Shown here in pieces: positions 1-64,000 of a stretch of 64,000 nucleotides of DNA. Position numbers and translations under genes: made by a program. The DNA is from Tribonema minus. Lineage: Eukaryota; Sar; Xanthophyceae; Tribonematales; Tribonemataceae. Position 1 is the first letter of the stretch. Every line of letters begins with the position of its first letter. Under the pieces are notes generated by a model that did not search any database, was not told the origin of the DNA, and was given only the letters and a program-made list of their open reading frames with translations. The DNA lies in assembly GCA_017506865.1 (NCBI GenBank), contig JAFCMP010000235.1:496001-560000 (forward strand), given 5' to 3'.

Positions 1-464
1 CTGGCGCCAAACACTAGGATATGAGCGAGGCCCATATTGCACAATTTTATTGTCATGACATACAGTGTTTTGATCGTCGCGAGCAGCGAGTGCTTGCGTC
101 CACAGAGGTGCTGAGATGGGGTCAGAGTAAGGGCTAGGTGAGCGCTGGTACCGGACGAATAACAACGGCAACATGATCATCCAAGGGGCGGTAGGTTCCC
201 TTTATTGCAGGGTGTCTCTAGACCAGCAGGGGTTCGGTTTCGGCGCTAGCCCTGACCCTAGCAGCGTGCACGTGGTGTATGACGCTGCCGCGCTCTATAC
301 GCTACACCAGGGTGAAGACGGTTTGCGATGGTGCGTAAGTGGACAAATAGAAACCGCCTTTCAGTGAATCGACCATCGTGGCGCAATCAATTCAGCGTTG
401 TGACGCAGCTGGCGCCAGTGCGCTCGCAAACTTGGGTCCATTAAGGTGCCGAGACGGGGTCAGG

Positions 465-574
465 GGTAGGTTAGGGTTAGGGTTAAGGTTAGGAGTAGAA
501 ACTGCGCACTTCAATTGCCTCGGCAGAGCAAACGCAGAGCGCGGGGTTAGGGTTAGGGTTAGGGTTAGGGTTAG
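465..574. repeat. Interstitial telomere-like TTAGGG tracts
   Basis: Two short runs (about 465-493 and 545-574) of the hexamer GGGTTA, partly degenerate, separated by about 50 bases of unique sequence. They match a TTAGGG-type telomere unit but are far too short to be a chromosome end. Confidence 0.8.
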
Positions 575-1386
575 TCAACACCCTCACGAACTCATCGCTA
601 AAAAGGCACCAAGGCAGGCCGCCAGTTGCGGTGTGAAGGCAGCCGCAATACATAGTCCTGTGCACAAGTCAAACGCGTCGTGCATTTGCTGTTCCTCGTC
701 TTTAAATATGTAGCAGGCTATCAGCGCATTGACTTGCTTCTGGCAAGTGTGATTGGGTCACAGCTTCCGCAAGGCGCAGCTAACCGTAACCCTAAACCTA
801 AGAGTGAGTGACTGGAGGAATGACTTAAGTGAATGTATGACGCAAGCAAATGTGAGTCTTGGGTTACTAGAGTGTTCCGCACCCGCAAATCCGTTGAAAA
901 ATACGGCAGCATGACCTGCTGATCCAGTCGGCCTGTGCTGTTGGCAGATGGCTAATGATGCGCGCGCCCCGGCTGCAGCACCAGCGATGCCTTGACGTGA
1001 TCAACGAAGTTCGTCTTTCAATGCCTGTGACGTGATGTACATACTTCAAGTAGACGCGGGTGTGCCAGTTTCACGGCCGCCCCACGTCCTGGATGCGCAC
1101 CTTGCGTCCAACCGCTGGGATGCTCAGCAGCGGTACGTTCGGCTCAAAGCGCTGCACGCTTGTGTGACCGTCTGGGATTGCAGTCGAGGCTGGTGACCAG
1201 CTCAGGTGAGATTCGGGATGAGGGTCAGGGTTGGGGTGTCCAAGCCCTGCACATGCGAAACCCAGAACCGCAACATGGCAGCACACTTCCCCGAGACGCT
1301 CGTACCGGAGCGACGCTTGAGCACGGGTACTGGTATGTGGCGTTGTAACACGCGCACTGCATACATACATACTCCCACAAGCGTAC

Positions 1387-4300
1387 CTCAACATGTAGAC
1401 CCCCATCTGCGCGACGAACCACTGGAATCTGGGCGGGTTGCCGTAGTCGCCGGAGATGGCCAGGCTCGGCCAGTTATACCTACATACCACGGAAAGGTGA
1501 GCAGCGAGGGGGGGGGGGGGAGCATCGAGCATGCGCGCCGTATGAGGCTGCAGGGGTGTGTGGATGAACGGAGTCTGGTGCGACAGTCGGCAGTGTGGCT
1601 GGGTGCAATGGCTCAATGCGAGGCACCCATGCCGTGGCCCTACAGAAGCAGCTGTTGATTGCAAGCCCCGCTAGACCCGCGCTTTGTGGTCATATTGACC
1701 CTATTCCTCGCTATCGTTTTGCTCAGGTGAGTCGACGCATCAGCACAGGCATCATGAGTGAACCCCTGCATCATGAGTGAAGCCCGAGCCCTTGGCCCAA
1801 CCCTAACCCCAACCGTGCTTTGTGCTTCATCTGTTTTGTGTGACTTGGTGTTACGTCTTGTCAAGCCCAACCCTGCGCCTGCCGCAGCTCCAGTTGCTCC
1901 TTGACCCCCTGGTAAGCACGATGTCAGTTCTTCTTTGCACCAATTTTTTCAATTCTAGAAGCCACCTTCGGCTACACCTCCATACCTCATGCGTGCACGC
2001 ATCCCTCACGGGCAATTATTGTCAGGGTAGAGTAAGGTCGAGAGTCAGAGGTTTGGAGTGAGTGCCCGATCGCGTGCAATGCACTCCACAGATAGATCAG
2101 CATTGGGCAGGGGCTAGAGGTTAGGATAAGGGTGAGGTTAGTTGGAGTTAAGGTTAGGGTTAAGAAAAAGGTTAGGGTTAGGGTTAGGATTAGCATGAGT
2201 GCCCACCGTCACGCCAGGAGGTGGTCGTTGGGGGTAAGGTAACTGTGGCCTTTTCTGAAGGCACGGTGAGCGTGACGGTGAGGATCAGGGATTCACGGTC
2301 AGCGCGAGGCGCTCCTGCGCGAGGTCGAGCGCCCACACGAGTGTGACGCTGAACAGCACGTCCAGCGTAACTTGCCGTTAGGGTCAGGATGTATCAGGAT
2401 TGAAGTTTGGGTTAGGGTTTACAAAACAAGTAGGGCTCACCGCCGTGCCAGGCGCTCCTGCGAGCGGACGAGCACCTACACGAGTGCGGCGCCGAGCAAC
2501 TCTGGGTGGCTAAGATGAGGATTAGAGCTAGGAAAAGAGTTGAGCTCTATGTTGAGAAGCAGGGCTCACCGTTGCACCAGGCGCTCCTGCGCACGGATGA
2601 GCACCCATGACAGCACCACGTTCAGCGCAAACTGAGGATTTCGGTTAGAGTAGATTAGGATCAGGGTTACGATTTACGACAACAAGTAGGGCTCACCGCC
2701 GCGCTAGGCGCTCCTGTGCGCCAACGACGGCACAAGCGAGCACGACGCCCAGCAGCACACGTCCAGCACAAACTCAACTTTGCGGTTAGAGTAAATCAGG
2801 ATTAGGGGTAGGGTTCACGGTAGCAAGTAGGGCTCACCGCCGCGCCAGGCGCTCCTGCGTGCGGATGAGCACCCACACGAGCGCGACGCCCAGCAGCACG
2901 TCCAGCGCAAACTGTACAAAGTACAGCGCGCACTCGTCGCGCGGCGCTGCGACCCCCAAACCTGCCGCGTCGCCGCGCTGCGCGCGCGCACGCGTGAAGG
3001 GGGGCGCACAAACAGTGGTGAGTCAACTTCAACTTCCAACAAAGTACGCGCACTTGTCGCGCGGCACCGCGGCCCCCAGGCCCGCCGCGTTGCCGCGCTG
3101 CGCACGCACACATGCACACGTGAAAGTAGGGGCACACCAAGCGGAGAGTCAACTTCAATTTCTTCATCAACTTCAGCTTTCAGCGGGGCGTGCGCGAGGC
3201 GGTCCAGCTGCGCTCCGCACGTGATCGGGATCTGAGCGGTGACGCTAGGCATTCAAGAAAACGAGTGTGCAGGGAAGGCGTCTCGTGAAGGTGACGGTCA
3301 GCTTCCGATTTGCCAGCACATGCACGCAAGGTTGAAGTTGTGAGTGAAATTCCGCAGCGCAGCCAAACTGTCTGTGCCCGCTCTGCTCTCATCGGCGCGA
3401 AGTCAAGCTCCGCGTGCGCTTCTTTAGCCCGCGCGCAGGGCGGGTGGGCTGCGAAGCTTCTGTGTGATGCACGCCAGCAAGCAAGTTGAAGTTGCATATA
3501 AACTCAGACAGCGTGCACGCCACTGCAGAGCTGCAGACACAGTTGTGCCCAACAATGCACAGCACAGAGCAGGCGCTTCCGAGACTTGGCACGCGCACGC
3601 AACGTGCTGTCACCAACAGCGGCGTGCGCATACACCCAGCGCGCGGCGTTCTCACCGTCCGCACCGCCAGCGCCATGGACATGAAGATGTTCCACGCGTG
3701 CACCAGCAGCGCCGCGTAGCCCTGCTTGGACACGTCATACCACCACACCTGGCGGCGGCGGCAGCGGCAGCGGCAGCAGTGTTGAAAAGAGATCACGCCA
3801 GGGGCGCCCGGAGACAGCAGCGAAGAAGATAGAACAGTGCGTGCAGTGCACGCAGGGGAGCATGATGAGGGGAAGAGGCAAGCAAGTGCCAGCCGCTCCG
3901 CTCAGCGACGATGCTCGGTCATGGTGCAGTGCCGCCGCGCGTGAAGTGGCGACGCACGCCAGAGAGCGAGATGTGGTGAGGTGGAGCGGGGCAGCAGTGC
4001 TCAGGCATGTGTTGGTAGCGCCGCACCTGCCGTGGCAACACCAGAGATTGAGGAGCGATTCTCGGAATGGAGCACACGGTCATGTACTGGGTTACGGTAT
4101 ATGTGTACATAAATTGGAAATCGGCAAGGGGGTTGAGATACTGCACATGTGGAAGCCCCTCCTTCGGTGTGATGATCGTTGAGAGCCATGTCAGGCTGTC
4201 AGCTCTAAGCCGCTGCTGGTTGAGAACACGTTTTGTGACAAGGCGATCCGAAGTGAAGCCACGTGCAGTGTTCAGTTGCATGAGCTGTCCCGAGCGCATG

Positions 4301-5087
4301 TGGTGCTGAGAGGGTTGCAGCACGACATGTGCGAAGACAAGATCACGGGAGACTGGAGGACTTGCCCAATTGGAGGTACTCGGAGGCAAACTGCTCAGAG
4401 AACGAATCCGAACTGGTTTCTATCGTTGATCAATCAGCGAGCAGACCGTCGTGGCAACACGGTGCACGCCAGCAGCAGCACTTGTCCGATTTGTCCAGAC
4501 ACCTGCAACTATTGCGTGAGCACTAGTACGCGATACCGACATCAACCATATCTGAGCTTGTTCGCGAGAATCTATGCATGAAACAAGTGCCAGCTTGCTG
4601 CTGGAGAACGCCACAATCTGCTGTTGATAAGCGAATCACAGTACGTTATGTCTTAATTTAAGATGCCAGTCAAAAGCGTAGCGATATCATCACTTCCGCC
4701 ATGAATCGCTGCACTGCACTGACTGCTTACGCATAGATGAGGTGTGAGCGCAGGCGTTGACCGCATGCAAAAAAGCGGCTGACTGCTTTGTAGAAGGTGC
4801 GCTACATCTGCTGATGGTGTCGATGCAGATGCGCTGTGGCCTGCTGCTTCTATGCCATCTGCGGTCAATCGCAGAACGCAGGGGAGGCAGCTCAAGTTGT
4901 CCGCAACACGGTGTGCGAGCAAGGATCTTGTGCACCCGCTGCAATTCGGACTTACAATGAATGGACGCCTTGGCCTCTCCCCTTGCCGCTTTACAAGCAG
5001 GCCAACCAAAGCCGCCAGTCCCAGCACAAACTGGAGCACATTGGCGAAGGCGCCACCGATCAGGTGGCAAGTTTTGGCCGCCAGCAT
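1387..5087 (-). CDS. STIMATE/TMEM110-like multipass membrane protein (3' part missing)
   Basis: Four exons on the minus strand fit in one frame: 5087-4956, 3748-3656, 2977-2838 and 1479-1387, each bounded by GT-AG sites. They encode about 152 residues. In order these are a hydrophobic helix (HLIGGAFANVLQFVLGLAAL), the family-type motif VWWYDVSKQ followed by a second membrane segment, a third segment (CALYFVQFALDVLLGVALVW), and a loop containing ISGDYGNPP. The order and spacing follow the STIMATE family, in which xWFLDTSKQ and LRFGEYGDP occupy the same places. Known members are ER or vacuolar multipass proteins; the animal one promotes STIM1 activation at ER-plasma membrane contacts. The start is taken at Met 5087, but the frame is open further upstream. 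The expected last membrane segments were not found between 1 and 1386, so the gene runs out of the window or is broken. Exon 3 lies in an array of decayed copies of itself. Confidence 0.7.
2119..2193. repeat. Degenerate TTAGGG-like tract
   Basis: Irregular run of GGTTA, GGATTA and GGGTTA units inside the last visible intron of the STIMATE-like gene. It lies just downstream, in gene orientation, of the decayed exon array. Confidence 0.7.
2230..3135 (-). repeat. Tandem array of decayed copies of a STIMATE-like exon
   Basis: The 3' half of exon 3 with its donor site recurs at about 2306, 2448, 2578, 2704 and 2844 (period roughly 126-142 bases), marked by the plus-strand core GGCGCTCCTG. Only the last copy, 2838-2977, keeps a clean frame. 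The 5' half of the same exon is also duplicated near 3048-3110, with a frame that breaks after a few codons. Between copies lie GGTTAG/AGGGTTA-like fragments. Confidence 0.75.
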
Positions 5088-7065
5088 ATCCCTCAGCGCC
5101 TCATCGGGCACCAAAGTTCCTAGCGTCCCCCTTGGCCGCCCAATAAGGTTGCTGTGAACAGACTGCTGAGAGTTACCGAAGAGAATTGATTTACGCCAAG
5201 GTTTGCTGACGCGCCAGCAAAAAACGCGCCCCGGGGGACTTCTACAGTTACGTCCGTTACTTTCGCATTGAAGCTTGAGTTGACATGATGAACGTTGCTC
5301 AAACTGCATGTACCAGATGTCCTCGACAAAAACCAACAAATGAGCGTGCATACTGACATGCATGTCATGGGATGCAGCCTGGTACTGATTTCAAGCCATT
5401 TGCTGTTGCGGAGGAGTCGGCACTATGTGGCACAACGGTCCATCCATGCCATGTGAAAAAGCATGGAGGTTTTGAGCATCTCTCAAACGCACAGCGCTGC
5501 ACACCCAAGACGCACGGCACCAGATCGCCAGCATCGGCACAGCACAACATGGACGTGATCACACATGAGTACTTCTTGGTGTTGTTGCGCGCGCCAGGGC
5601 ACGCTTGGTGTGTTGTGATGATATTTGTTTCTGGTGTTCCCGGTTTCGTGGCGCTGCCGCCGCTGCGAAGCGCGCGCCGCCGCCGCAGTGCACTGCCAGG
5701 GCCCCAGAGCCCCTCACTTGCCCCCTCCTGTCTGCACAGCTGCGTGGCAGCAGTGCCCCCTTCCTGGAGGTTCAGGCCCCAGCCCTAGGGGGGGGGGTAA
5801 ACTCAATCCCCTGGGTTCGCTGCTGCTGTCCGTGCATCGCGGCGAGCGTGCGTCCCGAGGCACTCATGCGCAGCAGCGGGTGCAAGTATGCTGTCCGATG
5901 AAGTCGGTGCGGCACGGTGCGTGCGGCGCCGCTACAGCGGCGGCGGCGGATTATATTCATGCCTGGCGGCGCAGCACGGGAGACGAGCGCAGCAAACACG
6001 GACAGCGGCGCATGTTAAGTTGTGTGGTGTGATGAGCATCATAGAGCATACTGCGCAGAGGCGCTGCGGCACGCGCGAGTGTGTGTAAGGGCCACAACAT
6101 ATGGCACAACACAAGTTATTGAAGTTGAGTCGCAATGAGAGAGTTGAAGACTGCAGAAGCGTCACTCTGTGGAGCGTGTACTTCAAGACAGCCATGTACT
6201 TGCTCATTGGCATGGAAATGCATAAAGATCAGGACATCAGCGTGTCGATCATGAACGTCCCAGGTTGCTGAGGAAGTTGACGATGCTGAGGAAACGGTCC
6301 GCATATGCTTGCGGCATCCCACCTGCTTCCAGGTCGGTGCAGCACCCCGAGATGAATGTTGCGCGGCATATGCGATCTTTTCCGTACTCACACGCACAGT
6401 TGGACAGCCGCAATGCCGCAGTGCGCTGACATGACACACACAAAAGCAATGCGGCGAGGTGCCAACCTACACAGATGACAAACAACGGCTGCAAAAAAAG
6501 TCAACGCACAGGTAGCAAACCGCACAGCACGTGCGGCACCTGCCAGACTCATGGCCATCCTCCGCTATGTAAGCCTTGGTCCATTCTACACAAGCCCTTG
6601 CATCAACACATGTTCATGCACGTTGTCCCTCAAAGGGATGCATCCGCTCCTGGCGAAGCCTGTTGAGTCATGGCAACACCTGCACTGGCAGAGTGTACAC
6701 GGTCGCCTGCTGGAGACCGTGCACCGCGCGCTGCTGCTACGCTCGCGCGCTGCGTGAGCACCGTGCCCCCAGGCACGAACAGATAAGAAAAAGCCCTGAC
6801 GGTGCTCGGCTTGAAAGGGGGGTATGTCCCGATGACTTCAGTATCGATGGCCCACGGGCCTTGCACAGCCTGGAGCCAAAACTGTGTCAGTAGTCCCTTG
6901 AGTTTGACCCTTCATGCACCCCCACACACAGCCGTGCGCGCTCGCATGCTGCTGCTACAGTTCGCCATGGGTCAAAGCGCCGCTGTGAAGTTCACGACGC
7001 TCGCCGGAGCCGGCGCAGCAGCTGCCGTTCGCAACCTCTGCGACCCACCCACAAGCGCGCCTCAC
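5088..7065. other. Intergenic region, no gene recognised
   Basis: Between the STIMATE-like start and the most distal ataxin-2 exon candidate. It holds a GC-rich block at 5650-5970 with short frames on both strands and an otherwise mixed sequence. No frame resembles a known family. It should contain the STIMATE-like promoter and the 3' end of the ataxin-2 gene. Confidence 0.5.
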
Positions 7066-7551
7066 CTTTTTTTGAGGCCCGACTCCGCGCATGTCCTTGG
7101 GCGCAAAGCCCCCGCCGCCCCCCCCCGCGCCGCCGCCGCCGCCGGGCCTGCCTGACCCCCCCCTCCGCGCGCCCCCCTTGCTACCCCTGTGCCCCCCCCC
7201 GCCGCCCCCACCCTCGTGATAATTGCGCGCGTCCTGCTCTGCAACAGTGCTCAGACCAGCGCTTTCCGCGCCGCCGGGCGCTGCTGCGCCGCCGCCGTGG
7301 TGCTCTGCTTCCGCGGAGGGCAACGGCGCCGACGCCGCTGCCTGCGTGGGGGGAGGACGGGGGGGGGGGTTGAGCGTTGGGCACATGCGCCCGTGGGCAA
7401 GAGCAGCAGGACAGGCGCAGGCAGCCACACACGCGGCAAAGATTGGCGGCGGCAGCTGTGGCGGCGGCGGCAGCGGAGGCGGCGGCAGCGCAGCAACCGG
7501 CAGTTCATGGCGCCGACAGCGATAGCCGCCGTCTTGACCGTCCTGGTGCTG
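7066..7551 (-). CDS. Possible 3' exon of the ataxin-2-like gene (Pro/Gly-rich)
   Basis: A 486-base open stretch on the minus strand starts after a good acceptor (pyrimidine-rich, ending CTCCAG) and stops at a good donor (AAG then GTGAGG). It is exactly 162 codons in phase 0, like the ataxin-2 exons upstream. It encodes Pro-rich and then Gly/Arg-rich sequence ending GFAPKDMRGVGPQKK. The Cys/Arg-rich start looks less natural, so the true exon may begin at the second acceptor before 7341. Membership in the ataxin-2 gene is inferred from strand, phase and position only. Confidence 0.35.
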
Positions 7552-8032
7552 CTGGAGACAAACGCGCACTGGCAGCAGCCTACTCGCAGCGCAGCAGACG
7601 CAGAGGAAGGACCTGCAACAATCTGACTGGAAGTGAAGGGTCGCCGATCACTCTGTGTTGTCGGGCCAGCAGTCGTGGGGGCAGGCCACAGCAGGTGCGC
7701 GTGCGCTGGAGATTTCCATGGTGGGACGCGCCACAGTGGACAGGGTCTCTCCGCTGGGAAACGCAGTTGACGCGGTGATGCTGCCCTGCTTTGCCCTGCT
7801 GGCACGCCCCCCGGCAGTGACGCTGAGCCTCCGACGAGGGTGCAGCGACGGTCCTCGCCCTCTACGCACGGAAGCGCGCCGCCGCCGTCTCTGCTGCTAC
7901 TCGACCCACGACCCATCACCAAAAGGAAGGGAAGGGAACCGCATCGCAATCCACGCCGCACACACAGACGCGCTATTAATGAGGAGGGCGAGCGCATCAC
8001 ACTTGACGCCGCACATAAAGATTCGCACTCAC

Positions 8033-11000
8033 CTGGCTCATACTGTGTACGGGGGTGCCCGAGGGGCCCACGCGCGGGCTCATGTCCGCCGCGCCGCCGC
8101 CGCCGCCGCCCTGCTGCTGCTGCTGCTGCATGCTGGAGTGGTGGCTGTGCGACGAGGAGCTGCGGCTGCGCGTCAGGTGCTGCGGCGTGTGCGGGTGGCT
8201 CGCGCTGCCGCCGCCGTGCTGCTGCTGCGCCGCGTGGTGCATGTGCGCCTGCGCCTGCGCCGCCTGCTGCTGCTGGAGGTGGTGGTGCTGCGCCTGCGCC
8301 ATCGCATAGCCGTGCTGCTGCTGCTGCTGCGCCACCGCCACAGCCTGAGAGGGCGCGCGCAGCCGGCGGCATGCTGAGCTCAGATAACATAAGGCTTGCT
8401 CACTGCGGCAAGGGGGAGCATGACTAGAGAGCTCCGGCTGCTGGTATTGCGTCAGCAAAGCCGACTTCCACACAGTGTGCACTGCATCAGTCAACGAGGA
8501 GGTCCGGCTCCAGAGCCACCATCTGCTAATCCTGGCCTAAAAATTCCGGACGGACAGCCGCCACCGCAATCAAATGGGCAAGAACGGCCATGATGTTGCT
8601 GGCCTCCGCCAGCCCCTGTCGGATGCGATCGGAGACATTCAACCCGGCTTCTGGCCTGCAGCGCCGCCGGTACCTGCGTTCGCATATCCCGCACAATGTC
8701 CAGCGCGCTCACCTGCCGCTGCTGCATCAGGCCCGGGTGCTGCTGCTGCTGCTGCGCGTGCTGCTGCTGCTGCTGCTGCTGCGCGACGACGTGCGGCGAC
8801 ATGCCGCCCGCCGCCATCCCGCCGCCCTGCAGCGCCGGGTTGGGCGCGTAGGCGTGCACGCCGTAGGCCACCTGCGCGTACGGCGGCGGCGGCATGCCCT
8901 GCCCCTGCTGCAACATGATGTGCGCGGGGACCATCTGCGCGCCCATCCCCGGCTGCTGCGCGTAGCCCATGGACGCCATCTGCTGCTGTGCCTGCGGGCG
9001 CGGCAGCGGCGGCGGCGGCGCGAAAGGGGCGGCAGCGGGGTTATCACGGCGGCGCTGCTGCTGCTGCTGCTGCGAGGCGTGAGTTGCTGCTGCTGCTGCA
9101 AGGCGGTTCATGCGTCACTGCGCGGCGATGCGTCAGCATCTCGTGCCGACGCGTAGATTGCGCGAGCGAGATGCGAACAGCGAGAGCGGAGCCTGTGTAC
9201 GCAATGGCAAGCGGCACTTAAACCTCAACGTGAACTCCATGATAGAGTTCAACATGCAGTGTGCAAGCCACCACAAACTGTGACTTCAACCTGAACATCA
9301 CCACAACCTTCTCAACAAGGTAGCTCGTGAACGATCACTCGCTTCTGAAAACCCACCCCTGATCTTCATCATGGACGTCAACATGCAATGCGCGGCACGG
9401 CGGCAGCGGCGGCGGCGGCGGCGCTCACCTGCTGCATCTGCTGCTGCTGCTGCGGCGGCGTGCTGGCCATGCCGCCCGCCATCATCATGTGCAGATTGCC
9501 CATCTGCATCTGGACGCCGCCCGGCTGCGGTCCTGCCATGCCCATGCGCACGGGGCTCGCGCCAAACATCATCTGCAGCAGTGGGCGCGCGCGCAGCAGC
9601 AATGCTCAGCGACAGCAGCGCTCAGTGCACTCTGAACATACACAGGTGCAGTGCCTCATCAATTGACGGCGCGCGGAAGCAGAAGCGGCCGCGTGCGCAG
9701 CAGCGATTCAGCGACAGCAGTGCTCAAGCAACGCAATGCACGGGTGGAATGCCTCGTACATCCATCTGCCGCGCGCGGACGCAGCAGCGATGCTCAGCGA
9801 AAGCAGCGCTCAGAGCACTCTCAAGAAACAGGCGCAAAGCCTCGTCTAGGGCGCCTCGCGCAACAGCGTTGAACAGCAGTGCGCCACACAACCGATGTGC
9901 CTCGCCTGTTAGGGCTCGCGACGCACACGTCATCTGCCGTGGGCGGACGACGCAGCGGGCGCGCACGCAGCAGCGATGCTCAGCGACAGCAGCGCTCAAG
10001 TGCACTCTCAATATACACAGGTGCGGTGCCCCGCCTATGACGGCTCGCGACGCACATCATCTGCCGCGCGGGCCGACGCAGCGGGCGCGCACATCGACAG
10101 CAATGCTCAGCAGCGCGCTACGCATCCGCGCGCCTGCTGCATGGGGCTTGTGCTGCATCGGAGCGCTCTGTCGCGCATGACGGTTACTGGTGAAAGGCGC
10201 TCGCGGCTAGCCACGCCTTGTCGCCTGAAGCTCTACGATCTTTTGATTCGTTTCCATGTAAAAAACACCATGCCCTCTCGCTCTGAACGCGCGCTACGCG
10301 ATCCGTGCGCGCGCAAGCAAGCGCGCAAGCGAGCATACATACATACCTACATACATACCTGCGGCTGCGCCCCCGGCTGGTGCCGCGCGGCGTACATCTG
10401 CTGCTGCTGCATGGGGTTGTACTGCATCGGCATGGACATGGCGGTGGGCACCATCTGCATCGGCATGCCGCCGCGCGGCAGCATCTGCTGCTGCATCTGC
10501 ACCGGGTGCTGCTGCAGCGGCTGCGGCGGCGGCTGCTGCTGCTGCTGCTGCATGCCCATCGCCACGCCGTTGCCGCCCATCATGCCGCCGCCCGCCATCG
10601 CCTGACATTGCGCATGGTACGCGGCGAGACAGAGCGGTTGCGACGTTGGATGACCGTCATCTGATGCAAGGCACGGTGAGTTACAGCCTTAATTGCCATG
10701 CCGCTGCTGCTGCTGCAGCTGCTGCCGCGATTGTGCGCCTAGGTGCTGCGCCAGTGCTCAGCACCGCGGCGCTGCCGCCAACCGAGCCGCGCCTTCAGAC
10801 GCGCAGTATGTGCGATTAACACATGGGGGGTAACGCCAGCATCATCGTTGATTGCGTTGGCGCTGTCGCAATATCACAGCTTTAGCAGATGCTCGTTGCG
10901 TCTTGCAGTGCTGCTGCAGCACGCGCATCGCTGCCGCCTTGTTCGCCGCGACCGCCGCCGCTGCACACCATTTCGCGCTCTCACTTCCACACCTAGCAAC

Positions 11001-13556
11001 ACGCCTACCACACCCATGACACTGATACCCGATCCCTTGGCTACGGAGGAGTCCTCATTGCGCGTCAGTGCCACCGACCGCTGCGGACCTCAAAACCTGA
11101 TGACTGTGCCTGCACACTCCGAAGTGTAGAGAGAAGTATATGGGAGCATATCGGGTAGACTATGCACGTGAGCTTCGCGCTCCGAGACGCACTCACGAAG
11201 GCAGCGGCATCTGCCACCACTAACCCTAACCCTAACCCTAAGCGGTGAACACACGCCAGACCGCCGTGCGAAACAAACGACTCTGTCAGCTCCAAACACA
11301 TCGCCCATGCAGTGACTTGAACAAAACAGTCACTCATGCGCAGAGTCGCCGCTGCACTCACCTGGCCGCTCCCTTCCGTTGTGGTCTACGGCTCAAGATA
11401 AGTCACTCAGTCACTCACCCGCTTACTCGCCGCCGTCCAATTCACCATGGCCGCAGGATCCACCATCACAGGGCCGCCCATATTACGCGGCTCAGATGAC
11501 TCACTTACTCACTCACTCACTCACTTGTGGAGCTACTCACCATGGCAGTGGGGTCCGCCATCACCTGGCCGCCCGACGACGCCACCACCTGCAGCGGCTG
11601 CTGCATCACCGGCACCACCACCGGCGCCGCCGCCACCACCGCAGCAGGCGCGGGCGGCCCAGGCGTGAACTCCTTGGCCTTAGGGTTGAACTTGAACTCC
11701 TTGGCGTTGGGGTTAAACTTGAAGCTGAGCTTGCTCGCCTCCTTTGCGGGCGCTGCCATAGCGCCCCCAGCCGCCAGCTTTGGCACGTCACTGACAACGG
11801 CCGCCTTCGCCGCGGGCTGCGCGGCCACTTTGGCGCCCGCAGCAGCAGCGGCGGGAGCCGCTGCGGCGCCGTCCACAGCTGCGCCCTGCAGCAGCGCGGC
11901 TGGCGCAGCGGCAGGCACTGCCGCATTCTCCGCTCCCGCTGCTGGCGCCGCCGCCGCCGCCTTGGCCGCCTTGTCCCGGAGCTCCGTGGCAGCGGGCGCC
12001 GCCGCCGTCGTGACGGTGGCGGAAGCGGCCTTGCTCATGTCAGCGCTCGCCGGCGGCGCCACGCTGCCCTGCACCATGGCCGCCCAAGACATGGTCCTCT
12101 TAGGTGCCCCCACGTCCCCCGCAGCCGCTGCGCCCCTCCCAGCGTCCTCGCCGCCGCCCTCCGCTGCTGCTGCTGCCGCCGCGGCAGGCGGCGGCGGCGG
12201 CGACGCCGGCTTGCCGGACGGCGGCAGGCCCGGCGGCGCCGCGAGCCTGTCCGTCCGCTCCGCCGCCGCTGCTGCCGGCAACTCCTTCCTGTTGACGCCC
12301 AGCTGCAGCACGCCCGACAGCTCCGCCTTGGCGGCCTCGCGCATGCGCAGCGCCGGCGGCCGGTACGCCGTGCCCGCGGCTCCGCCGCCGCTGATGCCAA
12401 TGCCGCTGCCGCCCCTGCCCGTCGCGGCGCCGCTGCTGCTGCCGCCGGCGGAGAATCGCCCGCCTGCTGCTATGCCATTGCCTCTCGGCGCGCCGCCGCT
12501 GCGCGCGTCAGCGAGCAGCGCCGCCGTGCTCGTGCCTCTGCCTGCCAGGCCGCCTGTGCCCAGGACGCCGCTGTAGCGGGCCTCCTCGTCGTCGTTGTCG
12601 TTGTCGGCCTCCCGGGCCTGGTTGCGCTCCTCGCGCAGGTGGGGGTTGGAGGACTGCTTGCCCTCTATCTCGCGCGCCAGCCTCTCCGCGTGGCTGCGCA
12701 TCGCGGGTGTCAGCTTGGACTTGTCCAGCTGCGTCGTGTAGAGATTCTCGTCGAAGCTGGACTTGACGTTGAACAGCCTCTCGTTGGCCTCGAATTGATC
12801 CCAGGCGCCGGCACCGGAGCCCCCCCCCATGCCCCTGCCGCCCATTGCGTCGCCAAGGCCACCCTTACTGCCGCCCTGCTGGGGCAGCGGCTCTAGCCAC
12901 GACGAATCCGCGGCCTGCAGCTCGCGGTCGCCGCCGCCTCGGGAAGGGCGAGCGCTGATGTCGGTATCCGTAGCGAAATCCATCTTCTGGCCTCGGTGGG
13001 CCAGGGGGAAGGACGGTGCATGCAGCTGCACAACGTCCCGCGCCTGCAGGCACAGGGTGGACCCCACCTCTCCGTTGCGGGACAGCCGCAGCAGGATGGT
13101 GAAGGCCTGGTCTCTGAAGGGGGTGCAGGTGTGCAGGATGCCCTCATGAGACGTGCCATCCCTCATCTGCAGCTGCACCCGCTCCCCCACCAGGACCTTG
13201 GCGAAGGCTATGAACCTCTCCCTGCAAGCCAGCAGGTAGCCATCGGCGCTGCTCCCATTGACGCCGGTGCTGCCTCCGGAGGCTGCCGTGCCACTGTTTT
13301 TGGTGCCGCCTACGGCACCGGAGGCACCGGCCGGCGGACCATCGGCACGGGAGGGGCCAGCCTGTCCCCTGTCCACCATCAGAGCCCTGCCTGCGAAGCC
13401 GGAGTCCTCCTGCTGCAACGCAGAGGGGATGCTCTCCAAAAGCAGCTCACCGACGGGGGAATCAGGGGGCTTGCTCTCCGGAGCGAATTCGAACTGCTTT
13501 GCGCATACATGCCTCCAGTCCCAGTTGCTACTGTAGGTTTGCTTCAGGTCTTTCAT
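8033..13556 (-). CDS. Ataxin-2/Pbp1 homologue with Gln-rich exons
   Basis: The first coding exon (13556-11541, 672 codons) carries, in order, a Sm-like SM-ATX domain at about residues 112-183 (RFIAFAKVLVGERVQLQMRD), an acidic TDTDIS stretch near 196, an LsmAD domain at about 252-313 (WDQFEANERLFNVKSSFDE), a long Ala/Pro/Gly region, and a doubled PAM2-like motif near 609-632 (FNPNAKEF then FNPKAKEF). Ataxin-2 proteins bind RNA and, through PAM2, the MLLE domain of poly(A)-binding protein, and act in stress granules and mRNA turnover. Four downstream exons fit: 10601-10359, 9572-9429, 8991-8713 and 8344-8033, of 81, 48, 93 and 104 codons. All are phase 0 and all are Gln/Met/Pro-rich, like the C-terminal half of animal ataxin-2. 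A 24-base microexon ending at 11362 is possible. The stop codon was not located. Exon 1 is firm; joins to the Gln-rich exons are inferred. Confidence 0.85.
9580..10190. repeat. Imperfect tandem repeat inside an ataxin-2 intron
   Basis: At least four diverged units share the core GCAGCAGCGATGCTCAGCGA followed by (A/G)CAGCGCTCA, then ACACAGGTGC, and then a stretch with CATCTGCCG. Cores begin near 9592, 9699, 9781 and 9968, with uneven spacing of roughly 80-190 bases. The array fills the intron between exons 9429-9572 and 10359-10601. Confidence 0.6.
11220..11242. repeat. CCCTAA telomere-like tract
   Basis: Three to four CCCTAA units in the intron after ataxin-2 exon 1, in the orientation opposite to the tracts at 465-574. 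Confidence 0.8.
11398..11600. repeat. Duplicated exon-end/donor segment with (TCAC)n
   Basis: The plus-strand sequence around the ataxin-2 exon 1 donor (11530-11580) is repeated in diverged form at about 11439-11490. The copy would encode a similar end, VMADPTAM against MVDPAAM, again followed by GTGA. TCAC/CTCA microsatellite runs lie between and beside the two copies (about 11400-11420 and 11500-11527). Confidence 0.6.
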
Positions 13557-14523
13557 GAATTCGAATGTTCACATTCTGTCGTGCAATGAATGGAGGACAC
13601 GGTGATGTATGTAGAAACAAGTCCCCTGTCTGGGCAAGCAGAACTGCGCTGTGCAAGCAGCAGCGCACCACACACCACCTGATCAGTGAGAGCATGGTTC
13701 AAGTGCGGGCAAGGTAGGTGATCACCTCACTTGAATGCTTGAATGCACTGCTTTATAGTGATGATGTACAAAAATAATGACCTGAATGTTTACCTCTTGA
13801 TCACCAGCGTATTTCAGAAACACAGAGGCGTTTACATCACTACGAGGACAACTGATGTTTTGGGCTGTCTGCATTGGCCAAGACAGCACAGAAGATGCTC
13901 TGGTGACTGCTGCCATGGTCGGTTAGAGCCATTGCCTAACGAAGTTCTACAAACATCACTTTCCTTGCAGCTAAGGCTTGATAAACACAGCGACACTTTG
14001 CCCTCTTGTGTGTTTGCTTTTGCAGCCAGGGCCGCGCATCAGACCACCTGCGAAGGAACAGCACATAACCAGCTCCACTTGCCACAAAGCGGCGTCAACG
14101 ACAGTACTCATGAAATTGCATAGAGCCCGAGGACAGCCATTCACTGGCCAGGAGTGTGCATCATTGGGTACCAAAGTGGAGCATACGCTTGCGACACATA
14201 ACTGTGCTGTGCTTGTAAGCATCGTCACGGCTCTCATGTAAAGCCTACATCGCGCCAAGGCTGTCGCCGCCACCATGTGCGTGACGTGCTGTGGCCAGCG
14301 CACCGCCATGACGCACGCAGCCAAGCAATGCAGTGAGCACGAGCACAGTCAACGGATCTGCTGCAATGTGCATTGCCCTGAATGCCCACGCAGCACCGCT
14401 GCCGCAACAGGCAGCCTTCATCCCCTGATCCTCCGCTACCCCCCCGCTACCCCATGACCCCCTATAGACCCCCCCCCCCCCCCCCCCCCTGCCCCTGGAA
14501 TGCTACCCTGCCTGTGTTCACTA
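13557..14523. other. Intergenic region with poly-C tract
   Basis: Lies between the ataxin-2 start and the SRRM1-like stop, both minus-strand genes. It should hold the ataxin-2 promoter/5' UTR and the SRRM1-like 3' UTR. The only feature seen is a run of about 20 C at 14469-14489. No conserved frame. Confidence 0.5.
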
Positions 14524-17500
14524 TCAAAACGACTCGCTGCGCTCCCTACGCCTGCCGCTGCCGCCGCCGCCGCCATGGCTCCCCCTGCTCGCCTTCATGG
14601 CTGCGAGGGCGGCTTCGCGCAGCTCCGCCTCGCGCTCCTGAGCAACCGCCTCACCGCCGCCGCCGCCGTCGCCTGGCGAAGACCAATCACTGTCAATGCC
14701 GCCGACCGCGCCGCTGTCGTCCCAGCCCTCGTCAGCGGCAGCGGCATCGCCATTTGGCGGCGGCGGCGCCCAGCGGCCGTCGCTGCCGCTGCGGCGCCGG
14801 CCGCCGCCGCCGCCGTTGCGCTCAATCTCCGCACTGTAGCTGCTGCTGCCGCCGCTGCTGCGGCTGCGGCCGCGGCGCCCGCGAGCTGGGGGCGCCACCT
14901 CCTCATCACTGGCCCAACTGCCGTCATCCCTGCCGCCGCCGCCGCCGCCGCCATTTCTCGCCTCCCTCTCGTGTCTGTGGCTGCTGCCACGGCCACCGCT
15001 CCTGCCGCCGCCGCCGCCCTCGCCCTCGCGCCGCGGCCGCCTGTCATCACCGCCTCTCTGGCGGCGCGGCCGCGCCTCAGGTGACGCGCTCCTGCTGGCG
15101 CTGGGCGCTGCTGCGGCCACCGGGCTCTCGCTCTCACGGCGCCGCCGCTGGCGGTGCTTATGCACTTGGCGCGCTTCGCCGCCGCTGCCGCCGCCGCTGC
15201 GCTCCTCGCGACCGCGGGCTCTCAGCGGACTCGCGCTGCGCTCACTGCTGCCGCCGCGCTTGCGCTCTGCGCGCCGGCTGCCGCGGCCCTCGCCGCGCGG
15301 CTGCTTGGGCGGGGGCGGACTCGCGCTGCTGCCGCTGCTGCCCGCGCGCGCGGCGCCGCGGCGCTCGTCGCGCGGCGGCGCTGCTGCAGCCGGGCTCGCG
15401 CTGCGCTCGCCCTCATCCGCCTGGCGGCGCGCGCCGCCGACGCGCTGCTCCCGCCGCCGCTTCGGCGGAGGCGGGCTTATGCTGCGCGCTGCTGCGGGGC
15501 TGGCGCTGCGCTCGTCGCGCGCGCGCCGCCGCCGCCCGCCGCGTGGCAGCAGCGGGCTCGCGTCGCGCTGCGCGCCGCGCTGCAGCAGCGGGCTGCCGCC
15601 GTCGCTGTCCTCGCTGCGGCCGCGCGCAGCACGGCGTGGCGGCGGCGACGGCGGAGGGGCGCTGGCGCCATGGCGGCGCTGCGGCCGCGACAGCAGCGGG
15701 CTTGACCCTGAGCTGCTAGACGCGTCCTCCTGCTCCTCATGAGCGCGACTGCTGCGCGTGCGCGGCGGCGGGCTCATGCTGCCTTCCTCCTGCTCCTGAT
15801 GCCTGCTCGTCCGCCTGCCGCTCTGGTGAGCCCCGCGCTCGGCACCAGCGCCGCCGCGACCGCCGCCGCGACCGCCGCCGCTGGGCGGCTCTGTGCTCGC
15901 GCTGCGGTCCGCGCGTCTGCCGCCGTCGTCGCGGCGCGCGCGCTGCTGCCGCGGAGGCGGCGACGGGCTAGCACTGCGCTCGCGCCTTTCCGAGCGCCGC
16001 GGCGCAGTCGGCTGCTGCGCGCTGCGATCGCGCGGCGCGTGCTGCGGAGGGGAGGGGCTGATGGCCCTCTCCCGCCCGCCGCCGCTGATGCCGCCGCCGC
16101 CGCCGCCCGCGCCGCTGCCGCGCCAGGGCCGCTGCGGGCTCGTGCTGCCCTCCCGCGCTCGCACGTCCCACCGGCGCCGCCCAGGCTTTGCGGCTGCGTC
16201 ATCACCCGCACGCTGCTGCTGCGTCGCATCTGGGCTCGCGCCGTGCGCGCGCATGTCCCACCTGCGCCTGCCACCGCCGCGCTCCGCAGCTGCGGGTTCG
16301 CGCTCTGCCGCGGCGGCGCTGCCGCCGCTGCGCACCGCTGCCGCCGCCGGCGTGCGCCTGTCCCACTTGGACGCCCTCTCCTCCTCCTCGTCCGCGATCA
16401 TGCGCCGCGGCGCCGGTGGCGGCGGCGGCGTCGGGCTGGGGCTGCGCTGCTGCTGCTGCTCCCGCGCGCGGCCGCGCGGCGCGGGGCTGCGGCTCCTGCT
16501 GTCGCGCTGCCGCGCCGCGCGCCTGCGCTCCTCCTCGCGCTCCCTGTACTGGGCGCGCTCTCGCTCGCGCTCTCGTTCGCGCTCCCTCTGGCGCTCCCTC
16601 TCGCGCTCGCTCTCGCGTTCGCGTTCGCGGTCGCGCACCGCATCGCGCTCCCGCCGCTCGCGGTCACGGTCGCGGTCCCGGTCGTCGTCGCGGCGGCGCG
16701 AGCGGCTGCGGCTCCTGCTCCGGCTGCGCTCGCGCGTTGCCGCGCCGCGCCGCCCATCGTCGCCGCCGCCGCCGCCGCCGTCGTCCCACCGCCGCCGCCT
16801 GCCGCTGCCGCCCTCCCCGCGCGCCGCGCCGCCGTCTGCCGCCTGCGCCGCTGCGGCGGGCGCCGCCGCCGCCGCCGCCGCCGCCAGGGGCGCCGCGGGC
16901 GCGCCCCAGCGGCTGGCGCGCTTGCTGCCCGCGGCGCCGAAGGGCTCCGGTGCCGGCGCCGGCGCCGCCGCCTGCTTCTGCGGCACGGCCTGGAACGGTC
17001 CGGGGGCGGCGCTCAGCGCGGCGGCGAGCGCTGCGGCCTGCGCGGCCTGCGCCGCCGCCGCCGCCGCCTGCTGCGCGAGCATCTCCTCCTTCTTCTGCTC
17101 GAGGAACGCGGCGGGGATGCCGCCGGGGCACGCCTGCGCATCCGCGAGTAGCGCCCAGAGCTCCTCCATGAACGGGCGCGTCGCCTTCTCGAGGAAGCCC
17201 GTGAGCTGGAGCTGCAGCTTGCGTGGGTCGAGCCGCGCCGAGTCGGCGGAAGCCTCGAGGAAGTTGATCGCCGTGCCGATTACAATGTCGTCCTCGTAGC
17301 CGAGGAGCTGCGTGATCTTGCCCGTGATCCACTTGGACATGACGGGCAGGTTGACCTTCTTCATGTCCACCTGCGGCGGGGAGGGGGAGGGGGGGGGGGT
17401 CGGGGGGGCGGCGGCTGTGCGGTAAGGGGGGTGGTGCGGGCGGGGGGCTGTCAGTGCTCAGGCGTGGGTGTCTTAGGTGACTATGGCGTGGCGTGTGGGA

Positions 17501-18438
17501 TTGTGGAGCGTGTGTGCAGCGCTGTTCGTGGTGGCAAGCAAGACGCTGTGCTATGCGACGCCGACTGTACCGCAATGACACTGCGACACCATCTGTTGTC
17601 AGCTCGTCAAGTGGTGTCAACCTAAGCCAGCAAGGCGATTTGTGTAGCCAACGCTGCGGACGCTGTGGCTGGTATCTTGCATGCAGCATAGGGTTTGCGT
17701 ATTAGCAATTGGTGCGCTGGAAAGAGGCGGCGCAGCTGGCTGACGTACAGCAGGCTACTGGCAGCACAATTGGGAACATACGCACACTAGGTCGGTGAGA
17801 AGCATGAGGCGAGGGCATCGGAGGCACTGCGGCAAGTCCTGCAAAGTGTTGCAAGCTCTGATTGTGATGGTATTGCGAGTGTATGACAGATGAGCACTGC
17901 GCATGCGACGTGACGCATGCATCGTTCAACGTCCGTCCTGCCATGGAGGGTCAAAGTCATGTGAAAGTCTGCCCTGGCATGTAGTCTTTCAAAACGAGCC
18001 CGGAGAAATGGCTCATGCATGAGTATGTGAATGAGCATGATCATCCTGTCTGCAAGCACTGGTATCAAAACGTCATGACCAGAATCCAGTTGCAGCGACA
18101 TGTATTTATATACAAGTAGCAAGTGAAGTAGCGGGCAAGGTCGGCATACTGCCAAACACTGTCGATCCTTTGCAACAGCTGCGAAATCTCTAACTGTCGC
18201 AGACAGCGCAGTGACCATCAGACCCTGCCAATGCAGTACGATCATCACAAGCGCTCCAGTGCGAGCGGACGGCCCAGTATGTAGTACTGAAGGCTCGTGG
18301 ATTGCAAGGCCGACGCACCTTGAGTTCCAGCGTCTTGCTGAACATGTCAGCCTTCGCCATTTTTTTCATTAGCGCCTTGTCTCCGCCCCAGCGCGAGTCT
18401 TGGTCGGCAGTGGTGCCTCTGAAGAAGTTGCCAGCCAT
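14524..18438 (-). CDS. SRRM1 (SRm160)-type PWI/RS splicing coactivator
   Basis: Two exons: 18438-18319 (40 codons, starting MAGNFFRGTTADQDSRW) and 17370-14524 (948 codons plus stop), with a 948-base intron; both junctions are phase 0. Residues 41-125 form a PWI domain (VDMKKVNLPVMSKWITGKIT, then LTGFLE and GIPAAFLEQKKEEM), and the N-terminus matches the SRRM1 start RGTSAEQD. The rest is low-complexity Ala/Gly followed by a long Arg-Ser/Arg-Glu/Arg-Asp domain ending RERSESF. SRRM1 proteins bind nucleic acid through the PWI domain, bridge SR proteins to snRNPs, and associate with the exon-junction complex in the nucleus. The length of about 988 residues is in the usual range. The large exon is extremely GC-rich, so opposite-strand frames are open over most of it; these are treated as shadows. 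Confidence 0.92.
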
Positions 18439-18532
18439 CTTTCCAACTTGTTTGGAATCGCCTAATCAGGGCTCTGGAGCAGGGGGTAGCAAGCACAAGT
18501 AGCAGCGCAGGCAGTGCAAGGGGACGCTTAGG
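18439..18532. promoter_or_regulatory. Possible short bidirectional promoter interval
   Basis: Only 94 bases separate the minus-strand SRRM1-like start from a plus-strand ATG at 18533. No TATA box was recognised. The call rests on geometry alone. Confidence 0.25.
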
Positions 18533-18727
18533 ATGGAATCGACTTATGTGCATGCGGGCCTTTCTAGGCGCCACACCAGCGGCGGTAGCGCTCTGCCAAA
18601 AATCGCTGATAAAGCTCAAGTTTCTGGTGCCAGTGCGACGTCCTCTGGAGGAATAACTGTACCTGCGTTTGCTGAGGGTATGATTTCTGCAGTGCCAGCA
18701 GCACACGCCGGCTCCACCAGCACCTAG
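18533..18727 (+). CDS. Short ORF upstream of the Ala-rich gene, uncertain
   Basis: 64 codons rich in Ser, Ala and Gly, with no recognised family. A consensus donor (GCG then GTGAGTAG) follows at 18749, just after the stop. The region may therefore be a 5' exon or leader of the plus-strand gene whose later exon lies at 19017-19423, rather than an independent protein. Confidence 0.2.
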   Translation: MESTYVHAGLSRRHTSGGSALPKIADKAQVSGASATSSGGITVPAFAEGMISAVPAAHAGSTST

Positions 18728-19016
18728 CTACCGCACAGCCGCGCCGCGGTGAGTAGACTTTTTAATCCTCGGAGGCAGTGCTCGAAACGCAACTTCAACT
18801 TTCTCGGCGAAGCTCAGTGTCCTGTACACACAGTAAATGTCCAGTTTGTTGAGCATGTCATACGTTACAGGCTATTTGTTCACAACCAGATGCCACCGAA
18901 AACAAGCGTGCTCAATGAGGAGGCGACGCATGGATGCGGATTCGCTGCAGAAATTACTTCAGACAGCCTTCACGGCTCAGCCATTCCGCATGATGATGCA
19001 GACCTGAACACCGTGA

Positions 19017-19423
19017 CAGCACAAACAGACTCAGCGATTCGCCTCCCTCTCCTTCGATCTCTACCAGGAAGCGCTCGTGCCGTCGCCGCCCACGCCCGCC
19101 GCCGCCGCGCCGCCGCCACCAGCAGCAGCAGCAGCGCCTGCCGCCGCCGCCGCCACGAACGCGACGCGGCAGGCGGTGGCGCGGCTCGACGCCGGGCAGC
19201 GCGCACAGCTCGACGCGCGCGCCGCCGACCTGCGCCGCTACCTGCTCGAGACGGGCGTCCTCGAGGAGGTCGCGCGCGCCATAGTTGAAGTTGCCGCCGA
19301 CGCCGGCGCTGCGCGCGACGATGCCGCCGCCAGGTCCGAGCCCGGAGGTGCGGGCACGGCTGCGCCCGAAGACACCAACAGCGGCGGCGGCGGCAGCGGT
19401 GGCGTGCTGCCGCCCGATGCCGT
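19017..19423 (+). pseudogene. Ala-rich exon with weak MYCBP-like motif, cut by the retrotransposon
   Basis: Open frame following an acceptor-like TGACAG: residues FASLSFDLYQEALVPSPP, an Ala/Pro linker, then ADLRRYLLETGVLEEVARAI. The last segment resembles the start of the c-Myc-binding protein family (FRRYLEKSGVLDTLTKVL), small proteins that bind AKAPs and Myc. The resemblance covers only about 25 residues. The frame runs straight into the 5' LTR at 19424 and stops inside it at 19505. No continuation was found after the 3' LTR at 31480, so the gene is probably inactivated or truncated here. Confidence 0.35.
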
Positions 19424-19836
19424 TGATACGGCTTGGGGGTGTATTCAAACAGTTACAGGCAGTTACACCTCACAGGTTGGCACAGGTCTCAGTAGACCTG
19501 TGTAGTCGGTGTAGACCTTGACATGTGATTGAGAGCTGGCCTGACCTTAGTTGAAGGCAGGTGCAACTAGTTGGGTCACATGCCAAAGGGCACATCAAAG
19601 TAGCATGCACAGCATCAGAACCCCCCCTGCAAGCAGCAAGCCCGAACCTTGCTGTGCCAGCCATCGTCCAGCCCCAAGCCTTCCGTCTCTCAGCAGCAGA
19701 ATAAAATATCCGGTAAGCGTATCGCGTTTCCTTTCGCATAACATTTCATTTGAGTTCTCTGAAGCGTGTCTACTTGTTTTGCTCTTCCAGCTTGCTTGTT
19801 TGCATTCATGACAGCATCACAAGGTAAGCCGCTTCA
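19424..19836 (+). repeat. 5' LTR
   Basis: 413 bp, starting TGATACGGC and ending CCGCTTCA. It contains AATAAAATA at about 19702, a donor-like CCG/GTAAGCG, an acceptor-like TTGCTCTTCCAG about 80 bases later, and a second strong donor AAG/GTAAGCC 12 bases before its end. It differs from the 3' LTR at six positions: five transitions and one A/T. Confidence 0.95.
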
Positions 19837-19839
19837 ATT

Positions 19840-19856
19840 TGGCACCCGAAGACAGT
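19840..19856 (+). promoter_or_regulatory. Primer binding site for minus-strand DNA synthesis
   Basis: TGGCACCCGAAGACAG begins three bases after the 5' LTR. TGG pairs with the CCA end of a tRNA, as in most LTR elements. The tRNA identity was not assigned. Confidence 0.8.
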
Positions 19857-20042
19857 CCTTACCTCGTGCTAACCCCGCCCGCAAGGGCAGCAGCGTGGTG
19901 ATCGCTGTCCAATGTATCACTGCTCGAATCGTGTCAAAGCCTTTCGAGGACCCAGATTACGTAAAGCAATACGTAAAGAACAGCCGTGGGAAGCGAGTTA
20001 AACGTTAATCACGCTAGGTTCCTGCACTAGAATGCTTATGAC

Positions 20043-20083
20043 GGGGCGGCGTAGTGGTGCACCGCTACGTCGTGACCCGCCCC
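20043..20083 (+). other. Leader hairpin with GGTGCACC palindrome
   Basis: GGGGCGG (20043-20049) can pair with CCGCCCC (20077-20083). Inside it, CGTAGT-GGTGCACC-GCTACG forms a near-perfect palindrome. It sits in the untranslated leader, where retroelements keep dimerisation and packaging signals. A palindromic GUGCAC loop is one of the two known HIV-1 dimer-initiation types. Function is inferred. Confidence 0.5.
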
Positions 20084-20548
20084 CTTGATGTCAACGACGC
20101 AGTGCGTGCTGCACGGGTCTGAGCAGCAATGAACATGCAACTTCATTTAGCTGGCCTTATTCTGCGGCTCATCTGTGGTTGATGAACGTGGTCACGTGGA
20201 CCCATATAGGACATCGAGGGTAGACCCGTGCGGTAGCGCGCTGTGTACACCAGCTTGCGCGCCGTACACTATCACGTCACGAACGCACCAGAGTCTCCCG
20301 GGAGAACGCGCGGAGATCCTTTAGGGGGGACACGTGATAGCTTGTGTATCAGAAGTCACAGAAACGGTAGTGACTTGTCATAGACAGTGTTAAGTGGTTG
20401 CACTCGAGAAGTCTCGAGAATAAGCGCACAAAGGGGCATGCGCTGCCACTTTTCTGGCTGTAACGGTTGCCTATGACTAGAATAAAAACCCTACCGCATG
20501 CTTTTCCTTAGTAATTTGCTCTAAAGCTGATATGACTAGCTTTTTGCA

Positions 20549-20564
20549 AAGAAGGGGGAGAGGA
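20549..20564 (+). promoter_or_regulatory. Second polypurine tract in the leader
   Basis: AAAGAAGGGGGAGAGG shares 14 identical bases (GCAAAGAAGGGGGA, including the preceding GC) with the 3' polypurine tract. It could prime an extra plus-strand start, but its position upstream of gag is unusual. Confidence 0.4.
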
Positions 20565-20823
20565 GTCTAGCTTAAGAGCAAAGCGATGCAATTTTGCTTC
20601 ATGATTGTACGGCCGCAATTGTGTTGCAGAATTGACAACGCGGTCGATCTGTACAACTGCTATGTCAAACTGGCTGGCTTGCAGTTCAGAGTGCCCTAGT
20701 AGCATCAGACCTCGTGCAGAGGCGTGCGGGGCATAGACGGCTCGTGCGCTGACAATTTAAAATCATGGTTTTGTCGTCGCACTCAGCTTCATGCGCGTGA
20801 ATCGTGTGCAGGATACACCATAA

Positions 20824-23289
20824 ATGGTCAAGACTGACCATGGCTCCAAGAAGCCAACGAGTGGGTCAAGCCGCAGCGGAGGTGTTAGTGGCGGTGCTAG
20901 GCCTGCTGGCAGCACTGCTGCTAAGAGCAACAAGGGCGGTCAGCGCTCCGCTACGCGCCCCGCACCAAGCTCGGGTGACAAGCCGTCACGCCCCCCTCCC
21001 CGGCCCGCGGCAGCGTCCGCACAACCCAGCCAGGTCGGTGCCAGCGCGCCCGACACGTCTGCCTCGGTACGGTCCACAGAATCAGTAGTCACTGGTGCCG
21101 CACCTCCTTTTATACGTAATTTCGCTGAGTCCAGCGACGAGCCCGGCGGTGGCGGCTCAGAAGCCGAAGCCATAGTGGCAAGGCAGTTACGTTTGAGGCA
21201 GAAAAGAGAACAGCTTGCAGCAATGGGCATTATGCTTAGCGAAGCCCAGGTAGCAGAAGGCGAAGAAGCTTTTGCACGTGCAACTGTTGAGAAAAAACTC
21301 GCACCAACGAAAAGCCCACGCAAGACACCGCGTGCAGCTGCAACAACCGCGCCAGTTGTGCCGGTAGCCGCGCCAGCTGTGCCGGCAGCGCCCGCGAAGT
21401 CTGCGGCGCCAGCACCTGCAAAGTCCACAGTGCCAGTTGCAGCACTGGTTGCGCCCGCGGTGGCCCCACCTAAGGTCGCGCGCAGTCAGCCGGCCAAGAC
21501 GTCGGTTACGCGCGGTGCACGGGTCCCAGTTGCGGCGCCTGAAGTAGCACCGGCGGCTCCGACGCCTCAGAGCTCCAAGCCATCAGCTAGGCTAGTGGCT
21601 CCCACATACTATACTGCACCAGCGAGGGCCCCTGAAGCCTCAGATAAATCGCCTGTGACGCAGCCGCGTCGGGGTGCAAGTGGTAAGGCGCGGCGTGTGC
21701 CAGTTGTGCCACGTAGCGTGCCAGTCGTGCAAAGTTCGCCAGTTGTGCCACGTAGCGCGCCCGTCATACCGCGAAAGCCAGTTGAGCAACAAGCGGCAGA
21801 GCGACGGAGGGCAGTTAGGCAACTGCTCGAGTCTTCTGAGTCATCTGGTGATGAGGGTGGTGTGCCCTTTGATCCTGAGGGCACAGATGAGGCTTATGAC
21901 CAGTGGCGTGAGGGCATCGAAGCTCGCGTCGAGGCACATAAGCGAGCTGCCAAGGCCGCCAAAACGGCTGCAACGTTCGCCGAAATTCACGAGCGTGCCC
22001 TTTACGAACGCCTTGGCGAGCTCCAGCTTCGCGTCACCAGAGCTCCTAGTGAGAGCAAGAACATGGTGAAGAACTCACTGCTGCCGATGGCGCGGACGTT
22101 CGCTGCGGAGCAGGCCGAAGAGGTGCGCAAGCATAATGTTGCACTTCTGGAAAAACGTGGTCATGACTTCAAAGCTAGCCAGTTCGGCGAGCTGCTGACC
22201 ATAGGTGAACACCGTAAGCGGTCCAATAGTTGGCATCGCTTCGCCTTCGGCACAGGCGACGGTGAGGAGGCGGAACTCTGGCGAATGCTAAGGGAGTTCG
22301 AGAACACGCCTCTGGTCACCGAGGAGGCGCGCCTAGCTGCGGACACTTACCCGCGCAGCCTGGTGACGCACCCGTTCCTCAACACTGACGGGCACTCCGA
22401 CACGTCGGACGACGACGCAGCCGGCGCAGCTGCGAGTCCGCGTGAAGATGGCGCAGTGGCCGGCGTAGCCACCAGCGCATCGGCTCTAGGTGAGAGCATT
22501 AGGACTGCGGGGGCAGTAGAACCCTCGTACTCCTCAGTTGCCATGACGGTGCGGAAACCCAAAGTTGACTTGAGGGGTTTCGGCGGCACTGGCGTCGTCA
22601 TTGTAACGCAAGTAGGCAGGCTTGAAGCTTCCATTAGAGCTTTTGAGCGTAGCTGCGACACGCGTGGCGTGCCCAAGTCGGCCTACTCAGAAGCGCTGTT
22701 GCAGAGTCTGACCAAGAGTCAGTACGCTGATCTGACCAGCGCAGTCACCAATGAGCGCACGGGAATGCTAGAAACTCGTGCGTTTAGTGATTTGTCTTAT
22801 GAGCAGATGGTGCAATGCCTTACGGCAGCGTACGATAGCACATCTGCCAGGCAAATAGCACTTCAAAAGTATCATGAACTCACGCGTACCTCCGGTACCA
22901 GCCCCGAAGTGTGGGGCAGGGAGGTAGTTGCAGCCGCGCACGACGCCGGCTGCGCGGACAACCAGCAAATTGTTCGTATGAAGTTCGTTCATGAACTGCC
23001 ATTATGCTGCCGTCAAGAAGTAAACGGCATGTATGAGACCTGGGATCTAAAGAACACCGCTTTTCCCAAGGTCGTGGCAACTGCCCAGCAAAAGTGGCAG
23101 GCAGCGCCTATTGACGAGCGCGAGACTCGAAATGTTGTGTCTGCAATGGCCGCGGCACACATCTCAACCCCCCCTACTCTGACACAGGCAAGCGCCCTGC
23201 CAAGGATGGGTGGAGCGTGGTCAGTAACGACCATCGCTATAAAAAGAAGAATAAGCTTTCGGCTGTTCGCGCTGTGTTGGCGGGGCTGA
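20824..23289 (+). CDS. gag: Retrotransposon Gag polyprotein
   Basis: 821 residues. The first ~600 are Ala/Pro/Ser-rich and include degenerate PVVP/VPVAAP repeats and several acidic clusters. Residues about 590-770 hold a capsid-type region like the retrotransposon gag domain (AFERSCDTRGVPKSAYSEAL; YHELTRTSGTSPEVWGREV; KFVHELPLCCRQEV). No CCHC zinc knuckle occurs in the gag frame; a Cys/His cluster lies instead at the start of the pol frame. The ATG at 20824 follows an acceptor-like GTGTGCAG at 20805-20812, which could be joined to a donor in the LTR. The stop at 23287 lies 175 bases into the region where the pol frame is open, so Gag-Pol is presumably made by -1 frameshifting. Confidence 0.9.
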   Translation: MVKTDHGSKKPTSGSSRSGGVSGGARPAGSTAAKSNKGGQRSATRPAPSSGDKPSRPPPRPAAASAQPSQVGASAPDTSASVRSTESVVTGAAPPFIRNFAESSDEPGGGGSEAEAIVARQLRLRQKREQLAAMGIMLSEAQVAEGEEAFARATVEKKLAPTKSPRKTPRAAATTAPVVPVAAPAVPAAPAKSAAPAPAKSTVPVAALVAPAVAPPKVARSQPAKTSVTRGARVPVAAPEVAPAAPTPQSSKPSARLVAPTYYTAPARAPEASDKSPVTQPRRGASGKARRVPVVPRSVPVVQSSPVVPRSAPVIPRKPVEQQAAERRRAVRQLLESSESSGDEGGVPFDPEGTDEAYDQWREGIEARVEAHKRAAKAAKTAATFAEIHERALYERLGELQLRVTRAPSESKNMVKNSLLPMARTFAAEQAEEVRKHNVALLEKRGHDFKASQFGELLTIGEHRKRSNSWHRFAFGTGDGEEAELWRMLREFENTPLVTEEARLAADTYPRSLVTHPFLNTDGHSDTSDDDAAGAAASPREDGAVAGVATSASALGESIRTAGAVEPSYSSVAMTVRKPKVDLRGFGGTGVVIVTQVGRLEASIRAFERSCDTRGVPKSAYSEALLQSLTKSQYADLTSAVTNERTGMLETRAFSDLSYEQMVQCLTAAYDSTSARQIALQKYHELTRTSGTSPEVWGREVVAAAHDAGCADNQQIVRMKFVHELPLCCRQEVNGMYETWDLKNTAFPKVVATAQQKWQAAPIDERETRNVVSAMAAAHISTPPTLTQASALPRMGGAWSVTTIAIKRRISFRLFALCWRG
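23169..23175 (+). promoter_or_regulatory. Candidate -1 ribosomal frameshift heptamer
   Basis: C CCC CCT, read in the gag frame, fits X XXY YYZ. It lies in the 23115-23289 window where both frames are open. The other candidate, A AAA AGA near 23237, re-pairs less well. No pseudoknot was checked. Confidence 0.45.
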
Positions 23290-26200
23290 GCGCTAACGAG
23301 CGTCGCCAGCTTGGAGTCAGCGACCGCGCGCCGCAGGGCAAGGCTAGCTCCGCAGGCGATAACGGCGGCGGCGGAGCCAAGCCCCAGAGCAACTTCAAGT
23401 GTCTTGGCTGCAGAGTGAACCAGGGAGACTGGGACACACTTATGCGGCACAAGACTACCTGCCCTCAGTGCATTGCGCACCGAAAGAGGATGGCAGAAAA
23501 GCACCGCCAAGGTGAATCACACTTGCAGTTGTCTGCTGCCTTGGTAGGAAGTGACTTGCCTGCTGCAAGTTCAGCATCAGCAATCAGTGAATTGCCTGGT
23601 GTAGTTAGAGCAGATGCATGTTCGGCACAGGTAGCTGAGCATGCCACTGACGCTGTTTACGATGTCTCTTTGCGCGCACAGATGGCGGCAATTGAGGGTG
23701 GGCCAGAGCCACCACCCAGAGTTATCAAACACGCGTCTATCTGCTGTGGGGCGCTAGGAGGCGCCATAGCTGGGGGTAAGTTGACCTCCAGAGCAGGTTT
23801 TGTAACACGCACGGTGCTCGCAGTTGACAAAGACGTCAAGGCAATTGAGGCTCTGCATGAAGTTCATCCAGAAGTGCCCACGCTCACTGCATGCATCACT
23901 GATGCGAAGGTTGTTGCACGTCTCATCGACGAGAAACCTGACGTCACCACCATCTCGCCGCCCTGCACAGATTTTTCGGCAGAGGGCAAGAAGGTCGAGG
24001 GCGAAGCTGCCGAGTGCACGGTCCATGCCGCACGGCTCATCGTGCGGGCCAAGCTTCGGGTGGTGTTGTATGAGAATGTGCCAGGAGTGCTAGTGTCACG
24101 CGCGTTTGCACGCGCAGTACGCATTCTCAAGTCGGCTGGTTACATGCTGTACATTGCCAAGTTAAAGGCTTCTGAGTTTGAAGTACCTTGCAGGAGGCAG
24201 AGGGTGTACATTGTCATAGTACCAGCAGGGGTGGCCTCACGTGAGGCGCTCCAGAGGTTCGGTGCGGTAATAAATACCAAGCGTTTACACAGCAGACCCA
24301 CATCTGTTCGCTCTCGCTTGCGCTGCCCCGAACGCACATTCTTCTTGCAACCACGCAGTGCTCAGCACCCTGGTGTTTTGGATGCTGATGGCTTGTTGCC
24401 TAGCCCAGTGCGCAGACTGCCTGGTAGGCCCACTGCGAGTTATGTTGCACATGCAAAAGACGCTGGTCCAGTGGCATCTGCCCGCTTGCTGTCGCTTGCG
24501 GAAATGGCAGTGCTCATGACGTATTATCATGAATTACCAGCGAGTGCATGCAGTAGTGATGTACGGCGTTACATTGCAGACTTGTTCATCCCAGAGATGG
24601 CATTTCACTTGTTCGTGGCAATTGAGGCCTCAGGCCTGTGCACACTGCCAGAACAACAGGTACGTTTGCCGCGTAGGTCAGACTCTACGTTGAGGCATTC
24701 AGTTGACTGCCCGCCCCCGTCTTGGTTGGCTGGTCAGAGTGGTTCGCTGGTGCAGGCCGCTACCGCGGTACACGCAGCGCCCACGTCAAGTGCACACTGC
24801 TCAGCAGCAGTGGCGCGTAGCATACATGCAAAGGCGCATGATGCAGGGTATGCAGAGGTACCCATAATTCCGATGCGCAGTGCATGGGAAGAGCCAGAGG
24901 TAGACTTGGCTGTGGTGCAGCCCGGCATGGCTGACATCGTGGAAGTCGATGACTCTGACTCAGGGTCTGACTCTGAGTGGGACTCACAGTCAGTTATGAG
25001 CGTTTGCAGTAGCGCAGACGACATGGACATTGACACAGAAATCAGTGCTCCACCCATTGCGGCCGCAGCGGCACGCAAGAAGCTCGGCGGCGGTACAGAC
25101 CCGCGCCTTGCCCCAGGTGAGTTGAAGGCAGCGCTCAGGCGCGCTGGCCTTGATGCTCAGTCTCTAGGCATATTAGACCATGTGCCAGGTGTCAGCAAGT
25201 TAGACACAGCCCCACCAGTGAGTGTGGCAGAGACAATTAAGAATCTCACAGAAGAGATCACAAAACAGAGGGAACCAGTCAAGTTACCTCATGTAGGCCT
25301 TGCAGTAGGGTCCCCTGAGCCTAGCTCGGTAGAGCGCTCCAAGTCGGAGGCTCCAGTGGAGTACATACGCCCAGTAGCCGGTGTTGTACCTCCAGGGCAG
25401 ATGTTTGTGTCCGCGTCGTTACGCGTACAAAGCAACTCTCAGACGCCCAAAGAACTCTATGTGCGCGCCATGGTAGACTGCGGTGCGACCGTAACCATCA
25501 TGGGCAAGCGCATTGCAGACAAGCTCCCCAACAGCTATGTATGTACACCTCAGCAAGGTGACTACACTGAGATCCTCTTGGCAGACGGCAAGACGTCGCT
25601 GCAGATCAGTGGTGTGGTCAATGCATGGCTGCGGTTTAAGAACAAGATGTTCTTGCACAAGTTCTATGTGGTGAACGCACCCATGGACGTGCTCTTAGGT
25701 ACGGATTTCTTTGCCCCGCATGGCTCAGTCATCTCGTATCACGGCGGTAGCCCAGCCTTCTTCCCAGGGGGACTAAAAGGTGTGGCCATACGCCCCATGC
25801 ACGACAAGAATCGCGCAGACAACGCGAACGCGCATGCGGCAGCACTAGCCAGTTGCAAGGGCAATGGCAGCGCTGAGAGCACTGAGGCACCAGACAAGCC
25901 TCAGCAGTGCTCAGCTAGGATGGCATATAACACTGTACTGGCACCATCGTCGGAGACGATTGTGGAACTCACGCTGCTACCAAAGCCAAAGCGCGTGCAG
26001 CCCTATGAGGCATTGCTCATGCCACAAGAAACAGTGACTACAGAAATGATGAGAGGCAAAGGTGTTAAGGCAAATATCACCGCTCTCACTGTAAATGCCA
26101 GCGGCACGATATACGCTACATTGAGCAACACTTCAATGTACCCGGTTTACGTGCGCCGCAACACGTATTGGGGAAAAGTGACTCCAATTAAGGCTGATGA

Positions 26201-29200
26201 TCTGCTAGAAGTGCAGACAGCTACTCAGCAGGCTCTAGAAGCCAAACTGCTAGTAATAGCAGCCAAAAGGCACTCTGAAAATGCTAAGTTAGTGGCAGAA
26301 TTAGCTGCTAGCATAGGCAAGACTGCCAAAGAGGTTGCACAAGAAGTGCAACGGCTGGCAGACCTCAGCCAGCGCCACAATGACCAGCTAGAGAACTGCA
26401 CAGATGCAGAGCTGGAGGAAATCCTTGTGAAAGATGGCAGGCTTGCGCCTCATTTGCAAGGAAGGGGGAAAGATGGGGTACTTTTGAAAACAAAAGCACT
26501 TGACATGCTAAAAAAGCACAGGAATGTCTTTGCTAAGGACCCTAAAAACCCTCGAGTCACTCAGCATTTTGAGATTGATGTTGACACTCAGACGGCCGAG
26601 CCGGTGGCGGACAAGGCACGCCATTGGGCTTTCAAAGAAGCCGAGTACATCATGAAACAGATTCAGATGATGGCAAAGCGCCAACAGATTGAGCCATCAG
26701 CTAGTGCGTGGGCAAGCAACCCAGTACTAGTGGTTCAAGGCGACAAGATCCGCTTCTGCATAGACTTCAGGAAGTTGAATGCGGTCACGAAGCGTGATAG
26801 TCATGGCTTAGGCAACATGGATGACATGATGCGGGCTGTGCAAGGTGCGAGGATCTTATCTTCGTTAGATCTGGCAGCGGGTTACCATCAGATCCCGCTG
26901 GCCAAGACGGCTAAGGCCAAGACGGCCTTCAGAGCCCCAGACGGCTCGTTGTGGCACTACAAGGTGGCGCCATTCGGGCTGGTGAACTTGCCAGCGCAGT
27001 TCACGAGATTGATGCACCAAGTGCTGGGAGATGCCTTAGGCTCCCACGCGCTAGTGTACATAGATGACGTGTTGGTGTATGGCACGGACATCGAGGAGCA
27101 CATCGAGCAGTTAGATGATGTTCTTGGCCGCATAGGCGCGGCGGGCATGAGTGTATCTCGCCCAAAGTGTCAGCTATTTCAAGCTGAAGTCAAGTTCCTA
27201 GGCCATATAGTTGGCGCCGCTGGAACAAGACCAGACCCTGACAAGGTCAAGGCCATGCTTGACATGAGCCCCCCACTGAAAGGCGGGGTACCAGACAAGC
27301 AGTTGGTACAAGTGGTTATGGGAGTGTTTAACTATTACAGGCGATATGTACCCGACTTTGGGGCGATATCAGAGCCTATAGTAGCCCTGACCAAGAACAA
27401 AGCAGTCATGGTTTGGGGGTCTGCGCAAGAGCGGGCTTTCAAGCGGCTGAAGAGTGCCATGTGCGACAGTCGCATAGTGATGCACCCAGATTTCAGTTTG
27501 CCTTTCGTATTGTACACCGACGCCTCCAAGACGGCGACGGCAGGTGTGCTTACACAATTCAGACCTGTGAGTGAGGTCGAAAGGGCAACAGCGGGACAGC
27601 CATATGCTCACACGGGCAGGCGCCGCATAGCTGAAGGCGAGGAGGTCAGAGAAGTAGTCGTTGGCTACTTCAGCAAGCTGAACTCTGAACCCGACGCGAA
27701 GTTAGGAGCGACGGCAGTAGAGTGTCTGGCAGTAGTGCTGGCGCTCAACCACTTCAGGCCTTACATTTGGGGTAACCCCGTTACAGTGGTCACAGATGCC
27801 GCTGCGCTCAGGTGGCTGTTGACGTTGCAAGACTACAACGGCAAGCTACTAAGATGGGCCATGCGCATACAGGAGTATGACGTTACCATTCAGCACAGGC
27901 CTGGCAAAAGGAATGCCAATGCTGATGCCCCATCCAGGCTGCCACAGCAGGCAGAGTTAGATGCTGAGCGCTCTACGGAGCCAGCAGACGAACAGTGGCC
28001 AGACGCAGTCCCGAGCATGGACGCACCGCCGTCAGGTGTGCGCTTTGCGGACGAGGCCACGAGAACGCACAAGGTGGCCGACGTGAACAGCTGTCGTGGG
28101 TACACGGCGGACGCACGTTACGGGCCAGCGTTCAAGTTCAACGAGGCCGTCGCCATATCAGGCGCGGTGGCCGCTAGGTTAGCCGCTCTGACAGCTGTGG
28201 AGCTAGCACAGTTGTTGGACAGAAGGCTAGATGACTCCACGGTGGAGGAAGCAGAGGTTGATGAAGTTGAGATCAACACAGCGTACGCAGAGCCAGTCAA
28301 TAAGTACACCGGCTCGTGGGAGCATTCCCAAGCGCAGCGACTCTTAAGGCAGATCGCATGCGACAGGCGACGCAGCATCAGCTCAAAGAGGGCCAAGTGC
28401 AACGTCACCACGGCTCAGCCGGCGGCAGACTCATTGGAAGAAGGAGAGATTCCAGAGGTAGAAGCTGCTGCTGATGCAGATGAGGCAGACGAGCCACCGG
28501 ATGGCGAAGCTGTTTTAGGCAAGCGCAAGAAGACGCTGCCAAGGCCAGAAGTAGTGCAGTTGCTGAAACGGGTGGCCGAGGGAGACTCGCCTGCCACGCC
28601 AGCAATGCTCAGCAGAGCCGCATTTCTTGAAGTTCAGAAAGCGGACGGCTTCTGTCGAGCAGTGAGCAAGATGCTCATTGAGGGTGACATACCCGAAGGC
28701 GCGGAGCTAGCCGCTCACGTCTTAGCACAGAGAGAGCAGTATACCGTCGAGGAAGATGGCCTCTTGGTGCACAGTTCAACAAGCCACCCCAAGAGAGGTA
28801 TGGTGTTGTTGCAGTGGGTCGTGCCAGTGGTGCTACGAACCCTAGTCATGCGTTTAGGGCATGATGACGCGAGCGCTATGCATTGCGGCATAGGCGCTAC
28901 GCACACGCGTATATTCGAGAGGTATTTCTGGCCTGGTATGGGCGCAGACATACGAACGTACGTGCAGAGTTGTATGACGTGCCTAGAACGCAAGCGCGCC
29001 AGCTCCACTCAATATAAGCAGTGGTTGGCTGAGCCAGTGCGCATGTGGCAACGTCTCAACATTGATATCACAGAGCCTGGTATCCAGTCCGCAGCGGGGC
29101 ATAAATATGTTCTGACTATTGTGGAGACGAGGTCCGGTTTTGTATGGCTAGCCGCTATGCATGGCCAGGGTACTAAAGATGTAACCCCGCACCTCATGAC

Positions 29201-30824
29201 AGTGTTCCTAGAGGTTGGAGCATTAGTGGAGGAACTATGCTCAGACAAGGGCAAAGTCTTCCTTGGCAATGTGGTCAGTGACCTTTGCAGAGCGTTTAAA
29301 GTTAAACGCATAGAGACCAGTGCATACCACCCACAGACCAATGGTGTGGCAGAACATGCAAATGGTCGTGCTAAGAAGGCACTAGCATCTTGGGTCAGCG
29401 CTCAGCAGACAAACTGGCACGAAGGCTTAGAGCTCGTACAGTTTGTGTTGAGGACAACTCCCCGAGATGAAACAGGTTTAACACCCTTTTTCTGTGTGTA
29501 CGGTCGGGAGGCTTCACTGCCACATGATGCGTTTATGCACGAGGATGGCAGCAGGAAGTTGGACCTGCACGAGGAGATTGAGCACAAGCTGGATATGCTT
29601 GAGCTTGCAGACAAAGTGGTGTCAAAGGCGCTGCAAGTGCGCGCCCAGAAGATCACCAAGCGCAATGAAGCTATTAAGCGCGCGGTGAAGTTCGCCGTCG
29701 GTGACTATGTCATGATACGGCTGCCCAGACAAAGAGACAGGTCGGCTGCTCTTGATGCCAGGTATGTGGGGCCTTGGCAGATCGAGGCTCGCACAGGCGA
29801 ATCAGGCCTCTCATTCATCTGCAGGATGATGGGCAGAAGAGTTAGACACACCACAGCTCATGTTGAGAACATGAAGCCCTTCCACATGAGGCCTAGTGCC
29901 ATGTTGGAGCCAGGTGTGCACGCCATGCTGAGCCCCCGACAAGTGGAGGAGCTAGCAGATGGTGAGAAGTTATACAGAGTTCTGGACCGCCAAGCGGGCC
30001 CCAATGGCTCGTGGCAGTACAAATGGCAGTCCATAGATGGCAAGTCACATGCGTGGGTGTCAGAGGATGACATGCTGCAAGAAGTGACGCCATGGACCTT
30101 AGACGCTTTTCACGCGCTCTATGAGCTGCGCAACGAAGGAAGGTTGCCGGCATATGCCATCAGGCCCACACCTAAGGAGGATGCTGGCATGCGCCGAGAG
30201 AGCGCGCTGCAACTCTATCCCATCGGCACGGCGCTGGTCAGGGAGCACAGAACGGTAGTGGGCGGCCCGATCACTTACGTGTGGGGGGCCGTTAAGAACT
30301 TTGTGTCACCATACTGGAGGATCAGATATGAGGATGGTGAGTGGGAACAGATGACCCGTACACAGGTCAAGTCTGCCATACAGTTGGCAGAGGCAGTGCG
30401 TGACAAAGCCAAGAAGTTGCAGGCGCAAAGCGCGCCGGACAGCGCGAGTAGTGCAAGTCCCAACTCTCAGGTCACGCGAGGTCTGCCACCTTCCCAAACT
30501 AGTTCTGAGGCAAGCTCAGCCCAAGATTCTGCTCAGCCGCAGATCTCGCTGGTAAGGCTGCCCAAACTGCCATCTGATTTCGGATCAGACTTTGAGGGTG
30601 AAGTGATCTGGTATCACTTTCCAACAGGCTGGAGCCGCGGCGTCCTGGGTGAGTTTTACCCCGCCAGGTCGCAGTTCACGTTTGATGTACTATTCGACGG
30701 TGAGAAGACTGTCAGGCGTATGCGCTTACGTCCGGGTGACTACCGCACGCCAAAAGACAGCCCATACTCATCGTGGAACGTGCTCGCCGCTCGCAGTATA
30801 TCCTCAGAGGAGAGTGCGAAGTAG
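23217..30824 (+). CDS. pol: Pol polyprotein with embedded C5 DNA methyltransferase and chromatin-reader tail
   Basis: 2535 residues from the GTG at 23217; the frame is open back to 23115, where -1 frameshifting from gag would enter. Domains by residue: a Cys/His cluster CLGC...CPQC (~62-85); a C5 cytosine methyltransferase (~170-473) with SICCG (motif I), AVDKD (II), SPPCTDFS with catalytic Cys 250 (IV), YENV (VI), RRQRV (VIII), a ~95-residue recognition region and a motif IX/X-like end; an aspartic protease at ~745-850 with DCGA in place of DS/TGA, and LLGTDFF; RT with YIDD (~1281); RNase H (LYTDAS, ~1434); integrase with an HHCC zinc site and a D,D,E core (NIDIT, CSDKGK, GVAEHAN); a GPY/F-like module (YVGPWQIEAR); a chromodomain-like segment (~2250-2290); and Tudor-like segments (~2335-2385, YWRIRYEDGEWEQM; ~2460-2510, FDVLFDGEKTVRRM). 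The methyltransferase has no BAH or replication-targeting domains, so it resembles short bacterial/phage-type enzymes. Confidence 0.95.
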   Translation: MVSNDHRYKKKNKLSAVRAVLAGLSANERRQLGVSDRAPQGKASSAGDNGGGGAKPQSNFKCLGCRVNQGDWDTLMRHKTTCPQCIAHRKRMAEKHRQGESHLQLSAALVGSDLPAASSASAISELPGVVRADACSAQVAEHATDAVYDVSLRAQMAAIEGGPEPPPRVIKHASICCGALGGAIAGGKLTSRAGFVTRTVLAVDKDVKAIEALHEVHPEVPTLTACITDAKVVARLIDEKPDVTTISPPCTDFSAEGKKVEGEAAECTVHAARLIVRAKLRVVLYENVPGVLVSRAFARAVRILKSAGYMLYIAKLKASEFEVPCRRQRVYIVIVPAGVASREALQRFGAVINTKRLHSRPTSVRSRLRCPERTFFLQPRSAQHPGVLDADGLLPSPVRRLPGRPTASYVAHAKDAGPVASARLLSLAEMAVLMTYYHELPASACSSDVRRYIADLFIPEMAFHLFVAIEASGLCTLPEQQVRLPRRSDSTLRHSVDCPPPSWLAGQSGSLVQAATAVHAAPTSSAHCSAAVARSIHAKAHDAGYAEVPIIPMRSAWEEPEVDLAVVQPGMADIVEVDDSDSGSDSEWDSQSVMSVCSSADDMDIDTEISAPPIAAAAARKKLGGGTDPRLAPGELKAALRRAGLDAQSLGILDHVPGVSKLDTAPPVSVAETIKNLTEEITKQREPVKLPHVGLAVGSPEPSSVERSKSEAPVEYIRPVAGVVPPGQMFVSASLRVQSNSQTPKELYVRAMVDCGATVTIMGKRIADKLPNSYVCTPQQGDYTEILLADGKTSLQISGVVNAWLRFKNKMFLHKFYVVNAPMDVLLGTDFFAPHGSVISYHGGSPAFFPGGLKGVAIRPMHDKNRADNANAHAAALASCKGNGSAESTEAPDKPQQCSARMAYNTVLAPSSETIVELTLLPKPKRVQPYEALLMPQETVTTEMMRGKGVKANITALTVNASGTIYATLSNTSMYPVYVRRNTYWGKVTPIKADDLLEVQTATQQALEAKLLVIAAKRHSENAKLVAELAASIGKTAKEVAQEVQRLADLSQRHNDQLENCTDAELEEILVKDGRLAPHLQGRGKDGVLLKTKALDMLKKHRNVFAKDPKNPRVTQHFEIDVDTQTAEPVADKARHWAFKEAEYIMKQIQMMAKRQQIEPSASAWASNPVLVVQGDKIRFCIDFRKLNAVTKRDSHGLGNMDDMMRAVQGARILSSLDLAAGYHQIPLAKTAKAKTAFRAPDGSLWHYKVAPFGLVNLPAQFTRLMHQVLGDALGSHALVYIDDVLVYGTDIEEHIEQLDDVLGRIGAAGMSVSRPKCQLFQAEVKFLGHIVGAAGTRPDPDKVKAMLDMSPPLKGGVPDKQLVQVVMGVFNYYRRYVPDFGAISEPIVALTKNKAVMVWGSAQERAFKRLKSAMCDSRIVMHPDFSLPFVLYTDASKTATAGVLTQFRPVSEVERATAGQPYAHTGRRRIAEGEEVREVVVGYFSKLNSEPDAKLGATAVECLAVVLALNHFRPYIWGNPVTVVTDAAALRWLLTLQDYNGKLLRWAMRIQEYDVTIQHRPGKRNANADAPSRLPQQAELDAERSTEPADEQWPDAVPSMDAPPSGVRFADEATRTHKVADVNSCRGYTADARYGPAFKFNEAVAISGAVAARLAALTAVELAQLLDRRLDDSTVEEAEVDEVEINTAYAEPVNKYTGSWEHSQAQRLLRQIACDRRRSISSKRAKCNVTTAQPAADSLEEGEIPEVEAAADADEADEPPDGEAVLGKRKKTLPRPEVVQLLKRVAEGDSPATPAMLSRAAFLEVQKADGFCRAVSKMLIEGDIPEGAELAAHVLAQREQYTVEEDGLLVHSSTSHPKRGMVLLQWVVPVVLRTLVMRLGHDDASAMHCGIGATHTRIFERYFWPGMGADIRTYVQSCMTCLERKRASSTQYKQWLAEPVRMWQRLNIDITEPGIQSAAGHKYVLTIVETRSGFVWLAAMHGQGTKDVTPHLMTVFLEVGALVEELCSDKGKVFLGNVVSDLCRAFKVKRIETSAYHPQTNGVAEHANGRAKKALASWVSAQQTNWHEGLELVQFVLRTTPRDETGLTPFFCVYGREASLPHDAFMHEDGSRKLDLHEEIEHKLDMLELADKVVSKALQVRAQKITKRNEAIKRAVKFAVGDYVMIRLPRQRDRSAALDARYVGPWQIEARTGESGLSFICRMMGRRVRHTTAHVENMKPFHMRPSAMLEPGVHAMLSPRQVEELADGEKLYRVLDRQAGPNGSWQYKWQSIDGKSHAWVSEDDMLQEVTPWTLDAFHALYELRNEGRLPAYAIRPTPKEDAGMRRESALQLYPIGTALVREHRTVVGGPITYVWGAVKNFVSPYWRIRYEDGEWEQMTRTQVKSAIQLAEAVRDKAKKLQAQSAPDSASSASPNSQVTRGLPPSQTSSEASSAQDSAQPQISLVRLPKLPSDFGSDFEGEVIWYHFPTGWSRGVLGEFYPARSQFTFDVLFDGEKTVRRMRLRPGDYRTPKDSPYSSWNVLAARSISSEESAK

Positions 30825-31066
30825 TTGTGGGGACTCAAGTTGAGTCAAAGCTGAGGCCGGCGACTCCCTTTTCCTGCAGAGAGGATTTCCCTGACTAGCA
30901 GGTTTGCCTCCCAGGTTTTTAATGGGGTTTCCAACCAGTTCTATATTGGCCTCCATGCTTAGTAGTGCACTTAGTGCGAGCATGCTGCAACTACACTAGG
31001 GACCGCGATCTGCTGCTTCGAGTTCAAGTCCGCATCGAGGGCGATGCTCAGCAAAGAAGGGGGATC
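30825..31066 (+). other. Element 3' untranslated region
   Basis: Follows the pol stop. It contains the palindrome GACTCAAGTTGAGTC at about 30832-30846, a stretch CAGGTTTTTAATGGGGTT similar in style to the conserved AGGTTTTTAACGAGG block before the polypurine tract of many plant LTR elements, and the tract itself at the end. Confidence 0.6.
31053..31066 (+). promoter_or_regulatory. Polypurine tract
   Basis: AAAGAAGGGGGA, then TC, directly before the 3' LTR. This is the expected primer for plus-strand DNA synthesis. Confidence 0.85.
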
Positions 31067-31479
31067 TGATACGGCTTGGGGGTGTATTCAGACAGTTACA
31101 GGCAGTTACACCTCACAGGTTGGCACAGGTCTCAGTAGACCTGTGTAGTCGGTGTAGACCTTGACATGTGATTGAGAGCTGGCCTGACCTTAGTTGAAGG
31201 CAGGTGCAACTAGTTGGGTCACATGCCAAAGGGCACATCAAAGTAGTATGCACAGCATCAGAACCTCCCCTGCAAGCAGCAAGCCCGAACCTTGCTGTGC
31301 CAGCCGTCGTCCAGCCCCAAGCCTTCCGTCTCTCAGCAGCAGAATAAAATATCCGGTAAGCGCATCGCGTTTCCTTTCGCATAACATTTCATTTGAGTTC
31401 TCTGAAGCGTGTCTACTTGTTTTGCTCTTCCAGCTTGCTTGTTTGCATTCATGACAGCATCACATGGTAAGCCGCTTCA
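31067..31479 (+). repeat. 3' LTR
   Basis: 413 bp, matching the 5' LTR except at six positions. The second donor-like site reads CATG/GTAAGC here instead of CAAG/GTAAGC. Confidence 0.95.
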
Positions 31480-32480
31480 CTTCGTGCACTTCTGGTGTTC
31501 TGCCGAAGCACAAATCTGGTTTCCCTGCTGGTCAGCTGCACATGTGCTGAGCATATGCTCACTGCTGGGACTCAATGGGGATGACGCACAATGACCTTTC
31601 GTAAGGGTCCTGAGGCACCGTCCAGATCAGCTTGATCTCAGTTCAGCAAGTGAAGTTTGTGAAGACTGAATAATTGCAGTTGTGGCCATGTGTTGAAGTG
31701 CGCATGATGCCCGAGGTCAGAATGCATGCCGCCTGCAAAAGTACATGCATAGTTTTGTTTTCTCGCCGACCAGCAACAGTGCCATGTAATGTACACTTGG
31801 GTTCCATGAGACTTAGGAGGCTGCAGTTACGGATGCACCCAAAACATGTAGTTGCATTATGCGAATCACATGTCGGCCTCGTGCGCAGTATGTGGCATTG
31901 GCTGCGCTGCACTGCTGTCACAAGAGCAGCGTATCAGGTGCAAAAGCACATGTGCCGTGCGCATGTGCCGTGCGCATGTGAGTACGCCAGTCGTAGACCA
32001 CCGCCGAGCCAACGCGGCAGCTGCGCACCATGCGCCACCAGCCTGCAGCGCAACAGGCACAAGCGCAGCAAGAAGAGTCCTGCCGCCGTTCTGTTGTCCC
32101 GCTGTCACGCATGATGAGTTTTCAAGGGAGGGCGCGATGACGAGCTGCGTACGCCATGGGGCTTCCTGCGCACTGACGTCAGGCTTGCGATGAACAAGTT
32201 GGCCGTGCACGGGGTATGCAGAATCATGTATATGCGACCCTGCTGTTCGTTGTGAAGAGGCAGAGACACGCGATGTACACATAGCGTCAGCCCAGAATGA
32301 AAGATGCAAGTTGGAAAGCAGTCAAGTGTCATGCGCATGTGCGTGCAAGTGCGCGCCATCGTACACACAAGATTGATGCGTGTGAGCACGCATGGGGCAA
32401 GCTGGTGCCAGGATTGCTAATGATTCGGTTGTTCGAGCGCAAAGGTATACTTCTAGGTCAGCATGATTCAGTGGGATGCT
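31480..32480. other. Sequence after the element, no gene recognised
   Basis: Lower-GC sequence with short frames only. It holds a small duplication of CATGTGCCGTGCG near 31950-31975. It does not continue the Ala-rich reading frame cut on the left side of the element. Confidence 0.5.
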
Positions 32481-32554
32481 TCACACTGACAGGAATTGAA
32501 CCTGCGTCTCCAGCGCATGTCTGCGCTGGTGTGCTTCCATTGCACCATGGTGTG
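32481..32554 (-). ncRNA. tRNA-like cloverleaf, copy A
   Basis: 74 bases with A-box-like TGGTGCAATGG and B-box-like GGTTCAATTCC, and normal D and T stems. Two acceptor pairs are lost relative to copy B (CACACCA against CAGTGTG). The anticodon arm is the long self-complementary CCAGCGCAGACATGCGCTGG, so it is not a decoding tRNA. Confidence 0.6.
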
Positions 32555-33600
32555 TATGATGATATGCAAGTTGGCTACACATTGGATGAGCTTGTCGAAA
32601 TCAATGCACTCGTAGTATAAAAGCGTTCATTGTGCTCACATCACAATTGTGGTCAAAGTCTCTCTTCGTGGACCTGAACCGGCAAGGCTCAGTGCCAGGC
32701 CCCCGCACCACAACAAGGTGGAGACCGCTTTCGCGGGGGAACTACCTACACAGGCGACGCCGTAAAGCAGCACGCCAAGCAACAATAAGCCTGCACACCT
32801 CGAATGCCAGCACAACCTGCAAGACTTGATTGCAGCCTCCTTGCTCACAAGGCACGCAGATTGGTCTGAGATTCGATGTACGCAGCCTTACTGCTGCTTG
32901 ACGTACTACGGCCAGGCAAGAGCATGCTGCTGAACACAGGCACGGCCAAGGAAGAGAGGGAGGGCACTCCCCATCTCCTCCAGAGAGAAGCGTACCCATC
33001 GGCGGCTGGGTACCCTCCTGCGCTTATTACTGATTCAAAGCGCCGACCGCGACCTGTCAGGCCCCCGTCGTGGATTACGAAACCAGCACGAATCTACCTC
33101 GACAGCACTTCTGCACTGCGCATCAGCGACAGCAGCGCGGACCCAGGCAGCCAACAAGTGGTTGGACTTATTGCTCATGGGACTCCTGTGTTCAGCAGCA
33201 GCTCTTGTCTGGCATCTACCAAGTACCTGTTGTGGTGCCAGCCGGGCGATGCCTGGGCCAAATCGATGACGTGGTAACCTCCAGACACGCGCCCGCCATA
33301 GACCAAGTGCGCCTACGCCACCAGGGACGGCCTGGGCACAGCAGTTAATGACTGCAATTATTGCCCCAAAGAAAGCAGAAATGCTTCCTTGCGATCAGGC
33401 TGCTTCTGATCGCCAGCCGCCAGCAGTGATGTGCCGTTGCCTCGCAGCGCCAGCCTGACACTCACGAACTGCCGTCAACCTCGTTGCAGGACGCGGGATG
33501 CAACATGAGGCTCCTGGTGGTCGCAGGTGGTCTTGGAGTGAGCAAAGCAGAAAGCGCCTCGATGGTTTTACTCGATGACTTACTCACCCGCCGGGTTTGA
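32481..33600 (-). repeat. 1.1-kb tRNA-like-ended repeat module, copy A
   Basis: Same sequence family as copies B, C and D. In module orientation (minus strand here) it runs from a diverged GTGAGTCATCGAG-like start, through conserved structured blocks including CCCCCGCGAAAGCGG, to a 74-base tRNA-like end at 32554-32481. It is more diverged than the others at the last few bases. No long frame. The far end near 33600 is approximate. Confidence 0.8.
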
Positions 33601-34465
33601 CCGTTACTTTGAAACCGTTGAACAGCCCTGCCAATTCCTTGGGACGAAGTCACTAGGTCTCCGTTTGCACATCGTGCAAAAGACCCAAAATCGCAACAAC
33701 TTTTGAACTAGAAGCCTGTTTCTCATCCTGCTTGGTGCATGGTACAGACCATACTGTTAGGTATAATGATGATGCAACAGATCTGCAGCAGACCATGTGT
33801 ATGATGCTAAAAAAAATAATTACAGAGCCTCAAAAATAAGGTGTATTCGGAGTTTGTCTGTCTGTCTGTCCACCGAAAACCCGACATAAATCGGTATTCA
33901 TTTCACATCATGAATCCACTGGCTCGGCACGCTGTGCAGAGGAGCAGGGATGGCCATGAGAGGGAAATAAGCGGAGAGTGTAGCCAAGACTAGGCGCGTG
34001 CAGCGAAGAGAAGGAGCAGCCGTGCGGTAGAGCTCGCGGAGGACGGTAGGTGGCACACGGTGCCTGCCTGAGGCACTTCAACGCAGCTCGCGAGGCAATT
34101 GAGGTGTCGCAACTGCCCTTGCTTCACGGTGAGCAGTGCTGAGCCACGTGTGGCAGCAAATGCTGGTGTTGACTACGGCGAATGAAGTCCATGGTAATGG
34201 CCGGAGAAGCAGCACCACTGGAGCCGATCAGCACCTTAATTTCGACACACCCGCTGAGCACTAGGCTCAGCTACCACGTGTGTGCAGCATACGCCGAAAT
34301 GCAGCTGTGGATTAAGCGGAATTCAATGGCATGCAGGAGCGTGTCTTATGCAACGGTCTGAATGCCTTGGGCACAAGGTTCAGTGGCCTTTGCGACGATG
34401 GGGCTGCAGGCAAGCCCAAGTGAAGCTACTCGACGAGCAGGACGAGCACGACACTGGTGATTAAG
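33601..34465. other. Gene-free stretch with TCTG microsatellite
   Basis: No conserved frame. A short (TCTG)n run, GTCTGTCTGTCTGTCC, lies at about 33855-33870. Confidence 0.5.
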
Positions 34466-35095
34466 GTGACATGCAGGTATGCAGCAAATTGTGGTCGGCT
34501 GATTTGGCGACCCGTCAGCAATGAACCTCCATAGGTGGTGCTTGCCAACTGTTCGCAAAGTCAACTGGCCTGGCTGGCTGATTCAGAAGCTGGAGCCTCG
34601 ATTCAACATAGAAGCCTGAGGCTTGCAGAGCAGCATGCTGTCAAATAGGGCAGTGAGCACGCAGAAGACTGCGATCAATTGACTTGGCGACCCATCTGTC
34701 ATGAATTTTCATGGCTGGTACTTGCCAACTGTTTGCAACGGCGACTTGCGTGGCCTGGCTGCAGCTGAAGACATGTGCAACATGCGAGGCTTGCGGAGCC
34801 GCCAGTGCATGCTGTCACACTGGGCCGTGTATGCAGTGAGCACGCATCAGGTTGCGGTCGGTTGAATTGGCGACTCATGAGCATTGAACTGCCATGGCCG
34901 GTCCTTGCCACCTGTTTCGATGGTGACTGCCTTAGGCCGACTGCAGCTGCTGAAGACATATGCAACATGCGAGGCTTGCGGAGCTGCCTGTGCATGCTGT
35001 CACACTGGGCCATGCATGCAGTGAGCACGCAGCAAAATGTGCTCGGCTGACTTGGCGCGTCGTGAGCATTGGACTGCCATCTGGCAGCAGGTGCC
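34466..35095. repeat. Satellite-like tandem repeat, ~185-bp period
   Basis: Three to four diverged units. The marker GTGAGCACGC falls at 34653, 34836 and 35021 (periods 183 and 185). Each unit also carries TTGGCG(A/C), TGCCA(A/C)CTGTTT-like and ATGCGAGGCTTGCGGAGC-type blocks. Unit size is in the usual satellite range. Confidence 0.8.
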
Positions 35096-35492
35096 ATGGT
35101 AATGCATTCTTCAAGAGGCCAGGTGATACCAACAACGCACTGGTGTCAACAGCATCATGTGGTATGAGAGCAGCTGAGGCGCAGAGCAAGCTGTTGCATT
35201 GTGTGCTGAACTCCTGCTTTGCCCTGCTTGCCAACATACACATCTGCAGTGTGCAATGAAGCAGCGTCGGGTGTGGTTATGCCTTTGATAACCCCAGGCG
35301 GTGAAGCAGTTATCATAGAATTCACAGTGGAGTCGCACAGCCATTCAAACGCACGAAATGGCTGCTTACCTGCAGCTCAGCGTGGCTGAAATTTGAAGTC
35401 TCTCAAGTTTAGGGGACAGTTATGCTCCCGTGTTGTTTTGCAACCAGCTTTTGGGCATTTGTAAGATATTACTTCTTTCATTGCACACGTTG

Positions 35493-35972
35493 TCACTGAC
35501 ACATGTGCCGCCTCCTGTGCCCCCTGCTTCCTCTGCTGCTGTGCACTGACAACGGTGTGCCTGTCTGCATGGCCAGCTTTCCTACATGTTTGCAATACAA
35601 CATCCCTGCCATCAAATTTCCACAGCTTGTGAGCGAACACAATGCTCTCGTTGCTTTGTGTAGCACCATGGTGCACTCTTCTGCACGCGTCCCTAGGACT
35701 TTCCCCCAGCCCGCAGGGCTATTATCTGCTGATATGATTTTTTGAGCATTTCTAGTTGTTGGCATGATCCTTGGACTGCATGACGTCGACGCTTTTGAGG
35801 CTCGTTCTCTGACACATCCATCAAGGAATAGCTGCTGCCTACCATGACTGCTCCTTAAGTCCCCTCGACCTTTCTTCACATCCAAGTCAGAGCAGCCACC
35901 CAACACGATGTTCAGGATGTTAGTCTGCCGGGCATAGCCGGGAGGGTCCCTCTCAACATTGATGGGGGGCAT
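35493..35972 (-). CDS. Open frame of 159 codons, no recognised family
   Basis: The longest undisturbed frame in 33.6-37.7 kb, starting MPPINVERDPPGYARQ. It has a hydrophobic-cysteine stretch near its end, no recognised domain, and composition unlike the GC-rich host genes. It may be a repeat fragment or chance. Confidence 0.2.
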   Translation of the reverse strand: MPPINVERDPPGYARQTNILNIVLGGCSDLDVKKGRGDLRSSHGRQQLFLDGCVRERASKASTSCSPRIMPTTRNAQKIISADNSPAGWGKVLGTRAEECTMVLHKATRALCSLTSCGNLMAGMLYCKHVGKLAMQTGTPLSVHSSRGSRGHRRRHMCQ

Positions 35973-36656
35973 GCGCTTGTTGGCAGCACAAGCACAAGTA
36001 ATATAGGAAGATAACGTTCAGTGGAAGGGTGTTCATGGCGAAGGTAATGCCTGATAGTTTTCAAGAACTTGCAGATATGGCAGTGTATTCAAGTTGTGCT
36101 GAGGTAAGCACCAGACTCTTTTGGGAGCTGATACAGTCAAGCTTATGAGGGCATGGAGCGTTGACTTGGGGAGCTTGTTGAGCCATGAGATGGTTCTCAT
36201 GCTAGTGCATACCCTAGGGGTATGGCATGTCCCAGTTCTAACGGTTGCATTAGGAAGTTCTGGTTCAATCCGAAATCCTGAAAGTGCTGGCGCCCTTGCG
36301 AACCCAAGCGCAAGATTATTCTTGCATTTTTCAAAGGGTTTCTGCCCTCACAAGTGGAAGTAAAAAAAGTGCCCTTACAGCGGAAGGGTCCCGCTGGCCC
36401 TTGTCAGTGATAACCACACTTGTTCTGTCCCAGTTCGAGGCACCTGCAGGTGGCCTGCAGCTACGGCATGGCTGCTCTCCGCTCACTGCACACACCCGTT
36501 TCTTCCAATCGCTTACTTGCGGTTTTCGCGCCCTGACAACAAGTACTGTGTGGTCCCAGGTGCACCTGGGTTGTGCCAAGTGAACATCATGTACATAGGA
36601 ATGAACACATGGCTAGCACACTCATCTAACTTCAACCGTTGGCGCAAACTTGCAAA

Positions 36657-36695
36657 GGGTTAGGGTTAGGGTTAGGGTTAGGGTTAGGGGGTTAG
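36657..36695. repeat. Interstitial telomere-like GGGTTA tract
   Basis: Five near-perfect GGGTTA units followed by GGGGGTTAG, in otherwise non-repetitive low-GC sequence. Confidence 0.85.
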
Positions 36696-39600
36696 CACCT
36701 ATGTCGGTCCCAGGCGGTCTGCGTCAGCTGGCGGCTTCTCCACCGCAGCTGTGGTTGATGGTGAGTGGGCTGGCGTCGCGTTGTTGTTGAAGGTGAAGTT
36801 GGAGTACGCCACCTCCGCGTCCATTGGCCAAATCGACATGTTGGCATTGTGACGTGCTTGCAGTATTGGTTCTGAATATAGGCATCTGCTTTCCACTGGC
36901 ACAGGGCAAGGGGGGGGGGGTGGCGTGCTTGCGGTTGGTCTGTAACAAAACACGGGTAAGTGACAGCGCAACTCACAGGTCTTGGAGCGTGCCGCCATTG
37001 TCTGTGTATTGGTCACATCGAGAATCATGCTGGTGCTTGGTCACTGGACATCTTGTGCAGTCGTCAGTTGTACCTTGCAACCTCCACCCATGTGGGCAAT
37101 GTACTGGCGAGTACTGTAACGAACCAGAGTATGGTCTGGCTCCACACGCCTCCTTTGGAAACATTCATCGTACGCTCATGTTGCAGGCGTCTTTGCCACT
37201 TCACACAATGCTCTATAAGGTGCATGCCACATTGTTGTTGCCATCGGACCTGAGGCGGCACAACGCGCGCCTATAGTGCTCACGCGTTTTCGCAATATTA
37301 TGTACTGCGAGTTTGTGAAGTATGCTTGATGCGTAGATGTAGGGTTGGGGGTACGGTTGGATTTAGGGCTAGGTAGACGTGGTGTCTTGAGGGGCTCAGA
37401 AGGTTTCGCGGCGCTGTCCGAGGTGGTGATCAAATGCTTGATAGTGCTGTCGCCAGCCATGCAGCATGGCACGCATGGCTGCCACGTGTACGTGCTTGGG
37501 CGTATTTCCTGATGTTGCTGACGCAGCGCCGATGCGCATGCTGATACTCAACGGCACGCTAGCGAGGGAAGGGTGCAAGCCATCATGTTGCTGGAATTAA
37601 CCGCGGCTATGCCTCTATTCCTCTATTCATCAGTATTGGGATCCATCAGGCGCAGTGAAGCGTAGGTGTGGTCGGGGCGCATACATGAGAGTTCATCGTT
37701 CAGCGTTCTGAGGCTTCGCTACTGTACTCGTTACTGTACACTGCTATTACGCTCAGTACCTGCCACTGCCGTGCGAAAATGCATCTGTTGAGCGACTGCC
37801 ATGTGTTTGCTGCGGCAGCAGTTCTCATGCCCTCGCTCGTGGCCCTCACTGCAGCAGGAGCTGGGCGCTGGAGCCAAGATGCATCGGACACCGCGATCCC
37901 ATCCTCTGTCAACGGCGGTGGTGGCTACATTCCATCAGCTGCGGTGAGTTGCGCGCTTGAAGTTAATGCTAGGCTAACTTCAAAGCCGCTGGTATTCACT
38001 GCTTCTCCGACTACTTCAACAATTGCCGCCTTGGTGCGCATTGACTTTGTATGTTTTGAGTACAAAACTTTGAAGTATGTGCAAGACATCCCTGGCCAGT
38101 GTATCGTGACAATTGCAGTCGGTCTGTTCTCTGACTGTCAACCGCAAATGCCTGATATTGCAGAATTTGGTCGCTTGCTGTCAACAAGCTATTCCTAACT
38201 TCACCAGGGCCTGTTGCTGACAAATCATGTGCTCAGCTATCCTCAGCTGTTTGAAGTTACTTGTGCCACTGGTAAAACACAGGGCTTTTTGACTTTGACC
38301 GTCATATCCATCTCCCCAACCAATTGAACCCAACTTGCAGCAAAGGCACACGTATAAATTTGTGGAACATCAAAGCTGCAAACAAGTCAACAAGCCAACA
38401 CTAACCTCAACTGCCGCCAACCCTTGACGTCGCAGGTGTTTGAACACGCGACCAGTCTTTCTGCAGACCTGTGGACGGAGTTCTACAAGGGGCTGCACAA
38501 CCTGCCCTAAACAGCTACGGCTCCCAGCGCTGGCACATTGCAGCAACTGCCGACGGGGACAAGTGTTGCTGCCATGCGCACGGAGGACAGTCTTCAAGTT
38601 GAATGAGGCGTAACGTTGCATTGCCCATGCGCGCTGCTGCGGTCAGGGCTGCCAGAGCCGCTACACATGGGGGGGCAGACATGGGGGCCAGTCGCTGCCG
38701 CTGCTGTTGCAGCTGACAGCCACAAGGAATTTGTCGGGTGTTGCTGCCGTTGATCATAGAAGTACATCTTCGGAACGAGGCATGCGGCACTGGCAGCTGC
38801 AGCAGCTCTCAGCGTCAAAAACATCGTGTGGAACAGGGTTGGGGGGGAGGGGGTTGATGTATTGTTTGATGTGGTAAAAGGGACCGGAGGGGCAGGGCGA
38901 CTTCTTCCCTGGCAGCGCGCAGAGCTCACACTCTGTTGTCGGTGCAGAAAGGTGCGCTTGTCCATGTGTGGAGGCGAGCAGGGGACTCGGGGGGTTGCGA
39001 TCGGTTGAAGTTACCACCACATGCTGTGTAGCAGTCAGGATGGGTGAGCATCACGTGATTGCTTCACGCCGTTGTCATGGTGCCTGAACCGCCCGTATTG
39101 GTTTCAAAGGCCGTTGTCTGGTCCCTGCCACCCCCCATGCGCGGGCAGGAGGGCATGCTCCCTCCACCCGCGCTTGCCAACGGCTTACACTTGCATGTGC
39201 TGGCCTACTGGTACATCAACCGTGGTTATCGCGAGTGCCTCGGCACTATAGAGCCCAAGGGGGTGGCCGGCTGTGTCTACACGACCTTGAAGGAGAAGTT
39301 GGAATGCAGGTTACGTGCATAGGGTTTGGTGCTTATGTAGCAATTTGCTCTCAAGGGGGTCACGTGTTGTGCTGAACCCTGAGCATCAAGCTACCATGAG
39401 CAGCTGCATGCAGTACGTACCTGGCATGACCACGTGCGCAGGTGTGTTGAGGATAAATGAAGGTGCGAGATGCGAGATGCCATACATGCGCTGAGCTGTC
39501 TTTTGGTGTCAATCTGCGTGCGTCTGCCTGGATTGCATGAGCACTGTCACACCCTGGTTGTGATGCGGATATGATGTACACATACAAAGCATGCGGAGCA

Positions 39601-40334
39601 TTGCAGGTCAAGACTGCCACAAGCTGCTTGCAAATGAGCTCATGCTACACTACCAACGCGTGACCTCGCTGTACATTGCACAAGACAAGCGGCCATCAGA
39701 GTCCATGCCTATTGTTGTCAACAGAAGTGAGACACACATGCATACCATGAACACATGGGTGTGGAAACATGGGCTTGCTGCAGTAGGTACAGGCGGCGGA
39801 CTGAAGAGGACCCCAGTTTGTGTTGGAATCCTGGATGCAAAAACCAGCTGGTTTGTCAGCACGTGGGAACTGACAAGGTACTCATGCACACTACACTGTA
39901 CGTGCAGAATGGTTGTTGTGGACACTTGCTTGCACGAAACGTAACATTTGGGGTTCCTTCACAGATTTCGTGAACTCAACAGCTGAGCATCAGGCTTGCA
40001 TGCTGATGTATGCTGGTCGGGAAGGCACAAGTGAGCACAAGTGCAGTGCAAGCTCACGTTTCTGGTGTACTTCAGGTGTACGCATAGTGCCTGTGTTGAT
40101 TCCTCAGCATTGCAAGCTACAAATCGCATTGTCCATTGTCTTGCACGCAGTAGTCCACTGGCAATGGCAATACATGCAGGTACGTCTTGTAGTAAACTCA
40201 CTTTGAGGAATCATAAGACATGTGTGATTGAATCTTGTATTGATGCTTGTAGCCACAGCATATATACACTTGCAGTTGGCAGTATGTACACACGAACTAA
40301 TGTAAAGTATACGATTACTTGTCAATAGGCTTGC
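36696..40334. other. Gene-poor stretch, possible unrecognised exons
   Basis: No family recognised. Frames that look most protein-like are 37779-38198 (+, 139 codons, Ala/Ser-rich start MHLLSDCHVFAAAAVLM) and a possible terminal exon after CGTCGCAG near 38437, ending at 38510 (EHATSLSADLWTEFYKGLH). They could be exons of one plus-strand gene, but no linking evidence was found. Confidence 0.3.
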
Positions 40335-40520
40335 TGTGGTAGCATTGCCTGTTGCCGTAGGGTTAGAATTGTGGAGCAGTGAAAGATGGAGTGTCACTGC
40401 ATTGCTATTCACGCATGAATGGATCACTCTTGCATGGAACTGGTGGTGTGTGGTGTACTGCTGCTTGCACAGCGCAGTTCTGCTGCCCCAGAGAGGCCTT
40501 GTTTCAACACTGTAGAAGTA
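40335..40520 (+). repeat. Left terminal inverted repeat
   Basis: Shares with the inverse of 41742-41939 the blocks ATGAATGGATCACTCTTGCA, TGCTTGCACAGCGCA and AGAGGCCTTGTTTC. Confidence 0.7.
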
Positions 40521-41100
40521 TGAGCGTATGCGCGGCGCGCGGCGGCAGCGCTACGGCGGCGCCGCCGCCCAGCGAGCACGGCGGCGTACACACGGCGTGC
40601 GGAACCAGCGCTGCGGCGGCGCCGCCGCTCGGCGATGGCGGCGGCGTACGCGCGGCGCGCGACGGCTGCGCTGTTTCGATGCTGCTGCTTGGCGATGGCG
40701 GCTGCATACGCATGGCGCGCAACAGCGGCGCTGTGTCAGCGACGCCGTTTGGCAATGGCAGCGACGTACGCGCGGCGCGCGACGGCCGCGCTGTTCGATG
40801 CTGCTGCTTGGCGATGGCGGCTGCATACGCATGGCGCGCGACAGCGGCGCTGTGTCAGCGACACCGTTTGGCAATGGCAGCGACGTACGCGCGGCGCGCG
40901 ACGGCCGCGTTGTTCGATGCTGCTGCTTGGCGATGGCGGCAGCGCACGCGTGGCGCGAGGCGGCAGCGCTACAGCGGCAGCGCTCCGGCAGCACCCCCGC
41001 TCGGCGGCGGCGGCGTATGCGGCACGCGACAGCAGCGTTGTGAAGGCGCCGCCGCTGGGCAGCGGCGGCGGCAGCACGCATGTCGCAAGCGATGCGAAGG
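40521..41100. repeat. 119-bp GC-rich minisatellite
   Basis: GATGCTGCTGCTTGGCGATG recurs at 40678, 40797 and 40916, exactly 119 bases apart. Each unit holds two related ~60-base halves with TACGC(A/G)(T/C)GGCGCGC. Units at both ends are more diverged. Several frames stay open on both strands because of the codon-biased repeat. Confidence 0.85.
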
Positions 41101-41249
41101 GGTAACAGCTTGATTTCGATGCTGCGGCGGGAGCTGGCGATGGCGTATGCACCGCGCTGGCGCAGGTAGAACCCGATGCGATATCGTGGGAGCTCCATAC
41201 GCACATGCAGCCCGGCAAGCTCTATGGACAGCCCGCGGCATGACGCGAC

Positions 41250-41700
41250 ATGGGCGACATGCCGCCAATCAACTTCCGCGCGCTGATCCCCAACAACACC
41301 CCGCTCAACGCCGCAGAAGTTGACGATCTGGTGGCGCTGCTCGAGCAGTACGCGTACTGCTTTGGCGTGGAGGACCACCACGTCGGCAACGTAACTACTG
41401 CCTTCGGCTACAACACACCACTGATGAGAGTGGGTACCCAAACGCACCCCGCCGCGCCGCCATGGCCCTGAAAAGATGCAGATCCTACTCACCTGAGCGC
41501 GAAAGCAGCTGGAGCACGGCTTGTGGGAGCCGTGCACCTGCTCCGTCATGCAAGGCGTCTGCGCGCCCAAGCCACATCAGCCCGGCAAGTGGCGCATTTG
41601 CGGCGCGGCTCAGTTATGTCAATCAGGGTCTAGTTGAGGACCACACGGTGACGCTGCACATGCCAGATCTGCTGGAGGACTTTATTTGCCATGGAGCCAC
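41250..41700 (+). pseudogene. Decayed Ty3/gypsy pol fragment (start of RT)
   Basis: A frame from 41250 reads LNAAEVDDLVALLEQYAYCF, like the segment just before RT in gypsy elements. Further on, in shifted frames, CAPKPHQPGKWRICG and LVEDHTVTLHMPDLLEDF match the KWRMC(V/I)DY...PLPRIDDLL region. At least two frame changes are needed, so it is a relic. It is unrelated in detail to the intact element at 19.4-31.5 kb. Confidence 0.5.
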
Positions 41701-41741
41701 CGCCGCCAATCGGCATCATGCGGGGCACCGTACGCCTCAGA

Positions 41742-41939
41742 CTCCTCCTATGTGGAAACAAGGCCTCCCTGGGCCAGCAGAAGTGCGCTGTGCAAGCAGG
41801 AGTACACCAATACAAGTTCATACGTACACCACAGATCCATGCAAGAGTGATCCATTCATGCGTAAAAAGGTATGCTGTGACACTCCTTCTTCACTGCTCC
41901 ACTAGCCCTAGCCCCAGGGCATCAGGCAATGCTACCACA
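41742..41939 (-). repeat. Right terminal inverted repeat
   Basis: Inverse copy of 40335-40520; ends CAATGCTACCACA. Confidence 0.7.
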
Positions 41940-42064
41940 CTAATTTATTATTGTAAACAAAAGCGTTGGCCGTTTCATGCGTGATGCGCACAAGCTTGCC
42001 GAGCGTGGCGACCGGACTTTTTGTGGTACAAGAACCAGATTATTTGTCACCAAACGTGTTCATT

Positions 42065-43170
42065 GACCTACATACCAGGGTATGGTGAACTTCACACCGA
42101 CAGGAATTGAACCTGCGTCTCCAGCGCATGTCTGCGCTGGTGTGCTTCCATTGCACCACGGTGTGTATGATGATATGCAAGTTGGCTACACATTGGATGA
42201 GCTTGTCGGAATTGAAGCACTCGTAATATGAAAGCGTTGATTGTGCTCACATCACAATTGTAGGCAAAGTCTCTCTTCGTGGACCTGAACCGGCAAGGCT
42301 CAGTGCCAGGCCCCCGCACACAACAAGGTGGAGACCGCTTTCGCGGGGGAACTACCTACGCAGGCAACGCCGTAAAGTAGCGCGCCAAGCAACAAAAAGC
42401 CTACGAAACATCGAATCCCAGCACAATCTGCAAGACTTGATCGCAGCCTCCTTGCTCACAAGGCAGGCAGATTGGTCTGAGATTCGATGTACGCAGCCTT
42501 ACTGCTGCTTGACGTACTACCGCCAGACAAGAGCGTACTGCTGAACACAGGCACGGATGAGGAAGAGAGAGGGCGGCAGTCCCTCTCTCTTCCACAGGAG
42601 AGCCCCCATCGGCGGCTGGGTGCCCTCCCGCGGTTGTATAGCTACTTTTTCCGCCATCCGTGACTAAACTGGGCGCCGGCTCGGTGGTCTGAGGTTAGCA
42701 CAGCGGTACCACATCAGCACTGCTGCACTGCGCATCAGCGACAGCAGCTCTGCCCAGGCAGCCAACAAGTGGTTGGACTTATAGCTCATGGGACTCCTGT
42801 GTTTCAGCAGCAGCTCTTTTGTCTGGCATTTACCTGTTCGCTGCCGAGCCGGGCGCGATGCCTGGGCCAAAACGAAGCCGTTGTGGTGACCTCCAGACAC
42901 GCGCCCGCCATAGACCAAGTGCGCCTACGCCACCAGGGACGGCCTGGGCACAGCAGTTAATGACTGCGATTTCTTGCCCAAAGAAAGCAGAAATGCTTCC
43001 TTGCGATCAGGCTGCTTCTGATCGCCAGCCGCCAGCAGTGATGTGCCGTTGCCTCGCAGCGCCAGCCTGACACTCACAAACTGCCGTCAACCTCATTGCA
43101 GAACGCGGGATGCAAAGAGGCTCCTGGTGGTCGCAGGCTTAATCAGAGTGAGCGAAAAACCTCGATAGGG
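42065..43170 (-). repeat. 1.1-kb tRNA-like-ended repeat module, copy B
   Basis: Module in minus orientation. It ends at the palindrome edge GACCTAC (inverse GTAGGTC), which is also where copies C and D end, so GTAGGTC marks the true module terminus. It contains a GGAAGAGAGAGGG...CCCTCTCTCTTCC hairpin at about 42561-42592. Confidence 0.85.
42092..42165 (-). ncRNA. tRNA-like cloverleaf, copy B
   Basis: Best-preserved copy: acceptor CACACCG/CGGTGTG (7 bp), D stem GTGC/GCAC, T arm GCAGG-TTCAATT-CCTGT, discriminator A. The anticodon arm is a 5-bp stem with a 10-base loop GCAGACATGC that can itself close, leaving no readable anticodon after a U33. Confidence 0.65.
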
Positions 43171-43872
43171 ATGTCACTTTACGTTACTTTGACTTGCACT
43201 TCAACTTGAAGTACACTGGTTTTGTTTTCTGGGAAGGGGATGGGAACCCGCACGCTGCCAGCAAACTAGGGTGATGTGCCCTTGCGAACAACTAAACAGG
43301 GTCACCACGCGAGCAATGTAGGGCGACGGAGCAGGCTGCGTGGAGGTGCCTGGACTTAAGTGGCAAATCGATTCTTCGCTGGGGGCTGGTGATACGATGT
43401 TTCGTGGCAGGGGCTGGGGAGCGTAGGGGCGATCGAGGAGGGAGGCATCACTAGCGGCACCTGGCGACTTAGGTGACGATCGCTGTGGCCCGCTGATGCG
43501 CAACCGGATTGACTGTATCAAGCCGCATCATCACGCCAGCCTGTTGGCTATGTTGACTTGTGCACTCCAGCAGCAAGCGACGGACTTCTTGATTTCTGCA
43601 ACGAGTTTTATGTTGTGTACATAAGTGCACACGCTCAGACCAGTTGTACGATCCAACAGCAGAGATCTGACCGTTGGCGCTAATGAACGTTGATGAAGTA
43701 GGAAATTGCTCTGTTGTTTGTTGGATGCTTGTCTTGACTGGGTCTCTCTCGAGCATTTCAGGTGTGATTGCACTGCCATCCATACCGTTCCGCCACGCAT
43801 GCGCTTGCTAATGCCGCAAGAGCTGACTTGCCTTGATGGGAAACACTGTTTGCGAGCAGAGGCGAGGAGGCA

Positions 43873-44397
43873 GTGATGGCGCCGCGCTCGTTCCCCACGG
43901 AGCTGTGTCACCTCATCCTCAAGGCGTTCACGGGCGCCAAAGCAGTCCAGGTAGAGCACGGCGAGAGGTACTCCATCAGGAGCCTGGCCGTGCCAGTGGC
44001 GAGCCGATCAGCCAGGGTGAACTGCGATGAGGTCGCTGCCGGACTGCTGTTTGCTATCCGCAAGGAGCAAAAGCGTCTCCGCATGGACACGCTGCTAGAG
44101 GATGCTGCTGTGGAAATTGTCATAAAGAGGCTGGTCCTGGTCACACTCGCCAACGCGGGGCTCGCACGCACTGATCCGTTGGCGCGGAGACAGGTACGAA
44201 TGCGGGCCGCTGCAGATTATCATCATGATATGGGAGCGCGCTTCCGTCCTCGGCTCCGCCACTGCAGCTTTCGCTGGCGGCACCGATCGGGCGTGCACCT
44301 TAGCGCGCCTCTTTGCAGCATTTGCCTGCACGACATGCGCAGAGCACGGGTGGATAAGCATGACACGTTTTTACCACATTTTAGAAATGGCCGGTGA
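43873..44397 (+). CDS. MAPRSFPTEL protein, left palindrome copy
   Basis: 174-codon frame from 43873 (second Met at 43876). The first ~110 residues (FPTELCHLILKAFTGAKAVQ; KEQKRLRMDTLLEDAAVEIV) are shared with the inverted copy at 44955-44551. The opening resembles the start of an F-box, but this is not a firm match. Compared with the other copy it carries an in-frame 6-base duplication (LVLVTLAN against LVTLAN). Beyond the palindrome arm the C-terminus is unique and may be read-through into an intron: a GTACGA donor-like site follows RRQ. No recognised family. Confidence 0.4.
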   Translation: MMAPRSFPTELCHLILKAFTGAKAVQVEHGERYSIRSLAVPVASRSARVNCDEVAAGLLFAIRKEQKRLRMDTLLEDAAVEIVIKRLVLVTLANAGLARTDPLARRQVRMRAAADYHHDMGARFRPRLRHCSFRWRHRSGVHLSAPLCSICLHDMRRARVDKHDTFLPHFRNGR

Positions 44398-44598
44398 TTG
44401 CTGGCAGTTCAATTGTTTTGCAAGGTACACAACTGTCGATAGAGATGTTGATGTCTCGGCTTTCGTACACAGTCTGTGTTTTCCTACACAATGCATGTGT
44501 CGCTCAAGGCAAGCTTGTTCGTACGAAGGTCTGCATCTTGAGACTGGGACTCACTCGATACATACACAAACTGTGTAGCAGCATGTGCCCATGCGGGC
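44237..44598. other. Palindrome spacer
   Basis: 362 bases of unique sequence between the inverted arms. It contains the divergent 3' ends of the two MAPRSFPTEL frames and nothing else recognised. Confidence 0.7.
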
Positions 44599-44955
44599 TC
44601 CCTTGTCATGATGATGATCTGCAGCGACCCGCATTCGTACCTGTCTCCGCACCAACGGATCAGTGCGTGCGAGCCCCGCGTTGGCGAGTGTGACCAGCCT
44701 CTTTATGACAATTTCCACAGCAGCATCCTCTAGCAGCGTGTCCATGCGGAGACGCTTTTGCTCCTTGCGGATAGCAAACAGCAGCCCGGAAGCGACCTCA
44801 TCGCAGTTCACCCTGGCTGATCGGCTCGCCACTGGCACGGCCAGGCTCCTGATGGAGTACCTCTCGCCGTGCTCTAGCTGGACTGCTTTGGCGCCCGTAA
44901 ACGCCTTGAGGATGAGGTGACACAGCTCCGTGGGGAACGAGCGCGGCGCCATCAC
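44551..44955 (-). CDS. MAPRSFPTEL protein, right palindrome copy
   Basis: 134-codon frame in inverted orientation to the copy at 43873. It is identical apart from a few substitutions (V to L, A to S, A to V) and the absent 6-base duplication, and its C-terminus is different and shorter. The two copies point toward each other across the spacer. The frame is intact, but near-identity of the arms means conservation cannot be used as proof of coding. Confidence 0.4.
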   Translation of the reverse strand: MMAPRSFPTELCHLILKAFTGAKAVQLEHGERYSIRSLAVPVASRSARVNCDEVASGLLFAIRKEQKRLRMDTLLEDAAVEIVIKRLVTLANAGLARTDPLVRRQVRMRVAADHHHDKGARMGTCCYTVCVCIE

Positions 44956-45744
44956 TGCCTCCTCGCCTCTGCTCGCAAACAGTGTTTCCCATCAAGGCAA
45001 GTCAGCTCTCGCGGCATTAGCAAGCGCATGCGTGGCGGAACGGTATGGATGGCAGTGCAATCACACCTGAAATGCTCGAGAGAGACCCAGTCAAGACAAG
45101 CATCCAACAAACAACAGAGCAATTTCCTACTTCATCAACGTTCATTAGCGCCAACGGTCAGATCTCTGCTGTTGGATCGTGCGGCTGGTCTGAGCGTGTG
45201 CACTTATGTACACAACATGAAACTCGTTGCAGAAATCAAGAAGTCCGTCGCTTGCTGCTGGAGTGCACAAGTCAACATAGTCAACAGGCTGGCGTGATGA
45301 TGCGGCTTGATACAGTCAATCCGGTTGCGCATCAGCGGGCCACAGCGATCGTCACCTAAGTCGCCAGGCCCCGCTAGTGATGCCTCCCTCCTCGATCGCC
45401 CCTACGCTCCCCAGCCCCTGCCACGAAACATCGTATCACCAGCCCCCAGGGAAGAATCGATTTGCCACTTAAGTCCAGGCACCTCCACGCAGCCTGCTCC
45501 GTCGCCCTACATTGCTCGCGTGGTGACCCTGTTTAGTTGTTCGCAAGGGCACATCACCCTAGTTTGCTGGCAGCGTGCGGGTTCCCATCCCCTTCCCAGA
45601 AAACAAAAAACCAGTGTACTTTTATTATATTCCACTTGTGGCTGTGGAAATGCCATGTTGTAGGTGTGTCGCCTTGTTCTCACTCTTGGATGTAGCTTCA
45701 AGTTGAAGTGCAAGTCAAAGTAACGTAGTGCGAGTGAGTCATCG

Positions 45745-46862
45745 AGTAATCTGCTCGAGCGCGAGGTTTCGTTTCACTCCTGATCAACGCCTGCACCACC
45801 AGGAGCCTCATGTTGCATCCCGCGTCCTGCAACGAGGTTGACGGCAGTTTGTGAGTGTCAGGCCGGCGCTGCGAGGCAACGACACATCACTGCTGGCGGC
45901 TGGCGATCAGAAGCAGCCTGATCGCAAGGAAGCATTTCTGCTTTCTTTGGGCAATGAAGTCGCAGTCACTAACTGCTGTGCCCAGGCCGTCCCTGGTGGC
46001 GTAGGCGCACCTGATCTAAGGCGGGCTATGCCTGGAGGTTACCACAACGTCATCGTTTTGGCCCAGGCATCGCGTCCGGCTCGGCAGCGAACAGGTAAAT
46101 GCCAGACAAAAGAGCTGCTGCTGAAACACAGGAGTCCCATGAGCTATAAGTCCAACCACTTGTTGGCTGCCTGGGCAGAGCTGCTGTCGCTGATGCGCAG
46201 TGCAGCAGTGCTGATGTGGTACCGCAGTGCTAACCTCAGACCGCCGTGCCGGCAACCTATCTAGCACGGGTGGCGGAAAAAGTAGCAATACAACCGCGGG
46301 AGGGCACCCAGCCGCCGATGGGGGCTCTCCTGTGGAAGAGAGGGGGACTGCCGCCCTCTCTCTTCCACATCCGTGCCTGTGTTCAGCAGTACGCTCTTGT
46401 CTGGCGGTAGTACGTCAAGCAGCAGAAAGGCTGCGTACATCGAATCTCAGACCAATCTGCGTGCCTTGTGAGCAAGGAGGCTGCAAGCAAGTCTTGCAGA
46501 TTGTGCTGGAATTCGAGGTCTGCAGGCTTGTTGTTGCTTGGCGTGCTGCTTTACGGCGTTGCCTGTGTAGGTAGTTCCCCCGCGAAAGCGGTCTCCACCT
46601 TGTTGTGGTGCGGGGGCCTGGCACTGAGCCTTGCCGGTTCAGGTCCACGAAGAGAGACTTTGCCTACAATTGTGATGTGAGCACAATCAACGCTTTCATA
46701 TTACGAGTGCTTCAATTCCGACAAGCTCATTCAATGTGTAGCCAACTTGCATATCACCATACACACCGTGGTGCAATGGAAGTACACCAGCGCAGACATG
46801 CGCTGGATACGCAGGTTCAATTCCTGTCGGTGTGAAGTTTACCATACCCTGGCATGTAGGTC
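45745..46862 (+). repeat. 1.1-kb tRNA-like-ended repeat module, copy C
   Basis: Same module in plus orientation, forming the outer part of the right palindrome arm. Hairpin GTGGAAGAGAG...CTCTCTTCCAC at 46332-46368; structured CCCCCGCGAAAGCGG block near 46580; ends GCATGTAGGTC. Confidence 0.85.
46762..46835 (+). ncRNA. tRNA-like cloverleaf, copy C
   Basis: 74 bases, acceptor stem intact, one D-stem change (GTGC/GTAC) and GGATACG for GGAGACG. Same long anticodon arm as copies A, B and D. Confidence 0.6.
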
Positions 46863-48159
46863 TGCATTATTGCTAGACAACATCATGACCCTGTGGCCAC
46901 AAGTCTGGTTGCCACACTGTTCTCACACTCCTCAAGCTCATGCGCATCAATGATTGAGAGTCTCTGAACCACTGTAGTGCGTGTCGTGCACGCGTGGCGC
47001 GTTGCCGTACCTGCAGAACTCACTTTCACACGTCAGTTACAACTTCTACAAAGACTACATGGCAACGCACTTGTCGACTGTATCTACATGAGCTGCTGCT
47101 CAAAGTATAAACACGTGCTGCGCGCTGCATGCGCTCTCACAGCGGCAGTGTGTGTTGGCGGCGCTGCAGTAGGTGCCACTTGCCCCACGGCCGCACTCGC
47201 ATTTGAAGTTGACTCACCTCGCTCTGATGGCAGCGCCTCTGCGGCGGCAGTCGCGGAGCGTCTGCGAAGCGCGGGGACAAGGAGGAGAGCACGTCATGGT
47301 GCTCGACCAAGGGTCAAGGAACCCTACCCCTCAAACCCAGCCCAACTGCCAGGTGAACCCTGATGAAGCCTGCTGCGCAGCTGCCGTTGGGGGCTCGCAA
47401 GCCGGACAGTAGAGTTCGTCTCATGCAAGACAGAAGGGTTTGGCGAGCGGTGCCCAAGCGCTATAGGATGAAGAGGGGGACATAGGTACCTACTGCAGTC
47501 GCTGACTACATGAGGCATGACAGCTTGAGGTGGAGCGAAGCGCATCAACGCTGAGAAGCAGGGGCATTCTCGCGGCGCGGTCCACAGCTGCGCCCCGCCA
47601 CCGCCGCCGTCGCGCGCCAATGTCCGTGGCGTATCAGGCATGTGCAGGTAAGGTATCGTGTGCGCCAAACGCACCAGTTGAGCACTGACAGTCGACGCGC
47701 ATTGTCATACGTCATGTTCACAACACATGCATACCTCACCAAATACGCATCGCGATGCGTTTCATTTATAAATGCCTACATACCTTGCCGCAGCCGTCGC
47801 CCCGCTTTGTCTTACGTCAACTAGAAGTTTGTGCTTTTCGTTAATTCTCGCTTAGGGCGCGAAAAGCCCGTGTGGTGGATGGCAAGCTTGCTACCGATGA
47901 CATGTTCTTAACAACCATCTGCTTGAATAGGGAGTACGATTCAGGCTTGGGGTAGGTGACATATACAGCGTAAAGGTACGACACGTGGTCATGTGCCTTA
48001 TGTGGCCCAGTGCGACCTGTTGCATTATCTGACGGTTGTCTGCCATATGATGGCCAAACGCAAGGCCGCGGTCCTCAGCTGTGCTGCAAGGTACTGAATT
48101 CAAACATGGAACAGGCGCCACTGTTTGTTTTTAGTTTTATCAGTTTCATGAATGTAACG
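46863..48159. other. Gene-free spacer between module copies
   Basis: A 128-codon frame at 46977-47363 is present but has no recognised family. The GC-rich patch at 47160-47310 may be a stray exon. Nothing else seen. Confidence 0.4.
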
Positions 48160-49289
48160 TCTAGCGGGTGAGTGAGTAATGGAGTCATCCCTCTCGAGGC
48201 CTCACAAGACCAACCTGCGACCACCAGCATCCCGCGTCCTGCAACGAGGCTGTGACGGCAGTCTGTGAGTGCCTGGCTGGCGCTGCGAGGCGACGGCACA
48301 TCACTGCTGGCGGCTGGCGATCAGAAGGCCTGATGATCGCAAGGAAGCATTTCTGCTTTCTTTGGGCAATAAAGTCGCAGTCACTAACTGCTGTGCCCAG
48401 GCCGTCCCTGGTGGCGTAGGCGCACTTGGTCTATGGCGGGCTCATGCTTGGAGGTCACCACAACGTCTTCGTTCTGGCCCAGGCATCGCGCCCGGCTCGG
48501 CAGCGAACAGGTAAATGCCAGACAAAGAGAGCTGCTGCTGAAACACAGGAGTCCCATGAGCTATAAGTCCAACCACTTGTTGGCTGCCTGGGTACGCGCT
48601 GCTGTCGCTGATGCGCAGTGCAGCAGTGCTGATGTGGATTCGTCATGCTAACCTCAGACCACCGAGCCGGCGCCCAGTTTAGTCACGGATGGCGGAAAAA
48701 GTAGCTATACAACCGCGGGAGGGCACCCAGCCGCCGATGGGGGCTCTCCTGTGGAAGAGAGAGGGACTGCCGCCCTCTCTCTTCCTCATCCGTGCCTGTG
48801 TTCAGCAGTACGCTCTTGTCTGGCGGTAGTACGTCAAGCAGCAGTAAGGCTGCGTACATCGAATCTCAGACCAATCTGCCTGCCTTGTGAGCAAGGAGGC
48901 TGCGATCAAGTCTTGCAGATTGTGCTGGGATTCGATGTTTCGTAGGCTTTTTGTTGCTTGGCGCGCTACTTTACGGCGTTGCCTGTGTAGGTAGTTCCCC
49001 CGCGAAAGCGGTCTCCACCTTGTTGTGTGCGGGGGCCTGGCACTGAGCCTTGCCGGTTCAGGTCCACGAAGAGAGACTTTGCCCACTTCTCTAACATGAA
49101 CACAACCAACGCTCGCATATTGCGGCTTCTGCGAATCAAACAAGCTCATGCAGAATGTACACTGGTTGGCTTGCGTAGCATCACCATACACACCGTGGTG
49201 CAATGGCAGCACACCAGCGCAGACATGCGCTGGAGACGCAGGTTCAATCCCTGTCGGTGTAAAGTTCACCATACCCTGGTATGTAGGTC
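48160..49289 (+). repeat. 1.1-kb tRNA-like-ended repeat module, copy D
   Basis: Direct repeat of copy C about 2.4 kb further on. It starts near GTGAGTGAGTAATGGAGTCA and ends TATGTAGGTC. It lacks the MAPRSFPTEL part, so the module exists independently of the palindrome. Confidence 0.85.
49189..49262 (+). ncRNA. tRNA-like cloverleaf, copy D
   Basis: 74 bases; D loop AATGGCA and T loop TTCAATC differ from B, stems kept, last acceptor pair lost (CGGTGTA). Anticodon arm identical to the other copies. Confidence 0.6.
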
Positions 49290-49486
49290 GTCATTTTGGT
49301 TACCCAAACATCATGCCTCTCTTGCTGCAAGTCTGGTGCCGCTCCGTACTCACGTTTATCAAGCTTATTTGCATCATGACAACGGCAACGTGTCAAGGAA
49401 CTCTGTTGACTGCATGCAGAGTTCGCAACATCCCTGACAACCAGCTCGAGTTGCAGTGTTGCCCACCCAGCTGCATAATCATATCG

Positions 49487-49557
49487 CACACTGTGGTTCA
49501 TTAAACGCACACCAGGCCAAACGTACCCCGGACACGCAGGTTTCAATGTCGGTGTGA
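49487..49557 (+). ncRNA. Diverged tRNA-like relic, copy E
   Basis: 71 bases, CACACTG...CGGTGTG, with GCAGGTTTCAATGTC in place of the T arm and a disrupted anticodon arm. It lies 225 bases after copy D without the rest of the module. Confidence 0.45.
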
Positions 49558-52186
49558 AGCTGCTCACCATGATTGCGCGACAGCCTACAGCCCTGTGCTA
49601 TGCCATACTTCAACCTTGGTATTACTGTGGCATCGTCAACGGTTGCCAGAAGCTGATGCGTTGTGGCGTACCCTCATAGTCACGAGTCACAAGGCTGAGG
49701 TGGCAAGTTGACTCTTGGCTGCATATACAATTCAAATAGGCATTGTTGTCGCACCTATTCAGCAATGCAGTAGGGGGAACCTCACAGCATTCTGGCGCCC
49801 CTGTGTTGTGCACTGCGGTGCAGGAGCCTTTATACATGTATTGTTTCCGCGCGGTCAAGAGAGACCTTAGCGCCGCCACGAGTGATCTTGGTCAAGTTCA
49901 TTGTAGACTGCACTGGTAACACGCCAAAGTCGATGTGCATGTTCTTCAATCGGCTCGTATGCGTGCTTCACAGTCTCCAAGAGCGCAGACTATATTGCGA
50001 TGGCCGCATATCAAGCTCTTGATGACCTGGTCCGTGTGACAAATGTGGCGCCCAAGCCTGGTCGCACATATCGCATTGTCAACAAATGAGGCTCGCATGT
50101 ACACCAGCATGGATCTTGCGCAAAGTTATCGGTCTGTCACTTGTCAACCCTGTTTGCTTAACCTGCCCTGCACTTTGATGAGACGTGGCAACCGAACACA
50201 TGAAAGGCGTTATTGCTTGCACCTGTGCCAGTGACATATGAGCAGCAGTTGCTCATCAACATCATGCTGAACACAAAGTTTTAGTGATACTGTAATGCGA
50301 CAATGCGCTACATAGCATGTGTATTTGCTGACTGCGCAGTGGTTTCTGCATGCAGACAGCGCTCCCTGACCCTAAACCTATCCCTAACTTCATCTGATAG
50401 GAACATAGCTAGGTACAAGGCTCGAGTATACAGCTGCTCAAAGTGTACCTACGGCTCGCTGTGAGGTGTGACATTGGAGATGATGGCAGGCTGTTTGCTG
50501 TTCAGTCCACAAAAACACTTATCAGCCGTTGAGCATTGACTTGGCAGAGAGCAGCATTTTGTGCTTACTGTGCGCAAATTAAGCCCTTCTATGTTGTGGT
50601 GTCATGGCAAGCCTGAACTTCAGGGCACTTCACTTCACTGATGGTTGCTTCGATGTGTGTCAACGTGAACATTATTCCGACTATATGACCATGCTGGTTT
50701 GTACCTCGCTATGTGACCATGCTGGTTTGTACCTCGCTGTTCCTGTTGTCAATGCTCGCTTGAGGCGCGAACAACATCATACAGCCTGGTCTGAATGGCT
50801 GTACAGGCAATGCTTCCTAGTCCCATTGGCTGTTTTTCCAGATGACATGGAAGCCACCTCATTGATCCAATCCGCCTCTACATAAAGACCTGGTCAAACG
50901 ATCGAATCAGCAACTGTGTCTATGCCTGGTAAGCACGTCATTGCTGCCCTGCTCCTGCAATGGTGCAAAGCTTACTGACATGATGGCTTTGAGCATGCAC
51001 ATGCAGGGAGACTCTGTGACTGGCACCCGATCGCTTTGCGAAGCGTCAACAACGCATTGCCACCTATGCTGGATGGAAGCGAAGGCAGGTAGTAGCGCAA
51101 CAGCACGGTGGTCCCCAGTGGGAAAAGCTCAGTTGATCCCCCTATAGCACGTTCACTCGCAGAGAAATCGGCCTAGTGGCCATTCATGTTTCCTCATGCC
51201 CGCATGGTGAGCAATGCCACTCAAGCTCATGTGTGTAACAGTGAGGTCAAGCGCATGAGCGCAGCAAAAACAAAACACAACACCCGCACTCTTGGCTTCT
51301 GGCAGGATGTAACGACCGCTCGTGTCATTTCTGGGGGCTATGTAGCAACAGCGCGCCTGCCCCGCGCCGCGCGCGCACGCACGAGCACAAATAATGTCCG
51401 TCTTTAATGTGTGTGTCTGCGGGGGCAACAACGTGTGTGTGGGGGGGGGGGGGCAGAGGGGGCAACAGCTGCCCCCCCCCCCCCCCTGCACCCCCCACCC
51501 GAATAAAGGTCATCAGTTCACTGGATCCTTGCTCCGTGGCAGGAAAATGTACACGCGGCCGCCGCGGGCCGCAACACGCGTCCCGCGGCGATACCCTAAG
51601 CACAAAACATACCTACCCCCATACCCCCCCGCCGTTGGTGCCTCAGGTGTGTCTAAAGGCGGCCGGCCACCTGCCCCGCGCGAGGGGTTCCCCAAGTGGG
51701 GGAGCGAAGAAATAAGCTCACAAGTCGCTATGTCTACGACCAACCTGCTAGGCTAGTGGAAGAGCCCTTCCAAACGAGGGAGAGCCCCCTGAAGGTCGTC
51801 CCAAGCCCCCCCCTGATACCCCCCCACAGCACCCGCGCCGACTGCCGCCGCACTCCCCATGCCTCGACGCCACCACCGCCGCGGGCGCTGCCCAACTTCG
51901 TTTTGCGCCTCCCCGCTGTCCGCGCCGCGGCCATGCGGAATGGGGCCCGAAAGCCGTAGCGAGGGGACGGCCGCGGCACCAGGGTGTCAGCGCTCCGCTG
52001 CATCATTGCTGGCGCTGATGCCACCGCAGCAGCCGCAGCATGCGCGCGTCCCCGCCGCCGGAGCTCTTCAGCGCACCTGCCGACGCTGCGTCGCCGCCGC
52101 CGCCGCCGCTGCGCCGCCGCCGCCGCCGCCGTGCATTGCGCAGCACAGCCGCCGCGCATTGCGCAGCGCAGCTCGGCGCAGCGCGC
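49558..52186. other. Gene-poor stretch, no gene recognised
   Basis: Contains a 31-bp tandem duplication at about 50682-50740 (ATGACCATGCTGGTTTGTAC), degenerate CCCTAA-like units near 50368-50390, and facing G and C runs at 51438-51485 able to form a hairpin. The GC-rich part at 51830-52180 is probably the desaturase 3' UTR. Confidence 0.45.
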
Positions 52187-54660
52187 CTAGTCGGCCCTGC
52201 TCTTGTAGAAGACGGCGGACCCCTCGTCCTCCACGAACGCGCAGCACGTGTACGAGCGCCACAGCGCCTGCGGTATGGGCGTCGCGTCGGACAGGTAGTA
52301 CTCGCCGAGCTTCTCGCGCAGAATCTCCGTCGCCTCCTGCGCGTTGTAGAAGGGCATCTTGGAGAAGAGGTGGTGGCACACGTGCGTGTCCGCAATGTGG
52401 TGGATCGTGTGGTCGATGAGCGCGCCGAAGGAGCGGTCCACCGTGCAGAGCGCGCCGCGGAACCAGGACCACTCGTCCCCCCTGAAAACACAAAGCGCGC
52501 GCGAAGAAAGGAGAGGTAAGGGTGAGTACACGTCGGGCAGAGGGGGTACATACGGGTATGTACAGTATGCGTCGTAGGAACTGCAGTGGAGAATGTGATG
52601 CAATGAACATCATGCCGGCCGCCGCTCTGCACGCTCGCCTGAGGCTATGAAGGGGTCCATGACATATAATGAGTGATGCCGTGATGAGCAATCAGGAAAA
52701 GCAGGAGAACGCAAAAGAGCCTGAGACTGGCAGTCTGACACATTCTGATCAGCACTAACATTGTCAGCCATCAAAACCTATGGTGTGTGCGCAGAATGAT
52801 AACATGCTAATCAAGTGTGCATAACCAGAAGTATGTTGCATTACAAGCCGGGTATGCCAACTGTACCCAGAGATGCATGCAACTACTCTTCTGCGAATCA
52901 TCAGCTCTGCATGTTTTGATCGTATGCGTGACATATATGTTCATATGTTTGTCTGACACACATACACCTCTTGTTGTGTTTATTCCGAAATCTGATGGTT
53001 CAACTTCATATTCTGTGACAGGATGGTAGCAGTTGAGCCTGAGCCACAGACGCTGACTTGTGCCCTGTTGCAACAGCCTCATGTGTGCCATGGAATACGT
53101 GAACAGACCTCACGATACCAGAGTGTGTGTTGGACAGATATGCACGCATCAGGTCATACAAACTGAACCAACCATGACACTTCTTTAGATTGTATAGAGC
53201 TCTACATTACTAAGGAAATTAGTTGAAGGCTTGTGAGAGCTGCGCATGTGATGTTAAAGCAGTACCCCTGGCATTGAAGCAACGGACACTCTTGCATTGA
53301 AGTAACCTACACTCATACAGCTGACAACACTATCGTACCGCACTAGGCGGGATGCAAAATCATTTGAACATGAGGTGCTTATGTCGCTTGAAGAAATGTG
53401 CCAACGCAACGTAGAACGCAAACTTCAATTGCTACATGCGAAAATGCTTTCGTGCTGGAGCGCACCTACAGCAAATCAAACGCGAGTTGCACAATGAAGC
53501 ACCTGCAGGCCGTCATGTATACGCACAGCACAGACAGCCGAACCTGCCACTACGGCCGTGTCATGATTCACCGTGCATGTGTCATGATTCACCGTGCAAT
53601 GTGCAATATCGAATCGCATCGTGCGCGCGCGTGCTCACCTGAAGTGCGGCATGAACACGTCCGTGTGCTGCAGGTACGTGATGAGCACCAGGTACAGGTT
53701 GCACACCATGTACGGCGCGCCGTAGTACAGCATCACCGTCGCCCCGCCGAGCGCGCGCACCGCGTACGCGATGACCCCCAGCGCCGCGAAGAAGCCGATG
53801 TCGCTAACCACGATCCCGATGCGGTCCCGCGGGTCGAAGAACTTGGCCCAGGGGTTGAAGTGGGACTTGGCCTCGCCGTTGTACTTGGGGGGCCCCGTGG
53901 CGTTGAAGATGAGGTACCCCGGCATCCAGCCCACGGTGAGCATGACCAGGATGAAGAAGGCCTGCACGATGGGGGACTCCTGGATCATCTCGCCCTTGAG
54001 GGAGGAGCGGGTGGCGGGGCAGAAGACCTCGTCGTTCTCGCAGGAGCCCGTGTTGTTGTGGTGCTTGCCGTGGGTGATGCGCCAGGAGTGGTAGGGCACC
54101 AGCAGGGCGGAGTGGCACACCAGGCCGACGGCGTTGTTGACGGCCTCGCTCTCGCTGAAGGCCTGGTGCCCGCACTCATGTGCCAGCACCCAGACTCCGG
54201 TGAAGACGGTCCCCTGCACGAAGATGTAGGCAGGCCACAGCAGGAACCGGGCCCAGAAGGGCACCGCCTCGTGGCCTATCCAGGTTGCCGCGTAGCCTAT
54301 AGCCGCTATGAGGGCCAGGTCGCTGAACAGGTGAGCGAAGGACTTGACCATGCTCCTCTGGAACAGGCGCTTGGGCAGGGCGGCTCTGACCTCGGCGAAG
54401 GTGATGTCAGGCTTGGCAAGGGGCAAAGGCTTGGGAGGAGGAAAAGGGTGTGCAATGCCCTTGGCGTACGGGTCCAGCCTGGCCAGCAGCTCTTCCCGGC
54501 TGCCGGTGGGCTTGACTCCATACTGCGAGCACAGCGTCTTCAGCTCATCGAGAGAGCGGCTTGCCAGAGGGCTCGCTGCGCCGCCAGCAACTGCTACAGC
54601 GGCGGCAGCCTTGGCGACGGCCTTGGGCTCCTGCTGGACGTTCTCTCCTCCCTTGCCCAT
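52187..54660 (-). CDS. Microsomal delta-12 (oleate) desaturase, FAD2 type, with SAP-like N-terminus
   Basis: Exons 54660-53639 and 52481-52187, 438 residues; the frame joins as HF-R-GDEW. The three diiron histidine boxes are present: HECGH (161-165), HGKHH (197-201) and HVCHH (374-378), with the FAD2-type contexts [20 protein letters not shown] and [10 protein letters not shown]. Such enzymes use acyl-phosphatidylcholine, cytochrome b5 and oxygen in the ER to turn oleate into linoleate. HGKHH replaces the common HRRHH in box 2 but keeps the histidines. Unusually, residues 34-62 ([20 protein letters not shown]...) read as a SAP helix-extension-helix motif, normally found in DNA-binding proteins. 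The start at 54660 (MGKGGENV) is preferred over an in-frame Met at 54783 because the family usually starts MGxGG. Confidence 0.92.
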
Positions 54661-55727
54661 GGTAAAGCAGGGTGTGTGTGGCTGTAATGCCGCTTCTTGA
54701 CACACGCTCGGCAACAACGCACACCTCACGGCGGACACGACGAAGTCAGCATTCACACATGCCGGTGAAAGGTCACACATCACGCTTTGTGATTGGTGAT
54801 ACCATAACCTGAGGAAGGAGCTTAAGCCCTAATCGCCTGCGGACCCGGGGCCCTACCTAACGGTTAATCGGGGGTTTTGTTTGCTTCAGTAGAATCTCAT
54901 CATCTCCCGCGGCTCAAAAAATTGCACCTTGCAGGATGTTGGACAGACCTGTAGTATCGCCCTTCGATCCGAAGTATTGTGCACATCCGAACTTCATGAC
55001 CAATCAGAAGATCAGTTGCACAACCTGAAAAGCAAATCTCACGCTGAAGCCGTACACTGTACGACATGTGCATCAACAAGAAGATGCGAAGCAACTGGGT
55101 GATCAGCAACACATTGCAGGCATCAGCAATAGGCAAAAAAGCTGACTCAAGCATCCTGACACCATCCCATGCCTTCTACCACTTGAGGCGCTACCGCAGA
55201 AAGGCACAACATGTGCATCTAAACAGGTGCGTCTGCCACTTGAGGCGCTACCGTAGACATGCACAACATGCGCCTTCAACTCACCAGCACACACAAAAGG
55301 AGAGATCCAAGGTCAAAAAATGGGCTATGTGGGTATCCAGTGCTTGCATTGATTGATCATCATGGGTCACGGCTCGCTCAAGCATCGTCGGTGTGCTGCA
55401 GCGTTTGGAAGTGCTGTACTCAGCAGGGCTTGTCTGGAAAGTCCGCATAAGACAGTTACGTGTTGTGTCCAGGCTTCTCTGAGGGGCCCAGATCAGACGC
55501 GCATGTGCGGGGGGGAGCCCCTTGTGTTGACGGTACAACGATACACTCGGTGTTGATGCACCAGGACAGCGGTGCGCCGTCCCACGGGCCGCTCCTGTGC
55601 TTGCGAATTTTCGCGATTGTCACTGTGGACAAGGTCACGAGCGCCTGCGCGCTGGCCACCGCAGCGGCAGCAGCGCTTGCCGCCGCGCGAATCACGCGCG
55701 GCCAGTGGCCCCGGCCGCCTGCCGCTG
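54661..55727. other. Intergenic region with a ~57-bp duplication
   Basis: Lies between the desaturase start and the methyltransferase stop. CACTTGAGGCGCTACCG recurs at 55180 and 55237. No gene seen; desaturase promoter expected near 54661-54900. Confidence 0.5.
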
Positions 55728-58700
55728 TCATTCCGTTTCCATGCTGCGCGGTCGTTCAAACACAAACAGGTGCCCGGGCACGGGGCGCCCCGACTCCAGC
55801 CGCGGCACGTGCTCGCTGTACGCGCGCGGCGCGAGCCCCGCCGCCGCCGCCGCGGCCTCCACGTACCCGCGCACGTGCGCGAAGCGCCCGCTGCGCAGCA
55901 GCTTCCACCCCGCGCACTGCTGCTGCTCGCCCCCCCCCTGCGCGTCAGCGTCGGCATCGCATTGCTCCGCGCTTATCCGCTCCAGCGTGAAGGCCAGGAC
56001 GCCGCCGGGCTTGAGCGCAACGGCGCAGGCGTCGAGCGCTGGGGACAGGTCGCCTGCGTACAGGAAGACGTCCGCGGCGACGACGGCGTCCGCCTGTCCC
56101 GGCATCTGCGAGGGAGCGTAAGGACGGTCACCAGTCATGTGATGTTCATAGTGATGATACCGTGCCACAGGCATGCTACCGCGCGCGTGCTGCAGCGTGC
56201 CCACCGCATTGTGCAACGCGCGCAGTGTGCACGTGCGGAAGGTGCCGCTCCACGATGCCGACGAGCGCTGCACGTCACTGCGCACAGGTGCCGCGCACTG
56301 CCTGTGCAGTCGCACACTGGCAGGCGGCTCAACGTGTACTCGACGCGCAAACATCGCTTTCCCACACACAAACACACACAACCACAACACACACACACAC
56401 ACGCACACACACACGCACACACTCACACGCGCCCACACGCGCACACACACGCACACATGTGCGCGCACCTGCCGCAGCGTCTCCGCGATCTCGCCAACGT
56501 GCAGCTCGTCGTACGCGCCCGTCGTGCGCGCCCTGTCCACCATCTTGGGCGACAGGTCGATGCCCACGAGCCGCGCGCAGCGGCCGCGCACGAGCTTCCC
56601 CATGAGACCCGTGCCGCAGCCCGCGTCGACAACGACGTCAAACTTGCCGCCGTCGAGGACGGCTTCAAGCTGCGTGAAGCATGGGGGCGGCGGCGGCGGC
56701 GCACGAGGGTCATAATGTGTGGCAGATGTAGAGCTGCTGCTGTACGCAGAGCTGCGGATCGCGCACGGGAAGTTCACGCGGGAGGGGAGGGGGAACGGCG
56801 CATGCGCGAAGCCTGGAGGCGGCGGCGGCGGCGCATGAGGGTCACAATGTGTGGCAGGTGTGGAGCCTACTGCTGTACGCAGTGCTGCGGACATTGTGTA
56901 CGGGGAAGTCACGCCGCGGAGGGGAGGGGGTCGGGGGGGTGGGGGAGGGGAGGGGCATGAAGGTTCACCCTCGCCAGATGACAGTCAGCTATGCTGAGCG
57001 CTGCTGCTGCAGGACCTATTCCTGCGTCCGACCCGCTGAAGCCAGGCCGCCAGTGGCTTTGTCGGATTGTCTGCTACTGGTGAGCACTGCTGCCAACTAA
57101 ATATGCGCTTGGTGAATGAGCACTGAGCACTGAGCAACTGCCTGATAGGCGCTGTCAATCAGGTCCATGACAAGCAATATCATGACGGCTGACGCTGACG
57201 CCACAACGTGTATTACCGTGAAAGCGTGGCCCTTTCCGTTTTGCAATAGCCCAGACACGTGCGACCTGAGCCAGCAGCAGCGCCGCCACTGACTCACAGG
57301 TGCTTGTGACGGAGCAGCACGAGTCCGTGCTGAGGTGCTACAACACACGACGGACACAGACCGACTTGAGGTACATTCGGTCGCTGGCGCACCTCGCGAA
57401 ACAGCGCCTGTGGCGACGTGTACCCCAGGTCCGTCAGGTTGTCATCGAACGTCGGCGCAAAGTCATCAAAGAGGCGCGCAATGTACTCCGGCGAGGAGGC
57501 CTGCACGCGCTCCTCCCTGAGCGCTGCCAGGGAGTGGCGCGTCAGCTCGTTGTCGGGGTCGTACTGCAGGGACCTGGAGGGGGGTGCATGGGGGGGGGGG
57601 AGGGGGGAGGGGGTAAGGAGGGGGGCAGCGGGTGATGGCAGCGCTGCCTTTGCTACGTAACACATAATGGCGTCGTGCGCATTGGTCTGCAGGGTCTGGG
57701 TGCATAAACGCCCGGAGCTCTGTGGTGGCGCTGAAACTGTCATGGTTTATGCTCCAACAGTTACACGACACATGACCCACGAGTCAGGAGCACAGCAAAC
57801 AGCTTCAGACATCGAGCAGTAGGTATTCCCCCTGCCATCATCACAACAAGGCCGTCAAAACGCTTCCGGGGCACGTCTCAATTTTCTGACACTGCATGAG
57901 AGTGACATGAATCGTGCCATGCAAGCAGTGAGATCGCTCAACCTACGCCACTCCGCAGCACTGGCTCACATACATGGCCTCTACGCCGGCAGCAGGCGTG
58001 CGCCCGTACGCAGTCACCATGGAGGCACAGACTTGGGGGCGCATGCCATGGACAGAGTGACCGCACGCACGACTTATGAAGTCTGCATGCGCGCTGAATT
58101 GTTGACAAGCGCCATTCAAGACTTCTCGACGCGACCGCGAGCTCACATGGTGAGATGCTCAATGGCGTCCGCCACGCAGCCGGCGTCGCCGCACTCGCTA
58201 TCCGGCATGCGCACCATCGCCTCGCCGCACCTGCGCGCGGCGATCATGTAGAGGGTGGGTGACAGTCAGGAGCGGCTCCGGCACGCGCACGAGGCGGCCG
58301 CGACTGACGGCGCGCACGCAGTAGCCGGATAACGTCCCCTCGCATGCCTCGAAGATGTTTGTGGACAAGTTTTCGGGATGGCACATGGCAACGGGGCGCG
58401 CGAACAGCGTAATCCCTAGCTATGATGCTGCGGCGATGGCAGCACAGGTGCACGCGCACATGATATTCGATGTGGCGCGAGCTACGCACGGTGCTGCACT
58501 TGTAACATCGCATCTGCCTCTGCGCGCGCGTGCTCTACGGGGCAGCGCAGCACGCAGCCACTGCCGAGATACCTGTGAAGCACTCCTGAAGCGCATCGCA
58601 CACGCACACCCCGCGTCACGCCAGCAAGCATCACGCCAGAGCAGCGCTGAACAAGGCTGCCTCTGCGTCGCCTGCGAGGCCCCCACGTGGCTCACGTGCG

Positions 58701-60062
58701 CGCGCACCGTGCCAACGCCTACCTGCCCAAAGCATCCCTACCCCCCCCCTACCCACCTCGCGTGCAGCACCGCCAAGTACGACGTGTACTGGCCAATGAG
58801 CGCATCGTCGGCGGCGGCGGGCGACGCGCGCTCCGCCTCCAGCTGCGCCGTGAAGAGCTCCACCGCCTCCAGGTAGTGCGGCACCGCCTGCGCGTACATC
58901 TGCTGGGCGTGGTACGCCGCACCTGCGGCGGGCGCAGCGAACATTTGCAGCACGCACGCATTCTGACGCCGCGCATTGATGGTGCTCACTGTGGCCAGGG
59001 TGGCAGCACATGATGAGGATTTTGCGGGCCTCAATCGCGGCGGCTCAACAGACGTCGGTGTGGCAATGGGTTTGAGCACAGAGCCAGTGAGTGGAAGCAG
59101 CGGCAACCAGCGCGCGAGGCGCATCAGCACTAGCAGCAAAACTCACTGACGCTTATTACTGGCACCCACTGCCTTCCCTCTTTGTGTATCCATAGCTGTC
59201 CCAAGCACTGTAAGAACGCACATGCAGCTTGTAGAAAGTCCACTGCTATCACACCCTCAGCTACGCTTTGACAGCACCGCAGCGTCGTCAGCGCCAGCGC
59301 CAGCGGCGGTTCTCACCGAGATTTGAGAACGCGTCCGCCATCGTCGGATCCGCCTCGATCGCGGAGAGATAGTGCTCCACTGCCTCCTGCGGTGCATCGT
59401 TGTGCAGCAGCAGCGCCAGGTTGTAGCTCGCCATGGCGTGGTAGGGGTTGGCCGCGACGGCGGCGCGGTACGCCTGCACAGCCTCCTCCAGCAGCCGCAG
59501 CGACTCCGTCTGCGCGCCCGCCTCCTCGCGCTGCCATGCGAGATCCTGCAGCGCGCTGCAGTAGGCAAGCAAGCACGCTCAGAACAGTGGGTAAGCTCAC
59601 AAAGCCATCATCAAGTACAACTTCAACAATGACATGTTTTGCAGAAGGGGGCGCCAGCGCGCGCACAAGAACACCGCCAACGTATATGGCCATAGTGTTG
59701 ATTGGCTTCAAAAATGCCCAGTTCTCACCTGCCCAAATTGGTCAGCGAATCTGCGTGCGTCTCGTCATGTTCCAGGGCCTTTTTGTAGACGCTGATTGCT
59801 CCAGGCAGATCGCCGGCAGTGTACAGGTCATTGCCCTGCACGTACAAGCTGGAGCACAGTGGGACAGAATTGAGTCATTCCAGTGGCAGATTGAGACATA
59901 ATCTTGCCCTCGTAATGCTTGGTCTGGCAGGATGGCACGTGGTGTGTACACTCACTCGTATGCTTTTACTCTGTCCAGTGCGGCTGCAGCGCGATCTGCC
60001 GATGATAATATTGCCACCAGCAGGACCACCAGAGGCCAGACGCGCGTCAGTCGTCGCGCCAT
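55728..60062 (-). CDS. Secretory-signal TPR protein with SAM-dependent methyltransferase domain
   Basis: Eight exons join in one frame to 491 residues: 60062-59956, 59848-59729, 59555-59317, 58922-58757, 58230-58147, 57573-57393, 56669-56469 and 56105-55728. Residues 1-27 look like a signal peptide or membrane anchor (MARRLTRVWPLVVLLVAILS). Residues ~36-235 are TPR repeats (LYTAGDLPGAISVYKKALEH; AMASYNLALLLHN; AFSNLGAAYHAQQMYAQAV). Residues ~239-300 (LFDDFAPTFDDNLTDLGY) are the linker seen in TPR-methyltransferases. Residues ~300-470 hold a class I methyltransferase: VVVDAGCGTGLMGKLV (motif I), LVGIDLSPKMVDRA (II) and LKPGGVLAFTLE. It belongs to the methyltransferase-11/12-like group; the substrate is unknown. 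A (CA)n microsatellite lies in the last intron. The start is 241 bases from the divergent eEF1B start. Confidence 0.88.
56362..56457. repeat. (CA)n microsatellite
   Basis: Imperfect CA dinucleotide run with ACACGC variants inside the last intron of the TPR-methyltransferase gene, close to the donor at 56468. Confidence 0.9.
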
Positions 60063-60303
60063 GCGCAGGGAATGCTCAAGTCCAGACTTCAAGCTGTCAA
60101 AGGGGGGGTCCACTCGACCAGCCAGTTCCATATGGGGGTGTCCTCCACCGGTTTTGCCCCAGTTGAATCGACAAATTGGGTTGCAGGCTCCAAGACCCCC
60201 TAAACTTCAACACGGCGAATCGTTTGTGTGCGGTTCTCGCAGGTTTAAACCAAATTTGGCTCACACACTCGCACAGGCACCCGCTACTCACTTCACTGCA
60301 ATC
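60063..60303. promoter_or_regulatory. Divergent promoter interval, methyltransferase / eEF1B
   Basis: 241 bases between two divergent start codons. No TATA box seen. It must hold both 5' UTRs and probably a shared promoter. Confidence 0.4.
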
Positions 60304-63300
60304 ATGGCTGGCCAGAAGTTCGACCCCACCAACGCTAAGGGGCTTGGCGCCCTAAATGGCTTCCTGGCTTCCAGGTTCGTGCTTCAGTGCAATCCTGTGA
60401 TGATTCACATCCTCTAGCCTGCTTTAGAGCATGCTGCGGCCAGCGATCGGCTTTTGCTTACTGCTTCGCGACTAGATTAGGGATGCCGCTTTGCAGGAGA
60501 ACCCACTACAGTAAGCTTCTCTCTGTTTGCACTGTCCCCAAGTCGCAGATCCTGCTGCACAGCTGTAGGCACTGTGTAGCTTCTTGCACCGTCAATGCCG
60601 ATTGCGATTGCGATTGCGGCTGAGTGTACGGCTACATCATTGACTTCTCGACGTTGATTGACAGAGTACAGCGCACAGCCTACTTGAATACCTGCATGTT
60701 GACCAGCAACGCTATGCTATATTGATAGATTCGCTGCACCTTCTAATACCAGCGTCAAGGAATGCAGATGCTTGTCTGTCCTGGCGCCTGGGGACCACAA
60801 TTTCAGCAGCTGCTCTGGCCACGCCTTGCACTCCCCATCGAACCAACGCCAAAATCTCTTCGTCAACGAATCATGAACTTCCTCCTCGCACACACTCACT
60901 CGCTCAGGTCCTACATGGAGGGCTACGCCTACTCCGCAGCGGACAGCGCGCTCTTCGCGGCGTGCAATGGCGCGCCGGACAAGGCCACGTACCCCCACGC
61001 ATACCGCTGGTACATCCACGTCGCCGCGCTGACGGGCCTGCGCAGCCTCAACCTGAGCGCTGCTGCGCCCGCTGCCGCCGCCCCTGCCGCCGCCGCGAAG
61101 GCCGCGCCCGCAGCCAAGATGGAGGTGAGGCGCGGACGCGGCGGCCGTGCAGTTGTACAGCAGGCCGTGTACGCGCAACAGCGCCGGCAAGCATACGCTG
61201 CAGCTTGCCACATGGCGCTGACAGCCGCTGCAGCCTGCCACGGTGGCGGTAACAGCCAGAGCCTGGCGGAGGGAAGCGATGTGCATCGCAGGCGCGCCAT
61301 TTCACGATGATACAGAGTGGCTCTCTCAAGCCGCGCGCGCTGCGGATTTGCTTAGGCGACGTGCGTATCTGCCAATCAGTATCTGCCCACTGATACTGTG
61401 TTGGCGACGAGGATGGCGCCAAAAGCGGCTGCGGCGATGGCAGCGGGGAGATGCGGCAGTGGCGGCGGCCACAGCGGGACAGTGCTCAATCGATCGACGC
61501 AACCAGCTCCTATTTGAGCTGTACGCGTGACTATGGTGGCGATTATGCTTGGAAGGGGGGGCTGGTGTGAGCGGTGTAGCGATGCAGTGCATCGATTTTG
61601 CAAGCACTGGTTGTGGCCACATGTCGTTAGTATAGCACGCATCGCTGCGCGTTTCGCAGCGCGCCCCGCATCAGGAAGCGACGTCTCTCGTGTGCGGTGG
61701 TGCAGCATCCACGCCACAAGGCGGTAGATTTAAGCCAACCGCGCAGACGATGATGACAAATCGGTCACGGCGATGGGGGCAGCAGCAACGCTCAACTTTT
61801 CGCACACATGCACGCCCGTAACGCATCGTCACATGAAAGTAGTTGGCATACGACACTCGCCGCTGCCTCGCCCTTCCCCCCCCCCTTCATGGCCTCACGA
61901 TGGCGCAATGCGCATCCTCCCTCTCTCTCTCTGTGCGTGCCGCGCAGGAGGAGGAGGACGACGAGATTGACTTTGGTGACGACGACGAGGAGGCGGCGGC
62001 GCCCGCCGCCAAGGGCCCCTCGCGCGCCGAGCAGATGGCCGCCGCCAAGGCCTCCAAGGAGAAGAAGAAGAAGATCGAGATGTCCAACGTGAGTCGCACG
62101 CCTTTCTCTCATCTGTTCGCGTGTGTACGTGCGCCGCAGCTGATGGTGCGCGCTGGCCGCAGCACTGACCGCCGAATTGCGGAGCGTCCTCACATTCAGA
62201 AAGCTCAAGTTGAAGCTGCACTGCGCATGTCGCACGATCGCGCGCGGCGCTGATGATGCGAGATACGCTGCACGCCCCCCCTCCCCCCCGCCCTCCATGT
62301 GGTGCTGATGCCGTCATGCAAAATGCGCCACTACCTCACCACCCCCCCCCCCCCCTGCCCGGTCCCCCAGGTCGTCTACGAGGTCAAGCCGTGGGAGGCT
62401 GACCAGGACCTCAAGGCGCTGTACGAGAAGATCAAGGAGAAGTGCGCCATGGACGGCCTCAGGTGGTCCGAAGGTGAGCGGCACACGGTGGTGCGCATGG
62501 CTGACTTCCCTTGCGGCATGTTTGAGTGAATGAATGAATGCAAGTTAGTTGTGAAACCGCTCATGATTCACTTCCATTCATGACGAAACCGCCCATGAAT
62601 CAAGAGAGTGCGCCGTGGATGGACATTTTCAAGTGGTCTGGCTGTCAGCGCCGTCCTGATGCATGACGGCCCGTGCAGGAACCACAGAACATTGAGTAGC
62701 AGCGCCCAATTCAGATTTTGTAATGCGCACGCCCATACGCCTGGTGCGTGTATGAGGTTGTCCGGAGCTTATATTCCTCTACACGAGGATGATCAGAGTC
62801 GCCAGGCTGGACTCGATGGAAAGTCGAAGCTGCATTCATACATGCGGGTAACAAGTTCATACGGGGTGAGGACGGCAGACGTGACTGCGCCATGAGTGGC
62901 CTCTGGCGTTCTTGAAGTGAGACTGACGCGATGACGCGGCTTCCATAGTGAGCCCCTGACGCCGTCCAGCTGCCATGCGGTGCAGGGAATTGTCAATCGG
63001 CCGTGGGCACGCGCACTTTGGAGTAGATTGCCAGCGAGCCGTTCCTCATCTCTATCAAAGTGGGACTTTGATTCAGTTCGTGCACGACTGCGTGAGCACT
63101 GGCCACTGCGGCGCCAACAGCGCGTCCGTGTCGCAGCGACACGGCACCGATGGTTACGCGCATCGAGCGGCACTGCGGGACAGCCTGGGGTGAAGGGCGA
63201 GGGTTGCGGTTAGACCTACGTTCAATCTGACCCTAAACCCTGACTTCAGGGTGGTGAAGGGTACCAGTCACTGCCGAGCAGGCTCTGCGGTCATGTTTTT

Positions 63301-63767
63301 CCGCGCTACGTACCGAAGCCGGCCAGTCAAGCGTGGGGATGGCTGCGAAGCACGGGCGCTGCTGCACCCCTTGCCCGCGTGCGCCGCCCGCAGCTGTGCG
63401 CGTGCGGGCCACGGTGTCCGGATCAGACAGATACATTTCGCGGCATCGCACTCATCAGAACACAGACGCGCTGCTATCATCGCGCCAGCTGTCTCAAAGA
63501 ATCCTAGATGTTGCAGCGCAAATATCTGCCATTGGAACGTTTCTCCAGACAACCGCGCGGGGCCACATTCTGACTCCCCCCCCCCCCCCCCCATTCCTCT
63601 TTGCAGGCTGCACCCTCGCGCCTGTCGCGTTTGGCATCAACAAGCTCGTCATCGCGTGCACCATCGAGGACGACAAGGTTGGGCTCAACGACATCTCCGA
63701 CATGATAGAGGCGCTGGAGGACGACGTGCAGTCCGTTGACCTGGTCAACATGCAGCGGTGCAGCTAG
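60304..63767 (+). CDS. Translation elongation factor eEF1B beta/delta-type subunit
   Basis: Five exons: 60304-60374, 60908-61124, 61948-62088, 62371-62473 and 63607-63767, giving 230 residues. The N-terminal part (MAGQKFDPTNAKGLGALNGF; YAYSAADSALFAACNG; RWYIHVAAL) is the GST-C-like domain that binds eEF1B-gamma. An Ala-rich linker and an acidic block (EEEDDEIDFGDDDEE) lead to the C-terminal exchange domain, VVYEVKPWEADQDL to INKLVIACTIEDDKVG and EALEDDVQSVDLVNMQ. It catalyses GDP/GTP exchange on eEF1A during translation in the cytosol. Length and domain order are normal. All junctions are GT-AG, and the last exon ends at TAG 63765. Long C-runs precede two acceptors. Intron 4 is 1133 bases and includes degenerate TTAG/CCCTAAA fragments near 63210-63245. 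Confidence 0.95.
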
Positions 63768-64000
63768 AGCGCGCGCACAGCATTCGCGCTAACACCAATA
63801 TAGCAACCTTTTTTGTACCTGTGAGAGCAGGACCCCGTCATCCGCGTCGCTGCTGCTCTGCCTTTGGTTGTCTGGTGGTGTCAGGGATTGTTTGTTTTGT
63901 CACAGTCTAGGGCTTACCGGGCGCGGCGCCGTCGATCGGCCCAAAACCCATAGAACTGTGCCATGGGTCGTGGATGCGGTGCGTACGCTCGCTGTTGGAA
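63768..64000 (+). other. eEF1B 3' flank
   Basis: Probable 3' UTR and downstream sequence; T-rich TTTTTTGTACC at about 63809. No further gene seen before the window ends. Confidence 0.5.

Follow-up and report, generated by a model that had tools for sequence, protein, structure and literature searches.

A family of Ty3/Gypsy LTR retrotransposons in the genome of the alga Tribonema minus carries a predicted C5 cytosine DNA methyltransferase (DNMT) of bacterial type inside its Pol polyprotein. Our best explanation, to which we give a probability of about 0.6, is that a Gypsy lineage long ago captured such a methylase into Pol upstream of the reverse transcriptase (RT), kept it catalytically intact and split into at least 13 subfamilies, the enzyme perhaps marking the element's own cDNA.

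The window, a stretch of 64,000 nucleotides of a Tribonema minus contig, holds one copy of the element at 19424-31479. Its features, in window coordinates, are:

19424..19836, + strand: 5' LTR (TG...CA), 413 bp, one of a 98% repeat pair
19840..19851, + strand: primer-binding-site-like stretch TGGCACCCGAAG, 3 nt past the LTR, read from the sequence by eye
20824..23289, + strand: gag-like ORF, 821 aa, called gag from its position alone
23115..30824, + strand: open Pol frame, 2535 aa from the first GTG (23217), in a frame different from that of the gag ORF
23721..24626, + strand: 302-aa domain of a C5 cytosine methyltransferase (motifs I, IV, VI, VIII, IX and X)
25461..25712, + strand: retropepsin-like aspartyl protease (PF13975/PF13650, under the curated cut-off)
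26742..27212, + strand: reverse transcriptase (PF00078, E 9.7e-27), used in the RT tree
27489..27878, + strand: RNase H (PF17917, E 5.4e-22)
28821..28997, + strand: integrase zinc-binding H2C2 (PF17921, E 1.4e-16)
29049..29333, + strand: integrase core, rve (PF00665, E 6e-6, under the curated cut-off)
30282..30371, + strand: candidate Tudor-like module at the Pol C-terminus (PF21743, E 0.017, under the cut-off)
31053..31066, + strand: polypurine-tract-like stretch ahead of the 3' LTR, read from the sequence by eye
31067..31479, + strand: 3' LTR, 413 bp, repeat pair with the 5' LTR

The Ty3/Gypsy assignment was made on the PR-RT-RNaseH-INT order and the LTRs, together with a primer site and purine tract recognized by eye. 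Pfam placed the Pol domains in the order DNMT, aspartyl protease, RT, RNase H, H2C2 and rve, with DNMT, RT, RNase H and H2C2 above the curated cut-offs and the protease (22.4 bits vs. 28.2) and rve (26.9 vs. 32.6) below them. A Pfam search of the gag-like ORF (20824-23289) gave no match, and the gag-DNMT-protease order by Pfam refers to the window's copy. The two LTRs differ at 6 of 413 sites, and no target-site duplication was found at this copy, the one looked at. The preliminary description had called the flanking RT, RNase H and integrase intact, which stands for the pol frame but not necessarily for the element as a whole, since gag and pol lie in different, overlapping frames in this copy. 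Long single frames elsewhere in the genome (16 of the 123 PF00145 places sit in frames of at least 3000 aa) suggest that the two are probably just out of register here and not joined by a programmed frameshift. Chromatin-reader modules in the Pol C-terminus were considered and dropped (Pfam E of just 0.017 and 0.027; C-terminus model pLDDT 41).

Several other features were noted in and around the element. A Cys/His-rich stretch (CxxC...H...CxxC) lies ahead of the DNMT at 23400-23471; L025-L030, the six larger loci that belong to the same group as the window, have it too. Host-like neighbour genes encode an Ataxin-2-like protein (LsmAD, SM-ATX, PAM2) and a PWI-domain protein (11517-13556 and 14524-17370, both on the - strand). 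Four tRNA-like stretches (32481-32554, 42092-42165, 46762-46835 and 49189-49262; two per strand) all received the odd anticodon call gaca, and Rfam backs two of the four; they are likely SINE-like repeats.

The preliminary description had placed a complete C5 DNMT between gag and protease with its motifs in order within one open frame, and both points held. Pol residues 185-333 match PF00145 (E 2e-17), and the domain at 23721-24626 shows motifs I (CCGALGG), IV (SPPC), VI (ENV) and VIII (RRQR) and IX/X-like ends, in the standard motif numbering. An AlphaFold (AF2) model of the domain reached a pLDDT of 92.3 and a pTM of 0.89, and all 50 matches listed in a fold search against PDB were C5 methylases (TM 0.57-0.69 to the query). 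The best match in a viral fold library was a 599-aa protein of 'Siphoviridae sp. ct0yh16' (0.83), which, at a guess, may combine two LlaJI-like methylases. Motifs I, IV (Cys), VI (ENV), VIII (RxR) and X and the fold agree with a C5 cytosine methyltransferase (PF00145), and sequence and model together confirm a complete domain of this kind inside a Gypsy Pol, with predicted activity. A chance occurrence is ruled out by the recovery of 62 full-length domains, the window's among them, and by the confident fold of the latter.

Across the 158-Mb genome, PF00145 matched at 123 scored places among 378 candidates, with open frames of at least 1000 aa at 88 places, at least 2000 aa at 48 and at least 3000 aa at 16. 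Four of these places differ in kind: L001-L003 look by eye like virus-type methylase genes, and L004 groups with DNMT2 in the tree. L001, L002 and L003 (G000 contigs C223 and C181) stand alone as C5-methylase frames of 367-390 aa without introns. L001 adjoins an ORF that by eye resembles a nucleotide kinase, and L001 and L002, which form a separate firm branch in the DNMT tree, could be left over from a large DNA virus.

Seventy places were fetched and combined with the window (71 places), and two lineages picked by RT were added (73 places). An uninterrupted full-length domain was present in 60 of the 71 places (window included) and was interrupted or partial in 11; all sampled places but two were selected on their PF00145 score, a choice biased towards intact motifs. 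Clustering of the 60 domains with a distance threshold of 25% gave 11 groups. An RT search of the genome (151 matches; 150 of 499 candidates scored) provided the two further lineages, chosen via RT alone and with no DNMT hit listed for them; a DNMT domain is present in each. The 73 sampled places thus comprise 13 diverged DNMT subfamilies, with identity down to ~20%, a family that the preliminary description had not noticed. An RT was found in 18 of the 20 larger loci, the exceptions being L015 (piece too short) and L027 (none downstream), and lies 2.2-3.2 kb downstream of the DNMT where both starts were read; in groups 8, 9, 12 and 13 the distance by coordinates is 2.7 kb. This arrangement, with the RT 2.2-3.2 kb 3' of the DNMT, was seen in 10 of the 13 subfamilies (groups 1, 3-5 and 8-13). 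The one downstream stretch read for group 6 showed no RT, with integrase-like letters there by eye. Just upstream of one DNMT element lies a second, antisense partial DNMT frame (L016:3-1328, - strand), which suggests nested or clustered copies.

All 62 full-length domains (window included) retain the catalytic Cys, N and V within ENV and the two Arg of motif VIII, and all five catalytic residues are present in 61, one copy having D in place of E. The loss of catalytic residues that had been named as evidence against function was therefore not seen in full-length domains, alongside the 11 of 71 sampled places that are interrupted or partial. In 8 of the 62 the residue just ahead of the catalytic Cys is not Pro (6 S, 1 N, 1 L). 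Using simple Nei-Gojobori counts, with medians taken from pairs with pS of 0.02-0.6, median dN/dS was 0.18 across 344 pairs of group 11, 0.13 across 13 pairs of group 9 and 0.13 across 9 pairs of group 2; the small groups 5 and 10 gave 0.24 (1 pair) and 0.52 (3 pairs). Among seven named pairs (four between-group, three within), six had a dN/dS of 0.14-0.21 and the group 10 pair 0.52; dS in the between-group pairs was 1.5-2.4, close to saturation. The DNMT domain is under purifying selection.

CpG depletion was tried as a footprint of methylation and dropped. Observed/expected CpG was 0.81 in the element, 0.80 in a nearby repeat-rich stretch and 1.05 and 0.99 in gene-rich host DNA; there is no element-specific deamination signature, because the element's ratio is not below that of its repeat-rich neighbourhood.

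The preliminary description had proposed that self-methylation could hide the element as silenced chromatin or control its copy number. A related reading is self-restraint, in which the enzyme would mark integrated copies, allowing host silencing to hold their number down and sparing the host. That full-length copies sampled from each of the 13 subfamilies keep their catalytic residues (D for E in a single copy) agrees with this idea, which is discussed for other elements in the accessible text of PMC5890265, but the copies are numerous and many near-identical, with at least 19 RT places (window included) tying at the top score over 200 aa. Profiles for host 5mC readers and DNMT1 (SRA, DNMT1-RFD and MBD) found no match in the host, and none in the control genomes either, which leaves this negative without weight. 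We consider self-restraint quite unlikely.

A profile built from 18 element domains was searched against PDB for the type of the enzyme. It matched DNMT2, M.HaeIII, M.HhaI and DNMT1 chains, and others that we take to be plant CMT and fungal DNMT5, with DNMT2, an RNA methylase, heading the matches. No DNMT3A/B chain was among the best 60 of the 64 rows and DRM2 appeared at E 0.83; the element enzyme is therefore not of the Dnmt3 type found in published Gypsy and DIRS elements. The host was placed through two nuclear rbcL fragments, scored against RuBisCO chains whose source organisms we assumed for each PDB entry. The first scored 103 bits against red-type chains and 59-63 against most green ones, and the second 72-78 bits against red-type and some bacterial chains, against 62-66. 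By these sequence scores the host is likely a red-plastid alga, perhaps an ochrophyte, and a charophyte host is excluded, provided that the fragments are the host's own. The genome also contains an 18S sequence, to which group probes matched weakly (HETERO01 with 1 mismatch, CHLO01 with 2, CHLO02 with 2 in one copy). Both results bear on whether the element is simply the known Dnmt3-carrying Gypsy of the Klebsormidium kind, with which it shares the superfamily and a DNMT in Pol (PMC5890265, as far as its accessible text goes). The absence of DNMT3A/B from those best 60 rows, DRM2 at E 0.83 and the red-type RuBisCO fragments of the host all argue against this identity, and we hold it to be very improbable.

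Bacterial relatives were also found. A tblastn search into phage records led to MT837117.1 (L091), in which genes for an AAA protein and an RE_LlaJI protein come after those of two compact C5 methylases; initially taken for a possible retroelement, this human faecal 'phage' record is a LlaJI-type restriction operon. A scan of bacterial genomes returned 73 loci with relatives 27-73% identical. In profile-profile alignments, the match between the element domains and ten LlaJI-type methylases extended across 286 of 296 columns (E 1.2e-43), and that with ten Dcm-like methylases across just 160 (E 5.2e-37). With the set split by clade, clade A (groups 5-11 in the alignment) scored 263 over 285 columns against the LlaJI set and 215 over 162 columns against the Dcm-like set, whereas clade B (groups 1-4) scored 259 over 308 columns against the Dcm-like set and 222 over 287 columns against LlaJI; the LlaJI match of the whole set is therefore carried by clade A. 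These alignments place the enzyme of the window's clade (A) with LlaJI-type restriction-modification methylases, while by the same scores clade B fits the Dcm-like bacterial set better than LlaJI. The metagenome proteins P0003 and P0004 were 58 and 62% identical to the window domain over 75 and 53% of its length. P0005 looks by eye like group 2, and a search of viral contigs with P0001 found no relative. The suggestion in the preliminary description of an independent capture of a short bacterial or phage-type enzyme is supported by the lack of DNMT3A/B in the best 60 of 64 PDB rows, the full-length LlaJI match of the window's clade and the red-type RuBisCO of the host, and nesting within known element clades is disfavoured, as judged by enzyme type (not Dnmt3-like).

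Three DNMT trees were computed from 42, 46 and 58 chosen rows (four rows dropped from the third), leaving out P0004, P0005 and most of the other proteins retrieved with them. In the 42- and 46-row trees the element domains form one side of a branch with supports of 86/73 and 90/85 (not starred), whereas the 58-row tree, with more bacterial rows, has two element clades (98/98 and 100/100) and a single clade is not rejected (p-AU 0.44). A 14-row RT tree does not conflict with the DNMT trees, with groups 8, 9, 10 and 11 together and groups 1, 3 and 4 together; group 5 belongs to clade A by DNMT and has a long branch and an unsure place by RT. An old single capture with long co-divergence or two captures would each fit these data. 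Under two captures, clade A (groups 5-13, the window's) would derive from a LlaJI-type methylase, whereas the source of clade B (groups 1-4) would be a Dcm-like bacterial one, each entering a similar place in Pol. The split that appears once more bacterial rows are added, the opposite preferences of the clades in the profile scores and an RT identity between them of just ~27-39% speak for this; the like position of the DNMT upstream of RT in both, the single clade of the two smaller trees and the p-AU value speak for one. We put two captures a little below an even chance.

The trees and alignments also bear on the possibility that the captured enzyme methylates RNA as DNMT2 does, acting on genomic RNA or the tRNA primer and aiding packaging or priming. 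DNMT2 is among the best PDB profile and fold matches and a retroelement particle contains RNA, but the element DNMTs do not join the host's or other DNMT2s in the trees, and the window's clade aligns from end to end with methylases that belong to a system for restricting DNA. RNA methylation accordingly receives a low probability from us.

The preferred reading, a captured bacterial-type methylase marking the element's own cDNA, starts from what was established directly, namely the position and completeness of the DNMT, conserved catalytic residues, purifying selection, a confident fold and a bacterial type; its further steps, translation included, are all conditional. The DNMT would be made as part of Gag-Pol and would travel into the particle alongside RT and integrase, presumably being released by proteolysis. 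In the particle it might use AdoMet to methylate cytosines of the new double-stranded cDNA, a step we hold tentatively and at rather less than even odds, and the mark would help the element survive or establish itself in the host nucleus. A restriction-modification-type enzyme points to self-marking in that sense and not to stolen host silencing, and the LlaJI kinship hints, by analogy, at target-specific marking. It is conceivable, if rather unlikely, that the modification component of a bacterial restriction-modification system was domesticated as a self-mark, such that cDNA methylated in the particle would be spared by a host defence against unmethylated foreign DNA. If so, the algal nucleus would hold a restriction-like, methylation-sensing barrier, and the retention of the enzyme by every sampled subfamily would be accounted for.

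Self-methylation of cDNA was proposed by De Mendoza et al. 2018 (PMC5890265), and DNMT-bearing retrotransposons are known from dinoflagellates and charophytes, with mostly Dnmt3-like enzymes seen as stolen host genes. According to the accessible text of that paper, SymbioDIRS enzymes performed de novo CG methylation in yeast, and activity tests of KnitGypsy and SymbioLINE were negative and termed inconclusive by the authors. KnitGypsy-Dnmt3 of Klebsormidium nitens resembles the element here as an LTR Gypsy whose Pol polyprotein contains a C5 DNMT kept by purifying selection, but has a Dnmt3-type enzyme, a charophyte host and DIRS-like repeats (PMC5890265), in contrast to a bacterial-type enzyme, a probable red-plastid host and plain LTRs. 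SymbioDIRS-Dnmt3 and SymbioLINE-Dnmt of Symbiodinium likewise combine a DNMT within a retroelement, many copies and conserved catalytic residues; they differ, as described in the accessible part of PMC5890265, in their DIRS (tyrosine recombinase) or LINE backbones and Dnmt3 or orphan-type enzymes. SymbioLINE-Dnmt has its DNMT in ORF1 of a LINE, whereas the window's element has a Gypsy Pol with integrase and LTRs. The Dnmt3-type catalytic domain of KnitGypsy-Dnmt3 and SymbioDIRS-Dnmt3 was not matched here, as judged by enzyme type through the PDB profile search.

The available text of PMC6338049 mentions Dam- and Dcm-encoding retrotransposons in passing, without detail, for stramenopiles among others, and a Gypsy DNMT in stramenopiles may therefore have been seen earlier. 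For Ectocarpus Gypsy elements, the accessible part of PMC12477816 names chromodomain, Tudor and NADAR domains and no C5 DNMT. PMC12344493, in its accessible part, records retrotransposon-borne Dnmt3 members as well as 'orphan' DNMTs; within such excerpts, our literature search found no report of a bacterial-type DNMT in a Gypsy element.

LlaJI methylases (PMC1459862, in its available part; L091) are compact C5 methylases with which clade A aligns over the full length, including the target-recognition part, and the LlaJI target is GACGC/GCGTC. They differ in having a tandem second methylase and McrB/LlaJI-type restriction genes, as in L091, whereas the element has a single domain in Pol; a second methylase and McrB/LlaJI-type genes had no Pfam match in the window's Pol frame or gag ORF. 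P0002 (an ENA protein of 3030 aa) is a Gypsy-type Pol whose DNMT aligns full length with the LlaJI-type set, but there the DNMT lies between RNase H and integrase, a PHD finger is present and the RT is 31-37% identical to those of the elements here. Captures of LlaJI-like DNMTs into Gypsy Pol may thus recur, because P0002 carries its enzyme at another place in another Gypsy Pol. The principle of a DNMT in a retroelement is known, and the enzyme type, the host and the scale look new so far as the literature search goes: the family is large, its host is of a third kind beside dinoflagellates and charophytes, and its enzyme, of the bacterial restriction-modification type, is catalytically intact in 13 diverged subfamilies. 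With these, the question why a transposon carries a transposon-silencing enzyme becomes testable in many parallel versions.
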